DNA from: Euphorbia lathyris
Lineage: Eukaryota; Streptophyta; Magnoliopsida; Malpighiales; Euphorbiaceae
Reading direction: 5' to 3'
Assembly: GCF_963576675.1 (NCBI RefSeq)
Contig: NC_088910.1
Coordinates: forward strand, 105,862,807 to 105,926,806
Length of the DNA stretch: 64,000 nucleotides
Shown here one piece after another: positions 1-64,000 of the stretch; the first letter of the stretch is position 1; the number at the start of each line of letters is the position of its first letter. Made by a program: the position numbers and the translations under genes. The notes under the pieces are model-generated. The model had not been told where the DNA came from. It saw nothing but the letters and a program-made list of their open reading frames with translations, and ran no database searches.

Positions 1-393
1 GAGTATTGTAAGGGAATTAATGAGGAAAACGTTGACGGTCTCAAAATAAATAATTCGAAGAGTTAGTGATATTCTAAGGAACTTTAATTCTTGAAAATTT
101 TCGTTTTGAGGTCATTTAGGTGTTGTTTGGTTATGAGAGAAAGTAAATTTTTAGAGAGAGAAAACTCCAAAAAATGTGATTTTAAAAAATAAAAAATATG
201 ATTTTATAGTAAATTTCGTTCTGAACAACTTTAATTGGTGGTTATACTGTTAAGAATTGAAGTTCAGTGACCATAATGTTAAAATGGTAAAATTCAGTGG
301 CCATGGGTGTAATTTAACCTCTTCCAAAGCCAAAAAAAAAAAACGGTCGTTTTCTTGTAAGTGGGTGGGTGGATGCTATAAAACTCATGCATA
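1..393. other. AT-rich intergenic DNA
   Basis: I see no gene, motif or terminal repeat that I can defend here. It is AT-rich with short A runs. Confidence 0.5.
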
Positions 394-396
394 TTA

Positions 397-947
397 GAGC
401 AACTTCAGTGGATATAACTAGGTTGTGTTTTTAGGATAAAAGATACATACAACCATTAAAGTGGTTGTCTCTGAAAATAGTTTGTAACCAATATTGGGAG
501 TGTACGACAAAAAGAAAAAGTAATAGCACATAAATTGTAATTAATCAAATGGTGAGGTACACGCTGCTTTGTAAAACGATCAATCTCGCGTGTAGAACCC
601 ATTATCGGTATTCCGCGCGCCAAGAAGAATAACTCATTTCAAATTTCTGCAAGTGGTAGGTTATAGTGGGTTTGAATTGATTATTTGTAATTTTTTATTC
701 AATTGTGCAGTGGATTGATGAAAACAGGGACATTCATATATTCAATTGTTGGGTGTGTAAATATTTGTGTATGGTATTTATAAGTATTGAATAAATTGTT
801 GGGTTGGGTAAATTATTAATTATATATTAATTGAGTAAAAAAAATAGTGTTTTATGACAAGTGGGGCCTACAAAAAATAAAAGTATATGTGGAGTGTGTT
901 TTTTGTATATGTGGCACCAAAAAATACAAACACCATTAAAGGTGCTC
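397..947. mobile_element. PIF/Harbinger-like MITE (551 bp)
   Basis: Terminal inverted repeats GAGCAACTTCAGTGG (left) and, read on the other strand, GAGCACCTTTAATGG (right). Both sides are flanked by TTA (394-396 and 948-950), the target duplication typical of PIF/Harbinger elements. There is no transposase frame, so it is non-autonomous. The ends resemble the widespread plant Tourist-like form that starts GAGCATCTCCAATGG. Confidence 0.75.
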
Positions 948-1001
948 TTAGAGGATGTAATTGAGGACAAAATTGGAGAGATGCATGTCAAATTAATTGA
1001 G

Positions 1002-1169
1002 GACAAAATTGGAAAGTGAGTGGAAGGGTGAGATGAAAATAAATTAAAAAAAGATTTGATAAAATTGGAAAGTAAGAGAAAAGGTGAGATGAGAATAAAT
1101 TAAAAAAAGATTGGACAAAATTGGAAAGTGAGTGGAAAGGTAAGATTGGAACAAATTAAAAAAAATGGA
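1002..1169. repeat. Tandem repeat, 56-bp unit, three copies
   Basis: Units start near 1002, 1058 and 1114. Each contains an AAAATTGGAAAGT core, a GGTGAGAT-like stretch and AAATTAAAAAAA. The copies differ by scattered substitutions. Confidence 0.75.
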
Positions 1170-3469
1170 ACTGATACTGTTCACAACATTAACTTTTATA
1201 AGTATATATAATATATAATTTTGAAATCTTAACTCCATGATTTTTATAGTTTTTGGATACAAATAATATTATATGTGACTCAAATTAGGTAAACCCCAAC
1301 TAAAATAATAATAAATAAATAATATATACGTCAATTGAAACTGACTAAAAGTTTATAAAAGTAACTTTAAAGTATATGCAAGTAACTAAAATTATATGAA
1401 TTGGCTAAATTTTGGTGAAACTATTCCGACATATTAGCTTCAATATTTCGTAAAATTATATTTAAGTGACTGAATATTAACTTAATATTAACTTCGAGGT
1501 TTCCATAATTTTCGGATATGCATAATATTTTCTATTAACTCAAAGGTTTCCATGATTTTTTGGTCCACATGATATATTATAAGTGGCTGATTTTAGTGAA
1601 ACCAAACAAAATCTAACAAAAAAAGAAACAATATATATCATGTAAAAGTGAATGAAAATATACAAATCACAAAAATTTGTATGAAACTATTTTGAAAAAA
1701 AAATATTAATTCTAATATTCTATGGAGATACATTTGTGTGTAAATTAAAGTTACTGAAACTTAATTGTAGATTTTAGTTTTATTTTCAAATACGCAAAAA
1801 ACAACATACAAAATCACAAATACAAGAAAAATGAAAAATTAAGACACATAAATCTCTCAAATTTTCAATTAACCCATCATGAACTTATTCACTAATTAAT
1901 TAGTTCCACTAAATATTAATTCTCTTCCTTTTCATAATGATTCCTCCATCTCAAATACCATTGCTTGCTTCCCGATTCAACATCACACACAATTCTATAA
2001 ATGTGTCTTTCATGTAATCAATGCAAAAGTATTGGTAACCTAGTGGAAATTACTAAAGATTACCTCATGAGCTGGAGACTGATTGGTTTAGAATAACATT
2101 AAGACTGCTATAGAAAAATATACTTCTACCCCACTCAAGGGTTTGAGCTATGGGTAATAGGTATGGAGCTATGAGTGATGTACACATGCCTACCCTATGA
2201 CTCAAGGAATACGTGAGAAGTATTTTTATGCGCATCGGGACTAAAAAAGATCAATCTTGAATCATGTCAAGTGTCGTGATGCAATAATGAAAACCACTTA
2301 CAAACTTTAAAGTTTAGTAATTAGTCTTCAGTGTTTTCCATGTACTAAACACATAATCTTTAACTAATTAAGTGATAAAAAATGATTAATTCATATCCTT
2401 AAAGCTTTCCTAAGTAACTGAATACTTAGTGTGATGACACATTTCCTTAAAGCTACTAAAGGTTGCCAAGATATGAACGAACTCAGTTAATTCATACTTT
2501 AATAGTTCCCCTCACATACTCAATGTGATGAATTCATATTTCCAGTATGTAATCCTGGGTAACTATGAAAAGTACAAGTTAACCTTTTCTTTGAATCAAC
2601 TACTTTAGCCAATGTTTATGTGCCCATTCCCCCTAACAGACTTGACACTGTGAGTGGACGGAAACTCGCCTTCCAAAATAATGCTTTTGATACTTTTGAG
2701 GGATGGTAAGCGAGATTATGAAATATATTTCTTACTTTTGGAGGAGGTAGTGAATGCAATGTGTAATTCGGTGCTAGACTCGTGAGGAAATGTATTATGT
2801 AGTTCGATACAAATGAACACTTTGAAACCCTTGGTTTTTAAAAAATAGGATTACCACTCAGTTCTAGCCAACCGAGAAAGTTCATTAAGCGGATCACAAG
2901 TAAACACTCCACCTTCTAGAGATTACGTTCATAGACAATCACTTACTTAACTAATTACTATTTGGTTTAAACTTTAATGAGTGTTGTTCTCCATAATATT
3001 ACTAAGTCAATTTACAATTTATAATTACTACATTCTAAGGTATCATGCATCATCCACAAAATGATAAATAAATTACAAAGTTCACAATTCTCAAAATAAG
3101 GGGGTCCAGATGCATTTGTAAAGATAAAAAAATGGAAATTTACATAAATCCTATATATAAGCATATTCTAGTATTTGAATATTCACGAAACTTGTAAGAC
3201 GAAAACAATTAGAGTCACGAGCCATATATTGGGCTTGATTTTTGATTGATTAGCGTGGAGATGGGTGTTGGACCCATAATGCATATGTTCTGGCAATGAG
3301 TGTTGGATTGCCTAACAAGTTATTTATGTGTCCCCAAGACAAGATAGAACATAGATAGAAGGGCCAAATGGTTAATAATGATAAAGAAAAATGACATTAT
3401 AATGTGTTTTTCAAAATAGGAGGACCTAACAGTATGTTAAGTAAAAATGAGACTAATAAATTATTTACC
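1170..3469. other. AT-rich intergenic DNA without a recognised gene
   Basis: About 2.3 kb with no coding frame worth calling. Around 1200-1600 a phrase like TTTCCATGATTTTTTGG recurs imperfectly. The stretch 2020-3060 is less AT-rich and could be an old non-coding retroelement relic, but I found no paired termini. Confidence 0.4.
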
Positions 3470-3478
3470 TATATTAAA

Positions 3479-4138
3479 AGTAAAAAACATAATAAGTCCA
3501 TTAACTTTATCTGTTTTAAGAATTGAGCATTTGATCAATTATTTTTCCATATTGAGCCATTGATTATCGATTATGTTATGGATTCAGTCTTTATTTAATT
3601 TTTTCGTCGAGTTTGGGCAGCACGCATTGTTAGGGCGATTTAGCTTATTATCATGGACAAATAAAAGTAAGAGTTTATTGACTAGGATACATATAGAGTA
3701 AAAAGTAAAAAGAAATTACAGAAATCAATTTCCAGTAGGTTCTTTCAAGCTCCATCGTCTCCTTTCCCATTTCGCTATTTTTAGAATTAGAGTCGCCAAA
3801 TCGATATTCTCCCTTAATACCAAAATCCATTTCTAGCAGATTCTTCCAAACTTGATTTCCAACTTGAAAAAACCTAGTGGAAATCGATTTCTGTAATTTT
3901 TTTTACTTTTTACTTTCTCCCCCTAGTCAAGAAAGTTGTTTTTTTATTTGTCCACATGGAAGTAAAAATTTCCATAACAATAGGTTGAATCCCTCAAAGG
4001 CTCGTGTTGCCCAAACTCGATGGAAAAGTTAAATAAGGATCGAATCAATGATCAATAGCCCAATGTGGAAAAATAATTGACCACAGACTTAGTCCTTAAA
4101 ACAACTAAAGTTCAAAGGCTTAATTATGTTTTTTTGCT
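3479..4138. mobile_element. Mutator-like foldback MITE (660 bp)
   Basis: The arms, about 280 bases each, are inverted copies of one another. The left starts AGTAAAAAACATAATAAG and the right, reverse complemented, starts AGCAAAAAAACATAATTAAG. The element is flanked by a perfect 9-bp duplication TATATTAAA (3470-3478 and 4139-4147), which fits Mutator-like insertion. The centre (about 3770-3850) is not inverted and codes for nothing. Confidence 0.8.
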
Positions 4139-4171
4139 TATATTAAAATAATTGATCAGAGACTTAGTCCT

Positions 4172-5497
4172 TGCTCAACACCGCTTCTCAGTACCAATTG
4201 CTTGTCTATTATGCCCCAACGATGTTGAATATAAGTGGCACCTCTTCTCTGGTTGTGAGTATGCAAAGCAGTGCTGACAGACTGTAGGCATGGAGCCACC
4301 CGGGGAAGATTGGGACCATATTGAGGAATGGCTTCATCACTTCTGTGCAAACTCGGATTCTGTAGTATTTTCAAGAGGTGCGGCTGTTCTTTAGGCTGTG
4401 TGGCAGGCACAGAATAACTTGTTGTGGAATCAACACAAAAACGACCTGAGGGAAGCTATTAATTCGGCTCTGCACTTTGTTAATGAATGGCAGACGACCC
4501 AGTTGAAAAGAAAGGAAGAAGCAGGGCGGGGACATCTAACTTTGATTGATTTTCCTCTTATTAATGCATGTACTACTATGGGAGACGAAGCTGATGCGAG
4601 GGACAACAATACATGCTCGGCTGATACAAGCTGCTACAGATTACAGGAATTAAACACATTACAGTGACCTGCTGTTTTCACCAGAGGAAGCAACGCTATT
4701 GGCAATGACAGTAGGCAGCTACGCCTAATGCAAAGGGAATATGGAGTTCGATTTCAGAGACATGCAACACGGATCATCGACAATAATGATCATACAAAAC
4801 AACTTCATGTCAGTATTCCACCTGATACTGCTTCATGTTACGCGATGAACTGTAATTCGGGGCAACATGAATACCCTACTGTTGTGATAGAGCTGTGAGG
4901 TGACACTTCTCCTAGTTCTTTATCAGAAAATATCAGAGAGATGAGTGTCGTTCGTAGCCGTGGTGGTACAGGATGGAGGAAACCGTCGAGTGGGTGCATC
5001 AAATGCAATGTTGATGCAGCGGTGTGGGTTGATACACGTAGCTTCGGAGTGGGGGCCGTCATCCGTAATGCGGAAGGAATTTTCCAAATTGGCCTTACCT
5101 TCTACAGGGAAGGTATCTTATCGGCTAAGCTGGCCGAAGCTATTGCACTGAAAGAATGCTTAACATGGGCTCTAACCCTTAACTATACAACTATGATCTT
5201 CGAGTCCGATGCTAAGGGTGTAGTCGACTCAATTCACTCAACCAAGACGGATCTAACAGAATTTGGGAATGTGATTACTGATGCAAGAACTATCCTAAAT
5301 AGTAACACTGGGTTTTCAGTCATTTTTATTTCAAGATTAGCGAACGATGAAGCTCATGTATTGGCAAGGAATGCTCGTTCCTACGCTAATTTTTTCATTC
5401 ATTATTCTTTTCTTCTAATTATTCGAGATAGCCTATTCCAGGACGCCTCGACTAGCCTTTAATAAAATCATGCGGTTTATCTTTCAAAAAAAAAAGA
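4172..5497 (+). pseudogene. LINE 3' fragment: RT zinc-binding and RNase H domains
   Basis: This is the 3' end of a non-LTR retrotransposon, 5' truncated. One frame runs through it but is broken by stops. From about 4185 it encodes the reverse-transcriptase C-terminal zinc-binding motif (CLLCPNDVEYKWHLFSGC), then a linker, then an RNase H domain (about 4990-5400) with NVDAAV, AEAIALKEC, ESDAKGVVD and RLANDEAHVLA, matching the D-E-D-D pattern. In-frame stops lie in the zinc region (a TGA just after AKQC, a TAG just before 4398), at 4665-4667 and before 4941. The end is AATAAA-like sequence followed by an A tract at 5487-5496, a normal LINE tail. All breaks are nonsense changes rather than shifts, so decay looks fairly recent. 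The longest open part is 4941-5462. Confidence 0.85.
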
Positions 5498-6049
5498 AGT
5501 AGAGGATGGTTGACTTTTTTAACAAATACATGAGATTAGGGATGTATTAAAACCTAAAATTTAATTGATGTTATGCAAGTTATACATTTACCATATCAAT
5601 AATAAAAACACTACAATTTTAAATAATTATGTAATAAATAAACAGTAAAGATTAAAAGGGTTAAACCACAAGTTGGGATAGTTTGGGTAAATAATTACAA
5701 AATACGGTTGGGTTAGGATTTATTTCTCAAGGAATGGGTGTTTTTGACTTTCTGGTTAAAAACAACACCATTATGATGCCATGTGCGCCGTAATGGAGAA
5801 GCAACTCAACACAAAGCAGAGTTGCAACCATTACATCGCATAAGGCACCGTAATGATGTAAAGGAAAGGAATTAGATTTTATATATATGTTGTCCATAAT
5901 ATATTTCTACAACCTATACATATACATATATTTTATATATAAATTTTATATTATCAAATAAAACATTTAATTAAAAAATTTAGATATAATATATTAAGGA
6001 TATGACACCTCCCTAATGATTCTGTCGTCCGACGCTCCTCCTCGGCTAG
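5498..6049. other. AT-rich intergenic DNA
   Basis: No gene seen. The stretch 5770-5865 has repeated CCATTA and CCGTAATG words in both orientations and may be a decayed small foldback element; its ends are not clear. Confidence 0.35.
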
Positions 6050-6054
6050 AAGCA

Positions 6055-6240
6055 GTCCCTGGGAATACTCCGACGGTCAAGTTAGAGAATGCAAGAGATA
6101 GATAAAATATAATGGAAAGGAATGTGAGAGAGAGAGAGAGAGAGAATGTGTGTCCATCGGAATAATCCGATGGTCAAGCTAGAGAATGCAAGAAATAGAT
6201 AAAGTATAATAGAGAGAGAGAGAATGTGTGATCCCATGCC
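6055..6240. repeat. Imperfect tandem duplication with GA microsatellite
   Basis: Two units of about 80-90 bases, each running from a CCGAYGGTCAAG phrase through AGAGAATGCAAGA and ATAGATAAA to a (GA)n run and GAATGTGTG. It sits in a dispersed-repeat-like context that continues to about 6400, but I cannot place it in a family. Confidence 0.6.
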
Positions 6241-7299
6241 AATAGTGTTGGCTAAGGCTTGCCTTTATATAGGACTTTGTGTGGGTTATACATGCATATG
6301 GGCCCGTTTTAGGTAATGGGACTACCTTGTTGTTGTAATGAATTATGTTGGGCTTGACCCATATACCTCATCAATTAGTCCCTCCCCCCTTATTCGGCAA
6401 ACTTATGGGATCCTAAACCATTTTATGTGAAGATGTGTTGGGGGGTGCTCGGCTATTGGAGCTCTACTTGTGTCATCGAGATCATGGATTTTGATGGAAG
6501 CTTTGGTGTCAATTGTCTGAAAAAATTCCAGACGATTCTTCAGTTGGTTCTAGTTGTCTAGATTTTGAAGTGGTACCTTTTGATCATTGCACTCACCATT
6601 AATTGTATTGGGTTTTAACAGTGTTTTATGAACATGTGTCGTAGTTTGTAGAAAATATCTCTTTATTTATTGGTGACCTTTGGTATGGGCATATGATGGC
6701 TATAAATAACATCACAAGTTATATCGTAAATTATTTTATCGTCCCTCTTTCAAAAATTGATCCTTCTCAACTCAGAAAGACTTTCTTGTGCTATTTGTCT
6801 GGGCTACATGCTGGTCATTAGTGGTTGGTGGACACACTGAAGTTCATTAGGGTTCCAATTGGGTGCATTCGCGAACTGAGAGGCCAGTTCCCTTCCGTTT
6901 CTGGTTTTTTGAGGTTTACCTTTACATTTTGTTTCATTTTCTTGAGGCCTTCTTTTGGAGTAGATTAAGTTAGTGTAGGGCTACCCCTAGGCATAAGCCA
7001 GAAGTGCGGCCGTCTAAGGTCCATGACCAAAAAGGGCCCTCTTTTTACTATATATAAATAGTACTTTGTTTTATTATAAATGTAGTTATAATACCTATTT
7101 AGGTCTAAAAGGTGATCAAATAATATGATATTTTTGGCCTAAAATGGACTCAAATTTCTATTTTAAACTTTTAAGTATAATTTTTTTTATTAAGAGCCTT
7201 TTATTTGAGATTCACATATGAGGAAAAGTGTAAGGTATTTTATTAAAAGATATAAACATAATCAAAATATGTGTTTCCGCAACACCATTTATTTAAAGC
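6241..7299. other. Intergenic DNA without a recognised gene
   Basis: No convincing coding frame. The stretch 6975-7050 (CCTAGGCATAAGCC, GGGCCCTC) looks like the end of a hAT-type non-autonomous element, but I could not find a partner terminus. Confidence 0.3.
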
Positions 7300-7733
7300 A
7301 AATAATAAAAATCATAAACCTATGAATGATACTTCTTTATGTTTCTTCCTTTAAATTATCTCCCTCTTGGGTGCTCACATCTTATTCAGACCACTCAACG
7401 AATTCTTCTTATAAATCCTCATCTTTATCCCCCATTGCCCTATATTTTAAAAAAGTCATGTGTGTTTCTTGCGCGATTTTCTGATTATCTAGACCCACTA
7501 CTATTCCTTCTTGAATAAGGATCTATAGGGCCAAGTATCTTGTGGAAATGATGGCCTCAAATTTTGACAAGAAAGGCCTATATAGGATAACATTGTAGGC
7601 TAGCAGCCTATATATGATGGCGAATTTGCAATCCTCCTTCCACTTCTTTTCTTTTTCTCCCATCTTGAATTTCATCATTATCTTCCCAATGGGACATGGA
7701 ACCCACAAACTCCCACAATTAGTTCGTGGACCA
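7300..7733 (-). pseudogene. Ty3/gypsy protease-region relic, downstream half
   Basis: Read on the minus strand, the translation contains PIGKIMMKFKMGEKEKKW, then a segment ending LAYNVILYRPFLSKFEAI and STRYLAL. Plant Ty3/gypsy polyproteins have this order in the aspartic-protease region (PIGxI, then YNVILGRPxL, then STxxLxxKFP). It continues into an acidic linker with DKDEDL. It is the downstream part of the relic at 8558-9130, separated from it by the hAT element at 7734-8557. The reading frame shifts in places and has stops. Confidence 0.65.
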
Positions 7734-8557
7734 TATGGGTGGCAACGGGGCGGGGCGAGGGCGGTTTTGCATCCCCCATTCTGTCCCAATATTTTCGGGA
7801 ACGGTTTCGGAGAATCCCCAAAAAAATATTCGGGGATTTTTTGGCACCCACACCCGCCTGCACGGTTCTCCATGGGTTTCAGAAAATCCCCAGTCCCCAA
7901 ATAAAATTTAAAAATTTTCCAAATTTAAAATTTACCACGTGTTACTGGTATAAAATATCAGTTTAGAACAACAATAAAACGAAATTATAAAATTTAACTT
8001 TAGAGCAGCAATACAATAAAATTAAAGTACTAATATAATAAAAAAAAACTTAGCATTCAGTATCAGTACTGATATAATAAAAAAACTCAATATTCAGTAC
8101 TGATATATCTAAATACATGTGATATACCAAGAGTAACAATAATCCAAAATTAAAGTACGGATATAATAAAAAACTCAACACTCAGTGCTGATATATTTAA
8201 ATACATGTGATATACCAAGAGCAACAATAAAACTAAATTAAATTGTTGTATGTAGATAATAGTATTAGTTAACTTATCACAATACTGATTAGTTTTTAAT
8301 CACATTTAAATACTAATTATCTTAGATATATATATAATATTTTATTTTATTGTGCAAGGATTTTACGGTCGGTTTTTCGGAGGCGGTTTGCGAATCCCCG
8401 CAGTTTGGGGATAGTAATACCCACCCCCACCCAATTTTAATGTTCGGGCCTAAAATTTCCCCCGCCCCTAGCCCCGCACAATTTTCGGTTTTTCTCCGAC
8501 CCTGTCAGTTCGGATCCCTACGGTTTTCGTTTTTTTCCCGCCCCATTGCCACCCCTA
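7734..8557. mobile_element. hAT-type non-autonomous element (824 bp), GC-rich ends
   Basis: The left end is TATGGGTGGCAACGGGGCGG; the right end, reverse complemented, is TAGGGGTGGCAATGGGGCGG. The flanking 8-mers GTGGACCA (7726-7733) and GTGGATCG (8558-8565) match at 6 of 8 positions, consistent with an aged hAT duplication. The arms are rich in CGGGGATT-type words and the middle is AT-rich and non-coding. It interrupts a gypsy relic on the minus strand. Confidence 0.8.
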
Positions 8558-9130
8558 GTGGATCGTATATTTTTTTATCACTAATCTACAACCATTTGAA
8601 TGCTTTATTAGTAATGATGTCAATGGAACTTTTGGTGTCAATCTATATCATCGACGTGCAAGATGAATTTGGGATTGACAAATGAAAAGGAGTGTTTTAG
8701 TAGATCACACTTGAGGTATTAGAGACCCAATTTCTAGAATATCGAGCTTTAAAAATTGAAAATTCGAAGCCTAGCCCTCCAACAATGACATGGATTACCC
8801 CTTTAGACTTATTGTTCACCAACTCTTCCATGTTCCTGATGTCTTCACCATCCTTCTTGACGAACTTGCCAAACTCCCCTTTCTCAATCAACCTCACAAA
8901 TTCCTTACCCAGCTCAAAGCATATGTCCATGTTATGCCCGTTTACTCGATGGAATCTAGCAATAAACATTCAAGTCTTTGTCCTATCTTTCCCTTTCTTC
9001 TTGTCCAAATATGGTATTTCCTTTTGGTCAATGCTCTTTTCGATCTATATAAGCATGTTATCTGTCACAAAATTGAGGGATACGAAGCTTGTGTGGGGGC
9101 TCATTCTCTTTCTTGGCTCCTTTAGATTTT
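8558..9130 (-). pseudogene. Ty3/gypsy gag relic, zinc-knuckle region
   Basis: The minus-strand frame at 8969-8697 reads ARFHRVNGHNMDICFELGKE, FGKFVKK and GVIHVIVGG. Plant Ty3/gypsy Gag (Tat-like group) has CRFHRDHGHDTEDC, LIRRGYLRKFV and INVIVGG in the same order. The first cysteine of the knuckle is missing. Upstream, up to about 9125, a shifted frame still shows the preceding part of Gag (MLI, DKKKGKDRTKT). The relic therefore runs gag to protease on the minus strand from about 9130 to 7300, broken by the hAT insertion. Confidence 0.7.
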
Positions 9131-9414
9131 TTGTGTCCGACCCGCTAGCGTATCAATCACAACCTCTAGATTGTTAGATTCAGTGTTTATTCCATTTACT
9201 TCATCCAACTCAATAAATTGATTTTCTCTCTTCATTAATTAGTTAAAGTCCTTATGATTTCTTTTTATGCTTTCCTTAAAGAATTTGGATATGATATTAG
9301 AGATCATAACTTCTATTGTTATCTTATTTGTTATGCGTTTTTAGAGACTAATGCACCTTTTTTTATGTGTTACATACGCAATGTCACATCAGATTGAGAG
9401 ATTAATTTAATATA
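9131..9414. other. Intergenic, nothing recognised
   Basis: AT-rich DNA between the gypsy relic and the next MITE. I see no feature. Confidence 0.4.
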
Positions 9415-9422
9415 GTTTAAAC

Positions 9423-10237
9423 CAATGTCTTAAAAATCGGATGAACCAACCACTTCAATCAGTTCGACCGTGAACCGGTAAGATATCCGGTCCGGTTATA
9501 CATATTTAGAGTCAAAAGATATTGAACCATGAAGAATCAGGGTCAACCGATGAACTAGTAAGAAACCGAACTGGTCTGACCCTAGTTATTTGCAAAAAAA
9601 AAAGGAAAAAAGAAAATCACAGCCCCTTGAGAATCGGTTGCTGTTAAGAGCTTCTTCATTATCATCGGCCACCGCACCATGAATATCCTATGCGCTATAG
9701 TCTCCCTCTTTTTGTCTTTATACTTTTCTTTTCAATTAATTTTTAGGATTCACCATCTATATGAGAATAAGGAAAGTAAATTTTTTTTTTTTGAAGAAGA
9801 GACTTTCATTTAATGGATTGAAAAGACCTTTATAACTTTCAAGAATGAATACTTTGAAACTAAAAAATATTTTAAAAAGAACAATGGTCTAATTGAGTAA
9901 TGGACTATCTAATTCGTTTTTCCATTTTGCGGCGAAATGTTTTATGTTATAGTAATGGATGTTAATTGAAATTTTAGTAATGGTATTGTATATATAAAGT
10001 TTGGTTTGATGTATATATAAGTTTATTTTTATACATATAAATTTATTTTACATATCTGGTTATTAATTTTGATATTGGTTTTAGTAATATTATATATTTA
10101 GGATATCAAATTTTATATTAATTAATTTATATATTATAATATAATCTGATTCGACCCATCCGAATCAACCAGTTGTGTCTGTTAATTTTTTAATTCAGTT
10201 GTCAATCCTATTCGACGATCCGGTTTTTAAAACACTG
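9423..10237. mobile_element. hAT-type MITE (815 bp)
   Basis: Terminal inverted repeats CAATGTCTTAAAAATCGGAT and (reverse complement of the right end) CAGTGTTTTAAAAACCGGAT. The flanking 8-mers GTTTAAAC (9415-9422) and CTTTAAAC (10238-10245) match at 7 of 8. The subterminal parts are rich in CCGGTTC/GAACCGG words; the middle is AT-rich and non-coding. Confidence 0.85.
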
Positions 10238-10245
10238 CTTTAAAC

Positions 10246-12745
10246 AAGTCGGGGGAGAGTAGAATCTAGCAAATTTTTAATGGAATACGACCAATCTGAA
10301 ATTGAAATTACGTTAGGAATCTCAATGGGATAGAGTGTTGGGGTTTAGTGTCCTATAGTCAATTGTTCTAGGATATAAACCAGCTGTAAATGAATTGTTC
10401 TTTATATCATTTGTTTTAATAAGATATGGTTTTCAAACTATATAAAGGCAATTACTTTTAAGAACTAAATAAGTCTAAATAAAAGGAAATCTCTAAGTTT
10501 ATTTAAAGTGATTATAAAGTGTTCATACCAGAATGAAGTGAGACAAAACATTATAATCTATATATCTATTAAAAGCAGGATATTAAAACTGCTGATTTGG
10601 CTAAATATTAGAGGTTTTGCTGATGTATCTTTTTTTTTTAGGATATTACTTAAATTTATTTATTTATCAAGAGTTAAATCAATTACTATTAAAAAAAATA
10701 AAATAACCGTAGTGTCATTCCACGAGACCACGTTCTCCTCCTCTCTGCCTATCTTTCCCTTCTCTCACGTTTACGTTCTTCCTCCTAACAACTGTGTTTC
10801 GGCTTGCCTTCTTCCTCCAGATATGGCACAATTTCTTTGGAGAGCTTCTTTTCTCTCTCTATCTATTGCTCATCTAATTGTTCATGTTGTTATTTGTATC
10901 AGTGATAGAAACCCTTTCTTTTTCTTAGTTCGTCGCAGAGGGTGTTCCGTTTCAGGACGAATGACATTATGCAATCCATTCTAAAACTCACTTGCAGGTA
11001 ATTGATTTTAAATGTTCGATTTTGAAACTCAAATCTCTTATAAAACTTACTTGAATTTGTGCAAAATCGCTGAATTTGATTGGAATTCTTCAGGTACATC
11101 GTATCTCCATTCCGTTTGTCTTCCGAGAGAATGCTCATCATTTTTCTCTCTGGTATGTTTTTTAGTTTTCTCTTCTAATTCATAGTACATTAGTTATTTT
11201 CCCTACCTTAAATTGATGGCTTCATTTCTTTTGCATATTTATTTTGGCTTCAAATCTTAATTATGCTTTGTAGTTGTTGTTTTCTTATTATGATTTTAGA
11301 TAGGTTTGGGAATTGATTCCATGTAGATAATGATAATTTATATGTAGACAATGAGAAAGAATTAACTCAGTGCAAACAGCTTCGAGTGAATTTTCATTTG
11401 AATTAACTTTTTATAGTTGTTTAATAATTTAAGAACCATATTCATATTCCACTAGAAACATGATTATTATGATCCATAGGAAATTGAGAAATTTTTATTT
11501 ACATAATTTTGTGTTAAACATTAAACCACATAATGTGCAGTGCTGTTTAGTATGCTATTCATTTGATAATTGATATCAAATAGTAATTTAAATTTCTTTT
11601 CACGCCCTTTAAAGTGTATTGACCACAGAGGAAAAGCATCTTCCTTATGATATGAAATTGGTAGATTTGACTAACAAGCCTGAATGGTGATTATTTGAAC
11701 TGGAGCTATCTCATTGAGTTCATTCTCTTCCCTTTTCTAATTGTTATTGAATTTTGTTATAGACCCTAACTAGAAAGAAAATAGACACTGGAAGAAAAGG
11801 TGAAGCGACAGTCAATTCCAATGGAGTAAGTGAGAGTGATTATGATTATTTATTGTCTATGCCCTTTGGAACTTGACAAGTTAAGGAAGATGAGTCCATT
11901 TGGAGGTTGAACTTCATGTATGGACCATGTAATTTAATTATTTTGTTTCACTTTCTGTTTAATTGCCATTTAACAATGTCAAAATTTGTATTCCTTTAAT
12001 TACAATTGTTAATCTAATCTATTAAAGTTTCAAATTTTTTGAAATCTTTTACGCTGGTCAATTTGATTTAGAAGCTTAATTTAAATGTTCCTTAGTTGCA
12101 GGGAAAAACGGGCTTTATTGAGATAAAGATGCATCTCACTTCATTGTTAAAAGAAGACCGGTTCTACACCAACTACTTGAATCAGTTACACCTAGCAGCA
12201 AATATAGATTTGACTCATATTGTTATTGTTCACATTTAAAGCAGGTACTATCATGAAGAAACACTAATTTAACTTTAGTTCTCATGCTGGGTTTTTTTAA
12301 TAAAAGTTTAGTACATGAAGTATTATTGAGTTAACATCACTGGTGCAAGTATACTCATAACTTTATATTTTAAGATAAAGAAAAGCTTCTACTAATAGGG
12401 ATTTCATTCCATAATACATGGGAATGGATTGATGACCAATAAAAAGCTCGAGATAAAACAAGTCCTTTATTTTTTATTTGCTCTTTTGTTTTACTTGAAA
12501 ATGAAAATTAGTTGTGTGTTTTGGTTTTTCCTTCATTTTTTTTATTATCTGAGATCCTTTAACCCGAATCAATCTTTATTATTGCCTTTTCATAAGGAAG
12601 TGGTAAAGGTTCTCAAGTAGAGTGGGCTAGGGTCAGAAAATTTCATAGTTTGGTTACAGCGGCTCTATGTTTTTGGGTGAATTAGTTGTTTCTTTGAGAA
12701 ACCCGTAAAAAGTTATCCACTAGCAAATATGTTTCAGGAAATAAT
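10246..12745 (+). other. Possible spliced transcript or decayed gene, unidentified
   Basis: A pyrimidine-rich leader-like stretch (10,720-10,900) is followed by splice-like joins: CTTGCAG/GTAATT at about 10,999; TTCTTCAG before about 11,094 and CTCTG/GTATGT after about 11,153; TTGTTATAG before 11,763 and GGA/GTAAGT after 11,825; TTGCAG before 12,102. The segments 11,763-11,825 and from 12,102 are open in one compatible phase (TRKKIDTGRKGEATVNSNG; then GKTGFIEIKMHLTSLL), but I do not recognise them and the upstream segments do not join in frame. It may be a non-coding RNA, a decayed gene, or chance. Sirevirus A is inserted just downstream. Confidence 0.25.
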
Positions 12746-12750
12746 GAAAC

Positions 12751-14087
12751 TGTTGGTCCCTTATAACGTTACAAGTATAGTTCCAAGGGGGGGGTTAGGA
12801 ACTATTCAAAATTTTTTGTTAGGGCAGACTTTTTTTTCATGAGAAAAAGGTTTTAACAGCGGCGCTGAGTGAATAGCAAGATACTGGCTTAGTCAACTGG
12901 TGACTAGGTCAGTTTCTTTACTTGAGTCAGGAGATAGCACTTAGAGTCTATTCCTGAGCTCAGATATTCAATGCGCACAACTCAGCTTGACCTCTTTACT
13001 TGGTCAGTTTTTGTTTAAGCAAGCAATAAATATATAAAGGAGTTTAAGGTTAGAAATATGTTACTCAGCAGATTTATCCAGGTTCGGCCTTCAAGCCTAC
13101 GTCCTGTCCCCAGAACACGTTCCGAGATTTCGAATTCTCTACTGAGCTCTTTAACGGTAGAGCATCAAACCTTTTACAATCTTAGAAACTGAGTATAACA
13201 AGAGTACCTTCCTCTATACCTCTACTCAATCCTAATCTCTCGCTGAGTACTATAACCGAGTACTCAGCCTCTCCTTTCTAATTATAGAAATGATAAGTGT
13301 TTGTCCTAAACAACGATTGCTAAGACACCTTAGATGATTGAATAATCACTCTAGACTTTTACACAAAAGATATGAAATTTAGTGTAAGATTGCTTTGCTT
13401 TTTCTTGCAGAACTTTGCATAGAATTTTGGTCAGCGTAATGGCTTGATCAAGTTCTATGTTGAATGGAGCACCTGAAGGGCTCTATTTATAGAGACGTCT
13501 GAGGCATCGATCATTTCGAATTTCGAAATAACCGTTGGAGGGAAACGGCTTCCTATCATTGTCACCCAGTCTTGCTCAGAGCTCTCGGCCAATCAGATTT
13601 GAGTATCTTATATCCTCGGTCAGCTTTTGGTCAGCTCGGCAGAATGTCTCTCCATTTATGGTAAGGTCAACTAGACAGCATTCTGTGTCTTCTGAACTTT
13701 ACCCAAAGTGGAAACACTTTGTCTGGACGTTGTTCTTGCTCAGCTACTGTCTTGTACTCTTTGTCGAATCAACTCAGCAGCTTCGTCCCGAAGTTGTTCC
13801 ATGAAGGTCTTCTAGATCCTTCTTCCGCTGAGCTGCGTTTTGTACATAACGACAGCGTTTTGACATACGCGGGCCGAGTTGCCTTAAACTGTTTGACTTG
13901 GGCTTTGACTTTCGTATTGGGCTTTGGGCCTTTTAATCTTTGTGTCTTATAAACAATTTAACTCAACATTGAACAAACACATTAGTAGAATAAATCAAAG
14001 CATTTAAACTTAGTGTGTTTAGAATATTTTTTAATTACACTCAAACAATTTTGTCAAATCAAAATTATGTGGAAAGGTGTGTCAACA
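12751..14087 (-). repeat. 3' LTR of Sirevirus A
   Basis: Starts TGTTGGTCCCTTATAAC on the plus strand and ends TCAACA. On the minus strand a TATA box (TATAAATAG) lies at 13,481-13,491, followed by the presumed transcript start. Apparent long frames on the plus strand in this LTR are not genes. Confidence 0.95.
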
Positions 14088-14190
14088 AACTCCCCCATTT
14101 TGATGTTGGCAAAACTATTCAGCGAAGAACTCAGTATTGAGCTCCCCCATGATAGTTGACCTAATATAACTTAGCAAACTCCCCCGTCAG
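14088..14190 (-). other. Three polypurine tracts of Sirevirus A
   Basis: On the minus strand three GGGGGAG tracts occur in about 100 bases: at 14088-14100 (abutting the LTR), 14141-14150 and 14175-14190. The one next to the LTR should prime plus-strand DNA. Repeated polypurine tracts upstream of the 3' LTR are a known Sirevirus signature, and the same three are present in copy B. Confidence 0.85.
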
Positions 14191-14629
14191 GGTTGAGCTA
14201 CTGACTTAGTTTTACTCTAAACATTTAAAGGTTTAATCGAGTAAGTCTAAGGTCAGTTTTCAGATATAGGTCAGCTCATGAAACATATTCTATTTTACTC
14301 AGTGTTTAAGCGGAAGTTTTAACATTCAGAGAGCGCTGAGTAATTTGTTGTTCAATGAGTCTTATAAGACAATGTTTTAATAAACATACAAGTCAATGTC
14401 AAACATATTATCAGCATTGGGTACGATCAATAAGTTTTTATAAGCATTAAACATAGTTGATGTAATTGAAGATACATAATAACTTAATACTTAGCATCGT
14501 ATAAAATAACTCAGGTTTTGGATAAAAAGATGCAAGTATTGATATTAATAGAAGTAGTCAGCGTATACAACAAAAGATAAGCATAAACATAGAGACTACA
14601 AACTTAGCATAACTGAGCTAGCCTAATTT

Positions 14630-17467
14630 CTATTTCTTTTTCTTAGGCTCATGTTGTGTTCTAGCTTGTTCTTTCTCCCCCGTTTTGTCAGCATCGGGAG
14701 GAGGAATCCTAAAGGCGTCGGTTAAGACGGCTCTGGTCAGTTCTGTGGACAGCCCCTTAAGTCTATCGGCGCTTTCATTGACACCGTCAAAGATAGCAAC
14801 TCCATCATCTAAGACCTCTATGGGTATATTGAGTTCAGCAGCGCTGATCATGCTTACTATAAACACTTGAGTTTTACCTATCCAGGTAATTGCATCTGAC
14901 AGACCAGCAACGACTTGATGAAATGTCTTCAGTAAGGCTGAGTCATAGTATTGACGCTGAATGTTGCTATGACGGACATGGTTGAAGGTTTGTTTGGTGA
15001 CAGACAATATCTCATTTTGCTTCATGGCGTCAGTGTCCATCTCTTGTTTGTTCAGGTTCAGCAATCGAACAGCCTCTCCAATTTGCTCCACTGAGCATTG
15101 AGAATAGGAGACCATTTGCTCGTCGGTCTTGATTTGCTCAGTGTGAAGCTGAGCAAAGAGCATTTTGACTTCATCAGAAGTTGCATATCGCGTGTTCGCA
15201 GCTGACAAGGTCTGAACTTGACCTTGAAGAGTGTTGAGGTGTTGAACTATTGTCAACTGGAGCTCAGCCAGCTTTGTGATGGAATCCTGCTTAGGTTGCT
15301 ATGCTTGAATGGAGACTATGACACTTAGCAAATCCTTGAATCCCTTAACTTCATTGAGAAGCTGAGTTACGTGGGAGAGCTGAGTTGTCTCAACAGTAGA
15401 AGACCCAGCAGCAGGTGGAGTGGTTTGATGAAGGTCTTTAATTAATGTTTGCACTGAGTTGATGATTCTTTTACCAGACTCGGTGGCATGCAAGTAGCTG
15501 ATAAAGCCTTCATTAACTTGCCTAGTTTCCTCAGTATGACCGGTTGGAAGAGGAGTCAGAGGAATAACATGGTCAGTGACTGGAAGTGTGTTTTCAATCT
15601 GCACTTGAGTCTCGGGTAGAGCTGATTGATCGACAGAAGTGTTAATTGGAGAAGAAGTAATTCGAATGCTGTCTGTGCTGACTGGAGCAGGAATGTCCTG
15701 AGTCAGCACAATGCTTGTAGTACCAGCATTGATGGGAATTTGCTCCATTTGGCTTATAGAATTAGCGGAAGCATTCAAGTCGGCGTGTTCCTTTGGTGAA
15801 GAAACAGAGGCTTGCTTTTCAAGAGAAGCCGATGGAGTAGAAGATGTTTGTTTTCTGAAAAATTTCAGTTTGAGTGTAGAAGGATCCTTGGTTGGCTTCT
15901 GGATAACAAAGTCAGGGACAGTTGGTTTTTGAACAGGAAGGTCAATGACAGACTTCTGACTTGCCTTAACTAATCTTCTTCTGCGAGGAGGAGTGTCAGC
16001 TTGGATAGACTCTCCTGAGTGAGAGGGAGAAGTTTCTTCTTGATCAGCAGTAAGCTGGACAGCTTCTTGTTCTTCTCCAGTAGCCAACTCAGTATTGGTT
16101 GGCTCAGCTTCAACCTCACTAGCTGTCTCCTTGGAGTCAGTATCATCACTGTGTTCTTCTCCTTGTTCATCATCTTCTTCATCATTGCCATCTAACTCTT
16201 CCTCAACTTGTGCAATGAACTGATCATCTAGTTGCACATCATCTTTTTGATGCTCAGCTTCAGTTCCTTGACACTGAGTGTAGTGAGAATCACCAGGAAC
16301 GATGATGTCAGTGGGGACATCATCAATAGGGGTCAGCGTAGAAGACTTCTGCTTCTTTTGAGGTTGCTCATCAGCATCTGTTCTTTCCTCTATTTCAGGC
16401 TCATCTTGCCTGCTTCTCTTCTTAGCTGACTTAGGTCTCTCCTGACCTTGTTCAACAGCTGAATTAGGCTTCTTGGCCTGAGGCTCAGCTTTTTTTGAAG
16501 GAGTCCCAACAGCTTTTCTCTTTCGGACAGCTGGAGCCTTTGTCCTTTTGCCCTTCTTTGGGACAGTTGACTCCTCATCAGCCTCATCAGTAATTTTCCC
16601 TTTCTTAATTAGCTGATTGTACTTTAAAGCCCTCAGCGAAGCATCGGTCATCTCATATCCTCTAGCCTTAGTTTCCTCAGATAGATCAATTTGATGATCT
16701 AAGAGGATTCTGGTGATGAGCGAACCCAGCCTGAGAGTTCCAATGCTCATTTGGAAACCAGCAATCAAGAATACTGGCATGTTGATCGGCTTGTATGTCA
16801 GCATATGCCATATGAAGCATTGCTCAAAATTCGTTGCTGAGGTGGTGCAGTTGATCTTGGGATAAATGAAGTAGGTCAGCAGATAGTGGGCCATCTTTTG
16901 GTGCTGACCCATTGAGGTGCTGGAGATTTCTCCAGAGTGGCCAGCGGGCTTGCAGAAGGTGGTATTGTACCCAGTTCCTTCGTGATCCCCAGACCGCCTC
17001 AGTTTTGTTCCCTCATTCTTTAACTTCAGCAAGTTAGCAAGATAGGTAGGGTTTATAAAAATGGTCTTTTCCTTTACCACAGTTACCAGATAGTCCTGGT
17101 TATCGTTGGCAACTCGGAGGTTGTGGTAGAACTCCCTTACTAGGTCAGGGTAGGTGTGATCTCTAATGGAGAACAGCTCGGTCCAGCCATTCTTCGATAT
17201 CCATTCGCAGGAGGGTTGCTCAGTTTTTACGAAGGCTTCTGAGACCCATCTAGAGAAGTCTATCTTGCATTCTCTAACGTCTGCGAAAACTTTGGTGTAG
17301 GTTCTGACCTTGGTCGGCTTTCCCTTAGATGAGGTGGCTTGGCCAGCTTTGCCTTTGCTCGGCGTAGTGACCTTTGTAGTTTCAGGCGAAGCAGCTTGCC
17401 TGGAAGGTTCATCGGAACTGGTCTTGGGGTGACCGGCACCGGAGATGTTAACGGAAACCTTAGTCAT
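14630..17467 (-). pseudogene. Sirevirus env-like ORF, copy A, broken by one stop
   Basis: An additional gene downstream of pol, about 945 codons, interrupted by a TAG at 15299-15301; the frame continues unchanged to 14630. The N-terminal third holds a folded-looking domain (PDLVREFYHNL, INPTYLANLLKL, then NFEQCFIWHMLTYKPINMP) resembling the domain Pfam calls a putative plant transposon protein. The middle is lysine-rich then strongly acidic (runs of E and D). The C-terminal part looks helical and coiled-coil-like (AKLFAQLHTEQ-type heptads) and ends in a KKKK tail. I see no clear signal peptide or membrane span, so 'envelope' is only the position-based family name. The stop sits where copy B has CAG. 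Function of the protein is unknown. Confidence 0.8.
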
Positions 17468-17570
17468 AGTTTCAGAAAAATATTGGGAAGCTTTGAGAGT
17501 TTTTAGAGAGAGAGTGCTTTGCCAGAGAATTCGGTAAGTGTAAAGAAAATAAAAAATGGGGATTTATCCA

Positions 17571-17579
17571 TTATTTATA
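17571..17579 (-). promoter_or_regulatory. TATA-like box upstream of env-like ORF, copy A
   Basis: The minus strand reads GCTATAAATAATGG about 112 bases upstream of the env-like start codon at 17467. Copy B has the same motif at a similar distance. Inference: it could drive a separate env-like mRNA, because the pol stop (17951) lies about 480 bases upstream. Confidence 0.45.
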
Positions 17580-17950
17580 GCGGTGAAGAGTGGATCTTAT
17601 CGAATCCATGTGTCAGTTTTGCATTGGGATTGTCAACCGACAAAGATCCTGGCTTTTATGACACATTCGGCGCATACGTCATCCTAGGTGGCTATTCACG
17701 TGCTTTTGCATTTAATGCAACGGATCTAACACTCAGCGTTTAGAATGCTAAGCGTTTTATATTCTGAGTGGTCAGTAGTATATAAAAGGATGATTTCTCA
17801 GTTTGAGATTACTACTCGGTGTGCACATTTATTCAGTATTGATATATATTTTGCGTTAAGTACTCAGCATAACAATCACTCAGCATGCATTTGCATAAAT
17901 CATTCAGCGTAGTAATTCACTCAGCATAAATTTACATTTAGAACATGAAT

Positions 17951-20900
17951 TTACTGAAGAGGATTAAACATACCAATGGCTTCTCTCAGTATGCTGAACT
18001 GTTCACGAGCCAGTGGCTTTGTGAAGATATCCGCAAGCTGCTCATCCGTTGGGACGTAGGTCAGCTTTATCTCACCCTTGAGTACATGGTCTCTAATGAA
18101 GTGATGTCTTATTCTGACATGCTTCATTCTGCTATGTTGAATTGGGTTCTTTGATAGATCAATTGCACTTTTGTTGTCGCATTTGACCTCAATTGTCTTT
18201 GTTTGAACACCATAGTCTTCAAGTTGTTGCTTAATCCATAGGACTTGAGCAACACAGTGACCAGCAGCAATGTACTCAGCTTTAGTGGTAGACAAGGCTA
18301 CTGATGCCTGCTTCTTGCTGAACCAGGATACAAGACAGCTTCCTAAGAAATGACATCCTCCAGAGGTGCTTTTTCGTTCTAGCTTGTCTCGACCATAGTC
18401 AACGTCAGTGTATCCAACGAGTGTAAAGCCATGAGTGTTGGGATACCATAAACCTGCGTTCACTGAGCTTTGCAAATATCTAAGGATTCTTTTTACAGCT
18501 ATGTAATGTGATTCCTTAGGGTTAGATTGATATCTAGCACAGTAGCATACTGAGAACTGAATGTTCGATCTACTTGCTGTTAAGTAAAGTAGAGAGCCTA
18601 TCATACCTCGATACAATTTGCTGTCTACCGACTTACCATTCTCGTCAGCGCAGAGGACAAGTGTCAGTGCCCATAGGAGTGGATATTGGCTTGTAATTTT
18701 CAAGATCATATTTCTTCAATATCTCCTTGGCATATTTAGCTTGACTGATGAAGATGCCATTTTTCCCTTGTTTGATTCGAAGTCCAAGGAAGAAGTTGAG
18801 TTCTCCCATCATCGACATTTCAAACTCAGTCTGCATTTGCTTGCTAAATTCCTTGCATATTGACTCATTAGTAGCACCGAAAATAATATCATCAACATAT
18901 ATTTGAGCTAGCAGGGTATCTTTACCCTTTCTCTTAATGAATAAGGTTGTATCAGCTTTGCCCCTGACATAGTTTCTAGTCAGCAGGAAACTGGTCAGCC
19001 TCTCATACCAAGCACGTGGTGCTTGCTTGAGGCCGTATAGAGCCTTTTTGAGTTTATAAACGTGGTTTGGGAATTTAGGATCCTCAAACCCTGAAGGTTG
19101 GTTAACATAAACTTCCTCGTTTATAACTCCATTAAGGAATGCACTCTTAACATCCATTTGAAATAGTTTAAAGTTCATATAGCTTGCATAAGCGCATAAA
19201 ATTCTAATAGCCTCTAGCCTTGCCACTGGGGCAAAGGTCTCACCGTAGTCAATACCTTCTTGCTGACTGTAGCCCTGAGCTACAAGCCTTGCTTTGTTCC
19301 TGACTACGTTTCCTTGCTCATCCAGCTTGTTGCGGAAGACCCATCTTGTTCCAATGGTCTTCTGACTCCTTGGATGTGGTACTAGCTCCCATACATCGTT
19401 TCTTCTAAATTGGTCAAGTTCCTCTTGCATTGCGCTCATCCAGAATTCATCTTCCTCAGCATCAGCGAAGTTCTTAGGTTCCTGAACTGAGACGAAGGCT
19501 ACGTTGCTGAGGTATCTCCTGAGTTTGTTTCTTGTCATCAGGGTATTCCCAGCGGCATCAAGGATTGCACTCTCTGAGTGCCCTCTTGGAATCCTTATCT
19601 CCTTGGGTAGATTGATGTCTTGTGCTGTCTGTGTTTCAACAATTTCTGCAGGTGTAGACTGGTCAGTGAAAACAATTTGAGGTTCACTTTTACCTTTGGT
19701 TAGCCCTTGAGGGAATGACTCAGCGGCTGTATCTTGATCAGCGGGTGCTGAGTGTGGATCATCCTCGGTCAGCGGCAGATATCTTCCTGCAGGGTTAGTT
19801 TCGTCGAACTCAACATGTACTGACTCTTCTAAAACTAGAGTTCGTTTATTGAAAACTCTGTATGTTTTGCTGTTTGTTGAGTAGCCTAAAAAGATAGCTT
19901 CATCAGCTTTTGAGTCAAATTTAGCTAGGCTATCTTTGGTGTTTAAAATAAAACATTTACAGCCAAAGGCACGAAAGTATCCAATGTTGGGCTTTCGTCC
20001 TTTCCAAAGCTCGTAGGGGGTTTTCTTTAGTATAGGTCTAACAAGAGCCCTATTAAGAATATAGCACGCCGTGTTAATAGCTTCTCCCCAAAAGTACTTT
20101 GGAAGCCTATGCTCACTCAGCATTGTCCTGGCTATTTCAACCAAGGTTCTGTTCTTCCTTTCAACAACCCCATTTTGTTGAGGCGTCCTAGGAGCAGAAA
20201 AATTATGGTCAATGCCGCTGGCTTCACAGAATTCAACAAAATGTTGGTTTTTGAATTTTCCACCATTATCACTTCGGATGTGAGCCAGTTTTAGGTCTTT
20301 ATCATTTTCAAGTTTTCTAACCAAATTTGAAAATGTCTCAAAGGTCCCATCCTTGCTACTCAGCAAGATGACCCAAGTGTACCGAGAGAAGTCATCTACA
20401 ATGACCAAGGAAAATCTTCTTCCACCCAGACTCAGCGGCTGGACTGGACCGAAGAGATTCAAGTGTAGTAATTCTAACGGACGCTTAGTTGAGACAATGT
20501 TTTTGCTATGAAAAGATTGTTTGGTTTGTTTTCCAGCCTGGCAAGCGTGGCATAATTGATCTTTTTCAAATCTAAGTTCAGGCAGTCCCTCAACCAATTG
20601 CTTTCTTGCTAATTTGGCCAGGAGGTCCATGCTTACATGACCAAGTCTCATGTGCCATAGCCAGGAATTTTCTTCCTTTGAAACTAAGCATACAGTTTTT
20701 GAAAACTTTTTCTCTAAGTCTAGCATAAAGACATTATCAATCCGAGGGGCAGTTAAAATTAACTCATTTGTTTTTCCCTCGTATATTTTACATCCAGTAG
20801 CATCAAATATAACTTTTCTCCCATTGTCACATAGCTGAGCTACGCTGAGTAAGTTATATTTGAGTCCGCTGACTAGGGAGACTGACTCAATAGTAGGATT

Positions 20901-22235
20901 ACCTCCGATGGTTCCTGACCCTACTATCTTACCCTTTTTGTTGTCTCCAAAACTTACGCTTCCTCCTCGTTTACGCTCAAACGTGATGAACTGAGTTTCA
21001 TCACCAGTCATGTGCCTCGAGCATGCGCTGTCAATGTACCACATCTTTGACTTCTCAGCACACCTCAGGCTTACCTCATTTGATTGCTCCTCATCGTCAG
21101 ATGCAATAGAGGGGTCAGCATGCTCAAAAATGCACGGCTCAGCAAGTTCGTCAGCCATAAAACAGATCTTTGCTGACTCAGTGGCATCAGCTTCTGATGA
21201 TGAAGACTCATCACTGTCGCTCCATGTTGCCACCATTGCCTTTTTGCCGTTATTCTTTTCTTTCCTCAGCATGGGGCAGCTTGACTTAATATGGCCAGTT
21301 TGATGACATTCAAAACATGTAATGGGCTTTGAGTTGTCCTTCTTGTATTTGCTGTCGCTGGACTCAGCTTTATACTTATCAAACTTTCTGTAAGGCTTCT
21401 TAGAATATTTGTCATTCTTTTTGAACAGCCTTTTCATTTTCCTTGTGAACATAGCCATCTCTTCATCATCTGTTGAGCTCCCATCAGTGGAGTCAACTTT
21501 CATGACAAGAGATTTTTGCTTCTTGTCTTCAGACTTTTCCTTCACCTCGAAGTTTTTCATTGATATCTCATGGGTCAGCAGCGAGCCGATGAGTTCGTCA
21601 TATTTGTAGGTGGTTAAGTCCTGAGCTTCCTCAACATCGGTCTTCTTTGCTTGCCATTCTTTAGGAAGACTCCTGAGTATCTTCTTGACTTGTTCTTCCT
21701 CAGTGAAGATCTTCCCAAGTCTATTGAGCTCATTGATGATGTTTGTAAACCTTGCATTCATGTCAGATATTCCCTCATCATTGCTCATTTCGAACAGCTC
21801 GTACAGTCTCATTTGCTGGTTCACCTTGGACTCCTTTACTTTATTGGTTCTTTCGTAGGTGACCTCCAGCTTCTTCCAGATCTCTTGCGCCGACTCACAA
21901 CCTGAAATTTTATTATATTTTGCAGCATCGAGCGCACAGTGAAGCATGTTTATAGCCGAAGCATGATTTTGTAGCTTTTTGAGATCATCCTCTGTCCATT
22001 TGGCCTCAGCTTTAACAACTGTTTGGCCAGCCACAACTTCGATAGGTACAAATGGACCTTGGACTATGGATAGCCAGGCACTCATATTTGTAGCCTGAAT
22101 GAAATTTTTCATCCTATTCTTCCAGAAGGTATAGTTAGACCCGAAGAATAGGGGAGGCCGAGTAATGGACATCCCCTCCGGTAAGATCTGAGTTGTTTGG
22201 TTTCCTGGGAGAAACCGAGTGCTGTTTTCGCCCAT
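17951..22235 (-). pseudogene. Sirevirus gag-pol polyprotein, copy A
   Basis: One 1196-codon frame runs from 22235 to 18645, then RNase H continues in another frame (18709-17951). Domains in order: Gag (UBN2-like; [20 protein letters not shown] near residues 115-150); a single CCHC knuckle [14 protein letters not shown] near 305; aspartic protease [14 protein letters not shown] near 397; integrase zinc region [13 protein letters not shown] to [12 protein letters not shown] (about 527-570); integrase core with [19 protein letters not shown] and [10 protein letters not shown]; reverse transcriptase with IYVDDIIFG near 1111; RNase H with TDVDYGRD, TKAEYIAA and LADIFTKPLAR. The frame break is a one-base length difference from copy B near 18659-18660. 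At 21075/21074 the Gag and Pol parts join exactly where copy B has its 590-base segment. It acts in reverse transcription and integration of its own RNA. Confidence 0.92.
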
Positions 22236-22283
22236 AGTGGGGATCAGCTTAAGGTGGTTAAACCTTTTACAGTGAGCTTTTAA

Positions 22284-22295
22284 GCTCTGATACCA
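22284..22295 (-). other. Primer binding site of Sirevirus A (initiator-Met tRNA)
   Basis: The minus strand reads TGGTATCAGAGC, the complement of the 3' end of initiator methionine tRNA, three bases from the 5' LTR. It fixes the element's orientation. Confidence 0.95.
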
Positions 22296-22298
22296 CTT

Positions 22299-23636
22299 GT
22301 TGGTCCCTTATAACGTTACAAGTATAGTTCCAAGGGGGGGGTTAGGAACTATTGAAAAAAATTTGTTAGGGCAGACTTCTTTTTCGTGAGAAAAAGGTTT
22401 TAACAGCGGCGCTGAGTGAATAGCAAGATACTGGCTTAGTCAACTGGTGACTAGGTCAGTTTCTTTACTTGAGTCAGAGATAACACTTAGAATCTATTCC
22501 TGAGCTCAGATATTCAATGCGCACAACTCAGATTGACCTCTTTACTTGGTCAGTTTTTGTTTAAGCAAGCAATAAATATATAAAGGAGTTTAAGGTTATA
22601 AATATGTTACTCAGCAGATTTATCCAGGTTCGGCTTCTTCTAAGCCTACGTCCTGTCCCCGGAACACGTTCCGAGATTTCGAATTCTCTACTGAGCTCTT
22701 TAACGGTAGAGCATCAAACCTTTTACAATCTTAGAAACTGAGTATAATAAGAGTACATTCCTCTATATCTCTACTCAATCCTAATCTCTCGCTGAGTACT
22801 ATAACCGAGTACTCAGCCTCTCCTTTCTAATTCTAGAAATGATAAGTGTTTGTCCTAAACAACGTTTGCTAAGACACCTTAGATGATTGAATAATCACTC
22901 TAGACTTTTACACAAAAGATATAAAATTTAGTGTAAGATTGCTTTGCTTTTTCTTGTAGAACGTTGCGTAGAATTTTGGTCAGCGTAATGGCTTGATCAA
23001 GTTCTGTGTTGAATGAAGCACCTGAAGGGCTCTATTTATAGAGACATCTGAGGCATCGATCATTTCGAATTTCGAAATAACCGTTGGAGGGAAACGACTT
23101 CCTGTCGTTGTCACCCAGTCTTGCTCAGAGCTCTTGGCCAATCAGATTTGAGTATCTTCTGTCCTCGGTCAGCTTTTGGTCAGTTCGGCAGAATGTCTCT
23201 CCATTTATGGTAAGGTCAACTAGATAACATTCTGTGTCTTCTGAACTTTACCCAAAGTGGAAACACTTTGTCTGGAAGTTGTTCTTGCTCAGCTGCTGTC
23301 TTGTACTCTTTGTCGAATCAACTCAGCAACTTCGTCCCGAAGTTGTTCCATGAAGGTCTTCTAGATCCTTCTTCCGCTGAGCTGCGTTTTGTACATAATG
23401 ACAGCGTTTTGACATACGCGGGCCGAGTTGCCTTAAACTGTTTGACTTGGGCTTTGACTTCCGTATTGGGCTTTGGGCCTTTTAATCTTTGCGTCTTATA
23501 AACAATTTAACTCAACATTGAACAAACACATTAGTAGAATAAATCAAAGCATTTAAACTTAGTGTGTTTAGAATATTTTTTAATTACACTCAAACAATTT
23601 TGTCAAATCAAAATTATGTGGAAAGGTGTTTCAACA
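22299..23636 (-). repeat. 5' LTR of Sirevirus A
   Basis: TG...CA ends, about 96-97 percent identical to the 3' LTR by hand count. The minus-strand TATA box is at 23,030-23,040. Confidence 0.95.
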
Positions 23637-23641
23637 GAAAC

Positions 23642-25780
23642 ATCATATAGGTTTTACATGTTTTCTTAATTTTAATGGGTTCTTAATTTCTCCCAATTAA
23701 TTACACGGTTTCAAGGTTTTATAGTTTTAAGTTTGATGCACTAAATGATCAAAATGCACTATACACTCATTGTGTGTATATGTTGATATAATAGAGTTTA
23801 TGGTTTATGGTTTTCTACTTTCAGTTTCATATTCTTTACTATTTAGTCTTAATTGATTGTATTTATGGTTTAGTGGTGAATTTTGATATAGAAATAGTTG
23901 GGTTGTAGGGAAGAATGAAGTTTATATATTTAATTTAATTCCATAACAAGGATGGATGTGGTTTATTTCTTACAGGATGGTAGGCATAGGAAAAAGGATA
24001 GTCACAAAAGAGGTCAGTATTAACTCGATTATGTTATGAACATGTTTATCATAATCCGTCCATAATATAATTGCTTTTGATCATGGATTAATTATGACAA
24101 AAAAAGATTGAATCATGCTTCATCATATGCATAATGAATTTTCTTCATTTGAAAGTTGTTGTCCAGAACTGAACCTCTTCAAAATAGCATGCTATTTACA
24201 CATCCATGAAGTCATGTCTGTCTTCTTTTGCACTGGCCCCATCCTGACAGCAAGACACGCATTTTAGGTTTGAGATTTTCTTTATTTATTACTTCATTTT
24301 TATGCTTCAGAAATTTTTCTTCCCCATCATTCCCAGCAAAAGCTTCACGACTGAGCTCCTCTTGAGAAGGAAGATGATGTGAATCTATAGGGTGTAAAGA
24401 GATTTTATGCGTTCATTAAAGTTATGTCTACATCCAGCAAGAGATACTCCATCTTCTTGACTATATATATCAACAATTGCTCCTCATTGTGTTTGCTGGT
24501 ATATTATTAGCTCACAGTATGGTGTGTAACTAAGAGATACTCAATTGCAAATATGTAATAAAAAGTTAAACTACATACCTATTTGTATGTTGTAGCTTAC
24601 AAGGTTTTATTATTATTTATTTATGGTAATATATGTGCTTAAATGTTAATGTCATTAATGTTTCAACTTTAAATTATGCAGGTGGATTTTTTTAATATTT
24701 AAGTTTGCAAGTGGTCTTTTTGAATATTTAATAATGGTTAATCAAATTGATTTTTTTTTCATTTTGATGCAAAACACAGTGGAGTGGCTCCTGTTTTATT
24801 GTGTTTTTATTGCGTTTGATATAGATTGTTTAGGAATTCTGTGTGATTGTATAGTACGCTTCATGAACGCTCATCATCACTAGCATTCTTATAAAAGCAA
24901 AAAAAAAAAAGTTAAAAGCAGATAATTTATTTCGGTCTGGATATAAATATTGATATATTTTATTAAATAATTGGATTTTTACTGTGTTTTGTTTCATTCT
25001 TTCAGCTGTTTTTTTTGTACAAGTCTTTATGAAGTTGTCTTATTATTTAGGCTATCAACATCTAAATGTCTAAACATTTTCTAGAATAAGCCTTTATTTA
25101 AAAAAAAATATTAGTATCCAAATTACAAATAATAATTCGATTAAAATGATAAATTGAATTTGATAGACTATTGGTTAATTTATAGTTCAAAATGTTTAAA
25201 AAAATTATAGTTTAAAATATAAATTAATAAATATATTTCATAGTGTGTAATAGCAATGTGATCACCAGTAGTAGTTATATTCATTTTGAATAACTAAATA
25301 AATTTTATTTGTTATGTAAATTTTTAATATCTATAATAGGGTTCTAATAAATCTAGATTTAAATCATTCAAAATTCACGTAAAGATGATTGTATACATCA
25401 AATAAGTGTATTTTAAGAAATACATGTTTTAATTGTCATCAAATTACCCACTTAAGTCATGAATTTATGGGATATGCCGATGGAAATGTAAAAAAAGAAC
25501 TATGCAATGCAATTCTAATAAAATCTATAAATCAAAATTATTATATGTAAGTTTTTTTTCTTCTATAAATCTAAAATTTATTGATTACTATAATTTTAAG
25601 TCATTGTTTGATTTTTTTTTCACCAGAATACTATAAGACATCCCGTGCATTGGACATGGTTCATGCTAGTAAACTAATAAACTTAAAATCACCCCAAGTC
25701 AAGTAATATGTTTTGAATAGGGATTGACATAATACTGTAGAGACTTGCATGTAACAATGTTTTCTGTTGAAACAGAGAGT
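23642..25780. other. AT-rich intergenic DNA with one exon-like segment
   Basis: No gene can be called. Near 23,977 the sequence TTCTTACAG precedes about 36 bases (reading DGRHRKKDSHKR) and then AG/GTCAGT, which looks like a small exon. It may belong to the possible transcript on the other side of Sirevirus A. The rest is AT-rich and featureless. Confidence 0.3.
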
Positions 25781-26620
25781 TGATCTCACAAGCTTCAGAT
25801 ATGCAGATATCTGGACAATTACATGAATCCAGTGAAGGAGCTCATTAGGATTGGGGACCGGACTTGAGATAACAGGATGGATGGATTTATCCTTGTCACC
25901 TGTTCATCACATTGGTATTAATAGGTATAAGTAATCCTCATACTCAAAGGATTATTAATTAGTGATTCTGGATTATGGAATGTGATACTTTGACTCTGTT
26001 CAAACACGATCCATAACAGAGATGACTCTGGGGTGTGTGCGGGCAGGCGTTGGGTGTCACAGGAAGTAATTGCAGGATAGTTAACATTGGATTGAGCATT
26101 TGCCACTCCTGATAAATGAGAGATACGTCCAAGGATCGATTGTGGAAGACTTGACTCTAAATCCTTGCAAGGTGATATCTTAAGACTTGAAATAGAGATT
26201 TCACTTAACCTATCTATTCGGAGTTAACTCGGTCTGTACAAGTAAAACGAACGTCTCGCTATATGTGACTTGACATAATCCATAGTCATAAGATTCTGTT
26301 CAATGATGTAGTTGATAAAGGATCAAATTACACTATAACTAATACGGAAAGGTCAACGACGAAATCAACATGTCTTCTTATAACTCTTGGGGAATGTTTA
26401 CGGTTCTTCCTATCACAGTCCTCGCACTCATTCCGTTATACAAAGATTAAATGTAATTTTGGAAAATTAATTTAATGGTTGTATACGGCTAGTAGTAATA
26501 AGAACCTAATGGGTCACACATAAGACTTGGAACCAAAAAAGAGGAATGAATGTTAATTAATAGATGGAAGCCCAATATAGTCCATAAAGGCCTAAATAAT
26601 GAAAGGGGGCGAAATACATG

Positions 26621-26622
<2 letters not shown>

Positions 26623-26678
<56 letters not shown>
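26623..26678. repeat. (TA)n microsatellite
   Basis: Uninterrupted TA dinucleotides over about 56 bases immediately left of a hAT-like element; a shorter TA run (27,119-27,135) lies on its right, suggesting insertion into, or duplication of, a TA tract. Confidence 0.95.
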
Positions 26679-26682
<4 letters not shown>

Positions 26683-27117
26683 GTCCACGGGCCCGGGTAC
26701 CCGCCCGGCCCGCCCAGGCCCGTGTCCCTTGGGCCGGGCTTGGACAATGATAATTGATGTTAGGCCCAGGCCCGCTAAACCCCGCCTATTTTTTGGGCGG
26801 GCTTGGGATTAATTCAAATAGCACGGGCCGGCCCAGCCCGGCCTGCCTACTAATATTAATTAATAATTTTTTTATATTTATATATTTATATATTAAATAT
26901 TTATTTTTAAGTATTAAAATTTATTTTTTATAATTAAAAAATTATATATATATGTTTAGATGGGTTTACATGGGCTGGGCTTGGGATTTGATTTTAAAGC
27001 CCGAGCCCAGCCTGGCCCGAGCCCGCCTAAATTACTAGTGGGCTGGGCTGGGCTTGGGCTGAGGACTTTTATACAAAAGCCCGCCTGGCCCGGCCCGAGC
27101 CCGGCCCATGGCCAGGT
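26679..27117. mobile_element. hAT-type non-autonomous element with GGGCCGGGC arms (439 bp)
   Basis: Ends ACCTGTCCACGGGCCCGGG and, reverse complemented, ACCTGGCCATGGGCCGGG. Very GC-rich arms (CCCGCCCGGCCCGCC; GCCCGCCTGGCCCGGCCC) enclose an AT-rich core. It lies in TA repeats, so the 8-bp duplication cannot be verified. This is a common plant hAT-like repeat type. Confidence 0.7.
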
Positions 27118-27264
27118 CTATATATATATATATACATGTGAGAATTAATTTATTTTAGACAATTATGATTAGATTATAATTGTGGTTAATTAATCATGGG
27201 GTAATTAAGTTATAAAATTTAAAGTGGTTAAATTGCTTCTATCAAACAACTTAATGTTATCTTT

Positions 27265-27480
27265 ATATTTAGAATAAAACTCTAAAGAAGTTATCTAAAA
27301 AACTATGGATAATATTTATGGAGTATTTATTTAGAATAAAACTCTAAAGAAGTTATCTAAAAAACTATGGATAATATTTATGGAGTATTTATTTAGAATA
27401 AAACTCTAAAGAAGTTATCTAATAACTGTAATTAATATTTATGGAGTATTTATTTAGAATAAAACTCTAAAGAAGTAACC
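27265..27480. repeat. Tandem repeat, 62-bp unit, about 3.5 copies
   Basis: AGAATAAAACTCTAAAGAAG recurs at 27,271, 27,333, 27,395 and 27,456. The first units are nearly identical, the last diverges and is one base shorter. Confidence 0.9.
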
Positions 27481-27920
27481 TAATTCTATCTAACTAGGGT
27501 TTAGATACAAGAGACTATTTATTTCCCCTTATAGGTGAATTGTGGCCAACCTCTACTAGAGAGAGAAATTCGACCCTTTCCGTAGAGGACCGAATTTCCA
27601 CCATTTGCTTCAATTCAATTGATTTCATCTCTTTATCCTTGATCTTGTGTTGATTTGTTAAAGGCAATCTATTTTGGCTGCTATTCATTGGTTGAGATTC
27701 TAACTTGTTTGATCTTGTCTTTTGGTTTGTGTTCGTGAACTCGGAACTAGAGTTGAGGGCACTTCGCTAGCAACAGTAGATAGTTCTTCTAAAAGGTATT
27801 TCCTTCTATCATTCCTTGTATGAAATAACGATTAACGGATCTTGGTTTAAGGAAATAGGTTAAAATTTTTATATTTCCGCTGCCAAACGTTTGCCTATTT
27901 TCCTTCATAGAGCCTATGGG

Positions 27921-28664
27921 TAGGGCTGTAACCGAGCCGAGCTTTAGACTGCTCAAACTCAACTTGCTATAAAATTAACAAGCTCAAGCCTGAGCTAAGC
28001 TCGACTCAGTTTATTAGAAAATAAACGAGCTCGAGCCGAGCTTTGAAGTCGTTTCAAGATTAAAATCCTCTTTGAACTTGGTTCATTAAGAAAATTATTT
28101 AATCATGAATTGTTTGTGAGTAAATCGTTAATTATATTTATGAAGTTTGCTCGCAAATAACTCTTTAATTGTGTATATAAACAAACTCATAAGTAAAGTT
28201 CGTAAATAAATAAACGTGCTTACAAATAGTTCGTCTATGGTAAAGACTATGCTTACTTTGTTTTTAACAAAGTAAGCCTTACTTTGTGTGTTTTCACTAT
28301 TGGATTAATTTTCTAATCCATCATCCAATGGTGAAAACACACCAAGTACTAGTACTTTGTCAAAAACAAAGTAACCATAGAAGGCACCGTTCGTCTATTA
28401 CTCATTTATTATATTTGTTTCAAATGAAATAATATTAAGTTTCAATATTTGTGAATTAATACAAAACTATATAGTTCTACAAAATTAAAATTTATTTATA
28501 AATATACTAATCGAGCATATTCGCAAGCTTTCGTGTCGAGCTCTGCCCTGCTCAAACTCTACTAGTTTAGAAACTGAGCTAGTAAATCATACTCATGAAC
28601 AGTTGGTTTATAGATCCAACAGCTTTTATCAAGCGGCTCAGATCGTTTACAAATTACAGCCCTA
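27921..28664. mobile_element. hAT-type MITE with GAGCCGAGC ends (744 bp)
   Basis: Ends TAGGGCTGTAACCGAGCCGAGC-like on the left and TAGGGCTGTAATTTGTAAACGA-like on the right (reverse complement). Sub-terminal AGCTCGAGCC/GAGCTCG words are typical of this plant hAT MITE group. Flanking 8-mers share only CCTA, so the target duplication is decayed. It contains a younger Mutator-like MITE at 28239-28389. Confidence 0.65.
28239..28389. mobile_element. Small Mutator-like foldback MITE (151 bp)
   Basis: Perfect 9-bp duplication TTCGTCTAT at 28230-28238 and 28390-28398. The body folds back on itself: CTTACTTTGTTTTTAACAAA and GTGTTTTCAC on the left are mirrored by GTGAAAACAC and CAAAAACAAAGTAA on the right. 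It is nested in the hAT MITE 27921-28664. Confidence 0.85.
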
Positions 28665-28749
28665 CCTACCCAAAAGGGAATCCCCGTTTTTCACCGTATT
28701 GACAAAGGATATGACAAAATTATTCTCATATATATTTTATAATTTGCCC

Positions 28750-28937
28750 TAAATCCTTATTCGTACACAACAGATCGTATCGTCTCTCAAATCCCTATCC
28801 TTCTCCACCTAACGGAGCCGTCCTACAGCGAGGACATCTACCATTTTTACCGCCGTCAACCATCACCGTGCCGCCATCATCTCGTCGTCGGAGGCCCTCC
28901 AATATTGGTTATTACTTGCTTCGACTCATCGTGAAAG
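28750..28937 (+). other. Candidate 5' UTR exon of the cyclin-T gene
   Basis: A less AT-rich, CT-rich leader-like stretch ends AAAG/GTATGC (donor at 28938). A matching acceptor TTGATGCAG lies at 31,654-31,662, just before the exon that holds the start codon. An AT-rich TATATATTTTATAA stretch near 28,722-28,740 could be the TATA region. Plant cyclin-T genes often have an intron in the 5' UTR; the start point is inferred, not proven. Confidence 0.5.
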
Positions 28938-29324
28938 GTATGCATTGATCTTCTTTTTTCACTTTTTCCTGTTACCCTTTTATTTTATGGTTTTCTTAGA
29001 TCGGTGATCTTTGATCTATTTCTTCCACTATTTCATGTTTTTTCCCTTCATTCAGTAGTTGAGATTAAGCCTGAACTCCGCTGTATAAGATTAGCTTCTT
29101 GGTTTTGTCTCGAGATGCCCAAACTTAATAACAACCATTTTTAATATGTTGACATTTCTTTTTGCGGTTCGATCATGGTGAAAAGTTTGAGTTTGAAGGG
29201 TTTTCCTGTTTATATTTCCGATACTCTCAGAAATCGTACAAAATATTTGAGTAATATAAAAACATTGAAATCTCGTTTATTAGAATTTGGAAATTCGTTT
29301 TATCGGATGTAATATGTTATATTA

Positions 29325-29573
29325 GGGTCGGCTTGGATGGGGATTTAGCGCATATGAAATAATGGAAGGGGAGATGAAGTGAAGGAAGGGGAGGGGAAGT
29401 GAAAATAGTTAACCTCGTGGGACTTAAAATGAATGTTTTTTTTTTCAAGGTTTTTTAACCTCCAATTAACCTTTGAAATCCCTCCCCTTCAATTAACCTT
29501 CTTCTCCCAAGCAAGGTTACTTAACTAACCTCCCTTTAATTAACCTCTCTTAATCACAAAACAAGCAGACCCT
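29325..29573. mobile_element. PIF/Harbinger-like MITE in the 5' UTR intron
   Basis: Ends GGGTCGGCTTGGATGG and, reverse complemented, GGGTCTGCTTGTTTTG, flanked by TTA (29322-29324) and TTA (29574-29576). The interior folds back partly (AAGGGGAG... and CTCCCCTT-type words). The right end needs one extra T to give the exact TTA duplication. Confidence 0.55.
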
Positions 29574-30699
29574 TTATTGATCACATGTTTAGTTAATAAA
29601 GAGGGTGTGATATTTTCTACATCAAGTTTTCAAGAAGAAAAAGTTTCCATTTACCCTCTCTTATCCAATTTGTATGTGAACTTTTTTTTTTCTTTATTGT
29701 ACATACATAAACTATTAAAAATGCATGCGTATAATTTTAAAATTAGATATTCCCTTATATTTTTAGTATTTACATATTTCCTCCAGATTTGCGTTTCCTA
29801 TACTTATAAAATATAGTTTCCTGGTGCTTGTTTCCATTTCCATTTCCATTTCTATGCAACATAGCTCAATAGAGAAGCTGTACTTGTTTCTATTTTAACA
29901 GCAATTTAATCTCCATTCTGGTTAGTCTATTGCTTTGCTCCTATCCTTCAAAAACATTTCGAGCTTTGATTCACTGCAATTCAACATGTTGAGAGCTAGT
30001 TGACTGCCTGTGGTTTTATTTAGTTTGGTTTTCTGTTCTATGTTTTATTGGAATTGCATTTCACTTGTGTCCATAGGAAACTAATCCTGGTAATTTCCCT
30101 GTTTCATTTATTGTTGCATTTGAATTTAAATTGACGCGCAAGTACTTACTCTTCACAAATTTCTAGGATAATTGGACGCAAGTTCTGGAAAATTAATAAA
30201 AAGATTACTGAGGTTGACATGGAGCTTCTACTTCTAGTATTTAATGTGGTGCATTGTAATTATATTAATATTCCTCTGCCAAAACTGTTGTTAGAGAACA
30301 TTTCAAATAGGACTAAAATCATTGTATTCTTTCACCTTGATTTTTTAATTTAGTAACCAGATGGAGGGTTAAACTTTCTAAGCTATATTGCTGAAGCTAA
30401 GCTAAATTAAAACCATCATTGAGCTATATTAGATATTTATCTCCAAGTAATATATGCATTATGCAGAATAAACACAAGTTGACCTACACCTACACATTTT
30501 ACTACTTAAAGATGGTTACATGAGTACATGCTCAAAAAGCATACATTGAGTAACAAAATGTGTTTCCTTTCCTTTTGTAAATATATATTATCAAGATATA
30601 AATATTTAATAAACAGTTTAGTGTTAATTTGTATGCATGAAATATCATTGCTAGATCCACATAAAGGTTCTATTTTTGTGGAGTTTAAGGACTAGTATG

Positions 30700-31405
30700 G
30701 CATAACTTTGCTTGGATGGAGCACATGGAGGGTGATTAAAGGAATGGAATGTAAGAGTTTTTAAAGGAAATAAATTGTTCGACTCTTTCTATGCTTGGAA
30801 GGAAGGATGTGCATATAAAAGTTGATATACAACAACAACAACAAAGCCTTAGTCCCGAAATGATTCGGGGTCGGCTAACATGAACCATCATATAAAACCG
30901 TGAAATCAAGTCGTGTCAGCGACACAAATTCGCTCCCTCCACTCCGTCCTATCCACTACCATATTTTCCTCAATTCCCAGTAAACTCATATCACTCTCGA
31001 TCACCCTCCTCCAAGTTTGCTTATGTCTTCCCCTACCCCTCACCACATATAAAAGTTGATATAATTTAAAAAATATAAATTATACCAAGATTACTAAATT
31101 ACCCTTTAATAGAATTATTGTTATTTTATTTTTAAAATTAACGTTAATAAATTCTAGTTGTGAAATTTCTTTAAATATTAAACACTAAATATATATTTAA
31201 TAGCATAAAAAATTTAAAAGATAAAGATTAAGATAGTCTAAATGAAATCATACCCTTCCAAAGACTCCATTTCGAGGGTTAAAAAATGGTGGGTTTCCAG
31301 CCCTCCATATTCTATAATGAACCCCTTACCCGTCTAATATGCTTCCTCCCAATCAAGGGCTGGTTTTTAACCTTTCCTAAACCCTCCTCCCAAGCAACGG
31401 TTGCA
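30700..31405. mobile_element. Probable MITE related to the one at 29325, hosting an RTE fragment
   Basis: The left side reads TTTGCTTGGATGGAG and the right side, reverse complemented, GTTGCTTGGGAGGAGGG, resembling the 29325 element's ends. Exact borders and target duplication are unclear. It is interrupted by the RTE fragment 30830-31046. Confidence 0.35.
30830..31046 (-). mobile_element. RTE-type LINE 3' fragment (217 bp) with 17-bp TSD
   Basis: 5'-truncated non-LTR element on the minus strand. The minus-strand translation reads GRGRHKQTWRRVIESDM, the conserved C-terminal tail of RTE-type reverse transcriptase ORFs, followed by a short 3' part that ends in TTG repeats. It is flanked by an exact 17-bp duplication ATATAAAAGTTGATATA (30813-30829 and 31047-31063). 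Confidence 0.9.
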
Positions 31406-31756
31406 TTGTGACTTGTGAGTAACATCTATGATGCATTTATTTGTCGCTTTTTTTTTTCTTGTGCACTTGACCTTGTAACTTTCAAACCTACCATAAATCT
31501 ATAGCTTCATCTTTATTATTGTATCAATGACTTAATGATTTGCTAGATTCTGTCACTGCATTACTCTTTCTCCTTCACCTAACCCACCTTCCCTGTCTCT
31601 CAATGGCAGTGATATTTTTCGGCCTTTGTAACTTTGAAATGCCATTATTCATCTTGATGCAGGGAGCTCTTGTATGACATAGTGATTTAGCCAGAATATT
31701 TGTCATAGACAGATTTTATTTATAAATCAAGAGACATTTATTGTGCAAGTAGACAT

Positions 31757-34700
31757 ATGGATAATTCACTTCCTGGTGATTCCTCCTATCATGGAGCAAA
31801 CCTTCACAAGTATTCTCCAGAAAAACCGGAGGATGGTGGTCGATGGTACTTTTCTAGAAAGGAAATTGAGGAGGACTCTACATCCAGACGGGATAACATT
31901 GACCTGAAGAAGGAGGCTTATATACGGAAATCATACTGTACATATCTACAAGATTTGGGCATGAGGCTAAAAGTGTGAGTCTCTAAAATTGTTCCTTCTT
32001 TATCTACAATTCAAATGCTTTTATTCTGTTGCCATATTAATGTTTTTCTTCCAGAAACTAGTTTGATCCAATTGCAGTTAATTTTGACTGCTCAACTCCT
32101 TCCGAGTATTCTTTTAAATGTTTTCCAATAATGCATGTACAAACCTGCTCTCCGTCCGCCAAGTTAGGCTCTTGCTATTTGATTTTATATTACATACTCG
32201 GTTAGCAATCTACCCAATAGAAGGCTCATGCACAAAAGAATTAAATGTTTTTTTTTTCCTGTGTGTTGCTGGGCTTCAAGCCATCTATTTTCTTATACTG
32301 TTGGAGAACATTGTTTCCTTGAGCTTTGTCAGATGCTATGCTTTTTTTTGGTTTGTTAACTCTAAGTGGGAAAACAGAAAACACCTTTATGAACTCCCTT
32401 GCTCTCCTGATGCTTCATGGAAGTCTATATCACTGTATAAACCTGTAGTCAATTTCGTAAGTATTAGCATCTAACGTCTTTTTCAGAAGACCATCATCCC
32501 TTCATTTTATCACCTTGACTTTGAACTGGAACAGAAAATATAAGCCACACTAGACTTGAGGCCCGACTCTTTTATCATATGTAGCAGGAAGAATCTAGTC
32601 AATGAAATAACTACCTATTTTCATGCACATTATCCATCTGTAATGCTTCCTTATATTCCATGACTAGCATCTCAGGAAGTACAATTTTAAGCTGGTTTGA
32701 CTCCAATAATTGTGCCAAAATGATGTAGCGTATCCTAATTATTGATTTCCAAAGTACTTGAAATACCTTCCTTTGCTCCCATCCGTGAAAATGAATGGCC
32801 TGAAGAATTAGTTATGTCCTATTGCAAATATCTCCTCCACCTTTTTTTTTCCCTCAAGTTCCATTTATCTACCAAACTTGTAAGCATTTTTTTCGACAAT
32901 GCATACTTAGAAGCACCAACTCTATAATTTTCAACGTATGCTACTGACCGTCTTCTAGTCCATCAGATGGCATTAGAGTTATAATTTAAGCCTCACCAGA
33001 CTCGTATACTTGCCGTTTTGCAAGTGTCCGTGCTTCATCTTGTTTTCACTCAGATATTCTTGCCCCTAAAAAAGCTCTGGCACTGATATACATGCTTCCT
33101 GTGCAATGGGCCAGATATCATTTTGGTTAAAATTGTTCATCTGTTATGGAGTGAACTTGCATTACTTCAATTTAGTTGTCAAACGTGGCTTATAAAAATA
33201 TGATATGCTTGGCATGATGAGTCTTGAATTCTTAATCTGCAGGCCTCAGCTTACTATTGCTACAGCAATAATTTTTTGTCACCGATTCTTTCTTCGTCAA
33301 TCTCATGCAAAGAATGATAGGAGGGTGAGTTTTTCTATTTATCTTGTGATATAACATATATCACTGGTTGGAATTGGTTATTGAATCTACTATTGTGGTG
33401 AAGCTACTGGGGATAGTAGAACTCACTTATATTTCTATAGCTTCCTGCTGTTGCTTTCTTGCACAGTTCCTTGCACCTGAACACTGATTGCCATACATTT
33501 GTCTGGTTATGTTTTACATAAGTTTTTTTTTTTTGTTTAGATTTATCTGAATTCTCATTGTACTGTAAATTTTTTAATTATTTCTTGCAGACCATTGCTA
33601 CAGTGTGTATGTTTCTTGCCGGAAAGGTGGAGGAGACTCCCCGTCCATTAAAAGATGTTATCCTCGTTTCTTATGAAATCATCCACAAAAAGGATCCTGA
33701 AGCTGTTCAGAAGATTAAACAAAAGGTAATGTATCTTTCTTGTTAAAATTTATGGGCCTGGTTGTAAATTCTCCTATACTACTTCAATAATCAATCTGTT
33801 TCAGTATGGTACTTCCTTGTTATGTGCTTATATGTTTACTTCTCCTCAAGTAGAAATGTAGAATTTTTACTTAGTTCAGATCGTGTAGGCTCTCCATAGT
33901 TGTGAAAGGTGCACTAAGGAGCAAGGGGTCCTGGAGCCTAGGCGCATTGCTCAGGCGCGTGCCAGAGCGACACAAGCCGCATCAAAACAAAATAACATAT
34001 AAAATTATAAATCAACAACACTTAATATTTCTAAAATGACACAAATAGTCAATTAACAACAATTTTAATCTTAAAACGCATGAGATAAATTCTAATTAAC
34101 TACTGAGACAAAATTATAATTATAACACATAATAAAATTTAAATCTAAACTAAAGACCAAAGTTCAACTTCAACTAAGCATTAAGTTACTAATAGTCTAA
34201 TAATAACTACTTTTCCTCAAGCAAGACTAGTAAACTCTTTAGTCTTTATAGTCCCTATTCATCATCAAAGTCACCATCATCATATTCTTCTTTAAGGTTC
34301 TCAATCTCATCATCATATTTTTCTTTCTTTTTCTAATTTAATCCTAAATTTCCTATGGTTGTGATTAGAAGCTGAAAACTCCTAACACCCGCTACAACTG
34401 CGGTTAGGCGCTCCTCGAGCCAAGGTGCACAAAGGCGCGCACCTGACTCACATCGCGCGCCTCACACCTATAGAGGCGCTAACCTCTGCACCTGACCCTT
34501 TGACAACTATGAGGCTCTCTACTGCTCATTCTATGGAATAGAGCTTTATTATTTTCTCCATTCTTAATCACATATGTCATTTATGCATCAATATCTCATC
34601 GGCAGGAGGTATACGAACAGCAGAAAGAACTGATTTTAATTGGGGAGAGGGTTGTACTTGCAACTCTTGCTTTCGATCTAAACGTGCAGCATCCATACAA

Positions 34701-36219
34701 GCCTCTTGTGGATGCAATAAAGAAATTTAAGGTTGCTCAAAATGCCCTAGCACAGGTTGCATGGAATTTTGTAAATGATGGGTATGACAAATTGCTACTT
34801 TAGTCTATATCCGCTTTTTATTTATTGTCTCTTCTTGATCGGGGAGATGCGGCATGTGCAGACTGCGCACATCTCTTTGCTTGCAATTTAAGCCCCACCA
34901 CATTGCGGCAGGGGCCATTTTCCTGGCTGCAAAGTTCCTCAAAGTAAAGCTCCCATCAGATGGTGAGAAAGTCTGGTGGCAAGAGTTCGATGTCAGCCCA
35001 CGCCAATTGGAGGGTTGGTGTTTTACCTTTCTTTTATATATATAAAATAAATGGATATAATAACATTTGCTGTTTACTTAAATTACATGTACCTATGGAT
35101 TTTCTCAGAAGCATGTTTGCTTCCTTCTTTCTCTCTCACCCTTCATTAACCCCATCATGGAAAAAAAGGGGTGGGGTAAGTGGGTGGGCATTGTTGGGAG
35201 GAAGAATCTGAGCCTGATGTGAACTAAAGAAATATGAAACGAGTTAGTTAATAGTTATGGAAATTTTTGTTAGGTTTACTTTAACTGTGAACTTTTATCG
35301 TGCAGAGGTAAGTAATCAGATGCTGGAACTTTATGAACAGAACCGATTACCTCCTCCTACTAACAATGAAGCTGAAGAAAGCACCTTAAGTGGGGTCACT
35401 CAGCAAACCACACCCAAAGATTCATCTGGCAAGGAAGAGCATGCAGTGACCAATAGTCATTCTCAGGCTGGAGGCATTACTTCAAGACCTGAAACCTCCA
35501 AGTCAATGTCACATGCGGATAATCCTGGTGGAGCTCAAAGAACTAGGCATGCTCAGGCAAATGAGTATGCTAGTGAGGAGATGAAAAGTGCCTCTGATCA
35601 CAACTCGGATGGTGAAGCCAAAGATAGCATCGATTCTGAAATAGATACAGTGTTTGGCTATGATGCTCGGGAAGCTCAAACTGCGTCAAGGATTACATCC
35701 CATGGAAAAGAAGATGAAGAAAGGAATTCCACTAGAAGTGAAATAAGTGAAGCTGGGGAATTAAAAGACAAACATTTTGGCCGAAGCTTGGGAAGTAGAG
35801 AAGGTACACTTGGTCAGTCACCCCAAGATGCTATTAAAAGGATTGACAAAGACAAGGTAAAAGCAGCATTGGAGAAACGGAAGAAGTCTCGGCGGGATAT
35901 AACTCGGAAAACTGACTTCTTGGATGAGGATGATCTGATTGAGAGAGAACTGGAGGCTGGTATCGAGCTAGCTGCTGAGAGCGAAAAGAATAAGAGCGAT
36001 AGGAGGCAAAACTTGTCTAGGTCCTTGGAGAGGCAAGAACATGAGAAATATCAAGAGGATGCAGGGGATAGAGAACAGCAAGGAATGCAGGAGCAATTAA
36101 GATATAAGTCAGATTTCAACCATGTTGAAGGAGGAGAAGTTCCAGATAACATTGACAAAAGTTTCCACTCCCCAAAATCAAACAACCGTAAACGGAAGGT
36201 ATGGAGCTCAGTAGACTAA
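31757..36219 (+). CDS. CYCT1: Cyclin-T (CYCT1-like), partner of CDK9-type kinase
   Basis: Six coding exons: 31757-31974, 33243-33324, 33591-33725, 34606-34781, 34862-35013, 35306-36219. All introns are GT..AG and phases match, giving 558 residues. Exon 1 has [20 protein letters not shown] and [16 protein letters not shown]; exons 2-3 the first cyclin fold ([37 protein letters not shown]); exons 4-5 the second ([68 protein letters not shown]). Exon 6 is a long charged tail with basic clusters ([16 protein letters not shown]) that may be nuclear signals. The family forms P-TEFb with CDK9/CDKC and promotes transcription elongation in the nucleus. The donor of intron 5 (GTTGGT) is weak. The TAA at 36217 seems premature: homologous tail sequence continues downstream. 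Intron 3 holds a hAT MITE. Confidence 0.95.
33895..34511. mobile_element. hAT-type element in intron 3 of the cyclin-T gene (617 bp)
   Basis: Ends CATAGTTGTGAAAGGTGCAC and (reverse complement) CATAGTTGTCAAAGGGTCAG, with a perfect 8-bp duplication AGGCTCTC (33887-33894, 34512-34519). GC-rich arms (CCTAGGCGCATTGCTCAGGC; GGCGCGCACCTGACTC) surround an AT-rich middle. The minus strand of 34,230-34,340 encodes a short acidic stretch ([15 protein letters not shown]), perhaps a remnant of a transposase C terminus. Confidence 0.9.
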
Positions 36220-36365
36220 ACATCTGAGGGCAGCCTTCGAAATGATTATGCTCCAGGTGCCCATCATTATGATAATCATGACTACTTAGAAGACCGTAGC
36301 TGAGCTGAGCTCTTGGTTATGGTGAGAGGGATCATAAAAGGCATGTACCAGGAAATCACCTGTGA
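36220..36365 (+). pseudogene. Decayed former C-terminal coding end of the cyclin-T gene
   Basis: Past the TAA, the same frame stays open to a TGA at 36301-36303 and reads NDYAPGAHHYDNHDYLEDR; then another frame (36312-36365) reads LGYGERDHKRHVPGNHL and stops. Plant cyclin-T1 proteins end in this kind of sequence (an HH/DH-rich stretch, EDR, then LGYxERDHKRH). So about 45 former residues now lie in the 3' UTR after a nonsense change and a later shift. Confidence 0.6.
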
Positions 36366-37389
36366 GAGGCGTGACTTTTCTGGGGAACACATAAATTTGG
36401 AATGCTCGTAATTTTTAGCTGTTATTTATCCTGAGGTGAGAGAGAACAGTAGCGGGTATAATCTATTTTTTAAGTTTGGATTATTTGCGCCAAACTTTTG
36501 TCACTTGCATGAAATTTGTGAGAATGGCATGAGATTTATCGAAGTTATAAAGCGACCGGATTCCTCCTGTTAGTATCCAGAATGTTTTGAGATCTTATCC
36601 TTGTATAAAAGTGATGTTATTTTTGTAGAGTTATGGTCATACATAGAGAAACTAGTGATTCAGGAGTTTTTAGTCATATTTAATTACCCCCCTTGTTTAT
36701 TTCATGCTTTTTTCAATTGGAAGGTAAATTCGAATTGTTCAAACATGATATTAATGTCTTTCAATATAAGAATTGTCACAGAAATAGCCGATAGTTATGT
36801 GACTTTTCACTGTAATGTTTTTATATATTGAAAGAGATTTTCGGGTATATCATTATTCTTATTCAAACGCTTAGAAATAATATCTCCGTACTGTTTTCAT
36901 ATCCTAGGTGAACAGAACAGCTTGAGCTGTTGAGTTTTGCCTATTCTTCCTTATTCTCCTTGTATTTGTTTAATTACTTGTCAAATAGTGATCTCGAATA
37001 ACAAATAACAAATTAATTGTATGAGTTGGCTTTAGTTTTCTAAGCTTTGTGAGAAGTTATGGGGCAATCCTCCTATGTTGTCTGCAGCTAATTTTTTTAG
37101 TTACCTTAAAAACTATTGTACATGCTTCAAAGATGAATGACTATAACCGTGACGCTTAATATAAAGATGAATGCCACTCTTTGTTCAGATATTCTATCTC
37201 AACGCTATCCATTTAGACTATATGGTTACGATCATTTCACAAAATACAATAGATTTGCTAAATTGTGTGCGAATCTCAACATGAAAAGCACTAAAGGTAG
37301 TAAATAATTCTGAGCAATATTTCATAAGATAAAGATAATTAACACGAGAAATAATCATCAACAAAGGTTAGAAAATAATGAAAAGCAAG
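36366..37389. other. 3' UTR of the cyclin-T gene and intergenic DNA
   Basis: The early part is presumably 3' UTR; I cannot place the poly(A) site. The rest is AT-rich, without a recognised gene. Confidence 0.4.
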
Positions 37390-37764
37390 TTTGGACGCTG
37401 TTGATATCCATTCTGTTCGGGGTAACTGTGAGCACAAATTTTTTCAACCTCAAAGATATGTCCATTGTTAAACTTGAGCTATAGCTTGATCCGGAAAAAT
37501 GGCCACATCACAGTACAAAGGCCGATCAGCCTTAACTGAAATTCCATGAAAGGCTGACCGGCCTTGATCCTAGAAAACATGGGGTTTGACAGGCAATTGT
37601 AGCCGTGTCAAATCCCCTTTTTTCCTTCTATAAATGGGTGTGGCGCATCAGCGTAGAGGAGATGATTTTTTTTTTTGCAGAGATTTGAGATTCACTACTC
37701 ATTATTCACAAAGATTCAGAAAAGAGAGAGAGAGAGGGGAAATAAAAAAAAGAAAGAAAAAAGT
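37390..37764 (+). promoter_or_regulatory. Promoter-like stretch split by Sirevirus B
   Basis: TATAAATGG at 37,629-37,637 follows a region with the inverted pair GGCCGATCAGCC and GGCTGACCGGCC (37,521-37,563), and is followed by a leader-like AG-rich stretch. The original sequence continues beyond the retroelement at 57,772. It could be an LTR or the 5' region of the CACTA element; neither is proven. Confidence 0.3.
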
Positions 37765-39097
37765 GTTGGTCCCTTATAACAGTGCAAGTATAGTTCCAAA
37801 GGGGGGTTAGGAACTATTTAAACTTTTTCTTAAGTTTGGGCAAACTTCTTTTCTTAAGAGAAAAGGTTTTAACAGCGGCGCTGAGTGATCAGTAAGATAC
37901 TGGCTTAGTCAACTGGTGACTAGGTCAGTTTCTTGACTTGAGTCAGGAGATAGCACTTAAAGTCTATTCCTGAGCTCAGATGTTCGATGCGCACAACTCA
38001 GCTTGACCTTTTTACTTGGTCAGTTTTGGTTATTTAAGCAAGCAATATATATAAGGAGTTTAAGGTAAGAAATACGTTACTCAGCAGATTTATCCAGGTT
38101 CGGCTTCTTCTAAGCCTACGTCCTGTCCCCGGAACACGTTCCGAGATTTCAAATCCTCTACTGAGCTCTTTAAAGGTAGAGCCTCAAACCTTTTACAATC
38201 TTAGCAACTGAGTATAACAAGAGTACCTTCCTCTATACCTCTACTCAATCCTAATCTCTTGCTGAGTACTATAACCGAGTACTCAGCCTCTCCTTTCTAA
38301 TCTCTAGAAATGATAAGTGTTTGTCCTAAACAATGATTTGCTAAGACACCTTAGATGATTAAATAATCACTCTAGACTTTTACACAAAATATATTGAATG
38401 TAGTGTAAGATTGCTTTGCTTTTTGCTTGCAGAACTTTGCGTAGAGATTTGGTCAGCGTAATGGCTTGATCAAGTTCTGTAAGTGTTGAAGCATCTGATG
38501 GCACTCTATTTATAGAGACGTCTAGGCATCGGTCATTTCGAATTTCGAAATAACCGTTGGAGGGAAACGGCTTCCTGTCGTTGTCATCCTGACTTGCTCA
38601 GAGCTCTCGGCCAATCAGATTTGTGTATCTTCTGTTCTCGGTCAGCTCAACAGAATGTTTCTCCTTTTATGGTAAAGTCAACTAGATAGCATACTGTGTC
38701 ATCTGAACTTTACCCAAAGTAGAAATACTTTGTCTGGAAGTTTTCCTTAGCCAGCTGCTGTCTTGTACGTTTGTCGAATCTACTCAGCAGCTTCATCTTG
38801 AAGTTGTTCCCGAAGGTCTTCTAGATCCTTCTTACGCTGAGTTGCGTTCTGTCCAAAGTGACAACGTTTTGACAAACGCGGGCCGAGTAATACTAAGTTG
38901 TTTGACTTGGGCTTTGACACTTGTATTGGGCTTGGGCCTTTTAATTCTTGTGTCTTATAAACAATTTAACTCAACATTGAACAAACACATTAGTAGAATA
39001 AATCAAAGCATTTAAACTTAGTGTGTTTAGAATATGTATTTTAATTATACTTAAACAATTTTGTCAAATCAAAATTATGTGGAAAGGTGTTTCAACA
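37765..39097 (-). repeat. 3' LTR of Sirevirus B
   Basis: TG...CA ends, 1333 bp, same length as its partner. Minus-strand TATA box at 38,504-38,514. Confidence 0.95.
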
Positions 39098-39197
39098 AAC
39101 TCCCCCATTTTAATGTTGGCAAAACTATTCAGCGAGGAACTCAGTATTGAGCTCCCCCATGATAGTTGACCTATTATACTTAGCAAACTCCCCCGTA
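39098..39197 (-). other. Three polypurine tracts of Sirevirus B
   Basis: GGGGGAG tracts on the minus strand at 39098-39110, 39151-39160 and 39184-39197, in the same order and spacing as copy A. Confidence 0.85.
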
Positions 39198-39627
39198 AGG
39201 GTTGAGCTACTGACTTAGTTTTACTCTAAACATTTACAGGTTTAATCGAGTAAGTCTAAGGTCAGTTTTCAAATATAGGTCAGCTATTTACTCAATATTA
39301 AGCGGAAGGTTTAAATATTTAGAGTGCGCTGAGTAATTTGTTGTTCAATGAGTTCTTAAAAGACAATGTTTTATAAACACATAGGTCAATGTCAAACATG
39401 TTATCAGCATTTGATTCAATCATAAGTTTCATAAGTATTAGACATAGCTGATTTAATTGAAGATACATAATGACTCAGTACACATCAACATATATCATAA
39501 CCCAGGGATAGAATGAAAGATGCAGATATGATATATTGATATCGGTAGTCAGTGTTTACAAAAGAAAAACTTAAAGACAAGGCATATAGATTACATCATA
39601 CTTAGTCTATACTGAGCTAGCCTATTT

Positions 39628-42444
39628 CTATTTCCTTTTCTTTTGTTGGGACTGACTAGACCCATGTTGTGTTCTTGCTGGTGTTCTCGCTTGTTCTTTC
39701 TCCCCCGTTTTGTCAGCATCGGGAGGAGGAATCCTAAAGCTGTCGGTTAAGACAGCCCTGGTCAGTTCGTTGGACAGCGCTTTAAGGCGGTCAGCGCTTT
39801 CATTTACACCATCAAAAATGGCAACACCCTGATTGGAGACTTCATCAGGTATATTGAGGTTGGCAGCGCTGATCATAAAGCTTCAGACTTACCAATCCAT
39901 ATAAGTGCATCAGTCAGTCCAGCAATGACTTGATGAAAGGTTTTGAGTAGGTAGGTGTCAAAGTACTGACGCTGAACATTTGTGTGACGGATGTGATTGA
40001 AGGTTTGCCTTGTGATAGACAACATCTCGTTTTGTTTCATTTGGTCAGTGTCCATCTCCTGCTTGTTCAGATTTAGCAATCGAACAGCTTCACCAATTTG
40101 CTCCACTGAGCACTGAGAGTAAGAGACCATTTTCTCATTTGTCTTGAGTTGCTCGGTGTGAAGCTGAGCAAAGAGCATCTTGACCTCAGCAGAGGTTGCA
40201 TAGCCTTGGTTCGCAGCTGACAAGTTTTGAACTTGTTGTTGTAGAGAATTCAAGTGTTGAACGATTGTCAGCTGGATCTCAGCCAGCTTGGCGATGGCGT
40301 CCTGCTTAGTTTGCTGTGTTTGATAAGTGATGATGATGTTCAGCAAGTCCTTGAATCCCTTAACTTCGTTGAGAAGCTGAGTGACCTGGGAAAGCTGAGT
40401 AGTCTCAATAGATGAAGACCCAGCAGCAAGAGGAGTGGATTGTTGAAGGTTTTTGATCAATGCTTGAACTGAGTCGATTATCCTTTTACCGGACTCAGTG
40501 GCATTCAGATAGCTTTGAGAGCCTTCAGTGACATCAGTGTGACCGGTAGGAAGAGGAGTCAAAGGAATGACATGGTCAGTGACTGGAATGGTGTTTTCAA
40601 TCTGCACTTGGTTCATATGAGTACGAGTGTGATCGGCATATAGATGAGTTGGAGAAGTAGCAACGCGAATACTGTCAGTGTTGACGGGGGCGGATATGTT
40701 TGGAGTCAGCACCATGCTTGGAATAATAGCATTTACAGTAATCGGCTCAACTTGACTGGTTGAGTTTGCGGAAGCACTTAAGTCGGCATGTTCCTGTTGA
40801 GAAGAAACAGAGGCTTGCTTTTCTATAGATGCCGCAGGTTTTCTACCAACAAATTTGAGTTTTAAGGCAGAAGGGTCTTTCGTTGGTTGTTGAACGGCAA
40901 AGGTAGGAAAAGTTGATAGTTCAACGGGAGTCTCACTGACTTCTTTCTGACTTGCCTTGATGAGTTTTCTTCTTCGAGGAGGAGTAGGAGGTTTGTCAGC
41001 TTGAATAGACTCTCCTGAGTGAGAAGGAGAGGTTTCTTCCTGATCATGATGAGGATGGTCAGCTTGCTTTTGGACTTGATCAACATTGTGTTGGTCAAGT
41101 TCTTGCTCTTCTCTAGCAGCCAACCCAGTATTGGCGTGCTCAGCTTCGATTTCACTAGCTGTCTCCTCGGAGTCAGCATCATCATTGTTCTCATCATCGT
41201 CTTCAGAATCCCCATCCAATTCTTCCTCAACTTGTGCAATGAACTGGTCGTCCAAATGCACCTCATCTTCTTGTTCCTCAGACACAGTTCCTAAACATTG
41301 TGTGTAGTGAGAGTCACTAGGCACAACGATGTTAGTAGGAATAGCATCGAGGGGAGTCAGTGTAGAAGACTTCTTCTTCTTCTGAGGTTGCTCATTAGTG
41401 TCCTCAGTTTCAGGCTCATCTTGCCTGCTCCTTTTTTCAGCTGACTTAGCAGCTGACTTCTGCCTCTTAGCTGGAGACTCAGCATCATGTGAGGTAGTCT
41501 CAACAGCTTTCCTTTTTCGGGAAGCTGGGGCCTTAGTACTTCTTCCTTTCTGTGGGATAACAGTTCCCTCAGCAGCAGCTTTACCTTTCTTCAAAGGCTG
41601 ACCGAACTTCAACGCTCTCAGCGAAGCCGCTGTGATCTCAGATCCTCTAGCTGTTTCTTCATCTGTCAGGTCTACCTGATGATCAATGAGGATCCTGGTG
41701 ATGAGCGATCCTAGCCTCAGCGTGCCAGTACTGCGTTGGAAGCCAGCGATAAGGAATACTGGCATGTTGATCGGTTTGTACGTCAGCATATGCCAGATAA
41801 AGCATTGTTCGAAGTTCGTTGCTGAGGTAGTGCAGTTGATCTTCGGATAGATAAAGTAACTCAGTAGATAATGAGCCATCTTCTGGTGCTGACCCATAGA
41901 TGAAGCTGAGACTTCTCCTGAGTGGCCCTCAGGTTTGCAGAAGTTGACCTCGTACCCAGTACCATCCTGATCTCCTTAGCCTTGCTCCCTCAGTCTTTAA
42001 CTGGAGAAAATTTCCTAGGTAGAGAGGGTTGACGAAGATGGTTTTCTCTTTCACTACTGTTACCAGATAGTCCTGGTTGTCGTCAACAACATGAAGGTTG
42101 TGGTAAAACTCCCTTACAAGGTCAGGGTAAGTAGAATCCCTAATTGAAAATAACCCAGTCCATCCATTTTATGAAATCCACTCATAGAAGGGCTGTTCGT
42201 TTTGTACGAAGGCTTCAGATACCCATCTTGAGGGCTCAACCTTCCATTCGCGGACGTTTTCGAAAACCTTTGTATAGGTCATGACTTTTTCAGGCTTTCC
42301 CTTACCAGAGGAGGTTTGGCCAGTTTTTCCTTTGCTCGGAGAGGTGACCTTGGTGGATTCCGGCATAGAGGTTTGCCTGGAAGTTTCATCGGAGCTGGGC
42401 TTAGAGTGGCCAGCACCGGAGATGTTGAAGGTAACTTTAGTCAT
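39628..42444 (-). pseudogene. Sirevirus env-like ORF, copy B, multiply broken
   Basis: Same gene as 14630-17467. The first 91 codons end at a stop near 42167 (just after YEWIS). The next segment has a frame break near 41,975, and the main open stretch 41897-39873 carries the NFEQCFIWHML domain end, basic then acidic middle and coiled-coil-like tail. A small deletion near 39,880 shifts the last 80 codons (39876-39628, PPPDADKTGEKEQ). Compared with copy A the acidic middle differs by short in-frame length changes, typical of low-complexity sequence. Confidence 0.8.
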
Positions 42445-42557
42445 AGTTCTGGAGAAGAAGGTATGGAAATCTTAGAGAGAGAGAGTGTTTGGTGAGAAAG
42501 CTTTCTTTGCCTTAGTGATTCGATAATCGTAAAGAATAAAAAATGGGGAATTACCCA

Positions 42558-42566
42558 TTATTTATA
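42558..42566 (-). promoter_or_regulatory. TATA-like box upstream of env-like ORF, copy B
   Basis: The minus strand reads CTCTATAAATAATGG about 122 bases before the env-like ATG at 42444, the equivalent position to the box in copy A. Confidence 0.45.
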
Positions 42567-42923
42567 GAGGTGAGGTGTGGTGTGGATTTTATCGAATCCA
42601 TGTGTCAGTTTTGCCTTGGGATTGTCAATCGACAAAGATCCTGGCATTTATGACACATACGGCGTATACGTCATCCTAGAGGCTATACGCGTGCTATTGC
42701 ATTTATTCTAACGGATCTAACACTCAGCATTTAGAATACTAAGCATTTGATATTCTGAGTGGTCAGTATTGCATAAACGAATGATTTCTAAGTTTAAACT
42801 AACTTACTCAGTGTGCAAATTTACTCAGTATTTGCTGTTCAATTAATTTTAATGAGTACACAGCAAAAACAATCATTCAGCATAGTAATTCACTCAGCAT
42901 GCATATTCATTTAGTTCAGGATT

Positions 42924-45409
42924 TTACTGAAGAGGATTAAACATACCAATAGCTTCTCTCAGTATGCTGAACTGCTCACGGGCCAGTGGCTTCGTGAAGA
43001 TATCCGCAAGCTGCTCGTCCGTTGGGACAAAGGTCAGCTTTATCTCACCTTTGAGTACATGGTCTCTAATGAAGTGATGTCTGATGCTGACATGCTTCAT
43101 TCTGCCGTGTTGAATTGGGTTCTTTGAAAGATCAATTGCACTTTTGTTGTCACATTTGACTTCAATTGTCTTTATTTGAACACCATAGTCTTCAAGCTGT
43201 TGCTTAATCCATAGGACTTGAGCAACACAATGACCAGCAGCAATGTACTCAGCTTCAGTGGTAGACAAGGCTACTGACGCCTGCTTTTTACTGAACCAGG
43301 ATACAAGATAGCTTCCTAAGAAGTGACATCCTCTAGAGGTGCTTTTATGTTCCAGCTTATCCCGTCCATAGTCAGCGTCAGTGTATCCGATGAGTGTGAA
43401 ATCATGAGTATTGGGATACCATAAACCTGCATTCATTGAGCTTTGCAAATATCTAAGGATTCTTTTTACAGCAATGTAATGAGATTCCTTAAGGTTAGAT
43501 TGATATCTAGCACAGTAGCATACTGAGAACTGAATATCCGGTCTGCTTGCTGTTAAGTAAAGTAGAGAGCCTATCATACCTCGATATAATTTGCTGTCTA
43601 CTGACTTACCATTCTCGTCAGCGCATAGGACAGTGTCAGTGCCCATAGGAGTGGATATTGGCTTGCAATTTTCCAAATCATATTTCTTTAATATCTCCTT
43701 GGCATATTTGGCTTGACTGATGAAGATGCCGTTCTTTCCTTGTTTAATTTGAAGACCGAGGAAGAAGTTGAGTTCTCCCATCATGGACATTTCAAACTCA
43801 GTCTACATTTGTTTGCTAAACTCCTTGCACATTGATTCGTTAGTTGCACCAAATATTATATCATCAACATAAATTTGGGCCAGCAGGGTATCTTTACCCT
43901 TTCTCTTAATGAATAAGGTTGTATCAGCTTTGCCCCTGACATAATTTCTAGTCAGCAGGAAACTGGTCAGCCACTCATACCAAGCACGTGGTGCTTACTT
44001 GAGGCCGTACAGAGCCTTTTTGAGTTTGTAAACGTGGTTTGGGAATTTAGGGTCCTCAAAACCTGGAGGTTGATTAACATAAACCTCCTCGTTTATAACT
44101 CCATTAAGAAATGCACTTTTGACATCCATTTGGAATAATTTAAAGTTCATGTAAGATGCATATGCACATAATATCCTAATAGCTTCTAGCCTTGGCACTG
44201 GGGCAAAGGTCTCACCGTAGTCAATACCTTCTTGCTGACTGTAGCCCTGAGCTACAAGCCTTGCTTTGTTCCTGACTACATTCCCTTGTTCATCCATCTT
44301 GTTCCTGAAGACCCATCTTGTTCCAATGGTCTTTTGACTCTTTGGATGAGGCACTAGCTCCCATACATCGTTTCTTCTGAATTGATCGAGCTCCTCTTGC
44401 ATTGCGTTCATCCAGAATTCATCTTCCTCAGCATCAGCGAAGTTCTTAGGTTCCTGTACTGAGACGAAGGCTACATTGCTGAGGTACTTCCTGAGTTGAT
44501 TCCTCGTCATTAGGGTATTTCCAGCAGAATCAAGGATTGCACTTTCTGAGTGCCCTCTTGGAATCCTTATCTCTTTAGGTAGATTTATGTCTTGTGCTGT
44601 CTGTGTTTCAACAATCTCTGCAGAAGTAGATGTGTCAGTAAAAGTAATCTTAGGTTCACTCTTACTCTTGGTCAGCCTTTTCGTGAATGACTCAGTAGCT
44701 GGTTCTTGGTCAGCAGTTACTGAGTGTGGATCATCTTCGGTCAGCGGCTGGTATCTACCTGCAGGGTTAGTTTCGTCGAACTCCACATGTACTGACTCTT
44801 CTAGAACTTGAGTTCGCTTATTAAAAACTCTGTATGCTTTGCTGTTTGTTGAGTAGCCCAAAAAGATAGCCTCATCAGCTTTTGAGTCAAACTTTGCTAA
44901 ACTATCTTTGGTATTTAAAATAAAACATTTACAGCCAAAGGCACGAAAGTATCCAATGTTGGGCTTTCATCCTTTCCAAAGTTCATAGGGGGTTTTCTTT
45001 AATATAGGTCTAACTAGAGCCCTATTAAGAATATAGCACGCTGTGTTAACAGCCTCTCCCCAAAAATACTTTGGAAGCCTATGCTCATCCAGTATTGTCC
45101 TGGCTATTTCAACCAGAGTTCTGTTCTTCTAGTACCATCAAATATAACTTTTCTCCCATTGTCACATAGCTGAGCTACGCTGAGTAAGTTATATTTGAGT
45201 CCGCTGACTAGGGAGACATATTCAATAGTAGGATTACCTCCAATGGTTCCTGACCCTACTATCTTACCCTTCTTGTTGTCTCCAAAACTTACACTTCCTC
45301 CTCGTTTACGCTCAAACGTGATGAACTGAGTTTCATCACCAGTCATATGCCTCGAGCATGCGCTGTCAATATACCACATCTTTGACTTCTCGGCACATCT
45401 CAGGCTTAC
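42924..45409 (-). pseudogene. Sirevirus pol, copy B, integrase deleted
   Basis: From 45409 the frame gives the protease ([14 protein letters not shown]) and then hits a deletion junction at about 45,129: about 640 bp present in copy A (20158-20795) are missing, removing the integrase zinc region and most of its catalytic core. The rest is the integrase C terminus, reverse transcriptase (44861-43795) and RNase H (43790-42924, TDADYGRD, TEAEYIAA). Stops are TGA near 44,968, TAA near 43,997 and TAG near 43,805, each where copy A has CGA, CAA and CAG. Confidence 0.88.
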
Positions 45410-45999
45410 CTGCATTGTAACTAGTTACTTTTAGGTACCCAATTCTTTTTGGGTCCTTGCTTGTTAGGTGCAACAGGTAAAGCATCATATTTTATTTTAT
45501 GGCGACATACTTGGACAGTATGGCCATTCTTTCCACAGAAGTCACAGCTGACCTTCTGTTTAGGATGTTTCACTGACTTGTCGGCACCCCAGTGTTGAGC
45601 GTGCCAGCACACCTTAGTGGTGTGTCCTTTCTTCCCACAAAAGTCACACTGGACTTTTCGCTGGGGATTCCATCTCTGCTGAGTACCTTGGTACTGAGTT
45701 CTCAGAGGAATGTTTCTTTTATTTGGAACCATTAGTTGGTTCTCGATAGTTGTGACGTCCTTTCTCAGTTTCTTTGAAACTGATTGGACTTCAGAGACAG
45801 ACTCATGTATGATCTTCATGTTATCATGCAGAGTTGAATTGTCCTGAAGAAGGAATCTGAGGTCACTCAGTTTGACCTCTTCCACTTCGTCACAGCGCCT
45901 GCTGAGTGCTCTAACTTTCTTATTACACTTCTTGACAAGTGTGTAGAGATCACTCAGGGCATTAACCATATCGTTTCTGAGCTGGGGAAGAGTAATTAC
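45410..45999 (-). other. Candidate 590-base retained intron between gag and pol, Sirevirus B
   Basis: On the minus strand it begins AATGAG/GTAATTACTC and ends TACAATGCAG/GTAAGC. Copy A has AATGAG/GTAAGC at the same place, that is, the segment is exactly absent. Unspliced, it extends Gag by about 190 residues with a possible coiled coil (KKCNKKVRALSRRCDEVEE) and two CCHC knuckles (CDFCGKKGHTTKVC and CDFCGKNGHTVQVC), then stops at 45421-45423. Its length is not a multiple of three, so only removal joins Gag to Pol in frame. The short repeat AGGTAA at both ends also allows a simple deletion in A. Confidence 0.55.
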
Positions 46000-46491
46000 C
46001 TCATTTAATTGCTCCTCGTCATCTGATGCGACGGATAAGTCAGCATGCTCAGAACCGCACGGCTCAGCAAGTTCGTCAGCCATGAAGCATATCTTCGCTG
46101 ACTCGGTGGCCTCAGTTTCTGTAGATGAAGACTCATCACTGTCGCTCCATGTAGCCACCATTGCCTTTTTGCCGCTCTTCTTGTCTTTCCTCAGTGTGGG
46201 GCAGCTTGACTTAATATGGCCGGTTTGATGGCACTCAAAGCATGTAATGGGCTTTGAGCTGTCCTTTTTGTATTTGCTGTCGCTTGAGTCAGCCTTATAC
46301 TTATCAAACTTTCTGTAAGGCTTCTTAGAATATTTGTCATTCTTCCTGAACAGCCTTTTCATCTTCCTTGTGAACATAGCCATCTCCTCATCATCAGTTG
46401 AGCTCCCGTCAGTCGAGTCAGCTTTCATGACAAGAGATTTCTGCTTCTTGTCTTCAGATTTTTCCTTCACCTCAAAGTTTTTCATAGATAT
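45421..46491 (-). pseudogene. Sirevirus gag, C-terminal part, copy B
   Basis: Continuation of gag after the nested element C. It encodes a lysine-rich linker, the first knuckle [14 protein letters not shown], an acidic stretch (SDDEEQLNE), a helical region with coiled-coil character, two further knuckles of the CDFCGKxGH type, and a basic end (KKNWVPKSN) before TAG. Three knuckles in total, against one in copy A. Gag packages the element RNA and forms the particle. Confidence 0.85.
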
Positions 46492-48164
46492 TGATGCGTC
46501 CCCACCTAGGTTAGAGATGGGAACTCACTAAGGGATAAGTGTACCCCGTCGTTATCAAGTAATAAATTTCTGGTTTAAGTCCAGATTATCGTCCACAGGA
46601 TTTATTTCTGCAAGTACCGAGCTACTCGATCTCGGATGTTATCTAGGCTTAGGGGGTTTTAAGTTGGTTTGTTTAAATTAATCTACTCCTAGGTTGAATT
46701 ACGCTATTCCTAGCTAAGTTATCCGATTCTAACTAAGTTATTCTACGCCTAATTGAGTTACTCTACCCCTAATTAAGTTAAACTACTCCTAAGTGATCTT
46801 TTACCAATGCAATTAACCGAAGGAACATGAAGGGATACGATGATAATGAAAATAGAATGTTTAAACAATTGAATTGAAACCTAAGTCACTTGTGTCCAAG
46901 GCGATTAACCCGACCTATCCTCCTAAAGTCTCTAGTTCGTGATTCCCTTGTAAGGCCGAAACTAGCTCTAAGGCTCAGTAATTTGGGCTTAATCTTCTAT
47001 AGGGTCGTCAATCCTATAGGCACTGACTAGGTCAGATTCAGCTCGCAATATGTGCCAACCTAATTTTGGGATTATCGAATGAGTTAAACCAATCAGACAA
47101 AGCGTAAGACAAAGATTAAAACATCAAAACAATTGAATAAACAAGAACTATAATATATATCAAAGATGGAAACATTGTCACGAAGTTACAATAAACCTAG
47201 AATTCATAGCATGTATCAGAGGCTAGACAGAATATAAAAGAAGAAAAATCCCTTTCAGGGAACCTGTCTACCAATGCAGGCGTCTTTCTAGGATTTAAGG
47301 ATGAAGCTTGAGCAATCCTCGGTGAATGGAGCTTCGGAGGTGTCTTCAATGGAGGTTTGAAGGATATGGAGGAGGTGGAGAGGATTTCTCAAGGTGAAAA
47401 GCTAAGAGAATTACAAAGGAAAAAGATATCTAATTTACATTGGAAAAACTCTATTTATAGACGCGGCTCGGGCCCTTTTCTTGACCTAATTCGTGTCCTT
47501 ATTGATGTAGGAAGTCGTGGGGTCCATCGTGGCATCGTGGGGGCGAAATTGGTCTTTTTGACCAATTCCCGCAGGTCTGCTCGTCAGGCAGGGCGAGCTG
47601 CTCGGCGAGCAGGGCTACTCGCGACGAGCAGCCCCCTGCTCGCCGAGCAGGCGCCTGGCGGCCTGCTCGGCGAGCATGCACAACCTGCTCGGCGAGCAGG
47701 CACAGTGCCTGGGCAGTGCCTGGGCTGCTCGCCGAGCAGCGCCCGGGCTGCGCGCCGATGCTCAATTCGCCGAGCGACTGCCGGGGGTCCCCGAGACACA
47801 ATTTTTGCCTGAAATTGATCATGTTTTAACCTGCACACGCACATAAACTCCAAACAACATTAGTCCAAGGGCTAAATTGACCCGCCAATCGCTTATTTGA
47901 GCAAACGCTTCGTTTGGTGCGACTTTTGACGGATCAATTAGCTTCAAAAGATAACAGAATTATAATATGCATGCCATTTTGGCCGTATTTTCCTAAATTG
48001 ATCATAAAACGAGCCTAAACAACGAAAAGTAAATAAAACGTTTCCAATTTCTAACTAACTCACACAAAAGCATTTAAATGCGAGAATTGCTCGCTTATTA
48101 ACAAAATAACGCTAAAACCCGTCCTAAAACCGTACCCAAAGATAGGGGTGTTTGACCCCTATCA
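46492..48164 (-). repeat. 3' LTR of element C
   Basis: 1673 bp. The minus strand has a TATA box (CTATAAATAGAG) at about 47,451-47,462, with a GC-rich hairpin array just upstream (47,575-47,780). Frames in that array are not genes. Confidence 0.9.
47575..47780. repeat. GC-rich hairpin array in the C LTR (3' copy)
   Basis: Repeated CTGCTCGGCGAGCAG and CTGCTCGCCGAGCAG units, each able to fold into a short hairpin, with GTGCCTGGGCA repeats between them. It lies upstream of the minus-strand TATA box. The matching stretch in the other LTR is 52,055-52,255, with a different number of units. Confidence 0.85.
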
Positions 48165-50251
48165 AACCTCCTCGCACTTAAAACTTTACTTGTCCCCAAG
48201 TAAACTAAAAAAACTAAACCCGCAATCACAAGCAAGCTAGAAAACCTCCCGGTTTGACTAGGTGCTTGACACAATTTCGAGCATCTGTAATTACATGCAT
48301 TCGAAAATACAAAGTAGAGACACGATATCAAAAAGCCGCATTTCAATTATCATAGCTCATAGTTTTAAGCAAAAGGACACATGTTCAATTAAACAAGCTT
48401 GAGGGGATCGCTAAGTAAAACACCTCACCATAGGTAGTTCACTCATTTCACACAATTTTGGTGGCTAAAGTGTTTACTCTCGGCTTATGTTCTTGCTTAG
48501 GATTACGTTGATTTTGCACGTTCATCCGCGTTCCTCTACTATGCTATATGATTCCGGTGATATCAAAAACAGCCTCTAATCGGGGTTGTAATGTGGTTAG
48601 AGGGTTAAAGGTACAACAAGGGTTAATAGTTCTAGCGCTACAAAAACTAAGTTTAAATGGCTTTAGCAAATATGAAGTGACTGAGCTTTTTATTCATCCC
48701 TTATTATTTTCTTTTTGGGATGTTTTCTTGAGACGTTTTTTATTTTTAAGAACTGGGGAATGAAGTTCTTCCCTTTTGTTCGTCTCTTTTCTTTGCTTTT
48801 TCTTTCTTTTTTTTCTGTTTTTCTCTTTTTTTTCTCTTTTTGGGATAGTGATGCTCATTCACTTCTTAGCCTTTTGGCTTGCTACTGTAATGCCATAAAC
48901 AAAGATAAAGCGCTAGAAGAAAACAAAGGCTATATTTGAGCTTTGCACAAGAAATTGGGTTAAGTAGCAAACCAAGTTGTGGTTTGCAAAAACAGGTTAG
49001 AACGAAAGAAAAATCTATAAACTACAAAAATATAGGCTCAAAGGGGCTTCCTAGAGTGGATGAAAAAGAAAAAATAAGGTAAAGAAAATGGTTAATTCTA
49101 ATGAGGCTGATTCATCGTTTATCATCTCAAACCATCACATGTAGGTTCAACACAGTATTAGGTGCAAAATCTGTAATCTTCCACAAGTCAAAGCTTTCAC
49201 ACAAAAATGTCAAGAAAAAGAGCTTTTTGATGTTCGCTCTTAGACTCAAATTCAACTCACAATTCTTTGGGTTTCAATTTTGTGTTTACTAGTTTTCCCC
49301 AAACTCAAGTTTAATGTCACATGCCTTCGATTCTTAAGTTATCTACCTAAGTAATGATTTTAGCATTTCTTCAAAAGTAGGGTCTAAATGCAAACCTTAG
49401 CTCATGCTTTTACAGATACAAGAGTTATGTCCCACACCTAAACTAGTTGTCATGCAATTTTAGATTCGGTTCTCAGCCCTCAAAGACAAATAACGAAGTT
49501 TAGATTCGAAGGAGGTTCACGGTTTTAGGTCCTAAACATGCAAAACCTAAATAAAACCGGAAAACGCAAAACTAAACTAGACACGACGCAATAAAAATTT
49601 AAAAATTATACAATTTTTATAAGTTTGTCTACCCCTCCTCCTCACACTAAAAATATGCAATAAGTTCCAACATTGCATCACAAACCATAGAGTACAAGTG
49701 CAAAAAGTTAGGGTGGAGAAGACAAATTACTGATTTTAGCGCAATCGCCAAAAGCTTGACGATTTGCGGTGGCAAATTTTTATTATTATTATTATTATTA
49801 TTATTTATTTATTTATTTCAGCTTCGTTCGGGAAAAAATCCCGAACTGCTGCTTATCTCGGCCGAGCAGCGGGCTGGGCGCAGTGTCCAGCGGCAGGCTG
49901 GGCGCAGTGCCCAGCGGCGGGCTGGGCGCCTGCGCCCAGCTCGCGGCGAGCAGGGCCTCCTGTGGCCAATTTTTTTTTTTTTTTTTAAATTTTATTTTAA
50001 ACCTGAAAACTTTAAAATAAAAATAAATAAAATAAAATAAAAGAAAACTAAACAAATAAAAAAAAATATTTATTTATTTTTTTTTTTTAAACGAACACTT
50101 TTAAAAAAAAACGTAAAAGAAAACTAAAAAGACTAAACTAAAAGATCAATGTATAATCTAAATAAAACAAACCTGAAAGTTTTATTAAAACTTGGGTTGC
50201 CTCCCAAGAAGCGCTACGTTATAGTCGGTGAGCTCGACATAGAATTCCCGC
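48165..50251 (-). other. Non-coding internal region of element C
   Basis: No long frame. It holds a polypurine tract next to the LTR (minus GCGAGGAGGTT), AT-rich spacer, a (TTA/TAA)n run at 49,780-49,820, a GC-rich hairpin block at 49,855-49,965, and on the minus strand CTTCTTGGGAGGCAACCCAA at 50,190-50,210, a phrase common in plant gypsy elements. It has T-rich stretches on both strands. Confidence 0.7.
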
Positions 50252-50767
50252 CTAGGTGTATGCTTCTACTCGCGTTAGGAATTCAAATTCCTGAATAAAT
50301 AATCCGTACCTGCAAAACGGATTATCAGTTTCAAAGAATTTTAATAAAAACAACGGATAAAATTTAAATAAGTTATGAAAAAATTTAGTTTGCTCCCTTT
50401 TTGATTCTCTTGGTAAATCAAAGAGAATGGAAATTTCTGGACTTGGAGCAAAACCGAACTCTTCTATTTTTGGATTCTTCTCTAGAGGCTCAATTTCAAC
50501 TGATTCCTCAATTAATATTGAAACTTTCGGTTTCTCATAATTAGGGATCAGTTTTTCATTGTTAATGGGAAAAGATATTACCTTATCAACCTGACCTACC
50601 AAATTGGGTTCTTTAATTGATTCGTCCGCGGTTGAATCAACTAGGATCCCTTTTTGTATGCATAAATTTTTAATTGAGGCATACAAATCGTCAGTTTGAT
50701 CTTCGTGAGTAGATAGAAAGTTAAGCAAATGCGTAATAGACTCCTTATTTCCATTGTTTCTAGCCAT
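50252..50767 (-). CDS. 171-residue ORF of element C, unknown
   Basis: The only substantial frame in element C, about 180 bases inside the PBS. Starts MARNNGNKESITHLLNFLS. The protein is mixed-charge with E/K-rich middle (LIEESVEIEPLEKNPKIEE) and an aromatic C-terminal part (FFHNLFKFYPLFLLKFF). No zinc knuckle, protease or polymerase motif. It sits where gag would start in an autonomous relative, so it may be a Gag remnant or a leader protein. I do not recognise it. Confidence 0.45.
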   Translation of the reverse strand: MARNNGNKESITHLLNFLSTHEDQTDDLYASIKNLCIQKGILVDSTADESIKEPNLVGQVDKVISFPINNEKLIPNYEKPKVSILIEESVEIEPLEKNPKIEEFGFAPSPEISILFDLPRESKREQTKFFHNLFKFYPLFLLKFFETDNPFCRYGLFIQEFEFLTRVEAYT

Positions 50768-50948
50768 TTTCTCAAAAAAGAAGAATCATTAGAAATAACA
50801 ATAAAAATTAGAAACAAATATTCACAAAAAGAAAAGTATAAAGGATTATATATAAACAAGTATAGACGATTATAAACAAAGGATATTCACAATGAATGCC
50901 TAAACTAACAAATCGACCTTTGGTTCGATATTGCAGAAGAAATAAATT

Positions 50949-50964
50949 CCCGGCAACGGCGCCA
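50949..50964 (-). other. Primer binding site of element C (Asp-tRNA type)
   Basis: Minus strand TGGCGCCGTTGCCGGG, six bases from the 5' LTR. This is the PBS used by Athila/Tat-like Ty3/gypsy elements and fixes orientation. Confidence 0.9.
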
Positions 50965-52054
50965 AAAACTTCATGTGTCCCCACCTAGGTTAGAGATGGG
51001 AACTCACTAAGGGATAAGTGTACCCCGTCGTTATCAAGTAATAAATTTCTGGTTTAAGTCCAGGTTATCGTCCACAGGATTTATTTCTGCAAGTACCGAG
51101 CTACTCGATCTCGGATGTTATCTAGGCTTAGGGGGTTTTGAGTTGGTTTGTTTAAATTAATCTACTCCTAGGTTGAATTACGCTATTCCTAGCTAAGTTA
51201 TCCGATTCTAACTAAGTTATTCTACGCCTAATTGAGTTACTCTACCCCTAATTAAGTTAAACTACTCCTAAGTGATCTTTTACCAATGCAATTAACCGAA
51301 GAAACATGAAGGGATACGATGATAATGAAAATAGAATGTTTAAACAATTGAATTGAAACCTAAGTCACTTGTGTCCAAGGCGATTAACCCGACCTATCCT
51401 CCTAAAGTCCCTAGTTCGTGATTCCCTTGTAAGGCCGAAACTAGCTCTAAGGCTCAGTAATTTGGGCTTAATCTTCTATAGGGTCGTCAATCCTATAGGC
51501 ACTGACTAGGTCAGATTCAGCTCGCAATATGTGCCAACCTAATTTTGGGATTATCGAATGAGTTAAACCAATCAGACAAAGCGTAAGACAAAGATTAAAA
51601 CATCAAAACAATTGAATAAACAAGAACTATAATATATATCAAAGATGGAAACATTGTCACGAAGTTACAATAAACCTAGAATTCATAGCATGTATCAGAG
51701 GCTAGACAGAATGTAAAAGAAGAAAAATCCCTTTCAGGGAACCTGTCTACCAATGCAGGCGTCTTTCTAGGATTTAAGGATGAAGCTTGAGCAATCCTCG
51801 GTGAATGGAGCTTCGGAGGTGTCTTCAATGGAGGTTTGAAGGATATGGAGGAGGTGGAGAGGATTTCTCAAGGTGAAAAGCTAAGAGAATTACAAAGGAA
51901 AAAGATATCTAATTTACATTGGAAAAACTCTATTTATAGACGCGGCTCGGGCCCTTTTCTTGACCTAATTCGTGTCCTTATTGATGTAGGAAGTCGTGGG
52001 GTCCATCGTGGCATCGTGGGGGCGAAATTGGTCTTTTTGACCAATTCCCGCAGG

Positions 52055-52255
52055 TCTGCTCGTCGAGCAGGGCGAGCTGCTCGACGAGCAGGGCTACTCG
52101 CGACGAGCAGCCCCCTGCTCGCCGAGCAGGCGCCTAGCGGCCTGCTCGGCGAGCAGGCATAGTGCCTGGGCAGTGCCTGGGCGGTGCCTGGGCGGTGCCT
52201 GGGCTGCTCGCCGAGCAGCGCCCGGGCTGCGCGCCGATGCTCAATTCGCCGAGCG
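52055..52255. repeat. GC-rich hairpin array in the C LTR (5' copy)
   Basis: Same CTGCTCG(N)CGAGCAG units as 47,575-47,780, but one palindrome fewer and extra GTGCCTGGGCG repeats. Most length differences between the two C LTRs fall here. Confidence 0.85.
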
Positions 52256-54094
52256 ACTGCCGGGTGTCCTCGAGACACGATTTTTACCTGAAATTGATCA
52301 TGTTTTAACCTGCACACGCACATAAACTCCAAACAACATTAGTCGAAGGGCTCAATTGACCTGCCAATCGCTTATTTGAGCAAACGCTTCATTTGGTGCG
52401 ACTTTTGACGGATCAATTAGCTTCAAAAGATAACGGAATTATACTATGCATGTCTGTTAGACGAGGTGTCGCGGTCTAATCTCCCGGGCGGACCGGGGGG
52501 TGGACACCTCATGGCAACGTAAGCGGTGATTGGCGCCGAAAGCAACCAATCGTGGAATCAAGCTGCTCGGCCGGACCGGAGCTCGGAGATATGGAAGAGT
52601 CGCCACCCACGAATGGGAAAATGAACACCGATCCCTTGCGGGAGACCGGTGTGGGTTCGGGAAACTTAGGTACGAGCCGAGAAGGCTAGCTCCTTTCCGG
52701 AGAAAGGCTACTAGGCACCCCGATATCGCCCGGTTATGAACCATCGGCCTCCTACTCAGCATGTTAGGCGATAACGGACTAATCGTATACTTCTTTAAGT
52801 TTAAAATTCATTTGAAACCTTTTCTTTCTCTTTTTGGAAACCGTTTTGAGCATATATTATTGAAAAGCCACATTAGTAAAGAATCACCCATTTATATTAT
52901 ACATACACAGAGAAGGGGGAAGAAAGAAGTGATTTATTTACAACTTTATTTAAATGTCATGCTGTGTGTTTATTCTATGCTAACTTATTTCCCCCCAAAA
53001 CGAGTTTATTTACGTGGTTCGCACCTTAATCGCCGTTGGAACGATTTAGGTGCGTTTTAAAACCGCGATTGGTGAAGTTTACTCGAATCGCCGTTGGAAC
53101 GACTCAAGTGTTTGAAAACGTTTGAGATAAAAACCTTTAGTAAGAAAACGTGGTTAAACATACAAGTCCATTTTATTTTGTACAAATTCTTTTGAGAAAA
53201 TGGTTCAAAATATTCGATTATTCACAATGAAAATGATTTTAATTACAAGGTTCACTTAATCCGCCTTTGGAACGGATTAAGGTTTTAAAACGTGGTGTTT
53301 TGAAAACGATTTGAAATATTAACAAAACAACTATATTTATTTACATTAGGAACCTCTAAAAATTCATTAGTTTAAATAATTAAATTGAAAACTCTCTTTT
53401 TGTGATTTATTTTCTCCTTTTATTTAATGGACTCTCTACCTATTATAATTACAATAATAAACCCATTTAAACCAAGATTCACTCCCAAATAAAGCCCATT
53501 TGAAACATGGACCCATAAATGGTCCAAAAGAATAAAGAAAATAATTTAAGCATATATATATACATTCAAATCAAAAAGAGAATATGAAAATAAAAGTTAA
53601 TAAAAAGAAACTATATAATACATATATGAAAATACTAGATATAATACATTTATACTTTAAAGAGGTGGAAATAGTAAATAAATCTCATTAGATAAGAAAA
53701 TAACATTTATCCAAAATAGTTTCATATAATAAACAATAACATAACCCAAATATCCCAAAACTATATATATACATAACTAATATAGTTTTAAATACCAAAA
53801 ATAACATATATCCATATACTAATACTTACTAATTAGTTCCCAAAATGCCCAAATAAATAACCTTTTAAAATAGAATCTAATATAACTCAAATGAATAAAA
53901 AAAGAGAATATATATATACATATACCCATGCTTAAAAAATTGAATAAAAAATGATATATAAACATCACAAATAATTATATATACCAAATGTCTAACAATA
54001 GTTTGAAAATATATATTACATAAATATACAAAGGACCAAAAGCCTAGAAGTTAAGAAACAGGGACCAAAACCGCATTTTTTACATTCCAGCAGA

Positions 54095-54121
54095 TTTACC
54101 GACGGAAAATCCGTCGGTAAA
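54095..54121. repeat. Perfect 12-bp hairpin inside LTR D
   Basis: TTTACCGACGGA, three A, TCCGTCGGTAAA. Similar CCGACGGAAAATCCGTCGG words are common in CACTA-type subterminal repeats, so this may be a borrowed fragment or coincidence. Confidence 0.8.
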
Positions 54122-54787
54122 CAGCAATCAGTGACAGAAAAGGAAAATTACGGCAGCACTCCAATTGTTTCCAGATTTATTCAAAAGCTTTAAATTAAAT
54201 CTAATTCAATCGTTTTGGATTTCCGAACTACCAAAAATGGATCATAGTCAATAACGGAAGTTCCTAAAACAACGTTTTTATTTTAAAACATTATTCGGAG
54301 ATTCTTTTAAATTAAAACTTATAGTTACAACGTTTTTAACACCCGAACTACCTTTTTATCGGATCACGGTTCGTATTGGGATATCAAAACCAGGTTTTTT
54401 ATTTTAAAGCAAAACCGAATTTTATTCAACACGAGACGGGAATTAAATAAATACGAAAAATTAAATAAAACGTGATAAATAAATAAATGACAAAATAAAT
54501 AAAATTATAACATAAAAATAAATAAAGGAAAAGAAATAAATAAAATAAAACGAGTCTAGTCCTCGGATAATACCTCAAGTTCGGTATCTGACAGTCGAAG
54601 CCGATTGATTCCACGAGTCGTGATTTTCCGGTTTTTTGTGTTTTTTTAGTAAAAATTTAACTTTGGGAAATTCAGAATTTTTGAGAAAAAAAATATTTTT
54701 CTCAAAAAAATTCACTTTCTCTCTCTAAAAATGTTTAGAGTGAGAAAGGCTCCAAAATTCCTCTCTCAAAATGCATGGGGATCCGTG

Positions 54788-54796
54788 CCTTTTATA
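54788..54796 (-). promoter_or_regulatory. TATA box of LTR D
   Basis: Minus strand CCTATAAAAGGCACGG; GC-rich hairpin array directly upstream on that strand, AT-rich transcribed leader downstream. Confidence 0.6.
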
Positions 54797-54814
54797 GGCA
54801 AACGGGTCCCCGGA

Positions 54815-55020
54815 CCAATGGGCGACGCCCGAGTAAAATCGGGCGTCGCCCAAAGGGTTGGGCGGCCGCCCAACCTCGCGTTGGGCTACCGCCCAACGAT
54901 TGTTGGGCGATCGCCCAACGGTTGTTGGGCGGTCGCCCAACAGCGTTGGGCGAGCGCCCAACCGTCGTTGGGCGTCCGCCCGACGCGGTTGGGCGCTCAC
55001 CCAACGGCCGCCGGGGCGCG
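54815..55020. repeat. GC-rich hairpin array in LTR D
   Basis: Seven consecutive 16-base near-palindromes of the form TTGGGCGNNCGCCCAA (exact palindromes: TTGGGCGGCCGCCCAA and TTGGGCGATCGCCCAA), spaced about 22-25 bases, preceded by a longer hairpin GGGCGACGCCCGA...TCGGGCGTCGCCC. Arms are conserved and the middle varies. Confidence 0.9.
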
Positions 55021-55400
55021 TCTCGCACCATCGGGCGCCATGCCCCGCGACCGTCGAGCTCATGTTCCGCGCCGTCGGGTGTCCACGTGTCGTGACCACC
55101 GGGCTTGCGTTCCGCGCCGTCGGGCGCCTACGAGTTGTGACCGCCGAACGTGTGTTTCGCGCTGCCGGGCGCACACGCCCCATGGTCGACGAGTGCGCGC
55201 ACCGCGTTGCCAAGCTCGTGCATTGCTCGGATGTCAAGCTCGTGCATTGCTCGGATGTCAAGCGCGTGCTATTCGTGGTTGGACGCGTGCGTCCGACGAG
55301 CGTCGAGCGCGCGCTTTGCGTCGTCGAGCGGGTGTCCGACTGTCGTCGAACGCGCGTCGGCTGCCGCTAAGCACTCGCACTACGCACATCACAACAGCGA
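55021..55400. repeat. GC-rich degenerate repeat zone upstream of the D hairpin array
   Basis: Many near-copies of GCGCCGTCGGGCG and a 22-base direct repeat of CTCGTGCATTGCTCGGATGT at about 55,218-55,260. High GC produces long frames on both strands rich in R, A and P; none resembles a protein. Confidence 0.7.
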
Positions 55401-55701
55401 CCCACTGTAACTTATTTATTTTATTTTTTTCGAAACTTCCGGAATCAATCGCTTCAACCGTCTTGTTTTCAGGTTTTCATCACAGGTCCTCCGACTCGGT
55501 GTCTACAATGCCATTTTGGCCGTATTTGCCTAAATTGATCATAAAACGAGCCTAAACAACGAAAAGTAAATAAAACGTTTCCAATTTCTAACTAACTCAC
55601 ACAAAAGCATTTAAATGCGAGAATTGCTCGCTTATTAACAAAATAACGCTAAAACCCATCCTAAAACCGTACCCAAAGATAGGGGTTTTTGACCCCTATC
55701 A

Positions 55702-56375
55702 GATATCTCATGGGTCAGCAACGAGCCGATGAGTTCGTCATATTTGTAGGTGGTTAAATCCTGAGCTTCCTCAACTGCTGTCTTCTTTGCTTGCCAGTCT
55801 TTAGGAAGACTCCTGAGTATCTTTTTGACTTGTTCTTCCTCAGTGAAGATTTTCCCAAGTCTCTTGAGCTCATTAATGATGTTGGTAAACCTTGCATTCA
55901 TGTCTGAGATGCCCTCATCATTGTTCATCTCGAACAGCTCGTACAGTCTCATCTGCTGATTCACCTTGGACTCCTTTACTTTATTGGTTCCCTCGTAGGT
56001 GACTTCCAGCTTTTTCCAGATCTCTTGCGCCGACTCACAACCTGAGATTTTATTATATTCTGCAGCATCGAGCGCACAGTAAAGCATATTAATAGTCGAA
56101 GCGTGATTTTGAAGCTTCTTAAGATCATCTTCTGTCCATTTGGCCTTAGCTTTTACAACTATTTGGCCAGCCACAACTTCGACAGGTACAAATGGGCCTT
56201 GAACTATAGATAGCCAGGCACTCATGTTTGTAGCCTGAATGAAGTTTTTCATCCTATTCTTCCAGAAGGTATAGTTAGACCCGAAGAATAGGGGAGGCCG
56301 AGTGATGGACAGCCCCTCAGGCAGTATCTGAGTTGTTTGGTTTCCTGGGAGAAACCGAGTACTGTTTTTGCCCAT
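55702..56375 (-). pseudogene. Sirevirus gag, N-terminal part, copy B
   Basis: Begins at the ATG at 56375, about 50 bases after the PBS; encodes [46 protein letters not shown] and [18 protein letters not shown], typical copia-type Gag (UBN2-like). It breaks off at 55702, where element C is inserted, and resumes at 46491. Confidence 0.9.
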
Positions 56376-56423
56376 GGTAGGGATCAGCTTAAGGTTGTTA
56401 GACCTTTTACAGAGAGCTTTTAG

Positions 56424-56435
56424 GCTCTGATACCA
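56424..56435 (-). other. Primer binding site of Sirevirus B
   Basis: Minus strand TGGTATCAGAGC, three bases from the 5' LTR, as in copy A. Confidence 0.95.
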
Positions 56436-56438
56436 CTT

Positions 56439-57771
56439 GTTGGTCCCTTATAACAGTGCAAGTATAGTTCCAAGGGGGGGTTAGGAACTATTTAAACTTT
56501 TTCTTAAGTTTGGGCAAACTTCTTTTCTTAAGAGAAAAGGTTTTAACAGCGGCGCTGAGTGATCATTAAGATACTGGCTTAGTCAACTGGTGACTAGGTC
56601 AGTTTCTTGACTTGAGTCAGGAGATAGCACTTAAAGTCTATTCCTGAGCTCAGATGTTCGATGCGCACAACTCAGCTTGACCTTTTTACTTGGTCAGTTT
56701 TGGTTATTTAAGCAAGCAATATATATAAGGAGTTTAAGGTAAGAAATACGTTACTCAGCAGATTTATCCAGGTTCGGCTTCTTCTAAGCCTACGTCCTGT
56801 CCCCGGAACACGTTCCGAGATTTCAAATCCTCTACTGAGCTCTTTAAAGGTAGAGCCTCAAACCTTTTACAATCTTAGCAACTGAGTATAACAAGAGTAC
56901 CTTCCTCTATACCTCTACTCAATCCTAATCTCTTGCTGAGTACTATAACCGAGTACTCAGCCTCTCCTTTCTAATCTCTAGAAATGATAAGTGTTTGTCC
57001 TAAACAATGATTTGCTAAGACACCTTAGATGATTAAATAATCACTCTAGACTTTTACACAAAAGATATTGAATGTAGTGTAAGATTGCTTTGCTTTTTGC
57101 TTGCAGAACTTTGCGTAGAGATTTGGTCAGCGTAATGGCTTGATCAAGTTCTGTAAGTGTTGAAGCATCTGATGGCACTCTATTTATAGAGACGTCTGGG
57201 CATCGGTCATTTCAAATTTCGAAATAACCGTTGGAGGGAAACGGCTTCCTGTCGTTGTCATCCTGACTTGCTCAGAGCTCTCGGCCAATCAGATTTGTGT
57301 ATCTTCTGTTCTCGGTCAGCTCAACAGAATGTTTCTCCTTTTATGGTAAAGTCAACTGGACAGCATACTGTGTCATCTGAACTTTACCTAAAGTAGAAAT
57401 ACTTTGTCTGAAAGTTTTCCTTAACCAGCTGCTGTCTTGTACGCTTGTTGAATCTACTCAGCAGCTTCAGCTTGAAGTTGTTCCCGAAGGTCTTCTAGAT
57501 CCTTCTTACGCTGAGTTGCGTTCTGTCCAAAGTGACAACGTTTTGACAAACGCGGGCCGAGTAATACTGAGTTGTTTGACTTGGGCTTTGACACTTGTAT
57601 TGGGCTTGGGCCTTTTAATTCTTGTGTCTTATAAACAATTTAACTCAACATTGAACAAACACATTAGTAGAATAAATCAAAGCATTTAAACTTAGTGTGT
57701 TTAGAATATATATTTCAATTATACTTAAACAATTTTGTCAAATCAAAATTATGTGGAAAGGTGTTTCAACA
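56439..57771 (-). repeat. 5' LTR of Sirevirus B
   Basis: 1333 bp, TG...CA, nearly identical to 37765-39097. Minus-strand TATA box at 57,178-57,188. Confidence 0.95.
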
Positions 57772-58937
57772 AAAAGTTCTTGAGAGAAGAATTAATCCCA
57801 TCCATCTAAATTACCAATCCGTTTTCTAACTTTACCAACACACTTACAAGGTTGAATTAACCAAGATAGCATCTTCAAAGTAGTAAAAAAGTGTTAAAAT
57901 CATCAAAATAGTCGTTTTTTTTTCTTGTTCGGGTTCAAGGAGTTTGCTTGAAGGCTTGGAGGACGGGAATCACCCAAACTAACTCGTTTAAAGCTTTGGA
58001 TACATGCTACAAAGCTAACAAACTGATGGGGTATCGTGACATAGGTGATATTAAGCATCACTTAGTTTTTCACGTGTTTAAAAATAACTACACAAGGTGG
58101 ATATATCATGGTGAGATGTATGTTGATGCGGAAAGCTCAACTAAAGGTGATGTTACTCGTTGTGAAAATGATATTGAAGTTAAGGAGGATAATGAAGTGG
58201 AGAGGGATAAGATTGTTGAGATGATGCACAATGTAGAAGACCATTTCACATAGCAACCCCGTATATATGAAAGTATCTTGAGAGCCACTCGTTATATCAA
58301 ATTAGTAAAAACTTTACTAAACTTTTAACCGTCCTCAAATTATTCAACTTAAAGGTCAGTCATAATTGGACAGACAAAAGTTTTACGCTATTGTTACAAA
58401 TTTGTCAAAAATGCTTCCCGAAGGAAACGAACTTCTAATGTCTACCTACGAGGCAAAGAAACTTATGTACCCTATGGGTATGGAGTATGAGAAGATACAT
58501 GCATGTCCAAATGATTGTGTGTTGTGTTAAAATGATTACGCAGATATGCATCATTGTCTAAGGTGCGGAGTGTCTTGTTACAAGAGAAAGGAGAATGCTT
58601 TATGTTCAATTAAGAAATGGACTCTGGCTAAGGTACTATGCTGTCTTCCAATTATACCGAGATTTAAACGCCTTTTTTTCTGATGAAAAAAATGCAAAAT
58701 TATTGAGGTGGCATGCTGAAGGGAGAAAGAATAATGCATTAATGAGGCATCTGGCCGATTCTCTACAATGCAGAAACATTGATCGAATTTTCTCGGATTT
58801 CGATGGGGAAGATCAGAATCTTAGACTCAGCCTTTGCATTGATAGGACGAACCCATTTGGAACACTTATACCCAATACAACATCTGGCCTGTTTTGTTGA
58901 CTCTCTACAATTTTCCTCCTTGGTTATGTATGAAGCA

Positions 58938-59593
58938 TAGGGCTGTCAATTAGTTGGGGATTCCCCATCCCCATTGGAGACCCGACCCGTTGGGGATGGG
59001 AAATCCCCGTTTGTGATCCCCATGAGGCGGAGATGGTTTTTATTTTGTCCCCGATAGTCGGGGATGGGGCGGGTATGGTTATAAGTGTTCCATCCCCGTC
59101 CCCGTCCTCATCCCCATCCCCATCCCCGACTGTCCCCAACGGGGATCCCCGACTAAATACCTGAATATATATGTGATTTAGATAAACTAAAAAGATTGAA
59201 TTCTAACCTGGTTACTTTAAAACGGAATATATTCTAAAAATAATTTAAGATAGATTAAGCAAGAGCTCTAACTAGGTTGGTTTAAAATTAAAATGGAACC
59301 TATGCAATTAAGAGTAGAAAGTATAAAATAAAAAAATTGAAAGCTAATAAGTAATACTTGCGCCGGGGATAGGGATTCCTCGCGAGGATGGAAATCTTAG
59401 ATAATCAAAACCTTGGAAACCATAAAAAAGTAAAGAAATTAAAAGTTAAACGGGAATGGGGATTTCTCGTGGGGCGGGGATGGTAGCTAAAATTTTCCCC
59501 ATATATTATTCGGGGCGGGGACGGGGAATCCCTGATAGACCAGTGATCGGGGATGGTTAATGCAATCCCCGCCCCGACCCGTTTACAACCCTA
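58938..59593. mobile_element. hAT-type element with CGGGGATGGGG arms (656 bp), inside TNP2
   Basis: Ends TAGGGCTGTCAATTAG and (reverse complement) TAGGGTTGTAAACGGG, with a perfect 8-bp duplication ATGAAGCA (58930-58937, 59594-59601). The arms consist of repeated GGGGATNGGG words and the core is AT-rich. It splits the TNP2 frame between the WLCMKH motif and its continuation. Confidence 0.92.
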
Positions 59594-59719
59594 ATGAAGC
59601 ACAAGTACATCATATTGTGGCTTCTCGCCTCTGGGCCTAACAACCTGGAAACGACATAGATATATACCTCGTGCCACTCATTCAAGATCTAAAATTCTTG
59701 TAGGATGAAGGTGTGTATG

Positions 59720-60890
59720 CATTTGATGCATGTAGTAAAACAAATTTCACTTTACATGCAATGATTTTTTTGTACGATGAATGACTTTCCAACTTATGGA
59801 AATTTGTCAGGGTACACTGTGAAGGGCAAAAAGGCCTGCCCGATTTGTGAGGATGATATGGAAGTAGTGCATCTAGACCATTATGGGAAATATGTATAAA
59901 TGAATCACCGTATGTTTCTCCCTGTAAATCATCGTTTTAGAAGAAAGAGGAAAGCGTCCAATGGAAAAGTAGGGATGAAAGTAGCCTGTTTTCCTTTACA
60001 TGCTGGTTGTGTTTTATGAGGGGGTTAAAGACATTAAAATTGAGTTCAGTAAGCCTGACAAAAGAAATTCAATGGGCGGCTATAAGAATATGTCAATCTT
60101 TTGGAAACTCCCATATTGGCAACATTTGGAAGTAGGGCATTGTCTAGATGTGATGCATATTGAGAAAAATGTATGTGATGCCATTGTTGGGAAACTTTTG
60201 AACATGACAAGAAAAATGAAGGATGGAGTGACTACTAGATGTGTTTGATGCATGCAGTTAAACAAATTTCACTTTACATGCAATGATTTTTTTGTACGAT
60301 GAATGACTTTCCAACTTATGGAAATTTGTCAGGGTACATTGTGAAGGGCAAAAAGGCATGTAGTAAAACAAATTTCACTTTACACGCAATGATTTTTTTG
60401 TACAATGAATGACTTTCCAACTTATGGAAATTTGTCAGGGTACACTGTGAAAGGAAAAAGGGCATGCCTGATTTGCGAGGATGAGATGGAAGTAGTGCAT
60501 CTAGACCATTATGGGAAATATGTATACATGGATCATCGTACGTTTCTCCCTATAAATCATCGTTTTAGAAGAAATAGGAAAGCTTTCAATGGAGAAGTAG
60601 GGATGAAAGTCGTTTTCCTTTACATGCTAGTCATGTTTATGAGCAGGTTAAAGACATGAAAATTGAGTTCGGTAAGCCTTATAAAAGAAATTCAATGGGC
60701 GACTATAAGAATATGTAAATCTTTTGGAAACTCCCATATTGGCAACATTTGGAAGTAAGACATTATCTAGATGTGATCCATATTGAGAAAAATGTATGTG
60801 ATGTCATTGTTGGGAAACTTTTGAACATGACAGGAAAAATGAAGGATGGAGTGACTACGAGAAGAGACATGGCTGCAATGGATCGATCTG
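59720..60890 (+). repeat. Internal duplication within the TNP2 region
   Basis: A unit of about 0.5 kb beginning GCATGTAGTAAAACAAATTT (59,728-60,240) recurs at 60,357-60,890. A third, truncated copy of about 105 bases lies between them (60,252-60,356). All three carry the phrase ACTTTCCAACTTATGGAAAT. Confidence 0.9.
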
Positions 60891-62586
60891 AGTTGGCAGC
60901 ACAAGAAAAAAAGAAAACGCTACTATCTTCCTCCGACTTACTTCACTTTGTCTAAAACGGAGAAAACCCGCTTTTGTGAGTCTTTGTATGGCTTAAAGGT
61001 ACCCACTGGATACTTTTCAAATTTTTGTAGATTTGTATCGATGACTGACTTAAAATTAGTTGGAATAAAATCTCATGATTGTCATGTCTTGATGCAAAAA
61101 TTCTTACATGTTGCGATTCGAGGAATATTACCCCCCCATAAGTGAGGTATACTATTACCGAATTATGTATTTTTCAATAGTATTTGTAGTAAGGTGATCA
61201 ATCTAACAAGATTAGATGAGTTGCATGTCGATATAATTCAGATAATTTGTGGATTTGAAATGTGTTTTCCACCCTCATTTTTTACGCGATGCCTCATTTG
61301 GTCATTCATGTTGTTCATGAAATAAAATTGTGGGAGCCAGTGTGTATGTGATAGCTAGTGTGTATGAGATACATGTATCACTTTGAACGGAAAATGAGCA
61401 TCTTAAAAGGCAGAATAATGAATCTAGCCAGACCTGAAGCTAGTATTGTCTAATGAACAATGGTTGAGGAGGTGACAGCTTGGTATGTTCTGTATTTAGC
61501 GGGTGCATAGAATATCGGGGTTCCAAAAACTCGACATGAAGGTAGGATTCATGGTAAGGGTACTATTGAAAGCAAAACTATAACAATTGATGTTGAATTG
61601 ATGGGAAAGGCAGAACTTTATACGTTGCAAAATCTTGAAGAAGTTTATCGATACTTGGATGAGCATATGACATTCCTTCGACTGAATATCCTTCTAAAGA
61701 TGATTATGAGTTGATAAAGTTGCACAATCTCTTATTTGTAAATTGGTTCAAGAAAAAGGTGATGTCTTAATTATCCTTCGGGCCTAACATTGTATCAGAC
61801 ACACTAAGATGGTTAGCGTATGGTTGTAACGTTCAAGTCACCTCATACAAAGGGTGCTTCAGTAATGGATATTCTTTTTACACAAAGCGTCAAGATGACA
61901 AATCGACAATGCAAAATAGTGGTGTTACATTGGTAGCTTTGTCATCGGAATATGCTAGTGGGAAGGATAGAACATTAGAAGTTGTAACAAAACCCTACTA
62001 TGGAGTAATCGAAAAAATAATTGAGCCATATTATATTGATTTCAATATTGCCCTATTTCAATGTAACTGGGTTGATAGTAGTGGCAGTGTTCAACAAGAT
62101 AAACATGGGGTTTTGAACCTAGTAACCTTTAATAGTTTGGGGCATCGTGAAGATACATTCACAAGTAAAATAAGTTTTCTACATGGTTGACCCCATGGAT
62201 CCTCAATGGTCTGTTGTGATTGAAGGCAAGAGACAAATACTTGCCATCGGTGATGTGGTAAACGAACAAGAATACGATGAACAATTTAATAAGACTCCAC
62301 TTTCCCCATTTGCTATCCCCGGAGTGGACGTTGTTCCCGATGTTGATACAAATTTTATACGATAAGATATGATGAAGGATTTTATGTCATAAAATGAAAA
62401 TATGTATAATTGATATTATTAATTTTCCATTATAATTTGCATATAATATAAAAAATTGGTTAGTGCATGAATGAGAAATTAGCTATTGCAAAAATGTCTG
62501 CTCTTTATTTTCTTGAGATGTTACTAATTATGATTTCTTAACATGTTATTAAGATGTTACTAATTATGATTTCTTTTAAATTGCAG

Positions 62587-63517
62587 GCATATTATCACTT
62601 ATAACAGATGATGATATGATTGAGCTACGAGACTCACAACATAATGAGCCAAGTCTATTAATAAAAAAACCATGAGATCCTTCTAAAGGCTTGAGACCCA
62701 AGGCGGGAGATGTGAGGTCCCTAGATTGGGATGATCGAAGATGTGTTATTGGCCTATGTGCGAATGAGTTAGGGGCTCATATAGGTAATATTAATCGGAC
62801 AAGGGTTAATCGGACAAGGGTCTCCATATTGTATGAAGCTTGGAATGATGTCCCCCAAGGCATAAAGGATACCTTATGGGAAGATGTTCGGTTAACTGAT
62901 TTTTCTTATCTCAAATGTTTTTCCTTAAAAAGTAGCATTCAAATTGAATTTAATTATGTTCTCTTATTTTCTTCGGAGAGAGTTTAACGTAGAAGAAAAT
63001 GCTTATATGAAGAGAACAACCTTACGAAAATGCAACGAGGCATGGAGGAAGTTCAAATGTCATTTGAATAAAAATTTCATCACTAATGAATCTGAAAAAA
63101 TGGCGTATGAGGTGCGTGATTATATATTTGAAGAGGGTTGGGGTGAATTTGTAAGGATAAGAACATCGAAAAAAGCTAAGGTATAATATCATAAAAATCT
63201 ATATTGTATTATGTTTATTCTTATCTTCATTGTATTGATTAGTTTTCTCTATTCTTCAATTGGAAAACAAGTGAGAAAGCAATGAGAGTCATCTTCATAA
63301 TAAGCATCCTCATTATAAGGATCACATGCTCAAAACGAACCCATTTGACAAAAGCTAAAGGTTGTATTTATCCTCTTCTATGGTGAGTTCGAATTCTCAT
63401 GGGATGATTTCTAGTCTACCGGATAGGGCTACTTCTTGGATTCTTGCACGATCAGAAAAATATAAGGAAGGAAATCTTTATAACGGAAAATTCAAAACTC
63501 GATTGCAAGTAAATTAA
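62587..63517 (+). pseudogene. CACTA TNPA-like/plant transposase (Ptta-type) gene, second ORF
   Basis: After a TTGCAG acceptor, the frame reads RPKAGDVRSLDWDDR, then CANELGAHIGN, YEAWNDVPQGIKDTLWEDV, KRTTLRKCNEAWRKFKCHL and FEEGWGEFVRI to AAG/GTATAA at 63,180. This is the Ptta/En/Spm domain order (SxxIGxxVR, W..VP...K..IW, KW..FK..L). A later piece (63,410-63,517) reads PDRATSWILARSEKYKEGN, again a family motif. Stops (near 62,675) and a frame change near 62,985 show decay. It lies downstream of TNP2 as in intact CACTA elements and may encode the DNA-binding partner. Confidence 0.75.
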
Positions 63518-63844
63518 ATATGTTTTTTGATGTTGACATTCTTGAAATATTGACGCTTTTCAAATTTTTCACATTTGAAAACATTGTAGTCGGTGGAGGA
63601 GATAAATGAGGTGCGTTATCTAATGGCAGAATATATTGTAAGTAAAATCCATTAGTAGTATACATGTTTTTAAAGAAGGGAAAATTACAAAATTGGATCA
63701 AATGGGAGACCCATTTACATATTTAACCCATTTACTCAACCTACTACATATCTAGACTATGTTTGTATGACTTTTCCAAAATACCCTTAATATATATATA
63801 TAACATTTAGAAAAAATTTAGCCTTTTGTCTTTCTCCCTCTCGT
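63518..63844. other. AT-rich DNA, end of CACTA region
   Basis: No gene seen. The CACTA 3' terminus is not identified and may lie beyond the window. Confidence 0.4.
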
Positions 63845-63848
63845 CTGA

Positions 63849-63941
63849 CTTCGCAGATTTCGCAATATGCGAAGTCTGCGAAGATAATATTTGGGTTAGT
63901 AGATGATTTTAATTCGCATATTGCGAAGTCTGTGAAGTCTA
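63849..63941. repeat. Long hairpin and inverted partial copy of TTCGCA repeat
   Basis: CTTCGCAGATTTCGCA, three bases, TGCGAAGTCTGCGAAG form a 16-bp stem with one mismatch (63849-63883). A second copy of half the unit, inverted, follows at 63913-63941 (TTCGCATATTGCGAAG). Confidence 0.85.
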
Positions 63942-64000
63942 GACGTGTTTTGCACATTTACAAAGTGGTATATAACAAAAAAGGCATAATAACAAGGGAT

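Follow-up and report, generated by a model that had tools for sequence, protein, structure and literature searches.

Sireviruses are major components of plant genomes and make up about 21% of maize (PMC3599292). They were described as elements of about 10.5 kb with LTRs of about 1.28 kb and several identical polypurine tracts before the 3′ LTR (PMC2829016). For Sireviruses which carry gag and pol in different frames, the route to Pol was described as unresolved (PMC5009743, PMC2829016). In the Ogre elements (Ty3/gypsy) of pea and Medicago, an intron is located between gag-pro and pol, and the spacer averages 274 bp (PMC6317226). With the barley element BARE1, DNA copies of the processed RNA could not be amplified (PMC3735527), and nanopore studies of sunflower and triticale have reported spliced short GAG isoforms. 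A literature search in accessible texts, with most subscription papers outside its scope, gave no report of gag/pol splicing in a Sirevirus.

Two Sirevirus copies and the 590-base segment

The window, i.e. the whole stretch of DNA that was analysed, comprises 64,000 nucleotides of Euphorbia lathyris (NC_088910.1, positions 105,862,807 to 105,926,806). Two Sirevirus copies, named A and B, were delimited in it. The features are given below, with splice sites ranked by weight matrices.

12751-23636, minus strand: copy A, a Sirevirus of 10,886 bp in which the segment is absent
18645-22235, minus strand: fused Gag-Pol open frame of copy A, 1196 aa, with an early end
21074-21075, minus strand: join of copy A, AATGAG/GTAAGC, Gag fused in frame to Pol
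15299-17467: open reading frame of copy A located 3′ of pol, 722 aa
37764-57771, minus strand: copy B, a Sirevirus that keeps the segment and is disrupted by a nested element and by a deletion in pol
45421-46485, minus strand: 3′ part of copy B gag, an open frame of 354 aa located 3′ of the nested element
45410-45999, minus strand: removable segment of 590 bp with GT..AG borders, which encodes the C-terminal third of Gag in frame 0 and includes the gag stop
45994-46002, minus strand: donor GAG/GTAATT, second of 82 GT sites in 46485-44900
45733-45990, minus strand: coiled-coil-like predicted helix, Gag residues 166-251 of P0001
45607-45648, minus strand: second CCHC knuckle, CDFCGKKGHTTKVC
45505-45546, minus strand: third CCHC knuckle, CDFCGKNGHTVQVC
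45463-45467, minus strand: CTAAC, branch-point-like, its A at -55 from the acceptor
45407-45424, minus strand: acceptor CTAGTTACAATGCAG/GTA, first of 144 AG sites
45421-45423, minus strand: gag stop TAG
45413-45415, minus strand: pol-frame ATG, 5 bases past the gag stop, a possible reinitiation route to Pol
45130-45409, minus strand: start of pol in copy B; relative to gag, its frame is -1 (+2)

Copies A and B were inserted separately, each with a 5-bp target duplication of its own, read from the flanks as GAAAC for A and AAAAG for B. The LTRs of copy A (22298-23636 and 12751-14089, 1339 bp) differ by a K2P distance of 0.032, and those of copy B (56438-57771 and 37764-39099) by 0.012. Copia Gag and Pol domains were detected in both copies (Retrotran_gag_2, gag_pre-integrs, Pol_BBD and RVT_2). 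In length, LTR size, 5-bp target duplication and the presence of an open reading frame 3′ of pol, copy A corresponds to a Sirevirus. The Gag of copy B shows the Sirevirus layout, being large with a central CCHC knuckle and a coiled coil downstream; the downstream part is missing in copy A. In both copies the polypurine tract ATGGGGGAG occurs twice within 81 bases 5′ of the 3′ LTR, and a GGGGGAG tract is also found further upstream. Directly inside the 5′ LTR of both copies lies a primer-binding-site-like sequence, TGGTATCAGAGC, which we take to be a match to tRNA-Met. On these sequence features, the family is assigned to the Sireviruses (SIRE lineage, Ty1/copia). The open reading frame 3′ of pol in copy A matched PF20167 (Transposase_32, putative plant transposon protein), and its counterpart in copy B (39873-41897) gave no Pfam match at 0.01. 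Two plus-strand open reading frames, 35257-36219 (320 aa) and 54731-55555 (274 aa), gave no Pfam matches at 0.1.

The gag gene of copy B is broken by a nested LTR element (46492-55701, target duplication GATAT, plus strand). About 3 kb of DNA, in which GC-rich tandem repeats occur (54841-55269), interrupt the second LTR of the nested element and leave it in two parts (50970-52452 and 55508-55701). Copy B is also devoid of about 637 bases of pol at 45128, corresponding to 20158-20794 of A in the GAG-pre-integrase to integrase region. The join of this gap shows a 3-base GGA/AGA overlap and no GT..AG borders, which rules out splicing at that place. It is an ordinary deletion beside the splice-type one. 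With the nested element and the pol loss, copy B is thus a relic. Comparison of A and B gave Ka/Ks values of 0.14 and 0.11 in gag and 0.03 in early pol, so Gag and Pol are under strong purifying selection between the two copies. A step in silent divergence at the A/B join was considered and discarded, as other bins vary as much.

The borders of the segment were read directly. Copy B carries 590 bases between gag and pol with the borders GAG/GTAATT and TGCAG/G, its letters being ...CAATTAAATGAG/GTAATTACTC...TTACAATGCAG/GTAAGCCTGAG. Exactly these bases are missing in copy A, where ...CAATCAAATGAG/GTAAGCCTGAG is read across the join 21075/21074. Both observations agree with an earlier reading made from the sequence only. 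When the letters past the AG were left unscored, the acceptor ranked second of 145. Among 29 copies retaining the segment in the genome, no donor column from -3 to +5 deviates in more than one copy, and position +6 varies in 16 of them; coding constraint may explain part of this conservation. The segment displays GT-AG borders with good site scores, but neither the U-richness nor the polypyrimidine tract found in most plant introns. Its T content is 22.4% vs 20.2% and 27.0% in the flanks, i.e. not enriched, and no T-rich tract was found before the acceptor, where the T count is at the median.

Two further observations concern the boundary. The strongest donor of the region (CAG/GTAAGC) lies directly after the acceptor at 45409. 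We take this acceptor-then-donor arrangement to resemble a recursive splice site, and the donor might serve a further subgenomic RNA. The RNA of 45340-45480, over the gag/pol boundary, folds better than shuffled sequences (-40 kcal/mol, z -3.1); this may be related to the inverted repeat that has been reported where gag and pol of Sireviruses meet.

Retention of the segment gives a longer Gag with a coiled-coil-like part and two further knuckles of the type CX2CX4HX4C, as the sequence-only reading had stated. The predicted helix is continuous and begins 3 residues past the first residue of the segment (residue 163); its 10-residue blocks have pLDDT values mostly of 87-96 (the first of 71) within a model that is poor as a whole (mean 57.8). 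The Gag encoded in the segment ends with GPKKNWVPKSN, and its TAG was read at 45423-45421, 11 bases before the segment end. Gag homologues from Cephalotus (P0004) and from ENA (P0005, P0006) have the same layout of knuckle, acidic linker, coil, knuckle and WVPK. The best protein match, P0003 of Striga, is a model which ends soon past the border. By comparison with these homologues, the segment is the ordinary C-terminus of a Sirevirus Gag. Since it is conserved in the Gag of other plants, copy A lost the segment; a gain by B from an A-like ancestral state is ruled out. The presence of E/K-V at the donor was also considered as a conserved signature, and it was found to be too weak (8 of 10 homologues vs 4.3 expected by shuffling).

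Gag reads GAG/GTA and pol reads GTA/AGC, which corresponds to phase 0 at both borders. With 590 being 2 mod 3, retention of the segment places pol in the -1 (+2) frame, and only removal of the segment fuses Gag to Pol in frame; in copy A the frame is indeed open across the join, as had been claimed. The length is 2 mod 3 in 26 of the 29 retained copies, with variants of 590, 593, 605, 587 and 581 bases. In 16 retained copies of 590 bases, pN/pS was 0.26 in the Gag frame vs 1.03 and 1.06 in the others, hence purifying selection acts on the segment as a part of Gag when it is retained. Ten of the 29 are open to the stop 11 bases 5′ of the acceptor; in the other 19, an in-frame stop occurs earlier in the segment. 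Read within windows of 233/300 codons, 26 of 70 joined copies are open over at least 200 codons before and at least 250 after the join, and the same flanks are open in 12 of 29 retained copies.

Joined and retained copies in the genome

The genome of E. lathyris (1,020,260,654 bases) was searched with patterns allowing up to 3 mismatches. The joined form gave 218 matches and the retained acceptor 5026, so that joined copies make up about 4% of the matches; reversed (backwards) control patterns gave 0 in each search. The genome search for copies with and without the segment, recommended in the sequence-only reading, thus returned 218 joined places, with at least several separate origins among the 70 that were studied. 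These 70 consisted of the 30 exact matches first in contig order (C1-C4) and 40 hand-picked copies, 20 of them with one mismatch. Their border is exact in 67 of 70 (single substitutions in the other three), which is partly by construction as they were found by the join pattern. The retained sample was formed by 30 of the 5026 matches, all from contig C1 and all exact at the acceptor, and the donor was located in 28 or 29 of them.

The joined pattern detects this join only, and the search for other joins covered four named places. The region has another strong acceptor at 45843, whose site fits in 22 of 30 retained copies; joins to it were found 0 times in the genome, and cryptic splicing to that acceptor is rejected on this count. 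Among 99 copies, the flanks of 600-900 bases showed 72 gaps of at least 40 bases in 14 copies, mostly in unalignable flanks, and only one of these gaps was repeated (69 bases at offset 199 before the join, in L054 and L085). No relatives were found in the viral and genomic contig collections that were searched. Three near-identical joined copies (L025, L026, L027) lie within about 0.5 Mb of contig C4 and are probably a segmental duplication.

Separate trees were built for the flank before the join (30 joined, 28 retained copies) and the flank after it (30 and 30). The before-join tree required 18 label changes vs a shuffled mean of 19.5, at least 9 of them forced by well-supported branches. 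The after-join tree, in which the bootstrap had not settled, required 17 vs 20.2, at least 7 forced. A single clade of joined copies was found in 0% of 200 bootstrap trees. A quick tree of 98 rows (69 joined, 29 retained; L002 dropped and three long-branch rows kept) gave 24 changes vs 25.4 in shuffles, at least 9 forced. A single joined clade was rejected by AU tests (p 1.2e-5 and 2e-95) on reduced sets of 28 joined and 25 retained copies. Of the joined loci, only the first 30 were offered to these tests, and nine loci were excluded once the first trees had been viewed, on account of flanks that could not be aligned or lay on long branches. In these reduced sets, the before-join tree showed 16 changes vs 18.0 (4 forced) and the after-join tree 14 vs 18.0 (2 forced), with 20 of 500 shuffles as low; joined copies are somewhat more clustered there. 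Some joined copies, for example L024, L018, L005 and L030, cluster in both of the first two trees. Joined lineages appear able to multiply, and their Gag would probably be supplied by retained copies.

Haplotypes gave a similar picture. Across 70 joined and 29 retained copies, 12 of 48 upstream haplotypes of 36 nt were found in both forms, as were 5 haplotypes spanning both sides of the join, and joined copies carry both letters of the 12th base downstream. Confinement of the joined form to one insertion clade, which had been named beforehand as evidence against the splicing hypothesis, was not seen in this sample, neither in the trees nor in the AU tests. The precise loss of the segment has several, and probably many, origins; the label changes may be gains or losses, and recombination may contribute to them.

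Probable splicing of a coding segment, and the alternatives

An exitron is a coding segment inside an exon that is alternatively spliced. The 590 bases are coding, and under selection at the protein level when retained. The explanation that we favour, with a probability of about 0.8, is that the segment would be a coding exitron spliced from some of the genomic RNA, and that spliced RNA would have been repeatedly reverse-transcribed. Its core, precise GT..AG removal followed by reverse transcription of processed RNA, had been proposed from the two copies, and is now strongly supported by the genome counts, the trees and the repeat controls described below. The spliceosome is the likely remover. 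Several observations weigh against the exitron explanation, namely the T content and the missing T-rich tract, the AGGTAA shared by both borders, the restriction of the joined pattern to this one join, the lack of joins to the acceptor at 45843, the somewhat stronger clustering in the reduced sets and the earlier stops in 19 of 29 retained copies.

In the proposed mechanism, a conserved Gag-coding stretch would double as an alternatively removed GT-AG intron. Unspliced RNA would give full-length Gag, ending at the stop just 5′ of the acceptor. Splicing would take out the gag stop along with the coiled coil and two knuckles. Since the segment measures 2 mod 3, its removal would also fuse the rest of Gag to Pol in frame. 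Spliced RNA would sometimes be packaged and reverse-transcribed, and proviruses devoid of the segment, such as copy A, would have arisen in this way on many separate occasions. The spliced RNA would then presumably represent the Gag-Pol message, and it is plausible that partial splicing sets the ratio of Gag to Gag-Pol.

A wider proposal is made tentatively, as we would give it somewhat less than an even chance. Sireviruses of this type might decode Pol via splicing out of a Gag-coding exitron, with one RNA giving Gag when unspliced and, when spliced, a Gag-Pol devoid of the coiled coil and two knuckles, and the reverse-transcribed spliced form might seed standing fused Gag-Pol proviruses which need full-length Gag from retained copies. 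In favour of the exitron explanation, gene models of Escallonia (P0019) and Fagus (P0017), both predicted proteins only, join at the homologous K/VCL and E/VCL, respectively. Against it, among 12 gene models of other plants bridging gag to pol, this join is present in only 2 and different joins in 10.

The alternative which survives best overlaps with the exitron explanation and denies the regulatory role only. Splicing would be real but a cryptic by-product, Pol would be reached by reinitiation or frameshifting, and the joined copies would be non-autonomous relics. We regard this as possible, if doubtful. The pol-frame ATG at 45415, only 5 bases past the gag stop, offers a start for reinitiation, and recoding, internal entry or bypass have been proposed for Sireviruses (PMC2829016). 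The small proportion of joined matches and the removal of a part of Gag that is under purifying selection also fit with a by-product. On the other side, retained copies conserve both the letters of the donor and the offset of 2 mod 3, and a by-product would need neither. Coding constraint on Gag and Pol may explain part or all of this conservation.

The exitron explanation was also weighed against a recurrent deletion in DNA or during reverse transcription, through template jumps from the AGGTAA repeat of one border to that of the other, with the GT..AG being incidental. This deletion, already raised as a rival in the sequence-only reading, still stands in principle and is weakened by what follows, so that we consider it unlikely. 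The 6-base microhomology is present at both borders and extends to AATG(C)AGGTAA, the 637-base pol deletion of copy B illustrates that a loss of similar size without splice borders occurs in the family, and the composition of the segment is not intron-like. However, three longer direct repeats of the same region gave 0 products each vs 218 for AGGTAA, namely one of 8 bases that shares its upstream copy with the AGGTAA pair, one of 10 and one of 7. A caveat is that two of the three products would be without Gag-Pol fusion and could have been removed by selection, while the 7-base one does fuse. In the 30 retained copies, the flanks of these controls agreed with the patterns in 30, 26 and 27 cases, and both repeat copies were exact in only 18, 14 and 23 of 30, respectively, vs 26 of 30 for AGGTAA. 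A GT..AG parse was obtained for only 76 (2.4%) of the 3126 repeats of 6-8 bases that were sampled across the window, and the AGGTAA join carries the best acceptor of the region. Of 17 repeats in copy B spanning from the gag stop to early pol, one parses as GT..AG, namely the AGGTAA one. Microhomology alone is disfavoured by the repeat controls. An overlap of 6 bases is not strange for splice sites, as at least 6 bases are common to donor and acceptor in 4 of the 38 consensus-like pairs of the window.

LTR elements recombine. One founding loss, however made, could have reached many backgrounds later on, when co-packaged RNAs recombined. Some joined copies do cluster, and their mean diversity in the 150 nt before the join is lower than that of retained copies (0.166 vs 0.228; 0.075 vs 0.085 after the join), these being ungapped distances with unalignable rows included. 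Third positions of A and B differ at 21 of 81 sites just before the join and at 9 of 93 just after it. Against this, joined and retained copies have at least 12 upstream haplotypes of 36 nt next to the join in common, and joined copies show both letters at the 12th downstream base. A single founder would have required numerous crossovers over a span of tens of bases, and we consider spread from one founder highly improbable. A deletion of single origin without recombination is ruled out by the trees and the AU tests.

Comparison with described elements

With the E. lathyris family, a splice-type join that restores the frame is fixed in hundreds of genomic copies, and the question of how Pol is made is directly testable in existing RNA data. 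The family resembles the known out-of-frame Sireviruses by its large Gag with central CCHC knuckle and coiled coil, and by a pol that is out of frame at the boundary (PMC2829016, PMC5009743). In the published Sireviruses, pol lies in +1, a conserved inverted repeat is present, and recoding, internal entry or bypass was proposed. Here, in contrast, pol lies in -1 (+2) and is brought back into frame when a GT-AG segment is removed. If the homologous E/V donor and V-C/S-L acceptor were used in other eudicots, this could provide a general answer to the puzzle of the Sirevirus gag/pol frames.

In EVD/ATCOPIA93, another Ty1/copia element, alternative splicing at the gag end (shGAG) also leads to two coding outcomes (PMC8892269, PMC12786077). 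The polarity is opposite, as the spliced and prematurely ended RNA of EVD gives Gag alone and the unspliced RNA gives Gag-Pol. BARE1 of barley (Ty1/copia) likewise has a small alternative intron at the gag end, which shifts the frame into pol (PMC3735527). In BARE1, however, the spliced form gives Gag only, and the intron is of 104 nt and U-rich (37.5% U) (PMC3735527). Unlike in BARE1, the DNA alone suggests here that the processed RNA of a plant LTR element can often be reverse-transcribed.

Ogre shows the same polarity as proposed here, since retention ends translation early and splicing of a subset of the RNA gives the whole polyprotein (PMC6317226). The two differ in that Ogre is a Ty3/gypsy element with a spacer between its reading frames, whereas the present family is a Ty1/copia element of the SIRE lineage, in which 590 bp of Gag-coding sequence under selection are concerned. 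They differ also in that hundreds of genomic copies of the processed form are present here.
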